Origin: a virus
Virus record (IMG/VR): IMGVR_UViG_3300032820_000036
Span: 1 to 39,234 of that record
Direction: 5' to 3' (one strand)
DNA: 39,234 nucleotides
Position numbers and translations under genes: made by a program
Shown: positions 1-39,234 of the stretch, piece after piece
Position numbering within the stretch: the stretch's first letter is position 1
How the letters are laid out: each line of letters begins with the position of its first letter
The notes under the pieces: generated by a model
Told to the model about the DNA's origin: nothing
The model's database searches: none
What the model saw: the letters and a program-made list of their open reading frames with translations, nothing else

Positions 1-342
1 GTCTTCTGCGACGAGGCCGAGCTCCTCGAGTTCCTTCGCGATTTGGTCCGAGATCTCCTGAAATTCTTCCTCGGTCCAGTCTTTCCTTTTGCGAGAAGCC
101 ATAGCTCTAGTGATAACTTCGTCCGCGGGCATTTGAGGCTCCGCTTCCACTATTTGATACATGGTCATCAAAAATGCATCGCGTTCTCTCTCGCGTGCAT
201 TTCTAGCTTTCGCGATCAGTCTCGCATCGTTCGCGAGGCGATTTCGATTTCGCTTTCGTCGCTCGAGAGCGCGACCCGTCCCTTCGATGAAGAGAGCCAG
301 CAACGCGGCTGTCGCGACCAGCGAGGCTACAATCTCGATCAT
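1..342 (-). CDS. Small membrane-anchored protein, 3' part outside window
   Basis: The reading frame is open from an ATG at 342 to the left edge (114 codons), so the C-terminus is missing. The first 19 residues (MIEIVASLVATAALLALFI) form one hydrophobic segment, followed by a strongly basic stretch (RRKRNRNR) and a charged helical remainder. This is the pattern of an N-terminally anchored, cytoplasm-facing protein. The start overlaps the stop of the upstream gene as ATGA, so it is the last visible cistron of the dpdA-like operon. I do not recognise a family, and the function is unknown. Confidence 0.7.
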   Translation of the reverse strand, partial: MIEIVASLVATAALLALFIEGTGRALERRKRNRNRLANDARLIAKARNARERERDAFLMTMYQIVEAEPQMPADEVITRAMASRKRKDWTEEEFQEISDQIAKELEELGLVAED

Positions 343-833
343 TGGTCCACTCCAGCAACAATCCCGAAGGTTCGCAGCTTTCTGTTCGCCCAACGTATTT
401 GGTCTTCCATCTCTTCCGACCAGGCGTAGAAAAGATTCCACCCCGTTGCGATCAGAATCTTTCTGGAAGAATGATTTTCCGGCAGCTCCTTCAGCGAGTA
501 GGCGATGTTTTCAATGACTACAGGTGCGCTGCGGAGAGGCCCTGCGGCGATGTACTTCTTAAAACATTCGTGAGAACAGAAGGTCGCATCGACCGATGGC
601 TTGGGCCACCTGCCCGCCTTGCGCGGGCAGTAGATATCGATTCTTTCGTCAGACTCCCCAGGAAGATCGGCAGGCTTGTTGTGGTCGAGTTCCATCTCGC
701 ATCTCGCGGTTCCACAGGACTCGCAAGGCGTTTGGATGATTCCGATCACGTCTTCTACGTCTTCGTAGTAGCCGGTTCCTCCACAGTCGTCGCAGAGTAC
801 GTTGGGGTAGGGGACGGTTGTTCGCTCGGTCAT
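339..833 (-). CDS. Zinc-binding protein of unknown function
   Basis: A 164-residue protein with clustered cysteines: C14-x2-C17 followed by GGTG, then C37-x2-C40 and C45, C69, and C86/H88/C90. The first group (CDDCGGTG) resembles one CxxCxGxG unit of a DnaJ-type zinc hairpin, but only one such unit is present. The C-terminal half is helical and rich in tryptophan and charged residues. It overlaps its neighbours by ATGA on both sides, so it is translationally coupled in the operon. A metal-binding role is inferred from the cysteine spacing; no catalytic motif is visible. Confidence 0.75.
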   Translation of the reverse strand: MTERTTVPYPNVLCDDCGGTGYYEDVEDVIGIIQTPCESCGTARCEMELDHNKPADLPGESDERIDIYCPRKAGRWPKPSVDATFCSHECFKKYIAAGPLRSAPVVIENIAYSLKELPENHSSRKILIATGWNLFYAWSEEMEDQIRWANRKLRTFGIVAGVDQ

Positions 834-1297
834 TGAGACACCTTCACAACGGCGACCGCATCGGCGAAGTCCATCGAGTTCAAAACCCGGTGGCCCGGGT
901 ATCGCTTCTCAACGCCAGCCATGAAATTGGGGACGGCTTCCGCCTGGGCTGCGGTGAGTTTGAACTGGAAAATCTCAGGCGCTTTGTCGTCGCCCATGGC
1001 GATGGTGAACTTCTTGAGCATCTTCCGCGTGTACTTCTCGATCTCCCAGTCGGTGATCAACTGGTGGATGAAGCCGTCGAGATCCTCTACGCCCGTGGCG
1101 TACTCGTAGTTGGCGTTGGCCCACTTATCGGCGGCGTCGATCATGCCTCGATCGCCGTGGTAGGAATTGCAGCCGCCACGCCCATCGTTGCTAGCGACGA
1201 AGGCTCGCTTGCCGTCAACGTAGACGGAGCACTCGAAACACAGGGTTTCTTCACTGGCGAATTTGGCGATCTTGACGTTCTTGATGGTAATTTTCAT
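830..1297 (-). CDS. Conserved phage hypothetical protein
   Basis: A 155-residue protein beginning MKITIKNVKIAKFASEET. I recall this opening and the later NDGRGGCNSYH segment from small phage proteins of unknown function. There is no signal peptide or membrane segment. A good ribosome site (AGAGGAT) lies 5 to 8 nt before the ATG. The 3' end overlaps the next gene by ATGA. It sits between the dpdA-like enzyme and the zinc protein, but its role cannot be deduced. Confidence 0.75.
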   Translation of the reverse strand: MKITIKNVKIAKFASEETLCFECSVYVDGKRAFVASNDGRGGCNSYHGDRGMIDAADKWANANYEYATGVEDLDGFIHQLITDWEIEKYTRKMLKKFTIAMGDDKAPEIFQFKLTAAQAEAVPNFMAGVEKRYPGHRVLNSMDFADAVAVVKVSQ

Positions 1298-1318
1298 TGG
1301 ATCCTCTGGGTTTGGGTT

Positions 1319-2242
1319 TTAGAAAGGTCGAGCTGCTGTTTCAGCCTCGAAAGTTTCGAGGAGATCGGCCAACTCGGTCGAATTGAAACGGTTCAGGGTG
1401 GTGTTCGCCTGCCCACGGCAGTCTGAAGTGAGATCGCGGATCTCGGCGTTGGCTCCCGATCCCTGATAAGAGGCGGTTACGAGACTGATAATCTGATCGT
1501 CGCCCAGGGGGCCGAGAAGCAGCGCGGCATCGCCAGCGCCCAGGCGGTCAGAGCCCTTTCCGCTTCGCGCTGCGATCGTGCGGTATTCCGCGATCCAACT
1601 TGTCGAATCCGTGGTGGTCAGTCGCGTGTGGCCTCGGCCCGTCTTCTGAACCTGCGGTGACATTGCGTACCGGGTCATGCCGAAGCCGTGGATCTCAACG
1701 CCTGCGGCTTCGCAAATATCGAGAGCCTTCGCGAGCCACTCGTCAGGGGTGAGGCCGTCGCCTTGATCGGTTGCGATATTTACCTTGCCGCCGTTCTTGC
1801 TCTGCGTGCGGAAGAAGCCAAGGCCAACGCGAGAGAACTTCTCGCAGTAATGCTCAAGGACGGCGAAGGGCTCGCGACCGTGGAAGACGGGAATCGGGTC
1901 GAGCCCCGCGTCGATCATCTTCGCGGTGTTGTTCCAGGTGGTTGCCAAGTCGCCAGCGATATCGTCCAGCGTGACAATTTGATCGAAGAGGTGGCCGTGC
2001 TCAAGGCAGAACGCGATGTACTGCTCGACCGAGATTTCGATGCCCTGGCTCAGGACGGTGAAAGCGCCGCTGTCGAGGATGGCCGATTCGTAGCGACCAT
2101 CTCGGAGCATCGGCAGGACGGTTTCGGTCATGCACTTGTGGTGAGCGTCGAGCATCGAGGCGAAGCTGACCAGAATGGGCTGGCCTTCGGCGGATTCCGC
2201 CAAGAGCCGCGTATTGATTCCTGCGAAGTGGGCTTGGGTCAT
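1319..2242 (-). CDS. dpdA: DpdA-like / TGT-superfamily DNA base-exchange enzyme
   Basis: A 307-residue TIM-barrel-type protein. Residues 55-62 (ILDSGAFT) match the phage form of the tRNA-guanine transglycosylase DSGGFQ motif. DIAGD (94-98), PVFHGREP (118-125), HGFGMT (185-190) and DSTSW (212-216) follow in the order seen in phage DpdA proteins. DpdA enzymes exchange guanine in DNA for a 7-deazaguanine, which protects phage DNA from restriction. It is the first gene of a leftward operon, and a repressor-like operator lies 29-49 nt upstream of its start. No preQ0 or preQ1 synthesis gene (FolE, QueC, QueD, QueE) lies in the window, so substrate must come from elsewhere in the phage or from the host. 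It could instead be a related TGT-like protein with another substrate. Confidence 0.72.
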   Translation of the reverse strand: MTQAHFAGINTRLLAESAEGQPILVSFASMLDAHHKCMTETVLPMLRDGRYESAILDSGAFTVLSQGIEISVEQYIAFCLEHGHLFDQIVTLDDIAGDLATTWNNTAKMIDAGLDPIPVFHGREPFAVLEHYCEKFSRVGLGFFRTQSKNGGKVNIATDQGDGLTPDEWLAKALDICEAAGVEIHGFGMTRYAMSPQVQKTGRGHTRLTTTDSTSWIAEYRTIAARSGKGSDRLGAGDAALLLGPLGDDQIISLVTASYQGSGANAEIRDLTSDCRGQANTTLNRFNSTELADLLETFEAETAARPF

Positions 2243-2270
2243 TGGGTTCCTTTGGGTTTTTGTTCCGGGC

Positions 2271-2291
2271 TGTATGGAGATGTACCATACA
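2271..2291. promoter_or_regulatory. Operator-like inverted repeat before dpdA-like operon
   Basis: TGTATGG and CCATACA form perfect 7-bp arms separated by 7 bp. The site is 29-49 nt upstream of the dpdA-like start and just past the repressor stop. The same arms recur at 2679-2695 with a 3-bp spacer. It is a probable binding site for the repressor encoded at 2297-2650, or for another regulator. No convincing -10/-35 pair was identified. Confidence 0.6.
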
Positions 2292-2296
2292 AAATC

Positions 2297-2650
2297 TCAA
2301 GACTCAAGAACTTTTTTCAACAATCTTCCGGCGAGAAGCCGATCGATCTCCTCGGCTGGCACGTCGGCCAGGAGGTCGAGCCGAGCGGCCCCGAGGTGCT
2401 TCTCGAGGCGCTCCACACGGCGCTGTGAGGCGTTTTCTCGGCCAGGGTGGACCCCGAGTAGGGACGCCTCGGTTTCTCCTGTTAGAGACGCGAGACGCGA
2501 GAGGTTCCCTGCGCTGGGACGGCTCCTGCCGTGGATCCAGTCCGAAACCGAGGCCCGCTGGATCCCCAGGGATTTGGCTACCGAGGCTTGAGTGATTCTC
2601 TTGGTTTTGAGCAGTTTGGCGAGTCGCCAGCCGAATTCGGATCGCGGCAT
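2297..2650 (-). CDS. XRE-family (cI/Cro-like) transcriptional regulator
   Basis: A 117-residue protein from the ATG at 2650. Residues about 8-60 form a helix-turn-helix of the XRE type (RITQASVAKSLGIQRASVSD, then WIHGRSRPS, then a helix). The C-terminal half is charged and helical. There is no S24/LexA-type peptidase domain, so RecA-driven autocleavage is not expected. I chose this start over the 60-residue longer frame because the domain begins directly after it, a GAAGAAGG ribosome site lies 11 nt upstream, and the longer form would read through the operator. It is divergent from the replication gene and flanked on both sides by the same inverted repeat, which suggests autoregulation and control of the dpdA-like operon. 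Confidence 0.82.
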   Translation of the reverse strand: MPRSEFGWRLAKLLKTKRITQASVAKSLGIQRASVSDWIHGRSRPSAGNLSRLASLTGETEASLLGVHPGRENASQRRVERLEKHLGAARLDLLADVPAEEIDRLLAGRLLKKVLES

Positions 2651-2678
2651 TTTAGGGGTGCCCTTCTTCGCTGTAATC

Positions 2679-2695
2679 TGTATGGTGACCATACA
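2679..2695. promoter_or_regulatory. Operator-like palindrome in divergent repressor/replication region
   Basis: TGTATGGTGACCATACA has perfect 7-bp arms and a 3-bp centre. It lies in the 60-bp gap between the leftward repressor and the rightward replication gene, the expected place for a genetic switch operator. The half-sites match those at 2271-2291. Confidence 0.7.
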
Positions 2696-2710
2696 CGGGG
2701 GGGGCGAGAT

Positions 2711-3412
2711 TTGAAAGGCCACAGGCGAGTCGCGAATGATCTCTTGGAGGTTCACCACCCGCGCGGGAGGCCCTGGACCGCGCTGGAGTTCCTGCTGCTC
2801 TTCGACGGCGCAGCTACTCGAGGGAAGCACGTCGCGGTGGCCGAGTGGGCTCGCCAGTCCGATCGCTCCCGAGTCTGGGTAAGAGCCCGCATTTCTGAGT
2901 ATCTCGAGGCCGAGCCTGAGTTGCGAAAAGGCCGGCGACAGCAGAGCGACACTTCAGCGACACTTGAGCGACAGGCAGAACCCAACAAAACCAACGGTTT
3001 ACCCCAACCAATCGACGAAACAGAGATCCGAGCGACACCCGAGGGACACCATAGAGACACCCCCCATACTAGTTATAGGAAACAGGAGACAAGACACAAG
3101 AATACTTATGGTCCGACAGCGCCACCCGAAGGGTTGTCACTTGAGCAGCTCACCAGCCTACAGAACTGGTGCGCTCGCGAATTCCCCAACCAGGTGGACC
3201 GGGTAGAGCACCATGCTGGAGCGTGCTTCGACCATTTCCGCGGGACTGGGAAGCGGAAAACCGACTGGATAGCAGTCGTCCGAAACTGGATCCGAAACGA
3301 TCACAAATGGAAGGAAGAGAGAAGTGAAAAGAATCGGCAGTCTGATACCCGATCGAATGTCATCGATGCGGCCCTCTCCTTGGTCGCCGACCGAGGGAGC
3401 CGTTCCGGCTGA
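2711..3412 (+). CDS. Phage replication initiator (O-like, helix-turn-helix N-terminus)
   Basis: A 233-residue protein if started at TTG 2711. That start follows a G-rich ribosome site (GGGGGGGGCGAGAT) and begins just after the operator; the open frame extends further upstream only through the repressor gene. Residues about 40-66 (HVAVAEWARQSDRSRVWVRA) form a winged-helix-like DNA-binding segment. The middle is low-complexity, charged and encodes phased DNA repeats. The C-terminal part (CFDHFRGTGKRKTDWIAVVR, then NWIRND) resembles the C-terminal module of phage O/DnaD-type replication proteins. Position, divergent from a repressor and followed by a loader-like gene, fits an initiator that opens the origin and recruits helicase. 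The exact start is uncertain. Confidence 0.68.
   Translation: MKGHRRVANDLLEVHHPRGRPWTALEFLLLFDGAATRGKHVAVAEWARQSDRSRVWVRARISEYLEAEPELRKGRRQQSDTSATLERQAEPNKTNGLPQPIDETEIRATPEGHHRDTPHTSYRKQETRHKNTYGPTAPPEGLSLEQLTSLQNWCAREFPNQVDRVEHHAGACFDHFRGTGKRKTDWIAVVRNWIRNDHKWKEERSEKNRQSDTRSNVIDAALSLVADRGSRSG
2935..3060 (+). repeat. Phased GCGACA iterons, candidate replication origin
   Basis: Inside the replication gene, GCGACA occurs at 2935, 2946, 2957 and 2968, each exactly 11 bp apart. A second group starts at 3032 (GCGACA), 3044 (GGGACA) and 3055 (GAGACA). A more A/T-rich stretch follows at about 3061-3110. In lambdoid phages the origin consists of iterons within the O gene bound by O itself, so this is a plausible origin. 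The repeats also encode a simple charged linker, so a purely protein-level cause is possible. Confidence 0.5.
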
Positions 3413-3830
3413 GTGGCCGGGATCCGAAGGGTTTGAAGAGCGAGTCAGGATCTTCGCGAAGCTGTTCTCGATATTTCCGGTCACGCGAGGGCAGGATCAG
3501 AAGGCTAGAATCGCTGCCTTCATCGAAGAGACGGCTGGGATCCCGTGTTACTTTCTAAGAAGAGCCCTCTCCATGATCACCAAGACGAGGAGGGACTTCG
3601 CACCCTCCATCGGCGATATCCACTCCGAGGCTGCCCTGGTGTACGCCGAGCTGCTTCGCCGTGGGCTGGGGCAAGACCCTTTTGAAGCCTCTCTCCGTGG
3701 GTTGAGATCAGAATCCATCTCGAGGAGCACCCCAAAACTGATCTTCGCGATGGGTTGCGACCAGGATCCCCGCGTTCTCGAGGTGGCTCACAATTCCTCA
3801 ACCCCGTCGCCGGCAGGGCTGCTGCGATGA
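3324..3830 (+). CDS. Probable replication accessory protein (helicase-loader-like)
   Basis: A 168-residue protein from GTG 3324, preceded by AAGGAAGAGA at suitable spacing. The segment from about residue 39 to 105 has a helical pattern FAKLFSIFP..(many).AFIEETAGIP..FLRRALSMI, then FAPSIGDIHSEAA. The F-x-P-[ST]-x-x-[DE]-[IL] ending resembles small phage proteins that load or regulate the replicative helicase (G39P-like). That assignment is inferred from pattern and position only. The gene overlaps the initiator by 89 nt and overlaps the next gene by ATGA. Confidence 0.6.
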   Translation: MKRIGSLIPDRMSSMRPSPWSPTEGAVPAEWPGSEGFEERVRIFAKLFSIFPVTRGQDQKARIAAFIEETAGIPCYFLRRALSMITKTRRDFAPSIGDIHSEAALVYAELLRRGLGQDPFEASLRGLRSESISRSTPKLIFAMGCDQDPRVLEVAHNSSTPSPAGLLR

Positions 3831-4084
3831 GCCCGAGAACCCCACCCGAGCCCGTCAAATATCGCACCTACCCGTGTGAGAACTGTCGAGAGCCGATGTA
3901 CCTCTATTGGGTTTGGGTCCGAGAAGCCCATATTCCCGGCAAGGGGGATCGGCTTATAGCAGAATTCAACCCATGGAGGATCTGCGCTTATTGCGCCTCC
4001 CGAAAGTGGCATCGAGAGTTAAAACTCAGAGCTAGATTTGAACGCTTCATGGAGCAAAATGAGCCTGAACCGCTACGCCACTAG
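3827..4084 (+). CDS. Small zinc-ribbon protein
   Basis: An 85-residue protein with C17-x2-C20 and C53-x2-C56, the spacing of a four-cysteine zinc ribbon, followed by a basic helix (RKWHRELKLRARFERF). The start at 3827 gives an ATGA overlap with the upstream stop and removes an unlikely TTG-initiated extension. It lies between replication genes and a nuclease-like gene. Nucleic-acid binding is likely from the fold pattern, but the function is not known. Confidence 0.65.
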   Translation: MSPRTPPEPVKYRTYPCENCREPMYLYWVWVREAHIPGKGDRLIAEFNPWRICAYCASRKWHRELKLRARFERFMEQNEPEPLRH

Positions 4085-4376
4085 GCGAGATGACGGCGAA
4101 GAGGCGATCGTCAACCACCTCCGAAACGAGTGTGGTTGCAAGGTCTGGAGGCTGAACCGCCCGGTAGATCTTCTCGTCCAGGCCCCTGAAAATGGCGCGC
4201 TGCTGCTCATCGAAGTGAAATCTCCAGGCGGCAGGCTTACAGACTCTCAAAAGCAGTTTCTCGAGGATACTAGAGGTTCGCCTGTCTATGTGGTCAGATC
4301 GCCACAGGAGGCCAGAGCTGTTGTCGCCACCGTCTCGGCGATCGATATTCCTGGGGGCTGGGGTGGGTTGTCTTAA
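4059..4376 (+). CDS. PD-(D/E)XK nuclease-like protein
   Basis: A 105-residue protein from ATG 4059, with GGAG four nt upstream. It shows the small VRR-NUC/Holliday-resolvase-like order: E15, then VDLLV with D37, then LLIEVKSPGGRLT with E52-x-K54, then a helix with Q64/Q66 and VYVVRSPQEA near the end. These are the expected metal-binding and catalytic residues of a PD-(D/E)XK core. Such phage proteins act on branched or linear DNA during replication, recombination or packaging. It overlaps the zinc-ribbon gene by 26 nt and ends the early rightward block. The substrate is unknown. Confidence 0.75.
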   Translation: MSLNRYATRRDDGEEAIVNHLRNECGCKVWRLNRPVDLLVQAPENGALLLIEVKSPGGRLTDSQKQFLEDTRGSPVYVVRSPQEARAVVATVSAIDIPGGWGGLS

Positions 4377-4398
4377 ATTACAGCCGTGGTCATGCTGC

Positions 4399-4425
4399 GA
4401 ATATGGAGAATATGGAGAATATGGG
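4399..4425 (+). repeat. Three tandem 9-mers upstream of small terminase
   Basis: GAATATGGA, GAATATGGA, GAATATGGG run head to tail in the 144-nt gap between the nuclease-like gene and terS. Short direct repeats next to terS can be packaging (pac/cos) recognition sites, but nothing else here proves that. The rest of the gap (4377-4520) holds a small GCCCC/GGGGC hairpin at 4468-4480 without a T-tract, and an A/T-rich segment before the terS start. Confidence 0.5.
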
Positions 4426-4520
4426 CCGGGTTGAGCAGGAAATCTCGGGTCTATTTTTCCTGTTTGTGCCCCCACGGGGCCTGTGCTATCTGGGAGTGAT
4501 TAAAATAACGGCAGAAAACT

Positions 4521-4799
4521 ATGGCTAGGTTTGAAAAAGGTGGGGAACCCGGTCCCGGTAGACCGCCTGGTTCGCCGAATAAAACCACAAGAGCCGTGAA
4601 AGACGCTTTAATGCGAGCACTCGAGGCTGAGAGTGAAGACGGCGGCGAAGCGTTCTTCGCGAGCCTTCGCGATTCGGATCCGAAGACGTTCGCGACCCTT
4701 GTGTCGAAGCTGATCCCCACCGAGTCGAAACTCTCTGGCGACTCCGACGTGCCCCTGGTGATCGTGAGAAACTACACCGGCAAGGAGTTCGAGGATTGA
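4521..4799 (+). CDS. terS: Terminase small subunit (putative)
   Basis: A 92-residue protein directly upstream of the large terminase. It opens with a basic glycine/proline-rich tail (GEPGPGRPPGSPNKTTRAVK) typical of short phage DNA-binding terminase small subunits and DUF5681-like proteins, then a helical region. It ends in an acidic C-terminus (KEFED). The role is recognition of phage DNA for packaging and loading of TerL. It overlaps the next gene by TTGA. The assignment rests on position, size and the opening motif. Confidence 0.7.
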   Translation: MARFEKGGEPGPGRPPGSPNKTTRAVKDALMRALEAESEDGGEAFFASLRDSDPKTFATLVSKLIPTESKLSGDSDVPLVIVRNYTGKEFED

Positions 4800-6259
4800 C
4801 GCGCAGCGCAGCAGCTCGAGTTGAAGTCGGAGCTCCGAAATACCCGGTGCTCAACGCCTTCATGCGCTCCAGGGCCAGGTGCTCTTTCATCATGGGGCCG
4901 CTTGGGAGTGGGAAGACCATCGCGTCTATCCAGATGATGCTCGCGTTGATGGTGGAGCAGGAACCGAACCAGAAGGGTGAGCGCCTCTCGAGGTGGCTCG
5001 CCGTGCGAAACACCTATCCCGATCTCATGTCCACAACGGTCAAGGACTTCACAAGCGTTTTCGATGGCCTTGGCAAGATGAAATACGGGGGCCTCGAGCC
5101 GCCCACGTTCAGGGTGTCCTTTGAGATGGAAGACGGCACCCAGGTGAAGGGCGAAGTGGTCTTCCTGGCCCTCGATCGCGAGGACGCGATTCGGAAGCTG
5201 CGCGGCCAGCAGATCACTGGCGTGTGGTTCAACGAGGCTAAAGAGCTACAAAAGTCGATCATCGACATGGCCGACCTTCGACATGGCCGCTACCCATCGA
5301 TAGCTGACGGTGGAATCAGACCGACGTGGCACGGCATGATCGGCGATACGAATGCGCCAGACGAGGACCATTGGTACTTCCAGCTCGCCGAGGACGATCG
5401 GCCCGAGGGCTGGGAGTTCTTCAGGCAGCCGGGTGGAGTTCTACCAGGCGAGAAGCCTGGGGAGTGGATCCCGAATCTCAAGGCCGAGAACCTCGAGAAC
5501 CTACCAGAGCGATACTACGTCCAAGGCACCCAGGGCAAGGATCCGGACTGGATCCGCGTCATGCTCTCCAACGAGTACGGCTTCGTGATTGAAGGCAAGC
5601 CGGTGCATCCTGAGTTCATCGATTCGATCCACACAACTGAGGACCCGATCGAGGCAGATCGGCGATATCCGTTGGTCATAGGGATCGACTTTGGCAGGAC
5701 GCCAGCCGCCGCGATCACTCAGCACATCGAGGAGCATGGCAGGCGCGTGGTGATCGATGAGATCACATCGACAGACATGAGTGCGGCGATCTTCGGCCCG
5801 GAGCTCAAGCGTTATCTGGACAGGAATTACGCTGGGATGCCGGTCCAGGTCTGGTGTGATCCATCGGGGGGCGCACAAGGCCAAGCGACGGAGGATACTC
5901 CCATCCGAATCCTTCGCGCTTCCGGCATCCCAGCTAACCCGTGCTCGAGTAACAATCCCGATCTGCGTCGAGCTGCTATCAGCAACCCGGCAACCCGTAT
6001 CTGCATGGACGGGAAGCCTGCTCTCCAGGTGTCGCCCAGGGCTAAGATGATCCGCAAGGGCCTGATGGGAGGCTTTGCGTACCGCCGATTGAAACTCGCC
6101 GGCAGTGAACGATTCACCGATCTGCCAGACAAGAACGTCTACTCGCATCCGGTCGAGGCTGCCGAGTACGCGCTGATGGGTGGCGGCGAGGGACGTGACG
6201 CGCTAAGGCCAGCACACAGGGGTATAGGGAGGTCAGTCCAGACTGAGGCGATCATGTGA
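4796..6259 (+). CDS. terL: Terminase large subunit
   Basis: A 487-residue packaging motor. Walker A is GPLGSGKT (residues 34-41) and the Walker B-like segment is GVWFNEAKE (142-150). The nuclease domain begins with IGIDFGRTPAA (D298 as a metal ligand), consistent with an RNase H-like fold. The start is TTG 4796, supported by AAGGAG eight nt upstream and by the TTGA overlap with terS. The family cuts concatemeric DNA and pumps it into the prohead through the portal encoded downstream. Length is normal for podovirus TerL. Confidence 0.93.
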   Translation: MTRSAAARVEVGAPKYPVLNAFMRSRARCSFIMGPLGSGKTIASIQMMLALMVEQEPNQKGERLSRWLAVRNTYPDLMSTTVKDFTSVFDGLGKMKYGGLEPPTFRVSFEMEDGTQVKGEVVFLALDREDAIRKLRGQQITGVWFNEAKELQKSIIDMADLRHGRYPSIADGGIRPTWHGMIGDTNAPDEDHWYFQLAEDDRPEGWEFFRQPGGVLPGEKPGEWIPNLKAENLENLPERYYVQGTQGKDPDWIRVMLSNEYGFVIEGKPVHPEFIDSIHTTEDPIEADRRYPLVIGIDFGRTPAAAITQHIEEHGRRVVIDEITSTDMSAAIFGPELKRYLDRNYAGMPVQVWCDPSGGAQGQATEDTPIRILRASGIPANPCSSNNPDLRRAAISNPATRICMDGKPALQVSPRAKMIRKGLMGGFAYRRLKLAGSERFTDLPDKNVYSHPVEAAEYALMGGGEGRDALRPAHRGIGRSVQTEAIM

Positions 6260-6651
6260 AGAGAAGGTACTTTCGCGAGATTCCCCAGGAAAAGAGGCTC
6301 GAGGCGGCGGCGACTGCGATCGGGTGGGGCTACTCCCGCGAGATACCAGAAGCGGAGGAGTGTCATTGGTTCAGTTGGGGAGAGGATTCATTGGCTTGGC
6401 TTCAGCCTGGGCCACCCGAGTCCGAGGCTCCGGTGCTCTCACTTCACGCTTGTCGGGCTCCAGATGCTGAGACAAGAGGTGTCGCGGATATCGAAAGAAC
6501 GAAGATGGCACTCGAGGTGGTCGCTGAACTTCTCGGAGCGGAGTACCTGGCGGTGATTCTGGATCCAGGGTCTACGGCGATAAGGAAGGCACTTGTGTCG
6601 AGAGGCTGGGACGAGAACGAATCCGGCTGCTGGAAGCAGCTCGGATCATAG
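6256..6651 (+). CDS. Hypothetical protein between terL and portal (weak GNAT-like pattern)
   Basis: A 131-residue protein starting at GTG 6256, giving a GTGA overlap with terL. No clear motif is present. The C-terminal half has the order TKMALEVVAELLGAEYLAVI, then a short helix, RGWDENESGCWKQL, which faintly recalls the last strands of GNAT acetyltransferases; a full acetyl-CoA loop is not visible. Several podophages carry a small acetyltransferase-like gene in the head region. Function is uncertain. Confidence 0.65.
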   Translation: MKRRYFREIPQEKRLEAAATAIGWGYSREIPEAEECHWFSWGEDSLAWLQPGPPESEAPVLSLHACRAPDAETRGVADIERTKMALEVVAELLGAEYLAVILDPGSTAIRKALVSRGWDENESGCWKQLGS

Positions 6652-6663
6652 GGGGAATCAGGC

Positions 6664-6984
6664 ATGGGAGTAGGGGCGGCGATTATCATCGGCTCAGTAA
6701 TCTCAATGGCAGGCTCTGTCGCCTCTTCCGAGGTACAGCGCAGTGCGATGAACAAGGCGTCGAGACGGCAGCAGCAGAGTGAACGCGAGAGGCTTGCCCA
6801 CTTGAAGCAATCCGCTGGCGAAGCGGAGAGTGCGAGAATCGGCAAACTCGCGATGGAGCAAGCCAGGAGCCGTCGCTCAGAACAGGTCCGCTCTGGTGGA
6901 CAGCCGAGCACCGTCTTCGCTGGACGAGGCGGGCAAACGCTGGGCTACGGCGACACCTCTTCCAAAGTAAAGCTTGGGTCTTAA
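6664..6984 (+). CDS. Small head-region protein with shared C-terminal tag, copy 1
   Basis: A 106-residue protein. Residues 3-22 are hydrophobic (VGAAIIIGSVISMAGSVASS), followed by a charged helix and a glycine-rich C-terminus. The last 17 residues (GQTLGYGDTSSKVKLGS) closely match the last 17 of the next gene product (SQTLGQGYPSAKVKLGA). Small proteins ending in related motifs occur between terL and portal in other podophages (my recollection), with no established function. It could be a minor virion or ejected protein. A G-rich ribosome site precedes the ATG. Confidence 0.75.
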   Translation: MGVGAAIIIGSVISMAGSVASSEVQRSAMNKASRRQQQSERERLAHLKQSAGEAESARIGKLAMEQARSRRSEQVRSGGQPSTVFAGRGGQTLGYGDTSSKVKLGS

Positions 6985-6986
6985 CC

Positions 6987-7457
6987 ATGGGTCAGCGTTA
7001 CATAGAGGGCGGCCCGAAGGTCAATTCCCATGAAGAGTGGAAGATGGAGAGAACCCGGATTGCGATTATGCGACAGCCAAACAGGGAACCCTGGGCTTGG
7101 TGGGATATGCGCGGCAGCCTGGGCATCGATGTCAACAAGACCGGGAAGATGACTTCGGAGGAAGTGCGGCAGCAGGGCGGCCTTGAGCGCGTGAATCGGA
7201 TTACGATGCAGAACATGGCTTGGCCTCCTGAAGCTGCTGCCAATGTGGTTCACCCTCGAGTCTCGAAAGAGGCTAGAGAGGTCGCTCTTCAGAGCATTGC
7301 CGAGGAGTCGATGAAGAAGGCGAAGGCGCGCAAGGGTACTGGCACTCGCGGCAGGGCTCGCCGTGGTTCCGGAGAAGAAGACCAACCGGGTGGTGCCTTT
7401 GGATCCCAGACTCTGGGCCAGGGATATCCCTCTGCCAAAGTGAAGTTGGGGGCGTAA
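6987..7457 (+). CDS. Head-region protein with shared C-terminal tag, copy 2
   Basis: A 156-residue basic protein. The N-terminal 100 residues are unlike copy 1, with no membrane segment and tryptophan-rich (EPWAWWDM). The middle is arginine/lysine/glycine-rich (KKAKARKGTGTRGRARRGSG), and the final 17 residues repeat the tag seen in the gene upstream. A shared tail on two otherwise different proteins suggests a common binding partner, perhaps portal or scaffold. The stop overlaps the portal start as TAATG. Confidence 0.72.
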   Translation: MGQRYIEGGPKVNSHEEWKMERTRIAIMRQPNREPWAWWDMRGSLGIDVNKTGKMTSEEVRQQGGLERVNRITMQNMAWPPEAAANVVHPRVSKEAREVALQSIAEESMKKAKARKGTGTRGRARRGSGEEDQPGGAFGSQTLGQGYPSAKVKLGA

Positions 7458-9106
7458 TGGCGAAATCAGTCGAGCAATGTTTGAGACGCCTCTCGGAGCT
7501 GGAGGCGCGTCGCCACAACTGGGACACCCACTGGCAAGAGATTGCCGAGCGAGTGTGGCCTGCCGCCGACGAGTTTCTTAGGGTCAGGTCACCCGGCGAG
7601 AAGCGCAGCACCAAGATATTCGATGCGACCGCATCGCTGGCCCTCGAGAAGTTCTCGGCTGCGATGGAGTCGATGCTCACGCCCAGGGCTCAGAAGTGGC
7701 ATACGCTTCGCTCTACCAACGATGACCTGAACAAGGATCTCGAGGTCAAGGGCTGGTTTGAGGAGGTGACGCGGATCCTCTTCCAGGCGCGCAATGCTCC
7801 GAAGGCCGGGTACTACTCCCAGATGCACGAAGGCTACAAGTCTCTCGGAGCATTCGGGAATGCCTGTATGTTCTTGGATGAACTAAAGAGCGGTGGCGTC
7901 TCTTATATGCAATGTCACGTTGGATCGGTCTACATCGAGGTCAACCCGTCCAGGCAGGTCGATACTGTCTATCGGAAGTATCAGATGAGCGCGAAGGCTG
8001 CCGAGCAGCAGTGGGGGCGTAACAAGCTGCCTCCGAAGATCGCGAAGGCTCTCGAGATGGATGAGTCGATGTACAAGCAGTTCGAGTTCATGCACGTTGT
8101 GACGCCGCGTACCGATCGCGATACCGAGCGCAAGGATTACGAGGGGATGCCCTGGCACTCCTATCATATCGGTATTGACGATAAGGCCATGATCGAAGAA
8201 GGCGGGTATCACGAATTCCCGTATATGTACTCGAGGTACACGCTGAATCCGACCGAGATGTACGGTCGCTCCCCGGCCATGCTGGTTCTGCCGGCGATCA
8301 AGATGGCTCAGGAGATGCAGAAGACGTTCATTCGGAGCGGCCACAAGATGGTCGATCCGCCGCTGCTCCTGCACGATGACGGCGTTCTCGGCACCGGCAG
8401 CAAGCAGGTGCGCCTCACTCCAGGCGGTCTGAATTATGGTGGCGTAGATTCCCAGGGCCGTCCCCTGGTGGTGCCGCTCCAGACTGGTGCTCGACTCGAT
8501 ATCACCGAGGGGATGCTCGAGAAGGAGCGGATGGTCATCAATGACGCTTTCTTGGTGACCCTCTTCCAGATTCTCGTAGATCAGCCCCAGATGACAGCGA
8601 CGGAGGCTCTGATCCGAGCTCAGGAGAAGGGCCAGCTACTGGCTCCCACGGTAGGCAGGCAGCAGTCCGAGATGCTGGGTCCGCAGATCCATCGGGAGTT
8701 CAACATCTTGGGACGCCAGGGCTACCTGCCACAGCTTCCGCAGGTTCTCGTTGAAGCCGAGGGGGAGTACGAGGTTTCCTACGAATCTCCCGCGATGCGG
8801 TTCCAGCGCAGCGAGGAGTTGGTAGGGATCCAGCGGACGGTCGAGATGGCGCTGCCCTTTGCCCAGGCGGACCCCAGCATTCTCGCCATCTTCAAGCCCG
8901 ATGAGATCATTCGTCTGGCCGTCGAGATCAATGGAGCCCCGATCGAGATTCTCCGCACTCCCGAAGAGATGGAGGAGATCCAGGCGGCTATGGCCCAGCA
9001 GCAACAGGCGCAGCAGCAGATGGAGGCTCTAACGCAGATGGCTCCAGCGGCGAAGGATATGGCTCAGGCCCAGGCGGCTACGCCTACCGGCGAGGGAGTT
9101 ATTTGA
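7457..9106 (+). CDS. Portal (head-to-tail connecting) protein
   Basis: A 549-residue protein of the T7-like head-tail connector family. The N-terminus has the family pattern of RRHNWDTHWQEIAERVWPA, then FDATASLALEKFSAAMESML, TPRAQKWHTL. A central GNACMFLDE segment and a helical C-terminus with a glutamine-rich run (MAQQQQAQQQMEAL) follow, as in family members. Twelve copies form the ring at one capsid vertex through which DNA passes. Length is normal. It lies downstream of terL and upstream of scaffold and capsid genes. Confidence 0.92.
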   Translation: MAKSVEQCLRRLSELEARRHNWDTHWQEIAERVWPAADEFLRVRSPGEKRSTKIFDATASLALEKFSAAMESMLTPRAQKWHTLRSTNDDLNKDLEVKGWFEEVTRILFQARNAPKAGYYSQMHEGYKSLGAFGNACMFLDELKSGGVSYMQCHVGSVYIEVNPSRQVDTVYRKYQMSAKAAEQQWGRNKLPPKIAKALEMDESMYKQFEFMHVVTPRTDRDTERKDYEGMPWHSYHIGIDDKAMIEEGGYHEFPYMYSRYTLNPTEMYGRSPAMLVLPAIKMAQEMQKTFIRSGHKMVDPPLLLHDDGVLGTGSKQVRLTPGGLNYGGVDSQGRPLVVPLQTGARLDITEGMLEKERMVINDAFLVTLFQILVDQPQMTATEALIRAQEKGQLLAPTVGRQQSEMLGPQIHREFNILGRQGYLPQLPQVLVEAEGEYEVSYESPAMRFQRSEELVGIQRTVEMALPFAQADPSILAIFKPDEIIRLAVEINGAPIEILRTPEEMEEIQAAMAQQQQAQQQMEALTQMAPAAKDMAQAQAATPTGEGVI

Positions 9107-9177
9107 TAATCGCCTTCCTTGCGGGAATAGGGGTTGCGATACTGGCCTTCTGCCGAGGGGCGAGTCCGGATGCGTGA
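9103..9177 (+). CDS. Possible 24-residue membrane peptide
   Basis: A frame from TTG 9103 overlaps the portal stop as TTGA and encodes a short peptide whose first 17 residues (MIIAFLAGIGVAILAFC) would span a membrane. It ends 8 nt inside the next gene. The overlap style matches other genes here, and it fills an otherwise empty 60-nt gap. There is no strong ribosome site, so this is only a candidate. Confidence 0.3.
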   Translation: MIIAFLAGIGVAILAFCRGASPDA

Positions 9178-9421
9178 AGAGCTGTTGGTACGCAGTCAAG
9201 CCTACAAGCAGGCTTTCGAGGGAGAGCACGCCGAGAAGGTGCTCGAGGATCTCGGCAGATTCTGCCACGCGAATGCGACCACCCATGTCGAGGGCGATAG
9301 TCACGGGACCGCGCAGCTCGAGGGTAGGCGTCAGGTCTGGTTGCGGATCCAGGGCTATCGCGATTTGAGCGAGGCTCAGATCGGTGAGTTTGTCGGTCAC
9401 GCTTCGACCGAGGAGGATTGA
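9170..9421 (+). CDS. Bbp19-like head-module protein
   Basis: An 83-residue protein from ATG 9170, preceded by GAGGGG nine nt upstream. The pattern RSQAYKQAFEGEHAEKVLED, LGRFCHANATTH, then EGRRQVWLRIQGY matches small Bbp19-family proteins, named from Bordetella phage BPP-1, found between portal and scaffold genes. Their function is not established. An upstream start at 9134 is possible but would overlap the candidate peptide gene and lacks a better ribosome site. Confidence 0.78.
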   Translation: MREELLVRSQAYKQAFEGEHAEKVLEDLGRFCHANATTHVEGDSHGTAQLEGRRQVWLRIQGYRDLSEAQIGEFVGHASTEED

Positions 9422-9424
9422 GAC

Positions 9425-10258
9425 ATGGCAGAAGAAGAGGCTGCGGCAGAAGTTGCCGCACCGAGTGAAACGGGCGAGGTCGAGGGCGCGTCTTGGACCG
9501 ATGGCATGACCGAAGAGAGCGCCGGATTCGTTCAGAACAAGGGCTGGAAGAGTGCCGACCAGGCGCTCGAGAGCTATCGCAGTCTCGAGACGGCGATGAG
9601 GGCTCCAGCCGATCAATTGTTGCGCCTCCCCAAGGAGGAAGACTCCGAGGGTTGGGGCGAGGTCTACAGCAGGCTGGGGCGTCCGGAGGATCCCAGCGGG
9701 TACAAGTTCAATGATTCAGGAATGGAAGATGGTGGCTTTGGCCTCAAGGACAATCTACGAAACTGGGCACATGAGGCCGGAATGTCTCAGCAGCAGACTT
9801 CCCAGATATTCGACAAGTACAATGAGCGGATTCTCGAGATGGGCGATGAAATGAATGCCCAACGGCAGGAGCAGGCGGCATCGGAAGAGCAGGCTCTTCG
9901 CAAGGAATGGGGCAGTGCCTGGGAAGAGAACGTCACGGCGGGTACTCGATTTCGTCAACGATTTGGCATAGATGACGCGACCAGGGCGAAACTCGAGCAG
10001 GCCCTGGGGTTCCGCGGTCTGCTCGAATTGTCGGCCAAGATAGGTCGCGGACTGGGTGAGCACTCGATGCCGACCGGAGCCGAGGACAGCGCGGGTACGG
10101 CGTTCGGGGTGACTCCCGCAGCAGCCAAGGCCAAGATCGGAGACTTGACCCTCGACAAGGAATTCATGGATCAGTACCTGGCGGGGAATCCCGAGGCGGT
10201 GGCCCGGATGACCCGGCTCCACGCCCTGGCCCATCCCGAGGTTGCGGGATCCGAGTAA
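9425..10258 (+). CDS. Capsid scaffolding protein
   Basis: A 277-residue acidic, alanine/glutamate-rich helical protein directly upstream of the major capsid gene, where scaffold normally lies. It has an acidic N-terminus, a LPKEEDSEGWGEVYSRLGRP segment common in podovirus scaffolds, a long coiled region (about 110-165), and a C-terminal helix region that would contact capsid. Such proteins guide prohead assembly and leave on maturation. AGGAGG precedes the ATG at ideal spacing. Confidence 0.85.
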   Translation: MAEEEAAAEVAAPSETGEVEGASWTDGMTEESAGFVQNKGWKSADQALESYRSLETAMRAPADQLLRLPKEEDSEGWGEVYSRLGRPEDPSGYKFNDSGMEDGGFGLKDNLRNWAHEAGMSQQQTSQIFDKYNERILEMGDEMNAQRQEQAASEEQALRKEWGSAWEENVTAGTRFRQRFGIDDATRAKLEQALGFRGLLELSAKIGRGLGEHSMPTGAEDSAGTAFGVTPAAAKAKIGDLTLDKEFMDQYLAGNPEAVARMTRLHALAHPEVAGSE

Positions 10259-10461
10259 TACGCTAAATACGCGAAATGCGCTTAGGCGCATTTGAATGGC
10301 CCCGGCTTGCGACCGGCATAAGCCTTCCAGCAACATAAGGCCCCGGTTTGGCAACCGGCATAAGCCCTGGAAGCCACTTATACGATCGCAGGCCCCGCGG
10401 AGATCGCGGCATAAGCCTCGCAGGCACACACTGTGTGCCGAGACTTTAGGGCTATTTCACA
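10259..10461 (+). other. Structured leader of the major capsid gene (203 nt, multi-hairpin)
   Basis: No convincing gene lies here. A perfect 8-bp hairpin with a TTAG loop sits at 10274-10293. Three related 27-28 nt units lie at 10298-10324, 10339-10366 and 10391-10417. A perfect 8-bp inverted repeat (GGCACACA/TGTGTGCC) lies at 10423-10439. A 7-bp pairing (10324-10330 with 10367-10373) can enclose the second unit. None is followed by a T-run, so these are not typical terminators. They probably act in the RNA, for example by protecting or punctuating capsid mRNA. The capsid ribosome site (AGGG, about 10 nt from ATG) is weak. Confidence 0.75.
10298..10417 (+). repeat. Three diverged hairpin repeats
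   Basis: Units at 10298, 10339 and 10391 all begin GGCCCCG and end CGGCATAAGCC. The inner stems are CCGG/CCGG, CCGGTT/AACCGG and CCGCG/CGCGG. The fourth stem position changes from G-C to C-G in the third copy, keeping the pairing. The loops differ fully in sequence. Conserved ends with varied, compensated stems indicate selection on RNA or DNA structure. Confidence 0.8.
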
Positions 10462-11334
10462 ATGTCAAATCAAGTAAACACTGCTTTTGTGCAGCAGTAC
10501 GCCACCAATGTGGCGCACCTGTTGCAGCAGAAGGGCAGCAAGTTCAGAGATACGGTGATGAACGGTGCCGCAACCGGCAAGGCAGCCAAGGTTGTCGAGC
10601 AGGTGGGTGCAGTCAATGCCGTCAAGCGAACAACCAGGCACGCGGATACTCCGCTGATCGACACCCCGCACGATGCGCGGTGGACGTTTCCGGTGGATTA
10701 CGAGTGGGCCGACCTGATCGACGATCAGGACAAGATTCGGATGCTCATCAATCCCCAGTCGCCCTACGCGGTGAACGGGGCTTACGCGATGGGCCGTGCC
10801 ATCGATGACGAGATCATCGGGGCGTTCTTCGCGGACTCCAAGACGGGCGAGAACGGTACGGGGACCGAGCTGGGTTCCACGGTGGGCCAGGTTGCCAACC
10901 CTGGCGGTGGCAAGCTGACCATTGCTCAGCTGCAGGAGGGCAAGCGGATCCTCATGGCGAACGAGGTCGATCTCGACAACGATACGATCTACATGGCGAT
11001 CACGGCAGAGCAGCACGAAGACCTCCTCGGCATGACTCAGCTCCAGACCATCGATTCCAACGCCACCAAGGTGCTGGTCGATGGCCGGGTTCGGTCATTC
11101 CTGGGGATCAACTTCATTACGAGCGAGAGGCTGACTTCCGTAACGGCCTCGACCGATTGCCCGATGTGGGCGAAGTCTGGGATGCACCTCACGGTGTGGA
11201 ACGACATAACCACCAAGATCAGCGAGCGAGAGGACAAGTCCTACGCCACGCAGGTCTATTGCAAGACCACCATCGGGGCAACTCGCCTCGAGGCAGCGAA
11301 GGTTGTCAAGATCGTCGCGGATCGGGTGGCCTAG
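10462..11334 (+). CDS. Major capsid protein
   Basis: A 290-residue protein in the invariant position after the scaffold. The sequence (KGSKFRDTVMNGAATGKAAK; TPLIDTPHDARWTFPVDYEW; ADLIDDQDKIRMLINPQSPY) follows the major capsid family of Bbp-like podophages. It assembles the icosahedral head around the scaffold. It is preceded by a 203-nt structured leader and followed by an 8-bp imperfect hairpin at 11351-11378, so its transcript segment is bracketed by structure. Confidence 0.88.
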   Translation: MSNQVNTAFVQQYATNVAHLLQQKGSKFRDTVMNGAATGKAAKVVEQVGAVNAVKRTTRHADTPLIDTPHDARWTFPVDYEWADLIDDQDKIRMLINPQSPYAVNGAYAMGRAIDDEIIGAFFADSKTGENGTGTELGSTVGQVANPGGGKLTIAQLQEGKRILMANEVDLDNDTIYMAITAEQHEDLLGMTQLQTIDSNATKVLVDGRVRSFLGINFITSERLTSVTASTDCPMWAKSGMHLTVWNDITTKISEREDKSYATQVYCKTTIGATRLEAAKVVKIVADRVA

Positions 11335-11350
11335 AACGAATCGATGTAAG

Positions 11351-11378
11351 GGAGCCGGGGCGGTGTCGTGCCGGTTCC
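11351..11378 (+). other. Hairpin after the capsid gene
   Basis: GGAGCCGG pairs with CCGGTTCC (7 Watson-Crick pairs and one G-U) around a 12-nt loop, in the 74-nt gap after the capsid stop. No T-run follows, so it is more likely an mRNA-stabilising or attenuating structure than a terminator. Confidence 0.4.
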
Positions 11379-11408
11379 TGATCATCACCATCAAGAAGGA
11401 GCCATTCA

Positions 11409-11984
11409 ATGGCTACCATTTTCAGCAGTCTTTTCAATTCAGATGGTTCAGTCTCACCGGGCATCGGTATTGTCACGGAGGAACTTGGCCTCGATACACA
11501 GAGGCGAGCCTCTGCGGGTCATTCTCACTCTCGCCTAAGGCGCACGCTAGCCCAGGTGAGCATCGGCACGGTGGCCGCTGCAGCCGATCAAGTTCGTATG
11601 CTCACACTCAAGTCCAGCGACATTCTCCACTCTGTGCTCTTCAGTACGGATGGCGCGGGAACGGCAGGTGAAGCGGACTTGGGGTGGTATCTGACGGGCG
11701 ATGCCCACGATGGTGCCCTTGCTTCCGCAGCCTCTGTGGACGCCATGTCAACCACGGCTCTTGTCTTTGACACAGAGACAGTACGCGCAGAGAAGATTTT
11801 CGCCGGGGACTATGCTTCTGAGAACTTGGGCAAGCAGATCTGGGAGCTTGTCAACGTCTCGGACGCTGCCACCTATACGGCCGATCCGGGCGGGACGTTC
11901 GACCTCACGATGACGATGACGGAAACCATGACCGGCACCGTCACGCTAGTGACGTTGGAAGCCCTCTACACCGCAGGCGACTAG
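11409..11984 (+). CDS. Virion structural protein after major capsid (head or decoration)
   Basis: A 191-residue beta-rich protein, threonine- and alanine-rich, with no membrane segment. The order capsid, this gene, gp11-like tail adaptor is common in Bbp-like podophages, where the product is a virion protein of uncertain site. AAGGAG lies 7 nt before ATG 11409. Segments such as ALVFDTETVRAEKIFAGDYA and the C-terminal TMTMTETMTGTVTLVTLEAL look like strands of a beta-sandwich. A decoration role is inferred from position. Confidence 0.78.
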   Translation: MATIFSSLFNSDGSVSPGIGIVTEELGLDTQRRASAGHSHSRLRRTLAQVSIGTVAAAADQVRMLTLKSSDILHSVLFSTDGAGTAGEADLGWYLTGDAHDGALASAASVDAMSTTALVFDTETVRAEKIFAGDYASENLGKQIWELVNVSDAATYTADPGGTFDLTMTMTETMTGTVTLVTLEALYTAGD

Positions 11985-11998
11985 CGAGGTAGCGGCAT

Positions 11999-12559
11999 AT
12001 GCCCAGTGCTGTTGACATTTGCAACAGGGCGTTGAGCCGCGTGGGTGAAGCGCGGATCACTTCGTTGAGTGATGACTCCAAGCAGGCTAGGGCCTGCAAC
12101 GGAGCCTATACATTCATTCGTGACGAAGTGCTCCGCGCCCATCCGTGGAATTCGGCGATCTCGCGGGCCTCGATAGCGAAGCTCGCGGATGCCCCGGAGT
12201 TCGGATATGACGCGCAGTATCAATTGCCGTCCGATTGCCTGCGGGTGGTCGAGGTCTTCGATACGAAGCTACCCTGGGTAGTGGAGGGCCGAAGGATCCT
12301 TTGCGATGAGGGGAGCCCCCTCGAGTTGCGGTACGTCCGCAGGGAAGAGGATCCCAATACGATGGACTCGATATTGGTTTCGGCCATTGCGGCCAGGCTG
12401 GCCGTCGAGCTGTGCGAAGAGCTGACACAGAGCAATACGAAACGAAAGCTCGCCAATGCAGAATTCGATTTGATTATGTCTCAGGCTCGATCGGCAGACG
12501 GCCAGGAGCAGAGCCCGATGCCTTTCGAGGAGGATGACTGGATTAACGCGAGGAACTGA
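11999..12559 (+). CDS. Tail tubular protein A / adaptor (T7 gp11-like)
   Basis: A 186-residue protein. The opening ICNRALSRVGEARITSLSDD, followed by CNGAYTFIRDEVLRAHPWNS and YQLPSDCLRVVEVFD, is the standard pattern of T7 gp11 and related adaptors. It forms the ring joining the portal to the tail nozzle encoded next. GAGGTAGCGG precedes the ATG. Length is normal. Confidence 0.9.
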   Translation: MPSAVDICNRALSRVGEARITSLSDDSKQARACNGAYTFIRDEVLRAHPWNSAISRASIAKLADAPEFGYDAQYQLPSDCLRVVEVFDTKLPWVVEGRRILCDEGSPLELRYVRREEDPNTMDSILVSAIAARLAVELCEELTQSNTKRKLANAEFDLIMSQARSADGQEQSPMPFEEDDWINARN

Positions 12560-12561
12560 GC

Positions 12562-15500
12562 GTGAGTAAAGCCTCCGCAATCCAGACAAGTTTCAACGCT
12601 GGCGAGCTGTCTCCCACTCTCGATGGGCGTGTCGATATCGGCAAGTATGCATCGGGCTGTTCCATTCTCGAGAACTTCATTCCCCTGGTACAGGGCGGTG
12701 CCCGCAAGCGCAGCGGCACTCGCTTTGTCAAGGAAGTGAAAGATTCCAACAACCCTTCCCGCTTGATCCCTTTCGAGTTCAATACCGACCAGGCGTATGT
12801 TCTCGAGTTTGCACATTCGGAGATCCGGGTATTTCGAGACGGCGGGCCGGTAACGGGATCTCCGCATACGATTGTATCTACGTCTGCGGCGACTCCCGTT
12901 TCGGTGACGGTATCCGACGAAGGCACGCCTATTACGGCGATAACGCAGGCTAGCCCCGCTGTTGTAACTGCGGCTTCTCATGGCTTTGAAGACGGCGACC
13001 GAATTAATATTTCCGGCATTACTGGCGTGGCTGAGTTGAACGATCGGGAGTTCACGGTAGCTGGAAAGACCGCGGATCAGTTTGCCCTATTGGACGTTAC
13101 GGGCACCATTTCCGAAGATACCACCCAGATCACCGACGCGACGTGCGATGTAAATGCAAACACATCAGCGACGATGGACGACACCGAAGATCTCAAGGTA
13201 GGCCAAACGGTAGACGGCGCGTTTTCCGACGCGACGTGTATCACCACACTGGCTACCACTGTGACGATGACCAGCAACGCAGCGTTGGCAGTAGGTATGA
13301 CAGTTTCCGGTACTGGTATTCCTGCCGGTGCCACAATAGCTTCCATTCCTGGTGGTGGTACGACGTTTGTACTGTCTGCCGCTGCGACTGTTGCGAGTTC
13401 ACCAGGTACCGTCTCGCTGGAGTTCAACCCGATTGCAGCCGGTACTACCGTGGCTGCGATCGATGCCGGCGGGACGGCCTTCACCCTTTCCGCGGCGGCG
13501 CTATCGGACAAAGACAACGTAACCTTGAAGTTTGGCGGTCCATGGGTTTCCGGTGGTTCTGTAACTGGACATAGGCTTTTAACGAATGACGAATTGTTCC
13601 TCGACGGTACGGGGATTGATTCAATCGATGGCCGATTTTGGACGATCTCCAGAACGGGTGCCCTGACATTCACTTTAGACAGCAGCATAAATCCGGGGGA
13701 GGCTTCGACCGTTGGTACGGCAGCTCGCATTTTTAAACTGGCGTCCCCTTACTCGAGCGAAGCTCTGGGGTCTATGCAGTACGCTCAGTCGGCTGACGTT
13801 CTTTACATCGCTCATCCGGATTATCCACCGCACAAGGTGACGAGAACGGAGCACGATGCCTGGACGATTACCGAAATCGTTTTCGACGATCCACCGTTCG
13901 AGCCGAGGAATACCGACACCGATATCACGGTAAAGGTTTCCACCCATGATAAAGAGGTTGGGGAGACTGTTTGGCTTGAGCAAATTGGAGGGGTAGACAG
14001 CGGATCCACTGATAACCCAATTTTCGCGCAATCGATGGAGGGATCCCACTTCAAAATATCGGAGTTGATACCGTCGAATCACGGCCTTTGGGAGGCTGCC
14101 TCTGACAATATTAGGTACAGCGGTACTCCGGTTATTTACATAGAGGACGTGCAGGATGGTTACACCGCCTACTGGGAAAACAATGTTTATCGGTTGAGAT
14201 TTATAGATGGTCAGAGCGGTACGAGTGCCCCGGTCCATGATACGGGGACCGAGTCGGACGGGAAGTGGCAATGGGAATTTCTACACAGCGGGTCTGGTCA
14301 CGGCAAGATTATATCTGCATCGGCTAATGGCATTAACGCGCAAGTGGAAATTATCAATCCGTTCCCTGTAAGCGTAGTATCCACTGACGATCCGTATCCA
14401 GAGGCTACCCATAGATGGGCGCGTGGGGCATGGGGCGAGCTAAACGGTTACCCGCGAACGGTGACCTTTTTCGAGGACCGTCTCTGGTGGGGCGGGACGC
14501 GAGCTAACCCGCAGACGCTTTGGGCTTCCAAAACATCCGACTACGAGAACCACCAGATCATAGATCTCGACGAATCGGCCCTGGTTCTTACGATCAATAC
14601 AGACAAGGTCAACGTGATCGAGTGGATCAACGCCGGCAAGGTGCTTGTCATAGGCACGGCTGGCGGCGAGTTCGTTTGTTCAGCGGCTGTCGAAGCGGAG
14701 GCCCTGGTTCCTGGGAATGTTCGGGTGGTCAGGCATTCGACCTACGGCAGCAAGACCAAGGTTCTGCCACAACGTGTAGAGCAGGTTCTTCTGTTTGTTC
14801 AGCGAGCTGGGAGAAAGATGCGAGAATTCGTTTATAACAGCTCTGTAGATTCGTTTGTAGCTCCCGATATGACAGTTCTCGCGGAACATATTACTCGCGG
14901 CGGTATGACGGAATTGGCGTTTCAGCAGGAACCCAATCGGTTGATCTGGGCGACACTTGGGAATGGTAACCTTATCTGCTTTACATACGAGAGAGCTCAG
15001 GAGGTTGTAGCGTGGCACCGCCATGAACTAGGCGGGGAAGATGTTTTCGTGGAAAGCATCGCGTCGATACCGCATCCGAATGGCGACAAGGATCAGCTCT
15101 GGCTCATCGTTAAACGAACAGTGGATGGCGCTACGAAGCGGTATATCGAATACATGGAATCTGACTGGGATCGTTTCGATGAAGTCGATGCTGCTTTCTT
15201 CGTTGACTCTGGGCTTTCGTATGACGGGGATCCGACTACGACGTTGACCCACCTGGAGCACCTCGAGGGGGAGACGGTTACGATCCTTGCCGATGGGGCT
15301 ACGCATCCCGATCAGACTGTGAGTGATGGTCAGATCACACTGACCCGGTCCTGCGAGAAGGCCAGCGTCGGCCTCGCGTATTCGTCCACTCTTCAGACCA
15401 TGAGGATCGAGGCTGGAGCTGCGGACGGGACCGCCCAGGGCAAGACGAAGCGTTTTACCAATGTAGTGTTTAGGCTCGACCAGACGGGTTCGGGTCTTTT

Positions 15501-15720
15501 CTATGGACCCGATGATACTGAATCCAACATGGAAGAATTGCATTTTCGCGATTCTTACCATGCGATGAGCGAGGCTTTGCCTCTATTCGATGGAGATACA
15601 GAAGTCCTTCCCTGGCCCGAGGGCTACGAACAGATTGGCCGGATTGCACTCAAACATACCCTGCCCCTGCCGTGTACGATCACGGCGATCATGGCGCAGG
15701 TAGTAACCCAGGATAGGTGA
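12562..15720 (+). CDS. Tail tubular protein B / nozzle (T7 gp12-like) with inserted beta domains
   Basis: A 1052-residue protein from GTG 12562, with GAGGAACTGA upstream. Residues 1-95 (SFNAGELSPTLDGRVDIGKY; NFIPLVQGGARKRSGTRFV) and about 600-900 (AWGELNGYPRTVTFFEDRLW; WAGTRANPQTLWASK-like) match nozzle proteins. Between about 100 and 390 lie extra beta-rich domains: an FCCH-like module (AVVTAASHGFEDGDRINISG) and a module with ALAVGMTVSGTGIPAGATIA followed by a related segment. Members of this family are usually shorter, so the insertion adds surface domains. The protein forms the tail tube tip from which DNA exits. Confidence 0.88.
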   Translation: MSKASAIQTSFNAGELSPTLDGRVDIGKYASGCSILENFIPLVQGGARKRSGTRFVKEVKDSNNPSRLIPFEFNTDQAYVLEFAHSEIRVFRDGGPVTGSPHTIVSTSAATPVSVTVSDEGTPITAITQASPAVVTAASHGFEDGDRINISGITGVAELNDREFTVAGKTADQFALLDVTGTISEDTTQITDATCDVNANTSATMDDTEDLKVGQTVDGAFSDATCITTLATTVTMTSNAALAVGMTVSGTGIPAGATIASIPGGGTTFVLSAAATVASSPGTVSLEFNPIAAGTTVAAIDAGGTAFTLSAAALSDKDNVTLKFGGPWVSGGSVTGHRLLTNDELFLDGTGIDSIDGRFWTISRTGALTFTLDSSINPGEASTVGTAARIFKLASPYSSEALGSMQYAQSADVLYIAHPDYPPHKVTRTEHDAWTITEIVFDDPPFEPRNTDTDITVKVSTHDKEVGETVWLEQIGGVDSGSTDNPIFAQSMEGSHFKISELIPSNHGLWEAASDNIRYSGTPVIYIEDVQDGYTAYWENNVYRLRFIDGQSGTSAPVHDTGTESDGKWQWEFLHSGSGHGKIISASANGINAQVEIINPFPVSVVSTDDPYPEATHRWARGAWGELNGYPRTVTFFEDRLWWGGTRANPQTLWASKTSDYENHQIIDLDESALVLTINTDKVNVIEWINAGKVLVIGTAGGEFVCSAAVEAEALVPGNVRVVRHSTYGSKTKVLPQRVEQVLLFVQRAGRKMREFVYNSSVDSFVAPDMTVLAEHITRGGMTELAFQQEPNRLIWATLGNGNLICFTYERAQEVVAWHRHELGGEDVFVESIASIPHPNGDKDQLWLIVKRTVDGATKRYIEYMESDWDRFDEVDAAFFVDSGLSYDGDPTTTLTHLEHLEGETVTILADGATHPDQTVSDGQITLTRSCEKASVGLAYSSTLQTMRIEAGAADGTAQGKTKRFTNVVFRLDQTGSGLFYGPDDTESNMEELHFRDSYHAMSEALPLFDGDTEVLPWPEGYEQIGRIALKHTLPLPCTITAIMAQVVTQDR

Positions 15721-15725
15721 CGTAG

Positions 15726-16361
15726 ATGGCTATCTCTTCCCCATACGCTTCAAGCACTACTAATTGGGCCGCCTCCCAGCAGGCTCTCGGACAAACCGCG
15801 CCGTCTGCGGCGTGGACGTCCGCACATCAAGCGTCTATCGGCGGCGGCGGCGGCGGCGGCGGCGGCATAGGTTCTGCTGCCGGGTGGGCCGGTGCCGCTA
15901 TGGCTGCGGCGTCGATATATTCCAGCATTAGCGGCTCGCTCATGTCTGCGAAGGCGATGAAGATGGAGGCGAGAGCGGCCCAGGCCGCTGCCGAGTACAA
16001 CGCATTGTTGGCCGAGATCAATGCTCGCGCTGAGATGAATCGACAGCGGCGTATTGCTCGCCGCGCCTTGTCTTCGCAGTTTACCCAGATGGCTGGGAAG
16101 AGCGGTGTGGTTGCTGAAGAGGGAGGCTGGCTCGAGGCTTTAGCCTGGAATGCTGGCGAGTACGAGAGGGGCGCAATGAACGCCTGGTACTCAGGAGAAC
16201 TAACGGCAGGGCTGGATCGTTCTCGCGGGGAGGTAGCCAAGAGTGTCGGCAAGGCGCGAGCAGCCGCCGAGATCACTTCCGGCGTAGGTAGAGCTGTTGG
16301 CTTTGGGGCTTCCCTGCTGATTGGTGGCGCTTACAAGACCATCGATGAAGTGTCGCCGTGA
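15726..16361 (+). CDS. Internal virion protein (T7 gp14-like position)
   Basis: A 211-residue alanine/glycine-rich protein with a nine-glycine run (38-46), a hydrophobic segment (about 47-75) and a long alpha-helical region rich in arginine and glutamate (about 75-120). The order gp12-like, this, helical protein, giant protein parallels the gp14-gp15-gp16 ejection proteins of T7, which leave the head and form a channel across the cell envelope. Function is inferred from order and composition. It contains one copy of a 30-bp repeat also found in the giant gene. Confidence 0.75.
   Translation: MAISSPYASSTTNWAASQQALGQTAPSAAWTSAHQASIGGGGGGGGGIGSAAGWAGAAMAAASIYSSISGSLMSAKAMKMEARAAQAAAEYNALLAEINARAEMNRQRRIARRALSSQFTQMAGKSGVVAEEGGWLEALAWNAGEYERGAMNAWYSGELTAGLDRSRGEVAKSVGKARAAAEITSGVGRAVGFGASLLIGGAYKTIDEVSP
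15840..15866 (+). repeat. (GGC)9 microsatellite in coding sequence
   Basis: Nine GGC triplets encode nine glycines. In-frame length changes by slippage would be tolerated. It runs into the 30-bp repeat. Confidence 0.9.
15860..15889 (+). repeat. 30-bp exact repeat, copy 1
   Basis: These 30 bases recur exactly at 24042-24071, in the same reading frame, encoding GGIGSAAGWA in both genes. Flanking bases differ. Confidence 0.9.
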
Positions 16362-17998
16362 AGATTCCCAGGATCGAGGCTGGCCCCGCAGAGTTCGGGA
16401 GACGTGCTGACCCTGGCGATATGGGGAGTGGTGCCGGTGCTCTTGCGAGTGGTCAAGCGGCTAAGGAACTTGGGCAAATTACACTTGCGCTATTTGAGCA
16501 AGAAATGTCTTCCAAAGTGGCGGCTGCTTCAGCGAGTGCTGGCAGTGAGTTGAACGATCTGCGCCTGGAAGTAGAGCAGGAGCCCGATCATCACAAGCGC
16601 AGTGAGTTGTATTCGACTGGATCGAAGAAGATCACCGATAAATTTCGCCAAGGTTTGATGTTCCCGAAGTACAAGAGTCTCTACGATTCTCGCATTTCAA
16701 AAACTCTCAATGGCAATCGCCTTAGCGTTGCCCAGAGTGTGCGCCAGTCACAGATCGACTCAAGTCGAGCGGATCGCAGGAGCTCCATCGAAAACTTTCA
16801 CGATCAGTACAAAAACACCATTGACGAATCAGTACGCAAAGACTTGCGTGACCAAATCCATGAGCAATGGGATGAGGGTGTAGAGGGTGGTTTGTGGACT
16901 GCGGATTATGCAGCGCAACAAAAGATCATTTCCGACAACCGATTTGAAACTGAACATCTCATCACCCAGAGCCAGATTGCTGCTGATGAAATCATGGACG
17001 AAGAATCGAACCCGAATAAGCGAGTGGCGCTAGCTCGCAAGAGGTACACGGGTGTAATGCGCGACCAGGTGGTGACTCGCTTGGAGCATCGAAACACTGA
17101 AGAGTTGAACGCTCAAGTGAAGGCGCACAATGTCCGGAAGAAGCAGTTGATCCTCCAGGCGTACAAGGAAGGTCCGGATAGGCTTACTCGAGAAGCCTTT
17201 ATGGAGATTGCAGCTCGCGAAAAGTTGCCGTCTGAAGTGATTTCTCCTGTTCTAACCGCGATAAAGTTGGCCGAAACGCGGGCCAACCCTTTGGAACTTT
17301 CGGAAGCAGAGGCGCTCAAGGCGCAGTTGTGGGAAACAAATAGCCAGCGTCTGTTTTTTCAGTTGATGGGAGAGGCTCAGAATTTTACGACTCGACCGCA
17401 TTTTCTCAGAAGGAATTTGTGGGCGGAATATGGAGCTCATATTGACGATAAGCTCTTGCAGAAACTTCTCGCTGAACAAGGCGAGGGGACTGCAAAGCTC
17501 GGCGTAGAATGGGCAAAACGGATTGAGCGCAAAATGGCCCAGTTGGGCCTCCCGGTAACTGCCGCACAGTATGCGGAGGAATCTGAGAAGGTTGCCGAAT
17601 CTGAAAATTTTCGAGCAAGAGCGTTGACCCACATTGAAGTTGCGACTGAGGCAAAAGGCTTGCCTCTCACGGAAACGGAAGTCCAAGGGATACTTGATGT
17701 TCTTGGCGATAAAATTGTGATAGATGAAGGACACATTTTTGATACAACGATTCGTCGTTACCAGGTCACGCCGGAAACGGAAGTTGACTGGCCCGATGAT
17801 GCTACTGAACAGCAAATACGCGATGTACACGGGCTTGGGAATCGGGATGATGTGGACGCCCTCGAACTAATCCGAAAGACTTTTGCAGAGATGGTATTTG
17901 GCAAATCCCTAATTCCTCTCCCTGAGCGGTACAAGGCGAGTCCGCCACAACAACCACAACGGACTGGCCCCGGCGGTACTGGCCGAAGCGGTCGATGA
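16358..17998 (+). CDS. Internal virion (ejection) protein, T7 gp15-like position
   Basis: A 546-residue, almost entirely helical, charged protein. It starts at GTG 16358, overlapping the upstream stop as GTGA. Heptad-like stretches lie at about 45-130 and 200-260, and the C-terminus is a proline/glycine tail (SPPQQPQRTGPGGTGRSGR). No catalytic motif is visible. Its place before the giant protein and its composition match internal core or ejection proteins. The start of the giant gene overlaps its stop as ATGA. Confidence 0.78.
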   Translation: MKIPRIEAGPAEFGRRADPGDMGSGAGALASGQAAKELGQITLALFEQEMSSKVAAASASAGSELNDLRLEVEQEPDHHKRSELYSTGSKKITDKFRQGLMFPKYKSLYDSRISKTLNGNRLSVAQSVRQSQIDSSRADRRSSIENFHDQYKNTIDESVRKDLRDQIHEQWDEGVEGGLWTADYAAQQKIISDNRFETEHLITQSQIAADEIMDEESNPNKRVALARKRYTGVMRDQVVTRLEHRNTEELNAQVKAHNVRKKQLILQAYKEGPDRLTREAFMEIAAREKLPSEVISPVLTAIKLAETRANPLELSEAEALKAQLWETNSQRLFFQLMGEAQNFTTRPHFLRRNLWAEYGAHIDDKLLQKLLAEQGEGTAKLGVEWAKRIERKMAQLGLPVTAAQYAEESEKVAESENFRARALTHIEVATEAKGLPLTETEVQGILDVLGDKIVIDEGHIFDTTIRRYQVTPETEVDWPDDATEQQIRDVHGLGNRDDVDALELIRKTFAEMVFGKSLIPLPERYKASPPQQPQRTGPGGTGRSGR

Positions 17999-20900
17999 GT
18001 TCCTCCCCGTACACAGATGAAGAAGTGCGCGCTGCTGGTGAGGCCGTGCGACTGCGTATTGCCGAAGAAGAGAAGGCAAAGGCGCGTAATCTCATTTCTG
18101 CGCGTTCTCGAGAGGAAGCGCCAAATCGGTTTGAGGCGCTCCAGTTGGAATCGCGTACCGGGGTTCCAGTAGATACGGTAGAGCGGAACCTCCCCGAAGT
18201 TCGATCGATGGATACGGCGAACGGTCTGGATCCCAATCGCGTGGCTACCAGTCCTGCTACGTCCAATTTGCTTTCCGGGCCTCTGGCTCCGATGGCGATG
18301 AAGGAGATCGCCGAGTCCCGTACTAAGAATGTACGTCCGACACTCGCTCCACTTTGGAGCCAGCCCTCGGAAGTTACGAGCCCTGTTGCCCAAGCTGGAT
18401 ATGGCGATGTGGCTTCGACTTCGCTCGATCGCGGGTCGTACATCGTTGACGTTGGTTTGTACGGCTCCCGTATTTTGAATGGCACGGCCAGCCCGATGGA
18501 TCGGATTCGCTTTGCGGAGTTGCGCCGCCAGGGGGCTCCCGTGGTTCCCGATTTACCAGGGTACGCGGATGACGTACTAGGAATGCTTGTCGAGCAGGCT
18601 CCAATTATGGGGAGCGTCCTTAGCTATGCCGGAGTAGGAGCTGCTACTGGGGCTGCCATTGGTGCGACGGCGTTTGGTGCGGGGGCCGGTCCAGGCGCGC
18701 TTCTTGGTGCCGGGGGCGGAACCTTTGTTGGCGCTTTCAACCTCGAGGCTGGGAATGCCCTGGCGGAAGTGATGGATGCCGCTGATGAGCTGAAGGCCAG
18801 CGAAGGCATTGAGATATCGGAGGATGTTCTCCACTGGACTGCGAGGTTTGTTGGACTCGTCAATGCTGGCATCGAGGTTACCGGGTGGGGGATAGTTTCT
18901 CGCGTTTTCGGATTAAGCGCCCTGGTGAAGGGACTTTCCAGAGATGCGGTAAAGCAAATACTCAAGTCGAAAACACTTCGACCCCATCTGAAAAAACTTG
19001 CAAAGCGTGTAGCCACGGCGGGGGCCGTTGGGTCAGTAGAGGAGTTCAGCCAGGAAGCTGTCAATGTAGCCGCTACCCATTTTATCATTTCTAACGCGAA
19101 GGGCGAAGATCTCGTACAAAAGCCGTCACGGGAGACTTGGGAAAGACTTTTCAAGGCGTGGGCTGCTGGCTTTATCGTCTCATCCTTTTATGGCGCTCCT
19201 GCTCATGCGGTTATGGCGGGTATTGAAAACGTATCGGCGAATAGGATTGCAAGGAGAAAGGAGGGGATCCTCGACAAGCTGGTTGAGTTTGTCGGCAACA
19301 GTAATTTGCCAAAAGCTGATGCGGCCAGGTTCAAGGAGTACCTGCAAAAGGTGATCGAGGAAGGTGGCGGCGATCCCAATATGTACATCGATGCGAGATC
19401 CGTGGCTGCCTATTTCGAGGCAAACGAAATCGAACTAAGCGAACTTGCGGAAGCGATCCCCGATGTGTTTGCCCAGTTGCCGGAAGCTCTTGCTGCTGGC
19501 GTTGATCTCGTAATTCCGATAGCCGACTACGCCACCTACCTAAGCGAGCACCATGAGGGTCTGAAGGCTCACGTTCGGCACGGGCTCAACGCTCCGAGCC
19601 CAGCGGAGGTGGGCGAGAACGAGGCCCAGGCTGAGTCGGATCTCGGGGAGGCTCTGACTAATCTTGACGAGGAAGAGGCGGCTGCGGCCAGCGCGACCCC
19701 TGGGGAGAGAATAGCCCAGGCGTACCTCCAGAAACTTGTCAGCGAGGGCGTCTACAGTCCCGCGGATGCCCACCAGCATTCTCAGGTGCTGGGGGCATTC
19801 ATGGAGGAACGCATTCAACGGAGGATCCGCGAAGAGTCCGACCGCCTTGGGAGGGAGTTGACTTCCGAAGAGGTCGAGGCAATTACCGAAAGGCTGGTGG
19901 CTCAGGCCGAGGCGGTTGCGGTGGAGGGCTGGGGAGCGTTGGATGTCCCAGCCCGTCCCACTTTCGAGCAGGCCCTGGAGCGTATCGATATGAATACGCT
20001 TCTGGATGAGATCCGATCGGGCGTTACCCCCGAGGTCAAGGGGATGTCGAGAACCCCGATTCTCAATGAGATCCGTCGCCAGGGCGGCGTTGCGACTGTT
20101 CATCAGACTGCCGGTGGATGGGTCCAGAGCCCTCTGGCTGCCGAGCTGGAGGCTCTTGGTGTTACCCCGAAGACCAACCCCGGTTTATTTCGGGATCCGC
20201 GCAACCGCGCAAAGTGGTCACAGGCGAAACGGCAGGAGGTTCCAGCCCCCAAGGCTGACTTCGATTCTTTCGACTGGACCGATAACGAGTTGCTTCGCGG
20301 CCCAACCGATGATTTCGGACGGCCTACAGACTTCGATGATTTATACGATGCGATAAGGGAAGAGCTCGCCGGGACTCCTCGCCGCACCGAAGCGGAGTCC
20401 CAGAAGATCGTCGATTTCCAGATCCCTCGCGAGCAACTCAGCGCGATCCTCGACCAGCTCGGCGTTGATCTCGAGACAACTACGAACGAAGAAATCATCG
20501 AGATGCTGCGGCAGCAGTTCCAGGTGGATGAGGCAGTCGAAGCTGACGCCCCTGGAGAGCTAGACGATGGCAGCGAGTTGTTCCAAAAGGCGAAGCTGGA
20601 AGACCAGATTCCTGGGCTAAAGGGGATACTTCCTTACCTTTCGGAGTCTGAAAAGGCGAAGCTCCGAAAAGATACCGGGCGCAGATTGGTTTCCATTTTT
20701 CAGGAGATGCCGGATGCAACAGAGCTAGCCAGCTTGGCATTCGCTGGCAGGGCGAAACGCGGATGGTATCGCGATAGCGCCAAGGCGTTGGTGGATATTT
20801 TTGGCATCGATGACGCGCCCAGGTTCGCCGCCCTCTTGGCAGCATTGTCGCCCCAAACCTCTGTTGAGGTGAATGCGCTGAATGCGTTGAATGTTTGGGT

Positions 20901-23900
20901 CAACTGGGTAAAGGCTGGGAGGCCGACTGGCAAGAAGGCGATTCTCCGCGTCATGGGTGATTCGGTCCTTGGAGATAAGGGCATCGAAAGCGTATTGGGA
21001 GCATGGCGGAATAATTCAATACGGGCGCTGTCATCGAAAGACCCCGGCTCCCTGGTTATCTCTGGCCCTAAAGTCAATTCCTTCATGCTGAATTTGAGGG
21101 GATTCGTTGACGAAGTCACAAACGATGCGTGGATGGCAAATGTCTTAGGGGTGGATCAAGAAATTTTCAGCGGCGCTATCAATGTTGCAGGGACAGATGC
21201 CGGTAAGGGTCCAGGGTATCTGGCTGCATCTGCGTTGATACGGAAGGCTGCGGACATTGTTTCTCGTAGGACGGGCGAGAATTGGAGCCCCTCAGAGGTT
21301 CAAGAGACTGTGTGGTCTTGGGCCAAGGCTCTTCTGGAGCAGAGGCTTTCCAAGGATGAGGCTCGCAGCGCGCTGAAGCTGGTTCGCGAGCAGGGTGGCC
21401 CTGACGTATTGCGGTTAGCCGATACGCCGGATTTTGCGGTACTCTTTGCAAATGGCATCTACAGGAAAATCCTTGAAGCCGGTGGGCTCGGAGAAGCCGC
21501 AGAGTTTGCAGCTCGCAGTGGACAGGCTGCTCGACGTGCTCGAGGAAGAGGGCGAGGCCCTGGCGGGCAAACGCCTGGAATTGCAAAAGATCGTTTTGAG
21601 GCCGATCTCCGAAGGGCCGCGAAAAGGCTAGACCGTCTAGCGGAAGCTAGGGCGGCTGCCAAAGCAGCGAAGACCCTCGAGCAGGCTGCGGTTCTGCGAG
21701 TTGATAAGCCCTCTCTCCCTGGCGTGTGGGTAGATTTCTCTGGCGCTGGCACGGTCGAGGCTGTGCTGGAAGGCGTCGAGGGCGTGGGTGCCACCGAGTA
21801 CAAGCCCGAGATCATTGCCCAGTACAACGAGGCCCACGGGACCAACTACGAGGCCGCCGATGTAAACGAGGTGGACCCGGCAGACATTGCCGCAGCCAAG
21901 CCCACTCTCTACGAAGCGAGCCCCGTCTGTAAGAATTTCTCCAAGGCGAAGGCACTCGCCCAGGCAGACGAGCTCGATCGGAAGTCTGCGGAGACTGTCG
22001 CCAACGTAATCCGCGTAGCGGAACCGCCTTTGGTTGTGGTCGAGAACGTGCCGAAGTATGCCGATACGGCGCTGTTCAAACTCATCACCGACGCCTTGGA
22101 TGAGAAGGGCTATACCTGGGAAGTTGTTATTCACGATGCTGCTGATTACGGGGCGGTTCAAACTCGTAAGCGGATGATCTTGCGCGCGGTGAAGGACGGA
22201 AAGCTGCCAGCTCGCCCAAAGGAGCAGGCTCCAGGCGATTGGTTTACTGCGGTCGAGGATTTGCTGGACGCAGCCCCGGATGCCACGATACCCCCGGTAG
22301 AGATGGGGCGTCTGCGCGAGATGGAATCACGCGGGAAGCTGGATTTCGACAAGCCGATCATAACTATGGGCGGGTCTGCATTTCGCGGAAGTTGGGCCGC
22401 ATCCAATGCCGGCGGTCCATCCCCAACGCTCAAGGCTTCCAACGAGGTTCCCCGGATCATTATGCCGGATGGGCGTGTAAAGCGCGTCACTCCCAGGATG
22501 ATGGCGCGTCTCATGGGGTTGCCCGATTCGTATCCCGTGCCAGAAAACAAAAGGCTTGCGAAGACTGTCCTTGGCAACGGTGTCCACGGTGCCACTACGC
22601 GGGCTTTGATCCAGCCCCTGGTGGATCAAGTGACGCCCCAGGCTGCGACCACCCTCGAGCAGTCCCCAGTCCCCGATGCGGAGCGCCCTCTTGGTGGCGT
22701 CTTCTATTCCGCCCTGGGCCGTGCGCTTCGCACTTCCAAGCAGCGAAAGATGACTGTGCAGCAGCTCCGCGGTTTGCTCAAAAAGGAGCGCGTGAAGGAA
22801 GAGGAGATTGTCTGGACTGGCCTCGACGAATTTCTCGAGGGTCTGGATCCCAAGGACAAGATTGATCTCGGCCTCCTGCTGGACAATATAAGCCTGGTCC
22901 AGGTCGAAGAGGTTGTGCTGGGTAAGTCGAAAATGGATGAGCTCCCAGATGAAAGAGCGTTGTGGGACGATTTGAATGATCCTGTCGGGTGGAAGATGCC
23001 AGATTTGGACTCTGCCGAGGCTCGCGATGTGGACGCGCCTGCGCCGTACAAAGATATAGTCGGAGAATCCGACGGAGAAGAATTCAAGTATCGAGTTTAC
23101 CTCTGGGAGGAGGGCCAGGATGTCTGGGTCAGGAGATCGCCTGATGACCCAGGCCAGACCGCGCTCTTAGAGATTGTGCCAGATGCGGAGTTTCCAGGGA
23201 CTCTTATTGACGCGGCGGTACAAACGATACTGAAAGATTTAGAATCTCGATTAAGTCCAGAACGGGAAAAGTTCGTTGGGGAACCCAAGTTCGACTCCCC
23301 TTCCTATCAACTCCCCGGCGGCAAGGACTATCGGGAGACGTTGATTACGTTGCCGCCCATCCATCACACTGCCGATATCGAGGCGCGAATTGACAGCCTG
23401 GAAAAGGGTAAGGAGTTCGCAGAAGGTGCGGACTGGGACGAGATGGATGCAGAGGTGCAGCGCCTAAAGGCATTGAGAAAACAGGACCGGCTATTCACCG
23501 GCGGCCACATGGGCGGTGTCGCCCCCAACATCCTGGTACACGTTCGCTGGAATGTTCGCACTGGACCCAACGGCGAGAAGATCCTTTTCATCGAAGAGAT
23601 CCAAGATGATTGGGCGAAGGCAGGGCGGAAGAGTGGGTATGCTGGGGCTTTTCCGCAGGAGGTGGTTGATGCTGCCGTTGCTGGAGGCATGACAGAAGAA
23701 GCGGCTGTGGCGGATGTTCGCCACCTCATGGAGGAACCGCTAGACGCGGAAGGCAGGCCGACAATGGACGAGTGGGCTCGGCTAATTAGTGCCACCGAGT
23801 ACAGCTCTATCGACCTGAACGAAGTTTTCCACGATCGCCGGGACAGAGGCGTCCCCGATCGCCCCTTCAAAACGTCCGGTGCCAGCACCATGCTTGCCTT

Positions 23901-26900
23901 CAAGCGGATGGTCGCCTACGCGGCAAAGAACGGTTTCGACTCCGTGGCTTGGACAACCGGCAAGGTTCAGGTGGAACGCTACGAGAGCGCGCTGCGCCAG
24001 TCGGTGGATGAGATCGAGTGGGAGCCGGGCCGGGTATCCGCCGGCGGCATAGGTTCTGCTGCCGGGTGGGCGCGTCCGAGCCATGTGAGTTTTATAAAGG
24101 ATGGCGAAGTCGTTCTGGACATGGACGTTGTAACCGAGACTGGGCTGGTGCTTACGACTTCGACGGGTGGCGAGGATGCAATCGGTGGACCCATCGAAGC
24201 GGTGGTGGGCAAGGATATCGCCTCGCAGATCCTCGACTCTGAGGAGGGCTCCGTCTCCGAAGAAAACCTCACGATCGGCGGCAAGGGATTTGAGGATATC
24301 TATGACAAGACCCTGGTGAAGGGCGCGAACAAACTAGGCAAGCCTTTCGGTACGAAGGTTGGGCGAATTGATGTGGGTACCGCACCAGGCCGATACGTTC
24401 CTGAAGGTCTTGACCAAACCTTCAGATACGAAGTCCACCTCGAGTCGGAACATGGGGACACGTTTTACGATTCTTACGAGACGATGGATGAAGCCCAATT
24501 CGCTGCGGCGTCCTACAGGACTGATATGCCAGAAGGACAGTGGTCTGTAATCGACTCTGAAAGTACAAAGGAAGGCCAGGGGACTCCCGTCCATAATCTC
24601 CCCATCACCGACAAGCTCCGGGCCAGCGTTGCGGCGGAGGGGTTCTCGTTGTTCCAGGCCGCAGCCGGAGGACCGCGAGGGCAGATCCGCTTCGATGCCG
24701 AGATGGAAAATATCGTCATACGATTCACCGAGGCCAGGGATTTGAGTACCGGGCTCCATGAGCTGGCGCATCTGTTCCTCGAGATGATAATGCAGGACGT
24801 GACACTCTCTGAATTGAATCGGGGTGGAGCCGCAGGCGCAGAACTTGCCAAGGATATGGAGGCCATTCTCAACTTCCTTGGGGTTTCGTCACTCGAGGAA
24901 ATTGAGACAGAGCACCATGAGAAGTGGGCCAGGGCGTTTGAGGCATACCTTCGCGAAGGGAAAGCGCCTTCAGTCGAATTGCAGTCTGCCTTTAAGCGGT
25001 TCAAGGCGTGGCTCATACAGATTTACAAAAGCCTTCGCCAGTTGAATGTCGAGCTGAGCCCGGAGATTCGCGAGGTTTTCGACCGGATGCTGGCGAGCGA
25101 GGAGCAGATCGCCCAGGCCAGGGATGCCGATATTCGGATGCAGCCCAGATTTGAAAGCGCGGAAGTTGCCGGCATGACTGACGGGGAGTTCGCAGAATAC
25201 GAAGCGTCTTACGATCGGTGGATGTCGCCGGCGCAGGAGCGGACATTGCGGGCCGCCTTGGCAGAGAAGAAGCGCGAAGGGACGAAGGTCTGGAAGCAGA
25301 ACTACGCGAAGATGCGGGCCGAGGTTGAGGCCGATATCAATTCCCAACCCGTCTACCGCCTTCGCCACTGGCTCCAACATGGGAAGTTTCTAGACGAAGA
25401 AACCCCAGAGGATCTCGAGCACGTTCGCCTGGATCGAGACATTCTGAAGAAACGCTACGGCAGGGCAATCTTGAAAGCGTTGGGAGGCGCTGGCAAGTAC
25501 GGGATGTGGCAGAAGGACGGGATCGGCCCGGATGCGATGGCCGATCTATTTGGTTTTGTTTCGGGAGATGCCCTGGTTCGCGCCTTGCAGCAATCGATCA
25601 ATCGCGACCAGGCCATCGATGAAGAAACGTCTCGCCGTATGAAGGAAGTCTACGGCGATATGCTGAATGACGGCTCGCTCGCGGAGCTCGCGCTTGATGA
25701 ATTGGAGAGTGACGAGAAGGGCAATTTCCTTTCGCGGGAACTGCGAGTGCTCGCCAAAAAGGCAGGAGCCCCTGGTACTCCGCAGGCCGTCTCCAAGAAG
25801 ATCGCCAAGAGGATGATCGCCCAGAAGCGGATCCGCGATTTGCGTGCTGACATTTTCCGGCGCGCGGAGCAGCGAGCAGCTCGGGAGGTTCTGGATGCCG
25901 TCGATGCTCAGAACTGGCAGGAGGCCCACGCCGCTTCCATGCGCCAGTTGCTCAGTCACTTCTTGGTGCTCGAGGCTACCCAACGTAAAGAGCAAACCAC
26001 GAAGTGGCATCTCTACCTACGCACGTTTGACGATAAGAAAAAGATCGAGAGGATTGGCAAGGCGGGAGGGGACCACCTCCAGCAGATATTCAATCTTCTA
26101 GACCGCTTCGATTTCCGAAAGATCAGCAACAAGGAAGCTGACCGCCGTCAGCGCCTGGCCGAATGGATCACGGAGAAAGAAGCAGAAGACGAGACGGCTG
26201 AATATGTGATCGACGATCGTCTGAGAGACGAGGCGTTCCGATCCCCCTGGCGGAACCTTACGGTCGAAGAGCTAGAGAGTGTTGTCGATGCTGTGAAGAA
26301 CATCGAGCACATGGCGATGCTCAAAAACAAATTGCTTCTCGCAAAGGACAAACGCGAGTTCGATGCCAAGGCCGAGCTCGCCGCCGAGACAATCGAAAGA
26401 AACCGCCGAAGCGCAAAGCCCATCCCGAAAGAGCACCATCTCAAGGAAACGGCCAAAGACCTAGCTGGCAGTTACTTTGCCAGCCACCGAAAGATTGCCA
26501 GCTTGGTGGAAGAAATGGATGGTCGCGAACTGGGTGGTCCGCTGTTCGACATGATCCTTCGCCCTATGGATGAGCAGTCATCGTGGGAAACCGAGGAGCG
26601 CGTAAAGTCTGCCGAGCGGCTCCATGAGTTGATCAAGCTCTACACCGATATCCCGCTGTTTGGATCAGAGAAGGCCAAGCAAGTAGCGACGAAGTTGACC
26701 CTGGGCTTTGTCGATCGAGTTCGCCCAGAGTTGTCTTTGCCGAAGCTGGTCCCAGGAACTGCCGATATTCATTTGTCAAAGATTGGCCGAATCGTGGCCG
26801 TGCTCAATACAGGCAACGCTGGGAATATGCAGCGGTTGAGGGATGGCTACGGGTGGTCCCCCGAAGATATCCAGGCGATTCGCAATAGCCTCTCCAAGGA

Positions 26901-28446
26901 GGATATGGATTTCGTCCAGGGCGTTTGGGATTTCATCGATGAATACTGGGAGCTGGTGGCCGCCAAGCAAAAGCGCGTTACTGGTGTGGCTCCCAAGAGG
27001 GTCACGCGCCAGCCGTTTACAACCATACACGGGACTTATGCTGGCGGGTATTTCCCGATCGCGGACGATCCAAATCAGACCGCCAGGGCTTACGGGAATG
27101 TCCTTGCCGAGACGGCCAAAGAAACTATGAGAGGTTTTCGGGCTGCGTCTACTACCCTTCGCGGCCATACGAAGGCACGCGCAGACAAGGTTATGGGCAA
27201 GAAACTGCGTCTCGATTTCGGGGTAATCTTTGAGCACGTCAACGGCGTTATCCACGATCTCGCTTGGCATGAGTGGCTCATCGATACGAATCGCCTCCTG
27301 CGTGACGAGAGAATTTCACAGGCCATCATCCAGGGATACGGCAACCCGGTCTATCGCAACTTGATCAATGCCGTGAGGGATATCGCTGCGGGCGATGTCG
27401 CTGCTGAGAAGGGCTGGGAGCAAGCAGTCAACTGGCTCCGCACCGGGGGGTCCATTGCCGCGATGGCACACAACGCGATGACGGCAGCCCTTCAGCCTTT
27501 CGGTATTTTTCAATCGTGGCAGATGATAGGGGTGGAGTGGGTTGCCAAGGGAATAGGGAAATGGTGGCGCGGCCCGGAGCAGATTCAAGGTACTGTCGAG
27601 TGGATCCATTCGGTGGACTCGTTTATGAAGAATCGCGCGCTAACGATGCAGCGCGAAATCCGCGAAGTCCAGCTATCAGCTCGCGAGGGCGGCGGGCCGA
27701 GCAGGTTCAAGGACAGTCTTTTCTATTTTATTGTCAAGACTCAGATGCTTGTCGATATTCCGACGTGGCTTGGCGCTTACGAGAAAGAGATGGAGATCGG
27801 CTCAGGTGACCACGATCGCGCAGTGGCGATGGCTAGGCGCACCGTGAAGGACACCCAGGGGAGCGGCGAGATATCGGATCTGTCGGCTATTCAACGCGGT
27901 AGTCCGTTGCTAAAAGCATGGACAGCGTTCTATCACTTCTTCAATACTACGATGAACCTCACCGCCCAGTCTTATCGCTCGACCGATTTCAAGCAGCCCC
28001 TCGAGGTGGGGAGGTTCGCCGCGGATATGGTTCTTCTCTATTCGTTTCCCGCCTTCCTCTCCGATCTGATGAGAAGAGCCATTATGGATAACTGGGATGA
28101 AGACGAGAGTTGGGGCGAGATGGTCATAAGATCCCACGCTGGATATGCGTTGGGCACACTGGTTGGCCCTCGAGAATTAAGCGGCATCGCCTCTGGCTTT
28201 ACCGATTACGAGGGGCCAGCGGGCACTCGATTCTTTTCGGCTATCTCGAAGCTCTCGGTTCAGGTTGGTCAGGGCGAGGTGGATGCGGCGTCCATCCGAG
28301 CTCTTAATGCAGCAGGCGGGATCGTGTTTCATTATCCGGCTATCTCGTTCCAGAGGATCGTCGAAGGAGCCCTCGCTATTTCAGCAGGGGAAACGCAAAA
28401 TCCGGTTCGGTTACTGACCGGGCCGACGAGGGAACAGAGGCAATGA
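17995..28446 (+). CDS. Giant polyvalent virion protein (3483 aa) with embedded C5 methyltransferase and zincin motif
   Basis: One uninterrupted frame covering 27% of the window, in the T7 gp16-like position. Visible regions: a glycine/alanine-rich hydrophobic segment (about 194-250); a possible HhH-GPD-like region (about 873-1165; LSPQTS 951-956, SGPKVNSF 1023-1030, TNDAWMANVLG 1042-1052); a C5 cytosine methyltransferase (about 1243-1545; DFSGAG, SPVCKNFS with C1312, ENV 1350-1352, QTRKRM 1389-1394, GNGV 1527-1530); an uncharacterised domain common in polyvalent proteins (about 1773-2180; HVRWNVRTGPNGEKILFIEE); a zincin motif HELAH (2255-2259) with HEKWARAFEAYL about 50 residues on; long helical regions; and a hydrophobic C-terminal region with NAMTAALQPFGIFQSW. 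Such proteins are thought to be ejected with DNA and act in the new host. Both enzyme roles are inferred from motifs. Confidence 0.88.
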   Translation: MSSSPYTDEEVRAAGEAVRLRIAEEEKAKARNLISARSREEAPNRFEALQLESRTGVPVDTVERNLPEVRSMDTANGLDPNRVATSPATSNLLSGPLAPMAMKEIAESRTKNVRPTLAPLWSQPSEVTSPVAQAGYGDVASTSLDRGSYIVDVGLYGSRILNGTASPMDRIRFAELRRQGAPVVPDLPGYADDVLGMLVEQAPIMGSVLSYAGVGAATGAAIGATAFGAGAGPGALLGAGGGTFVGAFNLEAGNALAEVMDAADELKASEGIEISEDVLHWTARFVGLVNAGIEVTGWGIVSRVFGLSALVKGLSRDAVKQILKSKTLRPHLKKLAKRVATAGAVGSVEEFSQEAVNVAATHFIISNAKGEDLVQKPSRETWERLFKAWAAGFIVSSFYGAPAHAVMAGIENVSANRIARRKEGILDKLVEFVGNSNLPKADAARFKEYLQKVIEEGGGDPNMYIDARSVAAYFEANEIELSELAEAIPDVFAQLPEALAAGVDLVIPIADYATYLSEHHEGLKAHVRHGLNAPSPAEVGENEAQAESDLGEALTNLDEEEAAAASATPGERIAQAYLQKLVSEGVYSPADAHQHSQVLGAFMEERIQRRIREESDRLGRELTSEEVEAITERLVAQAEAVAVEGWGALDVPARPTFEQALERIDMNTLLDEIRSGVTPEVKGMSRTPILNEIRRQGGVATVHQTAGGWVQSPLAAELEALGVTPKTNPGLFRDPRNRAKWSQAKRQEVPAPKADFDSFDWTDNELLRGPTDDFGRPTDFDDLYDAIREELAGTPRRTEAESQKIVDFQIPREQLSAILDQLGVDLETTTNEEIIEMLRQQFQVDEAVEADAPGELDDGSELFQKAKLEDQIPGLKGILPYLSESEKAKLRKDTGRRLVSIFQEMPDATELASLAFAGRAKRGWYRDSAKALVDIFGIDDAPRFAALLAALSPQTSVEVNALNALNVWVNWVKAGRPTGKKAILRVMGDSVLGDKGIESVLGAWRNNSIRALSSKDPGSLVISGPKVNSFMLNLRGFVDEVTNDAWMANVLGVDQEIFSGAINVAGTDAGKGPGYLAASALIRKAADIVSRRTGENWSPSEVQETVWSWAKALLEQRLSKDEARSALKLVREQGGPDVLRLADTPDFAVLFANGIYRKILEAGGLGEAAEFAARSGQAARRARGRGRGPGGQTPGIAKDRFEADLRRAAKRLDRLAEARAAAKAAKTLEQAAVLRVDKPSLPGVWVDFSGAGTVEAVLEGVEGVGATEYKPEIIAQYNEAHGTNYEAADVNEVDPADIAAAKPTLYEASPVCKNFSKAKALAQADELDRKSAETVANVIRVAEPPLVVVENVPKYADTALFKLITDALDEKGYTWEVVIHDAADYGAVQTRKRMILRAVKDGKLPARPKEQAPGDWFTAVEDLLDAAPDATIPPVEMGRLREMESRGKLDFDKPIITMGGSAFRGSWAASNAGGPSPTLKASNEVPRIIMPDGRVKRVTPRMMARLMGLPDSYPVPENKRLAKTVLGNGVHGATTRALIQPLVDQVTPQAATTLEQSPVPDAERPLGGVFYSALGRALRTSKQRKMTVQQLRGLLKKERVKEEEIVWTGLDEFLEGLDPKDKIDLGLLLDNISLVQVEEVVLGKSKMDELPDERALWDDLNDPVGWKMPDLDSAEARDVDAPAPYKDIVGESDGEEFKYRVYLWEEGQDVWVRRSPDDPGQTALLEIVPDAEFPGTLIDAAVQTILKDLESRLSPEREKFVGEPKFDSPSYQLPGGKDYRETLITLPPIHHTADIEARIDSLEKGKEFAEGADWDEMDAEVQRLKALRKQDRLFTGGHMGGVAPNILVHVRWNVRTGPNGEKILFIEEIQDDWAKAGRKSGYAGAFPQEVVDAAVAGGMTEEAAVADVRHLMEEPLDAEGRPTMDEWARLISATEYSSIDLNEVFHDRRDRGVPDRPFKTSGASTMLAFKRMVAYAAKNGFDSVAWTTGKVQVERYESALRQSVDEIEWEPGRVSAGGIGSAAGWARPSHVSFIKDGEVVLDMDVVTETGLVLTTSTGGEDAIGGPIEAVVGKDIASQILDSEEGSVSEENLTIGGKGFEDIYDKTLVKGANKLGKPFGTKVGRIDVGTAPGRYVPEGLDQTFRYEVHLESEHGDTFYDSYETMDEAQFAAASYRTDMPEGQWSVIDSESTKEGQGTPVHNLPITDKLRASVAAEGFSLFQAAAGGPRGQIRFDAEMENIVIRFTEARDLSTGLHELAHLFLEMIMQDVTLSELNRGGAAGAELAKDMEAILNFLGVSSLEEIETEHHEKWARAFEAYLREGKAPSVELQSAFKRFKAWLIQIYKSLRQLNVELSPEIREVFDRMLASEEQIAQARDADIRMQPRFESAEVAGMTDGEFAEYEASYDRWMSPAQERTLRAALAEKKREGTKVWKQNYAKMRAEVEADINSQPVYRLRHWLQHGKFLDEETPEDLEHVRLDRDILKKRYGRAILKALGGAGKYGMWQKDGIGPDAMADLFGFVSGDALVRALQQSINRDQAIDEETSRRMKEVYGDMLNDGSLAELALDELESDEKGNFLSRELRVLAKKAGAPGTPQAVSKKIAKRMIAQKRIRDLRADIFRRAEQRAAREVLDAVDAQNWQEAHAASMRQLLSHFLVLEATQRKEQTTKWHLYLRTFDDKKKIERIGKAGGDHLQQIFNLLDRFDFRKISNKEADRRQRLAEWITEKEAEDETAEYVIDDRLRDEAFRSPWRNLTVEELESVVDAVKNIEHMAMLKNKLLLAKDKREFDAKAELAAETIERNRRSAKPIPKEHHLKETAKDLAGSYFASHRKIASLVEEMDGRELGGPLFDMILRPMDEQSSWETEERVKSAERLHELIKLYTDIPLFGSEKAKQVATKLTLGFVDRVRPELSLPKLVPGTADIHLSKIGRIVAVLNTGNAGNMQRLRDGYGWSPEDIQAIRNSLSKEDMDFVQGVWDFIDEYWELVAAKQKRVTGVAPKRVTRQPFTTIHGTYAGGYFPIADDPNQTARAYGNVLAETAKETMRGFRAASTTLRGHTKARADKVMGKKLRLDFGVIFEHVNGVIHDLAWHEWLIDTNRLLRDERISQAIIQGYGNPVYRNLINAVRDIAAGDVAAEKGWEQAVNWLRTGGSIAAMAHNAMTAALQPFGIFQSWQMIGVEWVAKGIGKWWRGPEQIQGTVEWIHSVDSFMKNRALTMQREIREVQLSAREGGGPSRFKDSLFYFIVKTQMLVDIPTWLGAYEKEMEIGSGDHDRAVAMARRTVKDTQGSGEISDLSAIQRGSPLLKAWTAFYHFFNTTMNLTAQSYRSTDFKQPLEVGRFAADMVLLYSFPAFLSDLMRRAIMDNWDEDESWGEMVIRSHAGYALGTLVGPRELSGIASGFTDYEGPAGTRFFSAISKLSVQVGQGEVDAASIRALNAAGGIVFHYPAISFQRIVEGALAISAGETQNPVRLLTGPTREQRQ
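24042..24071 (+). repeat. 30-bp exact repeat, copy 2
   Basis: Identical to 15860-15889 and in the same frame (GGIGSAAGWA, residues 2017-2026 of the giant protein). It sits inside a region otherwise made of charged beta-type sequence, where this glycine/alanine segment looks out of place. Confidence 0.9.
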
Positions 28447-30974
28447 CAATCACCTCAAGCCAAATGAGGACGGACCCGGTTGTCGGGACCGGATCCGAGA
28501 AGGACTTCACCGTACCCTTTCGCTTCCTAGCGAAGGAAGACCTGACTGTAATTCTCAGGGAGGGGGATTCCGATACCATCCAGGTGCTCGATACTAACTA
28601 CACAGTGAGTGCTGCTGGCGTATCGAGCGGTGGTACGGTCACCTTCGTTGTAGCTCCCACTTCGTTGCAGAAGGTGATCGTCATAAACGACCCCGCTCTT
28701 ATCCAGGGTACAGATTACGTTAGCGGTGGCACGTTTAGCGCAGAATCCCATGAAACTGCGCTCGACAAGTTAACTGTCCAGCAGCAACGCACTAGGGACT
28801 TTGTCGATCGGTCGATGTATCTGAAGGATGGAGACGTTGACGGGTCTGGCGGGTTCGATACTCGAGGAAATCAAATCACACTACCGGCTACTCCGGTTGG
28901 ATCGTCAGACGCTACTTCCAAATCCTATGTGGATTCTGAGATTTCATCGAGGATCTTGGCTGGAGCTGGTGCTTATCCTGTCAGCGATTCTGCGGTGGTC
29001 GCAACGAAGCCTTCCGGATCTGATCTCACAGCCAGGACGTTGGCCGATCGATTCGGCGACTCTCTCAGCATTCTCGACTTCGGAGTGACTGGCGGGGCAG
29101 ATGATACCCTCGCGATTCAGGACGCGATTGACCGGACGGCCCTCGCTGGCATGGGGCTGTACGTCCCGCCTGGTACGTTTATCGTTACCAACCTAGTAAT
29201 CAAAACGAACATGAGAATGTTCGGCGAGGGCACGATCAAGAGAAAGGACGCCGGAAGCCTTCTCTTGTTTAGTGCATCTACTGTGAATTCATTTTCCATC
29301 GAAGGCATTACAATCGATGGAAACAAGTCAGGAGCGCCGGCATCCACGCACGCAATATCTATCGGTGCATCGAGTTATAAGTTTACGCTCGACAGACTGA
29401 CCATCATAAACGGTGACCATAATGGGATAGCCGTTATCAACTCTGATGATCGAGATCAGAAAACCCAAAGCTATATTCGCAATTGCAGAATTCGAGATTG
29501 CGATGCGATCGGAATTGAAATCGAAGCCTGTAGCGATCTGACCGTTTCCGGCAATTCGATTTCGGGAACTGGCGGGTATGGAATATCGCTTATCGGACCC
29601 ATTGTCGGCCTATCGGATTTGGTAACCATTGAAAGTAATTCAGTGGAGGATTCCGGTTCTTTTGGGATTTATATCCAGTGGGTTATTGACGTTATCACTC
29701 CAATTTACTCAGTCACAAATCTGAACCTATCGAATAATAAGGTTAGAAATTCCTTTTACGATGGCATCTGGGTCGCTTCCGAAGACTCCACAATATCGGG
29801 AAACTTATCATCGGATAACGGTACCGGCGGGACAGAATTTTACGATCACGGCTTTTCGATCGCGGGGAACCGACTGACATTTTCTGGTAACACAGCCCTG
29901 GGGAATCCCGGTTCAGGTGTTGTTACCAAGGATTGCGGTTTCCTTACCGTAACAGCAAACGTCGTTAAGGGTAATGGGTATAACGGCATCCAGTTCAACG
30001 CAACGAATAGCGTGGTAGCGGATGGAAATATCGTATCTGGCAACTGGACAAACTCCACTTCTGGTTACGCTGCAAATCTTAGAGCTGGAATCCTTGTTCA
30101 CAAAAACGGGTACGGAAGTGCGGACGGTGTGTATTCCAACGATACGGAAGACATAACAATCACCAACAACGATGTGAAGTCTGGCACTGCCCAGGCTTAC
30201 GGAGTTTCCGTTATCGGGGCTACCACTGATAGAGTGATGATTTCTGACAACAACCTCGCATCCTCTGGAGTTACGCGGGCGATCAATATCGAAGCCAACA
30301 ATGGGACGTTCTCCTGCAATGGGAATCTCGATCCTTCCGGGTCTTCGCTTACGGCAGCCGCAGCACTCGTTGTCGATCAAAATTCCCGCTTCGCTGTTGT
30401 GAGCGGAAACACTGGTATCACATCTATCAAAACGGACACCGAGAAATACGAGCGTGGCCGACAGCTAACCCTTCTTTTCACGGGCACGCCTACTATCACA
30501 AGCGGTAGCAATCTGAAGTTGAACGGAGATCTGGCTGTTGGTTCGGATGACTCCACCCTAACGCTGGCAAGCGAGGCTGGAAATTGGTACGAGGTTTCCA
30601 GAATGGTCCCAGCCGCATTTGGCTCGACCGGAGAAACGTACTTTCAGTCACCACAGCAGACCATCTCTCCTGCGGATGATGCTTCAATCGCTCACGGACT
30701 CAGCTCGCTCCCTAGAATCGTGACTGCTCATCTTGTTTGTTTGACGGCAGAGCACGGCTATGCAATCGGCGACGAGATAGTGGTACCAACGGGTATCTAT
30801 CACAACGATACGGCGATAACCGATTACCATACTGGCTTTTTCTATGGTGCGAATGCTACCCATGTTTTTTATGTGGCAGGAGCTAGCCACACTTATATTT
30901 TGCACAAGACCACAGGGGCTGGTTCTACCACTACCCATGCTTATTGGCGTCTTGTGTTGCGAGCCTGGACGTAG
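28443..30974 (+). CDS. Tailspike 1: anchor domain plus right-handed beta-helix
   Basis: An 843-residue protein overlapping the giant gene by ATGA. Residues 1-160 form a T7 gp17-like virion-attachment domain (DYVSGGTFSAESHETALDKL; TVQQQRTRDFVDRS). Then ILDFGVTGGADDTLAIQDAI and GLYVPPGTFIV start a pectate-lyase-type beta-helix (about 205-640) with repeated N-x-I/V-S-G-N turns. A C-terminal domain (about 690-843) follows, with HGLSSLPRIVTAHLVC. It recognises, and may degrade, host surface polysaccharide. No catalytic residues can be assigned by eye. The first 230 residues are paralogous to the next gene product. Confidence 0.88.
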   Translation: MTITSSQMRTDPVVGTGSEKDFTVPFRFLAKEDLTVILREGDSDTIQVLDTNYTVSAAGVSSGGTVTFVVAPTSLQKVIVINDPALIQGTDYVSGGTFSAESHETALDKLTVQQQRTRDFVDRSMYLKDGDVDGSGGFDTRGNQITLPATPVGSSDATSKSYVDSEISSRILAGAGAYPVSDSAVVATKPSGSDLTARTLADRFGDSLSILDFGVTGGADDTLAIQDAIDRTALAGMGLYVPPGTFIVTNLVIKTNMRMFGEGTIKRKDAGSLLLFSASTVNSFSIEGITIDGNKSGAPASTHAISIGASSYKFTLDRLTIINGDHNGIAVINSDDRDQKTQSYIRNCRIRDCDAIGIEIEACSDLTVSGNSISGTGGYGISLIGPIVGLSDLVTIESNSVEDSGSFGIYIQWVIDVITPIYSVTNLNLSNNKVRNSFYDGIWVASEDSTISGNLSSDNGTGGTEFYDHGFSIAGNRLTFSGNTALGNPGSGVVTKDCGFLTVTANVVKGNGYNGIQFNATNSVVADGNIVSGNWTNSTSGYAANLRAGILVHKNGYGSADGVYSNDTEDITITNNDVKSGTAQAYGVSVIGATTDRVMISDNNLASSGVTRAINIEANNGTFSCNGNLDPSGSSLTAAAALVVDQNSRFAVVSGNTGITSIKTDTEKYERGRQLTLLFTGTPTITSGSNLKLNGDLAVGSDDSTLTLASEAGNWYEVSRMVPAAFGSTGETYFQSPQQTISPADDASIAHGLSSLPRIVTAHLVCLTAEHGYAIGDEIVVPTGIYHNDTAITDYHTGFFYGANATHVFYVAGASHTYILHKTTGAGSTTTHAYWRLVLRAWT

Positions 30975-30985
30975 GAGAACCTGAA

Positions 30986-33037
30986 GTGACAATCACAAGT
31001 ACAACTACCAGAGCCTCTCACATTGCTGACGGCGATCCCGATCAGTCTTTCACTTTCGGTCATCGGTTTCTCGAGGACTCCGATTTGGTTGTCGTAGTGA
31101 CAAGTACAACTGGCGTAAGCAGCGTAAAAAGCCTTGGCACCCACTATCGCGTGACAGGCGCGGGCGATGCCACTGGCGGCTCTGTGATATTTGATGTCAT
31201 AGAGGGCGGCGTCGGCCCGGAGGATGGCGAAACGGTCCTCATATATAACGATCCTCCGATTACCCAAAACATCGATTATGTTTCTGGCGGAACCTTCGAC
31301 GCGGAGTCGCATGAGAACGCTCTCGACCGACTCACGTTGCAGCAGCAGCGCACTAGGGATATCGGGGATAGGTCACTCTCCCTAGGAGAGGGCGAAGTTG
31401 ATGGCTCTGGCGCATACGATGCGAACCTCAACCGGCTTCAACAGGTGGGGACTCCGACTGCTTCGTCAGACGCAACAACAAAAGCCTACGTCGATTCCAC
31501 TGTCGAGGATGCGCTAGGCACCAGCTTCGTTACCAGTGATGCCTCGATCACCGCGACCGGGTCCACCACTCCGAGAACTTTGGCAGCTCGAGCCACTGAG
31601 GTTTTCAATGTTCTCGACTATGGAGCTGCGGGAGATGGAAGCGTTGACGACTCGACTGCTATCAACGCCACCTTCGCGGCTGCGGTGCTCCGGTCGCAGA
31701 GGCTGCCCGGGACTACGACAGGAGGAACGGTTCCGCCAGGTACTTTCAGCGGAGACGATCCTCTGTACGATCGCGACACCCCCACTGTGGCTATCGTTTT
31801 TCCGCCAGGAATCTATCGGATAGATTCGACGATCACACTGGACTGTACTTCAGCTCATAACGAAATTTCCGTTGAAGGGAATTGGTCAGTGATCAAGGCT
31901 GCCGGTGCTTCCTGGGGAATAACTCCGATGGTTCATGTCGAGAGGGGTAACCCGGTTTCGTTTCGGAGATTTCATCTGGACGGCAGCGGTACCGTAGATA
32001 TTGGCCTCGACTGCTACAAGGTAAATAACACTGCTTCCGTTTTTGAATCGATCAAAGTATCCGGAACAGTCAAGGAAGGCATAAACCTGCGGGCGTGCCA
32101 GGTGTCTAACTTCAGGAGTATGAGGACAGACGCTTGCGGGACGGACGGGACTTCCCCTGGTTGGAGAATCCAAGGGTGCAACGGCGCGGCGTTTTTCGGT
32201 ATTTCGTCGCGGGATTCTGGTGGCAATGGGTTTAATATCAGCGGGCTAGTTGATAGTGGAACCAACTATACGGGAGGCTGCTGGCTGTTCGTCGTGAACG
32301 CGGAGAATAACGGTGGGCACGGGATTGAGATTCTGCCGACTGTCAGTGTCCAAGACGAGGGCGTGAAAGTCTATGGTGGTTGGTTTGAGGACAACCTTGG
32401 GGACGGTGTAAGGGTCGGCACACACTCATGTTCCGTCCAGAACATCCGGATGATTTCAGGGAGGACTCCCAATTCCGCTGGTGTGCGGATTATGACGAAC
32501 GATGATGGCCCCCTCGAGGGCGTAGTGGTTATGGGAAATCACTTTTCAAATAACACTGTAGCCTTGTTTCACCAAATCCACGTCGAGGGATATCAAGATG
32601 TAACCTGCATAACCACCTCGGTGGATATCGACTCTCCACCGGAAAGCATTCAAGGCAAGGACGAGGTTCAGGTCGGGGCACTCCTTAGCCAGTCCGACGC
32701 AAAAGATTTGTACGATGACATAGAGGTCTACGGCGACGAATCGTATCTTGGCCCGCATCCCCGGACGATGATCATGGGCGTCAAGTCTGGCTCTTCGATT
32801 GTGGTTCCAGGTCCGCCACTGGTAGGCGAGGATTTGACGCAGACCTATGTGATTGCGAAGCGCAGATCGGGACTCCCCGGCGAGTACAAATACTATTTCC
32901 AGATGAGCGAAGACGCTCAGGCATCACAGAGCCCGATCACAATGACTTTTATAAACCCGCGATTGAATTACATCCAAGGTAATTTTTTGGTGAATGGCAC
33001 TGGGCCGGCGGATCCGATGCCGGTCGAGCCAACATGA
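30986..33037 (+). CDS. Tailspike 2: paralogous anchor plus beta-helix
   Basis: A 683-residue protein. I place the start at GTG 30986: AGGAG lies about 9 nt upstream, and MTITSTTTRAS then aligns with MTITSSQMRTD of tailspike 1. The anchor repeats DYVSGGTFDAESHENALDRL and TLQQQRTRDIGDRS. A second lyase-type core starts at NVLDYGAAGDGSVDDSTAIN, with FPPGIYRIDSTITLDC. The beta-helix and C-terminus are unrelated by eye to those of tailspike 1. Together they suggest two receptor-binding specificities on one anchor type. Confidence 0.87.
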   Translation: MTITSTTTRASHIADGDPDQSFTFGHRFLEDSDLVVVVTSTTGVSSVKSLGTHYRVTGAGDATGGSVIFDVIEGGVGPEDGETVLIYNDPPITQNIDYVSGGTFDAESHENALDRLTLQQQRTRDIGDRSLSLGEGEVDGSGAYDANLNRLQQVGTPTASSDATTKAYVDSTVEDALGTSFVTSDASITATGSTTPRTLAARATEVFNVLDYGAAGDGSVDDSTAINATFAAAVLRSQRLPGTTTGGTVPPGTFSGDDPLYDRDTPTVAIVFPPGIYRIDSTITLDCTSAHNEISVEGNWSVIKAAGASWGITPMVHVERGNPVSFRRFHLDGSGTVDIGLDCYKVNNTASVFESIKVSGTVKEGINLRACQVSNFRSMRTDACGTDGTSPGWRIQGCNGAAFFGISSRDSGGNGFNISGLVDSGTNYTGGCWLFVVNAENNGGHGIEILPTVSVQDEGVKVYGGWFEDNLGDGVRVGTHSCSVQNIRMISGRTPNSAGVRIMTNDDGPLEGVVVMGNHFSNNTVALFHQIHVEGYQDVTCITTSVDIDSPPESIQGKDEVQVGALLSQSDAKDLYDDIEVYGDESYLGPHPRTMIMGVKSGSSIVVPGPPLVGEDLTQTYVIAKRRSGLPGEYKYYFQMSEDAQASQSPITMTFINPRLNYIQGNFLVNGTGPADPMPVEPT

Positions 33038-33046
33038 GAGTGACCG

Positions 33047-34282
33047 ATGCCTAGGATGCGAGGAAAGCTGAATCGTCAAAACTTGCCTTCCGGGCAAGAC
33101 GGCCAGGTGTTGGTACTCGACACCCATACGCCTAACGGGATTGCGTGGCGCAGTGGAACTGATCGCGTTGTTACCGACATAACACCTGAACTTTCAGGGA
33201 CTCTAGATTGCAACAATCAAGACCTTACCAATGTCGGTGATATCACCTTCGCTGCTGTTACAAATGAAGTGGCTGGAATCGAGAGCCAAAACCTCGTAGA
33301 CAAGAGCGCCCCTTCTCTCACCGGCAATGTGGTGATGAATGATAACTCGGTTACCGGGGTGGACACTGTAACTTTCACAGATGTCGCGGGAACGATCGCC
33401 GGTATCCAGAACCAAAATCTCGTAGACAAGAGTGCTCCTTCATTCACGGGCAACGCCGTGATGAATGACAACTCAGTGACCGGAGTGGACACGATCACGT
33501 TCACGGATGTTGCCGGCACCGTCGCCGGAATCCAAAACCAGAACCTTGTGGATAAGAGCGCAACCGAAACGGTGTCCGGTGCCTGGACATTTGGGACTCC
33601 ACTTGCGACTGCAAGTCTGGCGGACGAGTGTGTAACTGAGAGACAGACGGCAACCATGGCTTCGGAAACATACGCCGGTACGTTTCCAATTATCATGCAG
33701 AGTTTCGTTTACGATTCTTCTGAAACGGTAGATGTTGTTCTCAGTTGGAACGGAGCTGCATTCAAAGATTCCTCGCACGCGACCAATGCATTTGCTCCTC
33801 TTTTCAGGATAGATCACGTTATAAATTCAGCAGCACTCGACGTATCTGGGATAGTTGCTGGCGGGACAAGCGGGACAATTTCTGTCGGCACCCTTCCCCA
33901 GGTGAACGATATTATCAACATGGCTACGCCATACGGGCAACAGATGTATGCAAAGGTAACCAGCTCTAGCGGAAGCGATTTCGATTTTACTCCCGCGCTT
34001 GCCGGGGCAGTTGGCGCGGCTGGCGGAATTCGTACTGTTCTCTCGAGCCCATTGTGCGGGGCGAGCCGGTCTACCACCTTTGGGGTTCGCGGAGATCCCT
34101 ACGGTGCAGTCGGAGTGGAGCGGTCCTTTTCCTTTACGGCTACCGAAAAAAATGTTCCGGCCATCGATCCTGGGTCCATTCACTACTATCGATTCATGTT
34201 TTGCTGCGATGCAAATTCGATATGGCAAGTGACCAGAATGGATGTCAATACTCAATTTGATATGACGGTTATAAAAAGATGA
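33047..34282 (+). CDS. Third tail fibre with tandem 42-residue repeats
   Basis: A 411-residue protein lacking the anchor domain of the two spikes. Residues 65-106 and 107-148 are near-identical 42-residue repeats, with a third partial copy from 149 (each contains QNLVDKSA). The N-terminus has LPSGQDGQVLVLDTHTPNGI, a motif common in fibre proteins. The C-terminal 200 residues are beta-rich and resemble a receptor-binding head. It is followed by a DUF4376-like gene, as fibres often are. The exact role is unknown. Confidence 0.78.
   Translation: MPRMRGKLNRQNLPSGQDGQVLVLDTHTPNGIAWRSGTDRVVTDITPELSGTLDCNNQDLTNVGDITFAAVTNEVAGIESQNLVDKSAPSLTGNVVMNDNSVTGVDTVTFTDVAGTIAGIQNQNLVDKSAPSFTGNAVMNDNSVTGVDTITFTDVAGTVAGIQNQNLVDKSATETVSGAWTFGTPLATASLADECVTERQTATMASETYAGTFPIIMQSFVYDSSETVDVVLSWNGAAFKDSSHATNAFAPLFRIDHVINSAALDVSGIVAGGTSGTISVGTLPQVNDIINMATPYGQQMYAKVTSSSGSDFDFTPALAGAVGAAGGIRTVLSSPLCGASRSTTFGVRGDPYGAVGVERSFSFTATEKNVPAIDPGSIHYYRFMFCCDANSIWQVTRMDVNTQFDMTVIKR
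33239..33565 (+). repeat. 126-bp tandem coding repeat (2 full copies and 1 partial)
   Basis: Full copies lie at 33239-33364 and 33365-33490, and a partial copy at 33491 to about 33565. Protein repeats are highly similar, while codons differ at many third positions, so the duplication is not brand new. Confidence 0.85.
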
Positions 34283-34674
34283 GCGAACCCACTGAAGAGA
34301 TGATGCTGGCGATTGCCAGCCCGCTGGAGGTCGCACGCGCTCGAGCGGCTGGCGAGTTGAACGCCAACAGGTTCAACGCGATTTGGGGGGGAGTCGAGTG
34401 GGGAGGCGACATCTATCAGATCGACGATCTCTCCATCGCCAGGATGTCTACTGTCCTGGGTGAGCTGAGAAATGGAGACGCTGACGCGCACGGCGGGTTT
34501 TGGGTGTCGGCAGAGAATGTGAAGGTCGAGATGAATTCAAGCCAGGCGACCGAGATGCTCGAGAACGCTATCGCTATTCGATTGTCGATTGATCAATTTT
34601 ACCTGGAGCAGCGGTCTGAAATCGCAGCCGCTGAAACGGTGGAGCAGATCGCCGAGATCGATATAGATTTCTGA
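34279..34674 (+). CDS. DUF4376-like tail-fibre-associated protein
   Basis: A 131-residue helical protein with the DUF4376 order: ARARAAGELNANRFNAIWGG, GGDIYQIDDLSIARM (the segment usually reading as short beta strand then helix), GFWVSAENVKVEMNSSQATE, then a long helix. DUF4376 proteins are encoded after phage fibres and may be chaperones or fibre parts; their function is not established. It overlaps the fibre gene by ATGA and the next gene by TGATG. Confidence 0.75.
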   Translation: MSEPTEEMMLAIASPLEVARARAAGELNANRFNAIWGGVEWGGDIYQIDDLSIARMSTVLGELRNGDADAHGGFWVSAENVKVEMNSSQATEMLENAIAIRLSIDQFYLEQRSEIAAAETVEQIAEIDIDF

Positions 34675-34988
34675 TGAGCGATCGGGAGATGCGTCGGATG
34701 ATGAGGAACGGTAACGGCCATGTGGATTTTGCAATGAGAATTTTGGGGACGTTGCTGACCGCCGCGATCATCGGGGCATGGGGCTACACGATTACCAGGG
34801 CCTCGGCAGATGACGTGAAGGAAATCGACAAGAAGGTCGATGAGGTTGAACGCGAGGGCCAGGACCGAGAACGGCGGATTGGCGTAAAGCTCACAGATAT
34901 AAAGACAACGATTCATCGTATGGACGTGCGACAAAGCGCGTTCCAGGCGCAGGTTCGCGAGGCCCTGCGAATACCGAGAGAGGACTGA
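34674..34988 (+). CDS. Membrane protein with coiled coil, lysis-cassette member
   Basis: A 104-residue protein with one transmembrane segment (about 20-41, FAMRILGTLLTAAIIGAWGY) and a following coiled coil (about 47-85). This topology occurs in XhlA-like lysis accessory proteins and in spanin-like proteins. It is the first gene of the lysis block and overlaps the endolysin start by one nt (TGATG-type junctions are used here). Its exact role is not clear. Confidence 0.7.
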   Translation: MSDREMRRMMRNGNGHVDFAMRILGTLLTAAIIGAWGYTITRASADDVKEIDKKVDEVEREGQDRERRIGVKLTDIKTTIHRMDVRQSAFQAQVREALRIPRED

Positions 34989-35407
34989 TGCCGTATTTTA
35001 GCGATGCGTCGAAAGCGAAGCTCGACACCTGTGACGTGCGACTTCAGGAACTATTCCACAAGACAATCGAGCTGGTCGATATTACGATTATCATCGGACA
35101 GCGAGGAGAACAGGCCCAGCAAAAAGCCTTCTTGGAAGGCCGGAGCCGCGCAAGTTTCCCCAACAGTCGCCACAATTCTTCACCCTCTCAAGCTGTAGAC
35201 TGGGCACCCTGGGGCTTGGCGGATGGGAAACCAGGCATAGATTGGGAGGACCGGGATCGCTTCCTCATATGCGCGGGGATCATTTTTGGGCTCGGGACTG
35301 CCATGGGGCTGAACATCCGCAACGGGGCCGACTGGAAACGAAACGGCAGGGTCGGAGGGAATGGATCCCTCGACGATCTGGGCCATACAGAACTGCGAGG
35401 TGAATGA
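34988..35407 (+). CDS. Endolysin, M15 (VanY/L-Ala-D-Glu) peptidase type
   Basis: A 139-residue peptidoglycan peptidase. The family pattern is clear: LFHKTIELVDITIIIGQRG (22-40), then FPNSRHNSSPSQAVDWAPW (57-75) with zinc ligands H62 and D71, then DDLGHTEL (129-136) with H133 as the third ligand. It cuts peptide cross-bridges of the cell wall at lysis. There is no signal peptide, so export depends on a holin, probably the gene directly downstream. Confidence 0.93.
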   Translation: MPYFSDASKAKLDTCDVRLQELFHKTIELVDITIIIGQRGEQAQQKAFLEGRSRASFPNSRHNSSPSQAVDWAPWGLADGKPGIDWEDRDRFLICAGIIFGLGTAMGLNIRNGADWKRNGRVGGNGSLDDLGHTELRGE

Positions 35408-35408
35408 A

Positions 35409-35600
35409 ATGGAACTTTGGGAATCATGGCTGACTGGAGAATGGGGACCGGCTATCACGGCGGCCATCGCCCTGGCGAGTGCGTTGTCGGCGGTGCTCTC
35501 GAGCAAGAGCTCAAGCCCGTTGATTCAGGCTGCCCTCGATATTCTTTCGGTTGTCGCCATCAATGTTGGCTCCGCGAAGAACAAGGACGATGACCGGTGA
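35409..35600 (+). CDS. Probable holin
   Basis: A 63-residue protein from ATG 35409 with GAGGTGA upstream. It has two hydrophobic segments (13-31 and 37-54) separated by a short polar turn (SSKSSS) and a charged C-terminus (KNKDDDR), the pattern of small class II holins. It lies between endolysin and spanin genes and overlaps the next start as GTGA. Function is inferred from topology and position. Confidence 0.68.
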   Translation: MELWESWLTGEWGPAITAAIALASALSAVLSSKSSSPLIQAALDILSVVAINVGSAKNKDDDR

Positions 35601-35836
35601 CCTCTCTCTACCTCGTTGGCGGCTTCGTGGTTGTCATCGGGGTTATGGTTGGCGTTGTCGCCTGGGCGGCCCGCACTACAGGCGAAGCCAGGGCTGACGC
35701 CGAGGCCGCAAAGGGTTTGATAAAACGAAGGGAGCGTTTCGATGACGAAGCGGGCAAGCCTCTGGCGAGCGGCCAGAAGCTGGTCGAGCGCCTTCGCGCT
35801 ATGCGCGAGCGTCGGCTGCGTGACAACAGGGGGTAG
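35597..35836 (+). CDS. Rz-like inner-membrane spanin subunit
   Basis: A 79-residue protein from GTG 35597. One N-terminal transmembrane segment (4-24) is followed by a charged helical periplasmic part. It is shorter than lambda Rz. The next gene begins inside it in another frame, the classical Rz/Rz1 arrangement. The two products together disrupt the outer membrane of Gram-negative hosts at lysis. Confidence 0.68.
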   Translation: MTSLYLVGGFVVVIGVMVGVVAWAARTTGEARADAEAAKGLIKRRERFDDEAGKPLASGQKLVERLRAMRERRLRDNRG

Positions 35837-35996
35837 CCCCCCTCCGTGCCCAGCTCCGAGCGAGCCAGCGATCGTGGACATTCATCACATCGTCCAGGTG
35901 GGGCTCGCGTCTCCCCCGAGATACGCTTCGCTTATGATGTGGATCTCCGAAATTGAGAGGTTTTGCACGGCGCTAGACGCTTTCCGAGAGGGTTAG
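35742..35996 (+). CDS. Rz1-like outer-membrane lipoprotein spanin
   Basis: An 84-residue protein, out of frame with the Rz-like gene and overlapping it by 95 nt. A basic N-terminus and hydrophobic stretch lead to CASVGC (C26 as lipid-attachment candidate), then a proline-rich segment (GSPPPCPAPSEP) typical of Rz1 proteins. The lipobox has S rather than L/V at -3, so lipidation is not certain. Its 3' end overlaps the convergent sigma-like gene by 65 bp. Confidence 0.62.
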   Translation: MTKRASLWRAARSWSSAFALCASVGCVTTGGSPPPCPAPSEPAIVDIHHIVQVGLASPPRYASLMMWISEIERFCTALDAFREG

Positions 35997-36621
35997 CAAC
36001 CGGCAACGCCGAAGAAAAGAAAGCGTTGATAATTCTCCGGTCGAGCTGTCTGACCCTTTCTTTCGACAAGCCGACTGCTTGCCCAATTTCCCCCAAAGTT
36101 CTGAATGGATCTTGCAGCGTTCGTCCTTTGAAGATCACCCTATCCCTTACGGTCATTTGCCCCATCTTCTCGAGTAGCCAAGCTGGGGGCATATTCTGAA
36201 TTGCGAAGTTAAGTTGGGTTCTTAGGGCCTGGTTCCAGTTCACCATTCCTGTGCGTAACTCCTGAACCTCCAGACTCAAATTTAGGTTTCGCTCCAGCAC
36301 TTCCATGTACTTGCTTTCTCTGTCCATGTACTTGCTTTTTCTGACTACCCAGGCGTCCTCGCTGTAATTGTCGAGAACTAGCCCCCAATCGTTGTCATGG
36401 GATGGCGGCCCCTCGATTGTTGGGTTTTGAAAGATGATTTGAAGTGCTCTGTCGGTAGTTGATTTGTCAAGGTACGCGACTCCTGCGTCTCGACTTTTAA
36501 TCTCGCCCAGGTCTTCATGTTCTCTGGCGAGGTTCACGATCTCCTTGCCAGCGCGCTCTACGATCTCCATCATTTCAGGGTGGTCTTGGTATTTTATGAA
36601 CAGAGTTATTTTGAGTTTCAT
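35932..36621 (-). CDS. Sigma-70 region 4-like regulatory protein
   Basis: A 229-residue protein. Residues about 150-202 match sigma region 4: MTVRDRVIFKGR, TLGEIGQAVGLSKERVRQLD (176-195), then a final helix. No regions 2 or 3 are visible, so it cannot act as a full sigma factor by itself; it may bind -35-like DNA or the RNA polymerase flap. The N-terminal 150 residues are unrecognised and include a short repeat (SKYM at 96 and 103). It is the last gene of the leftward block. Its ATG overlaps the stop of the alternative frame in the methyltransferase gene (ATGA), and AGGAAAG precedes it. Confidence 0.72.
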   Translation of the reverse strand: MKLKITLFIKYQDHPEMMEIVERAGKEIVNLAREHEDLGEIKSRDAGVAYLDKSTTDRALQIIFQNPTIEGPPSHDNDWGLVLDNYSEDAWVVRKSKYMDRESKYMEVLERNLNLSLEVQELRTGMVNWNQALRTQLNFAIQNMPPAWLLEKMGQMTVRDRVIFKGRTLQDPFRTLGEIGQAVGLSKERVRQLDRRIINAFFSSALPVANPLGKRLAPCKTSQFRRSTS

Positions 36622-37895
36622 CTTTCCTCAATTTCTCGTAGCAAGTATCGCAAGAGCTGTCGCTGCCTGAAGAGCCACCACTCCATTGCCTGCGGCTCTA
36701 AGTCTATCAGCGCGCTCGACCATCCGGGGATCCAGCCGAGCATCCAGTCCACGAAGTTCGGGTTTAGTTTCGCTTTCCCCGCTTCCGTTCCGCGGTACGG
36801 GTTCCCCTTCATCCCCCCCCATTCGTCCAGCCCCCCCGAGTTGTTCCCCTGGACCGCGTTTGGGGTCCACCAAAGCTGGCGCGAGTTCTGGATGAAGTTC
36901 AATGATTCGCGACCAGGCGTCTCGGTCGCTTGGCCCTGGTGGGAACGGGGGGTAGTCGAATTCCCGAAGAGAACCATGTCCGTGAGGCTCACCCCCGCGT
37001 GAGCCTTCGACCCCTCTAGGTTTCGCGCCCCTCCCCCCGTCGCGTCCCCCGCGACCGGCGTCGGCCAGTTCTTTACCATTGCCGGTAGATCCACCGAATG
37101 CATTAAGCCCGGTTTCGCTTGGCTCGATTTCAGATTCTCCTTTACTGGATCGAGAGCTGTCGGAGTCGGCCAGTTCGCCGCTTCCCGATTCAGATTCTGG
37201 CCCTGCGTTGAGAGCGTGTCCGCTCCCGGCCTTCTCCCGTCGTGCGCTGTCGGAGTCGGCCAGCTCGCCGCCCATGTCCCCAGAGATGGAGTCCCAGCCG
37301 TTGGCCGCTTGTGCGGGACCACTCCCTCGTTCTGGCTGGTTCCATAGGGTGTCGCGGATGGCGTCGGATATTGATTCCGATCCCACGGGCTGCCTGCCGA
37401 ATACGAAAAGCCTAGACCTTCTATGGGGGGCTCCCACGTCGGATGCTCGTAGGCACATCCACTCACAATCGAACCGCTCGTCGGCCAGCGATCGGAGTAC
37501 GTCTCCGAAAATTCGTCCCCCCCCAATGGTAAGAAGGGACTGCACGTTTTCCAAGAAAACGTACTGCGGTCGAACCTCGCGAATGATCTCCGCGATTCTT
37601 GGGAAGATGTGGCGTTCGTCTTTGTCGCCTCGGCGGCTACCCGCGTTGCTGAACGGCTGGCACGGAAATCCGGCACTGAGGATAGAAATTTTCTGAGCCC
37701 ATGGTCGAGGGTCGAAGTCGAATATGTCGTCGCAGACAGGAGCTGGATCCAGGGTCGAATCTTCCATCCTCGCCACGAGAGTGCTCGCCGCGTGAGAGTT
37801 CCACTCTGCGTGGCAGACAGTTCGATATCGCTCTCCGAGAGCGATTCGGATTCCAAGCTCGAGGCCGCCAACCCCGGCACATAAAGCCATCCCAT
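36618..37895 (-). CDS. Overlapping frame 2 ORF (425 codons) resembling a phage methyltransferase-associated protein
   Basis: A same-strand frame (+1 relative to the methyltransferase) open for 425 codons. It starts 4 nt after the methyltransferase ATG and shares its GGGGG ribosome site at 8-nt spacing. It has ARFDRSTFSWKTC (106-118), FSETYSDRWPTSGSIVSGCA (129-148), SWPTPTAHD (211-219), NWPTPTALD (241-249), NWPTPVAGD (276-284), WWTPNAVQG (342-350) and LNPNFVDWMLGW (377-388). These fit a phage family I recall with repeated WPTPTAxD and LNPxWVEWLMG motifs, often named methyltransferase. Its stop forms an ATGA overlap with the sigma-like gene. Translation is not proven. Confidence 0.5.
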   Translation of the reverse strand: MGWLYVPGLAASSLESESLSESDIELSATQSGTLTRRALSWRGWKIRPWIQLLSATTYSTSTLDHGLRKFLSSVPDFRASRSATRVAAEATKTNATSSQESRRSFARFDRSTFSWKTCSPFLPLGGDEFSETYSDRWPTSGSIVSGCAYEHPTWEPPIEGLGFSYSAGSPWDRNQYPTPSATPYGTSQNEGVVPHKRPTAGTPSLGTWAASWPTPTAHDGRRPGADTLSTQGQNLNREAANWPTPTALDPVKENLKSSQAKPGLMHSVDLPAMVKNWPTPVAGDATGGGARNLEGSKAHAGVSLTDMVLFGNSTTPRSHQGQATETPGRESLNFIQNSRQLWWTPNAVQGNNSGGLDEWGGMKGNPYRGTEAGKAKLNPNFVDWMLGWIPGWSSALIDLEPQAMEWWLFRQRQLLRYLLREIEER

Positions 37896-37899
37896 TCAT
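36628..37899 (-). CDS. DNA cytosine-5 methyltransferase (frame 1)
   Basis: A 423-residue enzyme with all key motifs in order: motif I LCAGVGGLELG (6-16), catalytic GFPCQPFS (77-84, C80), ENV (117-119), GAPHRRSRLF (156-165), and motif X AAGNGVV (402-408). Between about 185 and 370 it has a low-complexity segment with repeated ELADSDS. It methylates cytosine C5, probably to protect phage DNA. It overlaps the upstream winged-helix gene by ATGA. G8 tracts (sense) lie at 37517-37524 and 36813-36820, and G7 at 36831-36837. A second open frame runs along nearly the whole gene. Confidence 0.92.
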   Translation of the reverse strand: MNGMALCAGVGGLELGIRIALGERYRTVCHAEWNSHAASTLVARMEDSTLDPAPVCDDIFDFDPRPWAQKISILSAGFPCQPFSNAGSRRGDKDERHIFPRIAEIIREVRPQYVFLENVQSLLTIGGGRIFGDVLRSLADERFDCEWMCLRASDVGAPHRRSRLFVFGRQPVGSESISDAIRDTLWNQPERGSGPAQAANGWDSISGDMGGELADSDSARREKAGSGHALNAGPESESGSGELADSDSSRSSKGESEIEPSETGLNAFGGSTGNGKELADAGRGGRDGGRGAKPRGVEGSRGGEPHGHGSLREFDYPPFPPGPSDRDAWSRIIELHPELAPALVDPKRGPGEQLGGAGRMGGDEGEPVPRNGSGESETKPELRGLDARLDPRMVERADRLRAAGNGVVALQAATALAILATRN

Positions 37900-38255
37900 T
37901 TTTCCCCCAGGTAAAAAAAGCGAGCGCCTCGAGAGCTCTCTCCCACGCGCTCGATCAGACCAGCTCGACGCAGTTCCGGCAAGCGTTTCCCTATGGCCGA
38001 CTTGTGAAGCCCGGTGGGCTCCTCGAGCCCTTCCGCGGTTCGGCCAGGATGTTCGCGGATTGCCTTCAGGACAATAGCTGAGTGCTTGCTCGCTCCGAGC
38101 TGCCCGAGCCTCTCCGCGGCCAACGCCGAAGAAGGCGGATCGGTGGAGCGAGAGCGGGGAGCCCCGATATTGAGGCGGGCCGTGGAATTCGACCGGTTCA
38201 AATCGAGGCTCCCCTGGATACCCGCATCACCTCCCTGGTTTTTGCGGGTAGCCAT
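37896..38255 (-). CDS. Winged-helix DNA-binding protein
   Basis: A 119-residue protein with a basic, disordered N-terminus (1-45) and a winged-helix domain (about 50-116): SKHSAIVLKAIREHPGRTAE, GLHKSAIGKRLPELRRAGLI, then a wing ERVGESSRGARFFYLGE. The pattern resembles MarR/DprA-C-terminal-type domains. It lies directly after the SSB-like gene and overlaps the methyltransferase by ATGA. A regulatory or replication-linked role is inferred only. Confidence 0.75.
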   Translation of the reverse strand: MATRKNQGGDAGIQGSLDLNRSNSTARLNIGAPRSRSTDPPSSALAAERLGQLGASKHSAIVLKAIREHPGRTAEGLEEPTGLHKSAIGKRLPELRRAGLIERVGESSRGARFFYLGEK

Positions 38256-38771
38256 TTAAAAGACGAGGCCGTCGTCCGGCTTCTCCTCTGAAGACTGCGG
38301 CGATACCAGCGGAGCCTTGGGCACCGCCGACTCGAAACCCACGATCTCGGTGGAGACGTGAGTCGCGTTCTCGCGATCTCGCCAGGTGTTGGGCTTGCCG
38401 GCGACCACCGTCACCAGCATCTCCATCGGATGCGAGACGTTGAGATCGTCCGAATCTTCCGGCAGCTCGAGGCCCAGCACGTCGTAGAGGGTTGCGATCT
38501 TTCGCAGGCCGATGTCCACGGTCTGAGAGTCGGTGTCGCGACCCGTCTCGCGAATCGTCCAGGCGTTCATCCAGGCCCACTCGCCCTCGTTGTCGCCCTC
38601 GACCGAGCGAAAGCCAACCGCGAAGCACCGTCCCTTTCCCGGTCGCGCTTCGTGGGTCACGCGCTCTATCATGCAGCGCGTCCGCGAGCCCTTGGGCCAG
38701 GGGTCGAATCCTTCCTTGGCGAGGTTCCCGCCCCCGCTTTCCTTGAGTCCAGTCCAGTCAACCATCGGCAT
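38256..38771 (-). CDS. DUF669-like, probable ssDNA-binding protein
   Basis: A 171-residue protein from ATG 38771, preceded by AGGAGG at 7 nt; the 61-residue upstream extension is rejected because it lies inside the preceding gene. The beta-rich body (GFDPWPKGSRTRCMIERVTH; WAWMNAWTIRETGRD) follows the DUF669 family next to phage recombinases. The C-terminus (EEKPDDGLVF) is acidic with a final phenylalanine, like the SSB tip that recruits partner proteins. It follows a Sak4-like ATPase gene, making a single-strand annealing pair likely. Confidence 0.75.
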   Translation of the reverse strand: MPMVDWTGLKESGGGNLAKEGFDPWPKGSRTRCMIERVTHEARPGKGRCFAVGFRSVEGDNEGEWAWMNAWTIRETGRDTDSQTVDIGLRKIATLYDVLGLELPEDSDDLNVSHPMEMLVTVVAGKPNTWRDRENATHVSTEIVGFESAVPKAPLVSPQSSEEKPDDGLVF

Positions 38772-39234
38772 CAGAATTCCTCCTCGACCTTCGCGGTCTT
38801 CTTCTTGGGTGTTTTGGTGGGGGGCTTGTTCTCTTGCAGCTTCTTGATGTCGGCCTCGGCAGTCGCTGTCATCGCGCTGCTGAGTTCCTTTCGGAGAACG
38901 GCAAAGCCATCCTCCTTGGGGATTGTGATCCGCGGTTCGATCGTCCAGCGGCACTTCGCCACGGCGCTACCGTCTTCCTGAGTGAGCAGGACGCGAGCCC
39001 CGGTGGTCTTGGAGGTGATCACCTCCTTCGATCCGCTTCCCTTGTGCTGGATCACCCGATCCACGGTGAGGAAGCCGATGAGGTCGAACCACTCAACGAA
39101 TTTCGCGAGCGCACGCTTGTGCATCTGGGGCTGCGCCTTGGAGTAGGGGCCGGTATGGGGATCCATCACCTCGACCACTTCCGTGTGGGCGATGGCGACG
39201 ATGGTCATTCCGCGCTGCTCGCGAAGAACGTCGA
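38771..39234 (-). CDS. Sak4-like (RecA-fold) recombination ATPase, 5' part outside window
   Basis: The frame continues past the right edge (DVLREQRG then MTIVAIAHTEVVEVMDP), so only the last 153 codons are present. The visible part matches the C-terminal half of phage Sak4-like ATPases: VAIAHTEV (the strand ending a RecA core), YSKAQPQMHKRALAKFVEWF, then a lysine-rich tail ending EEEF. Walker A and B should lie outside the window. Such proteins promote single-strand annealing with a phage SSB, here the next gene. A TGATG junction links the two. Confidence 0.75.
   Translation of the reverse strand, partial: DVLREQRGMTIVAIAHTEVVEVMDPHTGPYSKAQPQMHKRALAKFVEWFDLIGFLTVDRVIQHKGSGSKEVITSKTTGARVLLTQEDGSAVAKCRWTIEPRITIPKEDGFAVLRKELSSAMTATAEADIKKLQENKPPTKTPKKKTAKVEEEF

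Follow-up and report, generated by a model that had tools for sequence, protein, structure and literature searches.

An internal-loop RNA unit conserved in phage capsid gene leaders and its possible role in capsid translation

For most tailed phages it is not known what sets the amount and timing of capsid and scaffold synthesis, both of which have to be right. The question is raised by the 203-nt leader at positions 10259-10461 of a 39,234-base virus record (the whole of which was analysed and is referred to as the window), where the original prediction had read five successive hairpins as a possible new RNA element that protects or processes the capsid mRNA, binds a phage protein or marks packaging. 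The gene order in the window is terminase, portal, a scaffold-type gene (phrog_3742), the leader, capsid (PF19821) and tail tubes; the scaffold/capsid-assembly type gene occupies 9425-10258, 5' of the leader, and the major capsid protein gene (PF19821 Phage_capsid_2, phrog_3437) occupies 10462-11334, both on the + strand. The leader had also been described as not terminator-like and, in agreement with this, no intrinsic terminator (a G+C-rich hairpin followed by a T run) was found on the + strand between 10150 and 10560, nor was any promoter-like site seen in the leader region. Elsewhere in the window, a 3,483-aa ORF (17995-28446, +) encodes a very large multi-domain protein, probably virion-associated, in which a C-5 cytosine methylase domain (residues 1248-1538) is combined with DUF7178 and a C-terminal part belonging to phrog_9880. 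Two consecutive tail proteins (28443-30974 and 30944-33037, +) have beta-helix or pectate-lyase-like domains; their N-terminal parts both match one protein of Yersinia phage YeP5, so that the pair may act as alternative or branched receptor-binding proteins. The - strand carries a second ORF resembling a DNA methyltransferase (phrog_1008) at 36618-37895.

All of the structures originally proposed for the leader are present on the + strand. The perfect 8-bp hairpin on the 5' side (AAATGCGC/GCGCATTT; 10274-10293, arms 10274-10281 and 10286-10293) is specific to this clade, lies outside the conserved motif described below and was not seen in the leaders of relatives. Three homologous units follow: GGC-C-CCGG-cuugcga-CCGG-CAUAA-GCC (unit 1, 10298-10324), GGC-C-CCGGUU-uggc-AACCGG-CAUAA-GCC (unit 2, 10339-10366; its loop belongs to the UGGCR class, which is found in upstream units) and GGC-C-CCGCG-gagau-CGCGG-CAUAA-GCC (unit 3, 10391-10417), so that the G-C to C-G swap noted in the third stem is borne out by CCGCG/CGCGG in unit 3 versus CCGG/CCGG in units 1 and 2. 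The 7-bp helix able to enclose the middle unit is formed by CTTCCAG (10324-10330), the sequence of which is conserved in close relatives, and CTGGAAG (10367-10373). The last perfect 8-bp inverted repeat (GGCACACA/TGTGTGCC; 10423-10439, arms 10423-10430 and 10432-10439) is enclosed by CTCG (10417-10420) and CGAG (10439-10442) and is predicted to fold as 7 bp with a 3-nt loop; this outer hairpin recurs in some of the closest relatives and is elsewhere absent or replaced by other hairpins. By its position, AGGGCT (10448-10453) is presumed to be the Shine-Dalgarno (SD) region of the capsid gene, and it is complementary to AGCCCT (10363-10368) at the 3' end of unit 2, a candidate for SD sequestration. 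The predicted folding energy of the leader is -90 kcal/mol compared to -74.7 ± 4.9 kcal/mol for dinucleotide shuffles (z -3.1). Unit 1 in isolation is predicted to prefer another fold, and when RNAalifold is applied to complete leaders of close relatives, cross-pairing between the near-identical units 1 and 2 prevails.

When the window capsid protein was used as the search bait, units were found at the same place in the leaders of close relatives (L001-L019, 72-92% identity), and far more distant capsid relatives carry between one and four units per leader. Comparison of these leaders defines a motif of ~20-31 nt that consists of a variable outer helix, a C, an inner helix that opens with a C-G pair, a bulge of AYAA or AYAC (AYAM) and the other strand of the outer helix. 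The conserved object is this C / AYAM internal-loop unit in one to four copies and not the array of five hairpins that had been put forward as the element. A loose descriptor of the unit matched 57 of 67 non-redundant PF19821 leaders and 25 of 28 leaders of a second capsid family, phrog_9953, compared to 166 of 1,900 background windows. A pattern scan independent of the capsid returned 56 stretches, ~40 of which are followed, 19-162 nt downstream and on the same strand, by an ORF with a relationship to the window capsid; two further stretches precede a phrog_9953 capsid, and about ten, located inside ORFs or beside unrelated genes, look like chance matches. We also built a covariance model from 34 sequences, among which units 1 and 3 of the window were included and unit 2 was not. 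In the window this model matched unit 1 (21.1 bits, E = 3.4e-4), unit 2 (19.6 bits, E = 1.1e-3) and unit 3 (18.0 bits, E = 3.7e-3), with the next best place at E = 0.085. Across 95 loci (553 kb) it gave 118 matches at E <= 1, the great majority (106) no more than 260 nt ahead of a capsid start, eight ~0.9-1.3 kb upstream of it in or near the start of the scaffold gene, and four elsewhere.

The covariance-model comparison with related phages, which had been proposed as a check, shows that the hairpins are kept and that their stems covary. The model was built on a MAFFT alignment of 34 rows, three of them shifted by about one column. In an alignment of units fitted to this model, 97.4% of pair cells are complementary compared to 73.5% after shuffling, and the covariation score is 0.502 compared to 0.093 after shuffling and at most 0.06 for slid structures. 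Changes on both sides were seen at six of the seven pairs, G-U is rare among the pairs that vary, and the inner pair beside the C is C-G in all rows except two. Because of this fit, and because training sequences are among the rows, we added two tests that did not require the pairing under test: the outer helix was fully paired in 115 instances compared to 60 after shuffling (maximum 79), and in the inner helix pair 3 was formed in 72 of 88 instances and pair 4 in 69 of 76, compared to 46 and 33 after shuffling. As the sequences are related to each other, none of these values is to be read as a probability. Overall, the retention of the units in related phages and the extensive compensatory change strongly support the view that the unit is, as originally suggested, a new RNA element selected for pairing.

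Three capsid families, PF19821, phrog_9953 and SU10_MCP, have the motif ahead of their genes, and its carriers include metagenomic phages, prophages of Pseudomonas and Yersinia phage YeP5. A search with the phrog_9953 protein recovered the motif in nearly all of its relatives, often in two copies and with varied outer helices (CGG/CCG, CGC/GCG, GGA/UCC, AGC/GCU and CUC/GAG), and profile comparison by hhalign, with shallow profiles, detected no relation between PF19821 and phrog_9953 capsids. In one locus (L131) the unit precedes a gene that lies upstream of the phrog_9953 capsid gene, and a strong intrinsic terminator (a GC-rich hairpin and T run) is located directly upstream of this unit. Many Pseudomonas genomes contain prophage-type capsid genes preceded by CGG-C-CUGCG..CGCAG-AYAM-CCG and then by a second unit; a pattern for the first of these found 44 sites in IMG/VR, each of which (44/44) had a same-strand capsid homologue starting 100-118 nt downstream. 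YeP5 has the units CAG-C-CCGG..CCGG-AUAC-CUG and GAG-C-CGG-GAAA-CCG-AUAC-CUC, and the former is the top match of the covariance model in the whole YeP5 genome (13.5 bits, E 0.12). Among six long phage records, five contained one or two model matches each, the sites where there were two (G006, the record of L040) being the capsid leader and the scaffold start, and the record with no match was of the Pseudomonas type. In a search for a host cognate of the motif, in which 150 candidates were scored in each of three Pseudomonas host genomes, the matches were at noise level. The apical loops of most units vary freely, and the upstream units of multi-unit leaders often have a UGGYR apical loop (15/26 compared to 2/65 single-unit leaders). 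A conserved GNRA hairpin of the GUCGG-GAAA-CCGAC type, found in Pseudomonas prophages and YeP5, stands before the units ~180 nt upstream of the capsid start in L231-L245 and also in L252, and might dock into the internal loop. No motif was found with the close capsid relatives in Pelagibacter phages, and no convincing unit was seen where the capsid gene abuts the previous gene or the leader is AT-rich. The capsid relatives without a convincing unit come from Pelagibacter, Vibrio K300, Alteromonas ZP6, Acinetobacter, Escherichia APEC, Microcystis Mel-JY34 and EBPR podovirus 3, part of them judged mainly from the annotated gap, and many of the records compared are metagenomic fragments.

In one large group of leaders a second element, CCCG-ACAA-CCC-loop-GGG-C-CGGG, is located ~50-80 nt further upstream. 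Here the strands of the internal loop are unchanged and the hairpin loop closes the opposite side, making the element a circular permutation of the unit. About 20 leaders carry this form with a covarying outer helix (CCC/GGG, GCC/GGC, GUC/GAC, CCA/UGG, CUC/GAG, UCC/GGA and GCU/AGC), which was complete in 20 of 34 instances compared to 5.0 after shuffling (maximum 12), and the SU10_MCP leader (L308) has a direct unit together with a permuted one, the latter read by eye. Because the same internal loop persists when the connectivity of its strands is permuted, the C / AYAM loop appears to be the conserved module, and the permutation is the strongest sign that the loop itself would be the functional part.

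Units are also found at the start of the scaffold gene. In L040, L048, L052, L069 and L070, a unit with the outer helix GCC/GGC lies a few codons past the scaffold start codon, and related sites lie near the scaffold start in L130, L137, L174 and L091; the model found none at the start of the window scaffold gene, where some relatives have one. The peptides encoded by these units are alike (about SEA-AP--GGQG), and conservation at the protein level may therefore contribute; the bases of the inner stem nonetheless change in pairs.

The relationship between the units and the SD region was assessed by comparing the pairing of the final 24 nt with the leader to which they belong and with the leaders of other phages in the group. 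The own leader was the best partner in 50 of 56 PF19821 cases (p 5.5e-10) and in 18 of 25 phrog_9953 cases (p 0.007). When only the last unit and its 3' flank were considered, own pairing exceeded swapped pairing in 48 of 54 PF19821 leaders (p 4.3e-9) and was weak in the phrog_9953 group (14/25, p 0.05), in which the partner of the SD region is more often the first unit. The partner is either the apical half of the unit, as in L048 (CUCCUACGAG with CUCGUAGGAG), or the 3' strand of the unit and its flank, as in L027 (CCCCUUGA with UCAAGGGG) and L035; in leaders of the Pseudomonas type, pairing is possible between a GAUGCACGCC segment and GGAGUGCAUC and would enclose the second unit. Although the pairing of AGCCCU (10363-10368) with AGGGCU (10448-10453) in the window is not significant alone (p 0.13), as a group the SD regions are complementary to their leaders beyond chance by the swap and shuffle tests. 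Since the SD region covaries with the unit or with the bases just 3' of it, folding of the unit and sequestration of the SD region can compete, which points to a role in translation that was absent from the original proposals.

We therefore considered the leader as a structured cis-acting RNA that would control capsid translation, the internal loop serving as a binding module in competition with SD sequestration, and on the sequence comparisons we give this reading about an even chance of being right. The working part would be the asymmetric internal loop, with C on one strand, AYAA or AYAC opposite and a C-G pair on the inner side, built either as a hairpin or as its circular permutation and present in one to four copies. 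A trans-acting factor bound there would shift the balance between unit folding and SD sequestration and so set capsid output during infection, and a unit at the scaffold start could set scaffold output likewise. A search for a phage-encoded partner showed that the window and YeP5 share only the portal, capsid and tail-tube proteins and the N-termini of tail fibres. As the motif precedes three capsid families and only structural genes are common to these two phages, a host factor, or one otherwise widely shared, is favoured over a capsid-specific one. Thus, from the suggestion that the element binds a phage protein, the binding of some factor is retained as likely and a phage protein specific to one capsid family is disfavoured. 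The wider proposal, that an undescribed module, the C / AYAM loop with its strands connected either way, acts as a translational switch for shell proteins across families and hosts and is read by a conserved host factor, is put forward tentatively and with less confidence. Against a translational switch, a bound unit inside the start of the scaffold ORF would more simply repress, and related phages exist that have no motif. The weak pairing of the SD region with the last unit in the phrog_9953 group, the non-significant pairing in the window and the preference of RNAalifold for cross-pairing of units 1 and 2 also count against it.

Several copies of the unit precede the gene of the most abundantly made virion protein, and the unit could instead act in mRNA processing or stability, either as a site where a specific endonuclease cuts to generate the 5' end of an abundant capsid mRNA or as a structure that shields this end. 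RNase processing in phage mRNA leaders is well known (T4 review, PMC3014915), and an endonuclease could accept as substrate helices of 3-6 bp that contain an internal loop; however, this explanation does not predict covariation between the SD region and the unit, a cut inside the start of the scaffold ORF would destroy the message, and the inner helices are short for RNase III, so we regard processing or stability as unlikely. Autogenous control, with the units as the operator through which a capsid, scaffold or portal protein regulates its own production, would account for units before capsid genes and at scaffold starts and fits the presence of portal and capsid among the few genes common to the window and YeP5. 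Yet three capsid families, two of them with no detected relation, would all need to recognise one internal loop, and the close capsid relatives in Pelagibacter phages have no units; an operator of this kind seems improbable.

Sharing across unrelated phages would also be explained if the unit resembled the put RNA of phage HK022, in which two stem-loops with a bulged region act without any phage protein (PMC9378689), and if the nascent RNA bound host RNA polymerase to resist pausing or termination in the late operon. However, put is ~70 nt long and follows early promoters, whereas the unit may be single and is found far inside the structural operon, 20-160 nt ahead of a start codon, where it covaries with the SD region, or even a few codons inside an ORF, and a transcription element of this type appears just as improbable as the operator. 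A DNA-level or packaging signal could draw on the scarcity of G-U among the varying pairs and on the ability of single-stranded DNA to form hairpins; against it stand the fixed orientation, the short distance to start codons, the SD covariation, the scaffold-start sites and the lack of any unit near the window terminase gene by the covariance model. The packaging mark originally suggested is hence unlikely, given that the motif keeps to one place and strand, both at scaffold starts and upstream of capsid genes from several families, and we consider inverted repeats acting in this way to be the most doubtful of these readings by far. Taken together, the position, strand, SD covariation and scaffold-start sites are better explained by control of translation initiation than by packaging or termination.

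An RNA module that precedes three capsid families offers a concrete, mutable handle on capsid and scaffold dosage, and the motif is testable since an isolated Yersinia phage and prophages of Pseudomonas carry it. If its partner is a host factor, many phages would depend on one host RNA-binding activity. The motif would also add a structured-RNA family missing from Rfam 15, which holds the known riboswitch classes: the window gave nothing at the gathering threshold and, near it in a permissive search, one chance miRNA match (E 1.8), and relatives gave nothing relevant. While structured cis-regulatory leaders are known, no description of the C / AYAM module or of its distribution was found in the open-access literature searched. 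As the loop might mimic an rRNA site bound by a ribosomal protein, E. coli 16S, 23S and 5S rRNA were scanned with a descriptor of it, and neither a direct nor a permuted match was found.

Among known systems, a kink-turn has a 3-nt bulge followed by tandem sheared G-A / A-G pairs and was rejected because the consensus C / AYAM loop has Watson-Crick flanks and no tandem G-A pairs; resemblances to the twister-sister ribozyme and to the GNRA-tetraloop receptor were set aside, as there was no Rfam match and the strand pattern differs. The guanidine-II riboswitch likewise places two or more similar small hairpins in tandem upstream of the SD region, but its conserved bases are the apical loops, whereas here the internal loop is conserved, also in circularly permuted form; with apical loops that vary freely in most units and no Rfam match, a riboswitch of this type was discarded. 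Coat proteins of RNA phages feed back on their own synthesis via operator hairpins, which resemble the motif as small hairpins with unpaired bases near a phage start codon and are read as translational control; their bulge and loop sequences differ, and the motif is not bound to one capsid family. HK022 put, which brings about anti-termination through the zinc-binding domain of RNA polymerase, is similarly a phage-encoded structured RNA with tandem stem-loops, a bulge and a host partner (a partner that for the motif is inferred), and so gives a precedent for a phage RNA that uses a host factor. It acts on transcription, whereas the motif adjoins the start codons of head genes, and units of 20-31 nt before capsid genes are not the two-stem RNA of put near early promoters, so identity with put was rejected. 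The T4 genes e, soc, 49 and I-TevI sequester the SD region in a leader helix (PMC3014915), which is a precedent for SD sequestration in phages, and are similar in that these are late phage genes, including one for a capsid accessory protein (soc). Unlike the motif, the T4 leaders have no repeated conserved internal-loop module and no conservation across capsid families, and sequestration is relieved there by late promoters and not by a known RNA-binding factor.

Follow-up and report, generated by a model that had tools for sequence, protein, structure and literature searches.

The window, by which we mean the whole of the 39,234-base virus record analysed here (G+C 56.6%), carries a run of virion genes whose order can be read from their PHROGs matches. 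A terminase large subunit gene (at 4796), a portal/head-tail adaptor gene (7457), a protease-like gene (9425) and a major head protein gene (10462) are followed by genes for a T7 gp11-like tail protein (11999..12559, phrog_394, E 1.2e-57), a T7 gp12-like tail protein (12562..15720, phrog_376, E 5.1e-211), a 211-aa protein without a family match (15726..16361), a 546-aa protein without a solid family match (16358..17998), one giant ORF (17995..28446) and two fibre genes, both with T7-gp17-like N-termini, one of them at 28443..30974 (phrog_1640, E 2.7e-26). All features given here as ranges lie on the plus strand. In T7 the genes run gp11-gp12-gp14-gp15-gp16-gp17, and the gene order of the window is the T7 order, with the 211-aa and 546-aa proteins in the gp14 and gp15 positions and the giant ORF in the place of gp16. 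The protease-like gene between the portal and major head protein genes (9425..10258) matches phrog_458, annotated ‘protease’, at E 6.3e-6 and phrog_3742, annotated as unknown, at E 3.8e-35, and has no Pfam match. A search of the record for an exact terminal direct repeat of up to 300 bases found none, megablast of positions 18000–39000 against phage records returned no match, and PADLOC reported, among the matches listed, methyltransferase models only.

The giant ORF starts with ATG and continues for 3483 codons uninterrupted by a stop, in a frame that is open over 10.4 kb. A first-pass annotation, made from the letters alone, had called it a polyvalent virion protein in the T7 gp16 position holding a C5 methyltransferase, a possible glycosylase-like region, a zincin motif and long helical parts, and had suggested that it may enter the cell with the DNA and modify or edit DNA there before any phage gene is expressed; it proved largely right on the anatomy, and its interpretation is partly supported by what follows, the early action on DNA staying a proposal. 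The position is borne out by the phrog_394 and phrog_376 genes upstream and the gp17-like fibre N-terminus downstream. The likeness to T7 gp16 is nonetheless one of position, not of demonstrated sequence homology, and a match to SLT, as for the N-terminal lytic transglycosylase of T7 gp16, was found neither in the giant protein nor in its 546-aa neighbour.

We divide the protein into a conserved N-terminal scaffold (residues 1–859, 17995..20571), three cargo domains and a C-terminal part that begins with a zincin. The cargo comprises DUF7178, a predicted HhH-GPD DNA-glycosylase-like domain (residues ~880–1225, 20632..21669), a predicted C5-cytosine DNA methyltransferase domain (C5 METHYLTRANSFERASE; residues ~1246–1545, 21730..22629) and an M1/M2 polyvalent domain, tentatively GNAT acetyltransferase-like (residues ~1571–2215, 22705..24639). 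These are followed by the zincin-like metallopeptidase domain (residues ~2227–2460, 24673..25374), with HELAH at 2255–2259, and by a conserved, Bbp10-like C-terminal scaffold (residues 2461–3483, 25375..28446).

PHROG_9880 matches residues 2209–3472 at E=0, and the last ~1270 aa, beginning with the zincin, are homologous to Bbp10 of Bordetella phage BPP-1, the homology extending along the whole length of the zincin and the ~1000-aa C-terminus. A tblastn search with the C-terminal 1281 aa matched 43 of 50,697 phage records, 37 of them with at least 80% query coverage; identities were 36% for Caulobacter phage Jess A and 35% for BPP-1 Bbp10, and phages of Cobetia, Pseudomonas, Xanthomonas, Vibrio, Nostoc and Microcystis were also found. 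In the zincin, HExxH is invariant in 31 of 31 aligned sequences (window and BPP-1 included). A pattern scan with the zincin region found one locus. The available part of a survey of CLCA-type metalloproteases has Bbp10 residues 700–1000 among its seeds (PMC3650047). At the other end of the protein, the N-terminal scaffold contains a Gly/Ala-rich hydrophobic stretch (~208–253) and a weak match to LPD22 (residues 47–95, E 0.0094, below the cut-off), a domain that is found at the N-terminus of BPP-1 Bbp10 with E 3.5e-25.

Profiles built from ten slices of the giant protein were run on the translated ORFs of the collected loci (109 loaded, L001 left out). Twenty-three proteins had the N2, zincin and C3 slices, a set that includes the window, with hand-set limits, and two near-duplicate pairs of equal lengths (L075/L076 and L093/L094). 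From the start of the zincin to the end of C3 these proteins measure 1220–1428 aa (mean 1266, SD 46), and the interval between the end of N2 and the start of the zincin, which we call the bay, measures 183–1877 aa (mean 990, SD 419), lengths that are biased upwards because most of the loci were fetched via cargo domains. Six annotated phages fetched via the C-terminus (L103–L108) have bays of 183–951 aa. In BPP-1 Bbp10, a PBECR1 domain (residues 643–729) lies between N2 (end 588) and the zincin (start 771). The cargo of the giant protein is thus modular, which is new here, and a conserved scaffold, made up of the N-terminal ~860 aa and of the zincin with its ~1020-aa C-terminus, probably carries a swappable cargo bay.

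Each domain of the bay, and the zincin behind it, is preceded by a short motif. LFQ862 (20578..20586) lies 18 aa before DUF7178, LEQ1228 (21676..21684) 18 aa before the methyltransferase, LEQ1554 (22654..22662) 17 aa before the GNAT-like domain and LFQ2219 (24649..24657) 8 aa before the zincin, so that L-[FE]-Q stands at all four cargo/zincin junctions, 8–18 residues ahead of the domains; the giant protein has only one further LFQ or LEQ, at 1114, and 23 instances of [LF]xQ in total. The motif was spotted by eye first and tested afterwards, on 85 junctions from the window and from 52 giants kept out of 71 by a 5-mer redundancy filter, taking profile-match starts as domain starts (those of the window were hand-set at 880, 1246, 1571 and 2227). 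After 12 junctions sharing a 6-mer had been dropped, L-x-Q topped 1600 gapped residue pairs, at 36 of 73 junctions where windows elsewhere in these proteins predict 13.4 (binomial p 1.9e-9), in a ranking that used the data in which the motif had been seen; F-Q ranked second and P-R third. In all 85 junctions, [LF]xQ was present within 25 aa in 47, versus 17.5 (SD 3.4) in composition-preserving shuffles, a count reached by 0 of 5000, and the reversed motif was at expectation (16 vs 17.7). By domain, the motif preceded DUF7178 in 14 of 39 cases (8/5000 shuffles), M1 in 8 of 11 (0/5000), the methyltransferase in 4 of 7 (33/5000) and the zincin in 21 of 28 (0/5000). Nine phages fetched later have it before the zincin in 9 of 9, a replication that is weaker than it sounds because the nine fall into about six groups and include close kin of the first set, at least in the Xanthomonas and Microcystis phages (near L108 and L109).

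The motif is not a universal rule of polyvalent proteins. It is absent within 25 aa at 38 of the 85 junctions and, in proteins with several junctions, still missing at 40 aa before DUF7178 in L033, L082, L085 and L086, before the zincin in L056, L086 and L093 and before M1 in L035, L074 and L082. ART, InPase, LPD38 and M1 in L082 and ART in L035 also lack it, and it precedes DUF7178 in only 1 of 19 giants outside the T7-type/scaffold group. A scan with the ART domain of L082, as a wider test, yielded two loci only, one of them on L082's own contig, and was left unused.

What the motif does admits two answers. Its enrichment ahead of domains suggests polyprotein-like processing, and as a sequence it looks like a protease cut site. 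It might equally be a structural linker signature or a piece of each domain's N-terminal cap, an account to which we allow somewhat less than an even chance: linkers are rich in Q, P and G, the P-R pair is also enriched at junctions (22 vs 7.2), and PRG or ARG follows the zincin-side motif in many sequences, so that the motif may belong to the zincin domain there. Yet the motif precedes four unrelated domains, its enrichment survives exclusion of the zincin junctions (26 of 57 vs 10.5, reached by 0 of 5000 shuffles) with none for its reversal, and at DUF7178 it marks 12 of 19 T7-type/scaffold proteins against the 1 of 19 among the other giants (Fisher p 1.8e-4, window excluded). Precedents for cleavage point both ways. 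The consulted part of the work on phage SPN3US reports a head protease that recognizes a short motif in head as well as ejection proteins and cuts there (PMC10052503), and the available text of Iyer et al. 2017 (PMC5512222) proposes that P1 DdrB is processed by its zincin; the same text describes the virion RNA polymerase of N4, which likewise has a zincin, as packaged unprocessed, and cleavage is therefore not a rule. The most specific form of the processing idea is that the zincin, or the product of the head-protease-like gene at 9425–10258, would cut after the Gln of [LF]xQ and release the glycosylase, the C5 methyltransferase and the acetyltransferase as separate first-strike enzymes in the new host, that Bbp10-type phages would generally use [LF]xQ as a processing code, and that cargo would pass from phage to phage as cassettes bounded by the sites; this we advance tentatively, at appreciably less than an even chance. 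The first-pass annotation had suggested a search for cleavage between domains, a question to which the motif at all four junctions speaks directly; that it marks cuts is our reading. The junction motif and the predicted fold of DUF7178 are the strongest new points of this analysis.

DUF7178 is recognized by Pfam at residues 922–1108 (E 7e-8) and by phrog_3842 (E 2.4e-9). At least 106 relatives occur in viral contigs, of which 80 were fetched, and four in genome contigs (three with ‘MAG’ in the title, one ‘uncultured’); tblastn of residues 880–1242 against the 50,697 phage records gave none at E 1e-5. More distant members are present in PHROGs and Pfam, and among the viral structures matched, weakly, are those of proteins from Synechococcus phage S-CBP42 and Mycobacterium phage Myrna; cultured phages may thus well harbour members of the wider family. 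The domain keeps company with virion proteins: 56 of the 80 relatives lie within ORFs of at least 1400 aa, and 40 of the 80 have gp11/gp12-like genes in the fetched stretch. In L084 it stands alone as a 615-aa ORF, flanked by a 605-aa ORF on one side and a 1016-aa ‘internal virion protein’ (phrog_6651) on the other, with gp11, gp12 and fibre genes nearby, a placement that links it to the ejection complex although it is not fused there.

An AlphaFold2 model of residues 856–1245, built from 48 sequences, has high confidence (pLDDT 92.8, pTM 0.90). VIA-align places it closest to the 8-oxoguanine glycosylase MjOgg (3knt; Z 10.0 over 179 residues, rmsd 3.5), followed by TmOgg (9.6), SsOgg (9.4), AGOG (7.8), MutY (up to 7.5) and NTHL1 (6.8), values to be read with the program's own warning that a Z under ~13 in helical proteins can reflect a common arrangement. 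We regard the match as credible because DNA glycosylases fill the first 23 rows and PUGT of phage PaMx11 (8z2n, Z 6.0) takes row 24; the first row outside these two groups scores Z 6.0 at rmsd 7.5, and unrelated rows stand at Z 6.0 and below. The possible glycosylase-like region of the first reading therefore has a predicted HhH-GPD fold. Other searches gave no significant support: Foldseek alone gave no PDB match below 0.001 for the model, hhalign against Nth and Ogg2 sets was not significant (P 0.12–0.58), a PDB sequence search with the DUF7178 profile returned unrelated weak matches only, and the Ogg-HhH Pfam family had none in the window. In hhalign, Gly-Pro-Lys fell opposite Gly-Pro-Lys only when the partner was one single Ogg2-like sequence, and that alignment was not significant.

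A putative catalytic element, SGPK(1026)VNSF...VTND(1044)AWMA (21061..21138), nevertheless fits such a fold. The columns of Lys1026 and Asp1044 are invariant in the 48-sequence alignment, and G-x-K with an Asp 18 residues on is found in 80 of 80 relatives (L102 without the usual PKVxSF string) and in 3 of the 4 genome-contig loci, L111 being unmatched by the pattern used. The spacing is also 18 in 27 endonuclease III-type sequences and 19 in L114, the sole Ogg2-like bacterial sequence fetched. In Nth and Ogg2 the Lys and Asp of this element, which come after the hairpin, are the catalytic residues, and the agreement with the HhH-GPD catalytic pair is one of motif and spacing only. DUF7178 thus resembles the Ogg2-type 8-oxoguanine DNA glycosylases (MjOgg, SsOgg) in predicted fold and endonuclease III in the G-x-K...D element with its 18-residue spacing, but differs from both in lacking significant sequence similarity to them and in lying inside or beside phage virion proteins. 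One of the matches, PUGT, is a glycinyltransferase that acts on phage DNA bases, which raises the prospect of a base-hypermodifying enzyme of the same fold, or else of a catalytically dead DNA-binding module. We consider this rather unlikely, given that the 8-oxoguanine glycosylases score clearly above PUGT (Z 9.4–10.0), that the Lys/Asp pair is invariant and placed as in bifunctional glycosylases, and that no thymine-hypermodification genes were named among the scanned genes of the window (part of its ORFs, in a record that may be incomplete).

The second cargo domain has nearly canonical motifs, from which methylation of DNA cytosine is predicted. Pfam DNA_methylase matches residues 1248–1538 (E 9.7e-23, above its cut-off), the best solved relative is HhaI (E 1.8e-8), and the elements to which we have assigned the C5 methyltransferase motif names include motifs I, VI, VIII, IX and X besides the catalytic Cys. 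Twenty related loci were found. When the window was aligned with 11 non-redundant relatives (46–72% identical to it), Cys1312, the ENV Glu (Glu1350) and both QxRxR Arg (Arg1391 and Arg1393) were invariant in all 12 sequences, as were the elements RMMARLMG and GNG. Motif IV lacks the Pro-Cys dipeptide, reading SPVC in 11 of them and SPEC in the twelfth, with the Cys invariant; judged from the alignment, this form is a family trait.

This methyltransferase moves independently of the scaffold. Its clade occurs inside the Bbp10 scaffold (window, L002, L004 and L008), inside other large ORFs (L012, L013 and L019) and in ORFs of 300–996 aa, some of them truncated. Four loci of this last kind were scanned: in L007, L011 and L015 a terminase gene follows directly or one ORF away, and in L017 the one ORF scanned, that after the methyltransferase ORF, matched nothing. 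L047 has the scaffold and DUF7178 as in the window (38% identity over residues 1–1226, 52% over 2205–3481) without the methyltransferase and without the GNAT-like part, and PADLOC matched no models on it; L002, whose 5' end is missing, has a methyltransferase of 68% identity in a scaffold of just 37%. From these two patterns we conclude that the methyltransferase was gained or lost independently of the scaffold. A coupled writer/eraser pair, of methyltransferase and 5-methylcytosine glycosylase, was also considered and rejected: of the 20 methyltransferase and 80 DUF7178 ORFs compared, several of them truncated, none has both domains, and as the window alone carries both, an obligate coupling is unlikely.

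The third cargo domain is less well defined. Residues 1565–2215 recur in 16 loci, M1 in 15 and M2 in 13, with conserved EEIQSDWHQxGRKxGY-like and AWTxG-like elements. They may have been counted among the long helical parts of the first-pass annotation, and were modelled, at low confidence (pLDDT 55.5), as a mixed alpha/beta and GNAT-like structure. Foldseek gave no significant match for this model. In VIA-align most of 50 rows carry acetyltransferase names (NatD, NatA, RimI, GCN5, Naa50 and others; best Z 9.1), and the remainder include four ICL2 rows, the KacTA and TacT2 toxin complexes, a ‘bacterial toxin’ and a ‘transcriptional regulator’, among others, which we take to share the GNAT fold. 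In L082 the M1/M2 domain directly follows an ART-PolyVal domain, and a polyvalent GNAT is typically a neighbour of an ART domain in the part of Iyer et al. 2017 available to us (PMC5512222). The GNAT assignment is probable, not established, with a poor model behind it.

The protein as a whole conforms to the polyvalent class described by Iyer et al. 2017 (PMC5512222), whose available text describes late-gene multidomain proteins combining a zincin with disparate enzyme domains, GNAT among them. The giant ORF is likewise encoded among virion and late genes and joins in one polypeptide a predicted C5 methyltransferase, DUF7178, a zincin and, tentatively, a GNAT. The methyltransferases described in the same text are mostly adenine N6 enzymes, nearly always fused to an SF2 helicase, as in the DarB type of phage P1, whereas that of the window is of C5 type and no helicase family was matched in the giant protein. 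The main text of PMC5512222 contains neither ‘glycosylase’ nor ‘LFQ’, and ‘cytosine’ once, in the reference list. What the window may share with P1 DarB is a methyltransferase carried in the virion, a placement that we infer for the giant protein; DarB is reported there to protect phage DNA in cis. The nearest relatives are Bbp10 and its Rauchvirus kin (phrog_9880), which have the N2 region, zincin and C-terminal scaffold in common with the window (98% of the 1281-aa C-terminal query aligned at 35% identity), but Bbp10 is shorter (2052 aa) and its bay holds a PBECR1 RNase, without DUF7178 or a methyltransferase. The consulted part of the BPP-1 paper (eLife 2013) identifies the two most abundant virion proteins, neither of which is Bbp10. 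In the literature searched, whose coverage was incomplete, we found no paper on DUF7178 and no report of a virion protein combining a methyltransferase with a glycosylase-like domain as here, an absence that is weak evidence.

Taken together, we read the giant protein as a large podovirus ejection protein, in the gp16 position, whose bay carries an HhH-GPD-like DUF7178, a C5 methyltransferase and a probable GNAT, and which would be delivered and cut as outlined here; for this reading as a whole, swappable bay included, we estimate a probability of about 0.65. The protein would be packaged in the head or core and enter the cell together with the leading DNA, as context suggests (the gp16 position, the homology to Bbp10 and the separate DUF7178 ORF of L084) and as we otherwise infer. 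Either its own zincin or a phage head protease would cut at the [LF]xQ junctions and free the cargo. The methyltransferase might then protect the incoming genome from restriction by modifying its cytosines, in the way proposed for DarB and adenine, the glycosylase-like enzyme might excise or remodel particular bases in host or entering DNA, and the GNAT might acetylate a host target.

The enzymes could instead act in the producer cell, the late-made protein methylating or processing progeny DNA before or during packaging and its gp16-like part being structural only. The giant gene does sit among late genes, and the terminase genes beside or one ORF from the methyltransferase in L007, L011 and L015 suggest a link to packaging rather than to ejection; but a packaging-stage enzyme needs no fusion, and this one is fused into the Bbp10 scaffold in four proteins and into other large ORFs in three, so we think this improbable. 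That the protein is an ordinary large polyvalent protein which has accumulated partly decayed domains and has no present enzymatic role, as its great length, variable bay content and Val-Cys in place of Pro-Cys in motif IV might hint, is very improbable given a frame open over its whole length and the invariance of catalytic-type residues across the methyltransferase (12/12), DUF7178 (80/80) and zincin (31/31) sets.

If the ejection reading is right, it would assign a function to DUF7178, a so far uncharacterized Pfam family often found in uncultured phages, and the cargo that phages may deliver with their DNA would come to include a cytosine methylase as well as a glycosylase fold. The [LF]xQ sequence rule, if it holds, would make the release of polyvalent domains directly testable.

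In Bbp10 of Bordetella phage BPP-1 (locus L103), LFQ at residue 587 and FYQ at residue 766 lie on either side of the PBECR1 RNase domain (residues 643–729) within Bbp10's own cargo bay. In the giant of another phage type (locus L035, ORF 6701–14236), LF[SA]N[RK]R-like strings (FFSNRRAV, LFSNRRAV and LFANKRPL) recur near domain boundaries, as if each phage type had a separate junction code, a candidate reading of these repeats from sequence. The C5 methyltransferase clade represented in the window's giant protein also occurs in three other phage loci (L007, L011 and L015), where the terminase large subunit gene lies downstream of it, either adjacent or one ORF further on.

Elsewhere in the window, two consecutive fibre genes (28443–30974 and 30944–33037) each begin with a T7-gp17-like N-terminal domain (phrog_1640). 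On the minus strand, Pfam places a Sigma70 region 4 domain (E = 6.9e-6) in the product of the gene at 35932–36621, and the gene at 36618–37895 is a second ‘DNA methyltransferase’ gene by its match to phrog_1008 (PHROGs, E = 5.4e-30); a Pfam scan of the latter at E 0.01 returned no match, and no SAM-binding motif was evident by eye. Also on the minus strand, the gene at 1319–2242 matches phrog_887 (queuine tRNA-ribosyltransferase; PHROGs, E = 2e-26), and possibly encodes a DpdA-like enzyme of 7-deazaguanine DNA modification; this phage may have additional DNA modification at its disposal.

Follow-up and report, generated by a model that had tools for sequence, protein, structure and literature searches.

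The window analysed here, a stretch of 39,234 nucleotides of viral DNA (IMG/VR record IMGVR_UViG_3300032820_000036), carries on its minus strand two open reading frames that overlap almost end to end. Frame 1 (36628..37899), hereafter alpha, encodes 423 amino acids assigned as the putative catalytic subunit of a cytosine-C5 DNA methyltransferase with motifs I–VIII and X. Frame 2 (36618..37895), hereafter beta, encodes 425 amino acids with a putative recognition region and motif IX, and lies in the +1 relation, such that position 3 of each beta codon is position 1 of an alpha codon. All features of the locus described below are on the minus strand and are given in window coordinates.

The two start codons are 4 nucleotides apart (ATGAATG) behind a single GGGGG ribosome site (GGGGGAAAA-ATG-A-ATG, 37893..37908). 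The upstream gene, which encodes a winged-helix (MarR-like) protein (37896..38255), shares the frame of beta, and its TGA touches both starts, lying between them: the alpha ATG overlaps it (ATGA) and the beta ATG follows directly after (TGAATG). At the other end, the stop of beta and the ATG of the following gene share an ATGA junction (36618..36621), through which that gene (35932..36621; sigma-70 region 4-like by a weak match, E = 6.9e-6) may be translationally coupled to beta. Elsewhere in the window, a 3483-aa ORF at 17995-28446 weakly resembles C5 methyltransferases at 21859-22182 (E = 6.6e-5).

The catalytic motifs and the putative recognition region lie in different frames

The PF00145 match in alpha (E = 3.4e-36) spans only residues 2–170 of 423, that is, through motif VIII, and is accompanied by a match to phrog_363 (E = 1e-50). 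Alpha contains the catalytic motifs I, IV (PCQ), VI (ENV) and VIII, with PCQ and EN invariant among 11 alphas, and a motif X region (residues 395–423, 36631..36717) in which the motif reads GNGVVALQAA near residue 403. Motif X is in the alpha frame in 76 of 91 homologues and in 70 of 78 beta-picked loci. Motif IX and the recognition region are absent from the alpha frame of the window, where the stretch from motif VIII to motif X gave no recognizable match.

Beta matches a different cluster, phrog_1008 ('DNA methyltransferase', E = 5e-30), as do 35 of 35 aligned betas. Pfam searches returned no family for beta at E ≤ 1, and no nuclease domain (HNH or other) for the window protein at that threshold; Pfam and NCBIfam together held no family covering beta, and PDB profile searches with beta and with an alignment of the IX–X region gave no credible match. 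The ordered elements of beta comprise FARFD (residues 105–109), a series of PTP repeats at 36858..37370 (YPTP at residue 176, WPTPTA, WPTPTA and WPTPVA at 212, 242 and 277, and WWTP at 342) and a motif IX-like LNPNFVDWMLGW at residue 377, within the segment LNPNFVDWMLGWIPGW (residues 377–392, 36720..36767). Across 31 betas, W212, T214, P215, T279 and P280 are almost invariant, and L377, W384 and G387 of motif IX are invariant. The DNA that encodes the PTP repeats in beta reads as ELADSD-type repeats in alpha. From its position between motifs VIII and IX, the PTP-repeat zone is a candidate for DNA recognition.

Three layouts were found among the homologous loci (L numbers). Motif IX is in beta and motif X in alpha in the window, L004, L007, L009, L011 and L012; both are in beta in L001 and L003; and both are in alpha, with the middle in +1, in L002, L008, L059, L082 and L092. 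In the seven relatives with the latter two layouts, the beta element L[NS]PxFVEWMMGxPxGW runs into motif X within one frame, and in L002 a single chain matches PF00145 from 1 to 316. We identify the element as the C5 motif IX region from this contiguity and the L002 match. We also take L[NS]PxFVEWMMG to correspond to the classical motif IX of M.HhaI.

AlphaFold models of beta alone were of low confidence, with a mean pLDDT of 50 for the window protein and 53 for a shorter relative. Residues 1–103 of the window beta fall below a pLDDT of 50 almost throughout and are predicted to be disordered. The better-modelled parts are a hairpin at residues 105–118 (FARFDRSTFSWKTC, 37542..37583, pLDDT 68–77), which is the earliest ordered element in beta; the helix of motif IX (379–385); and a C-terminal helix. 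Such a model fits a by-product leader followed by a body that may need alpha to fold, and is proof of neither. In L007, the closest relative by beta, an ORF at 3742-4281 of that locus combines several pairs of Cys with an HNH-like RHHPD motif. It lies in the beta frame directly behind motif IX and terminates in the tail of beta, with alpha open throughout, and resembles published hidden HNH insertions, with no match in Pfam.

Coordinates and sequence bear out much of what the first-pass annotation had described from the letters of the window: a frame 2 open for 425 codons that starts 4 nucleotides later from a shared ribosome site, its ordered motifs (ARFD, the WPTP/WTP-type repeats and the element read here as motif IX-like), its stop within an ATGA junction and the reading of one DNA segment as both ELADSDS repeats (frame 1) and WPTPTA repeats (frame 2). 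Its description of frame 1 as a complete C5 methyltransferase failed, given the extent of the PF00145 match and a recognition region and motif IX that are not in frame 1.

The overlap is conserved in phages and bacteria

Every frame 2 match in the phage loci that we examined lay in +1 relative to a catalytic C5 ORF. A scan of viral contigs with an alpha alignment recovered 80 loci, all 80 with a beta match in +1 and none in +2, in a sample that was not blind to the subfamily, the alignment having been built from beta-found loci. Picking loci with beta gave 80 viral loci and 74 genome loci from bacteria of many phyla, two of the latter binned as archaeal; in 153 of these 154, beta was nested in alpha in the +1 relation. 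The sole locus scoring in +2 of alpha (L166:2766-3832) possibly reflects an indel or sequencing error. The two archaeal-binned loci (L093 and L096, Candidatus Poseidoniaceae contigs) are both on contigs of about 3 kb that may be viral. Overall, hundreds of sequences from phages, bacteria and archaea keep the double reading, and within one phylum 12 of the 150 genomes sampled carried beta.

In canonical full-length C5 enzymes encoded by the same bacterial genomes, the +1 frame was open over at most 36%, significantly so in none of 11, and one of them (L251) had a weak match to the beta profile (3e-6). Among genes with a PF00145 match that ends near motif VIII, 9 of 11 had a +1 frame open over 70–99% together with a strong beta match. 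Among enterobacterial plasmid matches, neither chain was found with a simple motif filter; M.CfrI originates from Citrobacter. The records examined usually name just one of the two chains, such that C5 methyltransferases appear in them with no recognition subunit, and some betas are 'hypothetical' and the catalytic gene is missed. Beta alone is annotated, as hypothetical, and alpha missed at L004:2245-3094 (Rctr197k) and at L011:2014-2752 (Pseudomonas phage phPA-G).

The paired start is likewise a recurrent feature. NTGNATG was present in 98 of 177 homologues, against at most 8 for other spacings used as controls, and stood six codons upstream of motif I in 95 loci. Where the second alpha residue is an Asn before a codon starting with G, it is encoded by AAT in 64 of 65 cases, compared with 221 of 369 Asn codons in the same context at other places in these genes, which indicates that the beta ATG is preserved by a codon choice silent in alpha. 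About half of the loci lack the dual start; in some of these, which belong to other subfamilies (L009, L012 and L247 are examples), beta must begin inside alpha, with AAGGAG about eight bases upstream of an internal ATG in L009.

Stops are avoided in both frames and selection switches between them

When the window alpha was shuffled among synonymous codons, 7.6 stops were expected in +1 and only 1 was seen (P = 5e-5), this single stop being the TGA of the upstream gene within ATGA; the +2 frame was as expected (17 stops versus 19.9). Among homologues, the median fraction of alpha left open was 97% for +1 and 19% for +2, and codon shuffles rejected chance (p<0.01) for the +1 frame in 69 of 91 loci and for the +2 frame in 1 of 91, with alpha GC among those loci from 0.42 to 0.70. 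We rejected a high-GC by-product as the source of this openness, the pattern being present in alphas with a GC of 0.42–0.50 and absent from canonical C5 genes with a GC of 0.39–0.65.

Stop avoidance is also visible in substitutions. Along motifs I–VIII, alpha-synonymous changes that create a +1 stop reached 0.20 of their expected rate, as judged from the same base change at other sites (+2 control, 1.20). Between motifs VIII and X, beta-synonymous changes that create an alpha stop occurred at 0.17 of expectation (+2 control, 2.0), a figure taken from uncut loci, as subjects cut at their own stop give a bias.

The window has few close relatives, so the selection tests draw mostly on more distant homologues. 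Substitution rates at alpha positions 1, 2 and 3 were 0.20, 0.13 and 0.40 along motifs I–VIII, 0.28, 0.11 and 0.10 between VIII and X, and 0.14, 0.04 and 0.32 from X onward. In independent pairs, each locus being used once, alpha position 3 was faster than position 1 in 60 of 60 pairs across I–VIII (37396..37899, where the beta frame is kept open); alpha position 1, which is beta position 3, was faster in 45 of 46 pairs between VIII and X (36718..37395), with position 3 faster in the remaining 1 of 46; and at motif X alpha position 3 was again faster (49/51). The ratio of the rate of alpha-nonsynonymous/beta-synonymous changes to that of alpha-synonymous/beta-nonsynonymous changes was 0.2–0.5 over most of I–VIII, 2.3–4.9 between VIII and X and 0.27 at X; just ahead of VIII it was 0.7, where both frames are constrained.

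Protein similarity between VIII and X followed the same division, with z>4 in 81% of random pairs for the +1 translation, 28% for alpha and 16% for +2; for the window itself, similarity was found in 47 of 58 comparisons for +1, 13 for alpha and 0 for +2. The VIII–X zone is under selection in the beta frame, and the alpha frame, merely kept open, is non-conserved there. Tested across homologues, as the first-pass annotation had proposed, both frames are constrained, with the selected frame switching along the DNA.

Discussion

The reading that we very strongly favour is a two-subunit cytosine-C5 DNA methyltransferase whose parts stand in their normal order and are encoded in two overlapping frames. 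Along the DNA the order would be the usual one (I–VIII, recognition region, IX, X), with the frames differing. Alpha would supply AdoMet binding, catalysis and motif X, crossing the DNA of the recognition region as a non-conserved linker; beta would begin with a largely unstructured leader read from the catalytic DNA, followed by the recognition region and motif IX. The two would be initiated separately at the shared ribosome site, beside the stop of the upstream gene, and the chains would assemble into one active enzyme. Judging from the sequences, both chains are probably expressed, and they may form an alpha–beta heterodimer with methylation activity, which phages could use to shield their own DNA from host restriction.

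One polypeptide made by programmed frameshifting, reading frame 1 for I–VIII, +1 for the recognition region and IX, and frame 1 again for X, would also suit parts that are colinear with an ordinary gene and a selected frame that switches at two points. We nevertheless consider it very unlikely: two shifts would be needed in one gene, M.EcoHK31I is reported as two polypeptides (PMC3404938), and the conserved beta start at +4 would be left unexplained, as would the avoidance of +1 stops in I–VIII and of alpha stops in VIII–X. Two full-length chains fit this stop avoidance better than one frameshifted chain. A function for frame 2 separate from the methyltransferase (an anti-restriction protein, a regulatory protein or a homing element inside the gene) is still less probable, as beta carries the motif IX that alpha lacks and that relatives fuse in frame to X, and is present in every alpha-picked locus rather than patchily like a mobile element; such a function has in its favour the published out-of-frame HNH genes hidden in phage methylases (PMC11855218) and the Cys-rich, HNH-like ORF in the beta frame of L007.

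The first-pass annotation had left a choice between overprinting of two proteins and a by-product of conserved methyltransferase DNA that happens to be open in +1 and that databases have made into a family (phrog_1008). To the latter, as an account of the whole gene, we give the slightest chance of all. The conservation of VIII–X in frame 2, with its own wobble position, when alpha is not conserved there, argues against it, as do the avoidance of +1 stops, the canonical C5 genes without the open frame, the lower-GC loci that behave alike (alpha GC down to 0.42) and, barring alignment error, the class rates and position tests. It agrees with a frame 2 that is almost never found apart from alpha, and with a disorder prediction for beta residues 1–100 opposite conserved motifs. 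The scarcity of independent frame 2 genes, which the annotation had counted against coding, is real (all but one of the beta-picked loci are nested), yet coding stands given the selection on frame 2 between VIII and X. Overprinting is thus upheld for the gene as a whole, and a by-product only for roughly beta residues 1–100, opposite motifs I–VI; with +1 stops there at 20% of expectation, even this part is apparently translated. The claim of two full-length same-strand frames that are both conserved and coding holds. The idea that they are two separate protein families does not, the evidence pointing to two halves of one enzyme in colinear order, split between frames.

The small subunit of M.EcoHK31I is reportedly encoded in another frame inside the large one. 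M.EcoHK31I (YGGCCR) consists of two polypeptides, a large one with motifs I–VIII and X, in which the predicted recognition domain is placed, and a small one with IX (PMC3404938). Compared by description, our alpha (I–VIII and X) and nested beta (IX, in another frame) resemble these subunits; as far as that description goes they differ in that beta matches alpha in length, its start lying 4 nucleotides later, and also in that the whole VIII–IX region is selected in the beta frame. M.AquI, also a natural two-polypeptide C5 enzyme, is split once within the variable region, its small subunit holding both IX and X (PMC3404938); the content of L001 and L003 is similar, but their chains overlap in frame. 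Artificial splitting of C5 enzymes between VIII and the recognition domain is feasible (PMC3404938). The ShiLan domain, an HNH endonuclease hidden in another frame of a phage methylase (PMC11855218), is likewise a second product of such a gene, but as a sporadic homing insertion, whereas beta is a constant component of its enzyme. Paenibacillus phage Shelly gp56, 'g55 internal gene', is a beta-type ORF annotated within a methyltransferase gene, with a start inside alpha in contrast to the shared start of the window; phrog_1008 is a sequence cluster whose entry mentions neither a subunit role nor the overlap. Literature searches, with most subscription papers beyond their reach, found the arrangement nowhere reported as general.

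The locus is best read as genuine overprinting, conserved among homologues, in which the two frames encode halves of a single enzyme of the M.EcoHK31I kind, here overlapping over their full length and with recognition assigned entirely to beta. We lean towards a broader view, in which a widespread class of C5 methyltransferases, in many phages, bacteria and some archaea, is encoded in two frames along its whole length, in many cases with a single dual start (A-TGA-ATG), and frame rather than gene order parts catalysis from recognition; this class would probably have been born of frameshifts in an ordinary gene that were rescued by fragment complementation. Conserved same-strand overlaps of about 420 codons with a selected zone in each frame are, to our knowledge, rare. 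Here, selection within one gene is handed over to the second frame and later returned to the first, and the family occurs in phages and many bacterial phyla. It is also a clean natural system for the origin of overlapping genes, and one in which neighbouring start codons could set the ratio of the two chains.
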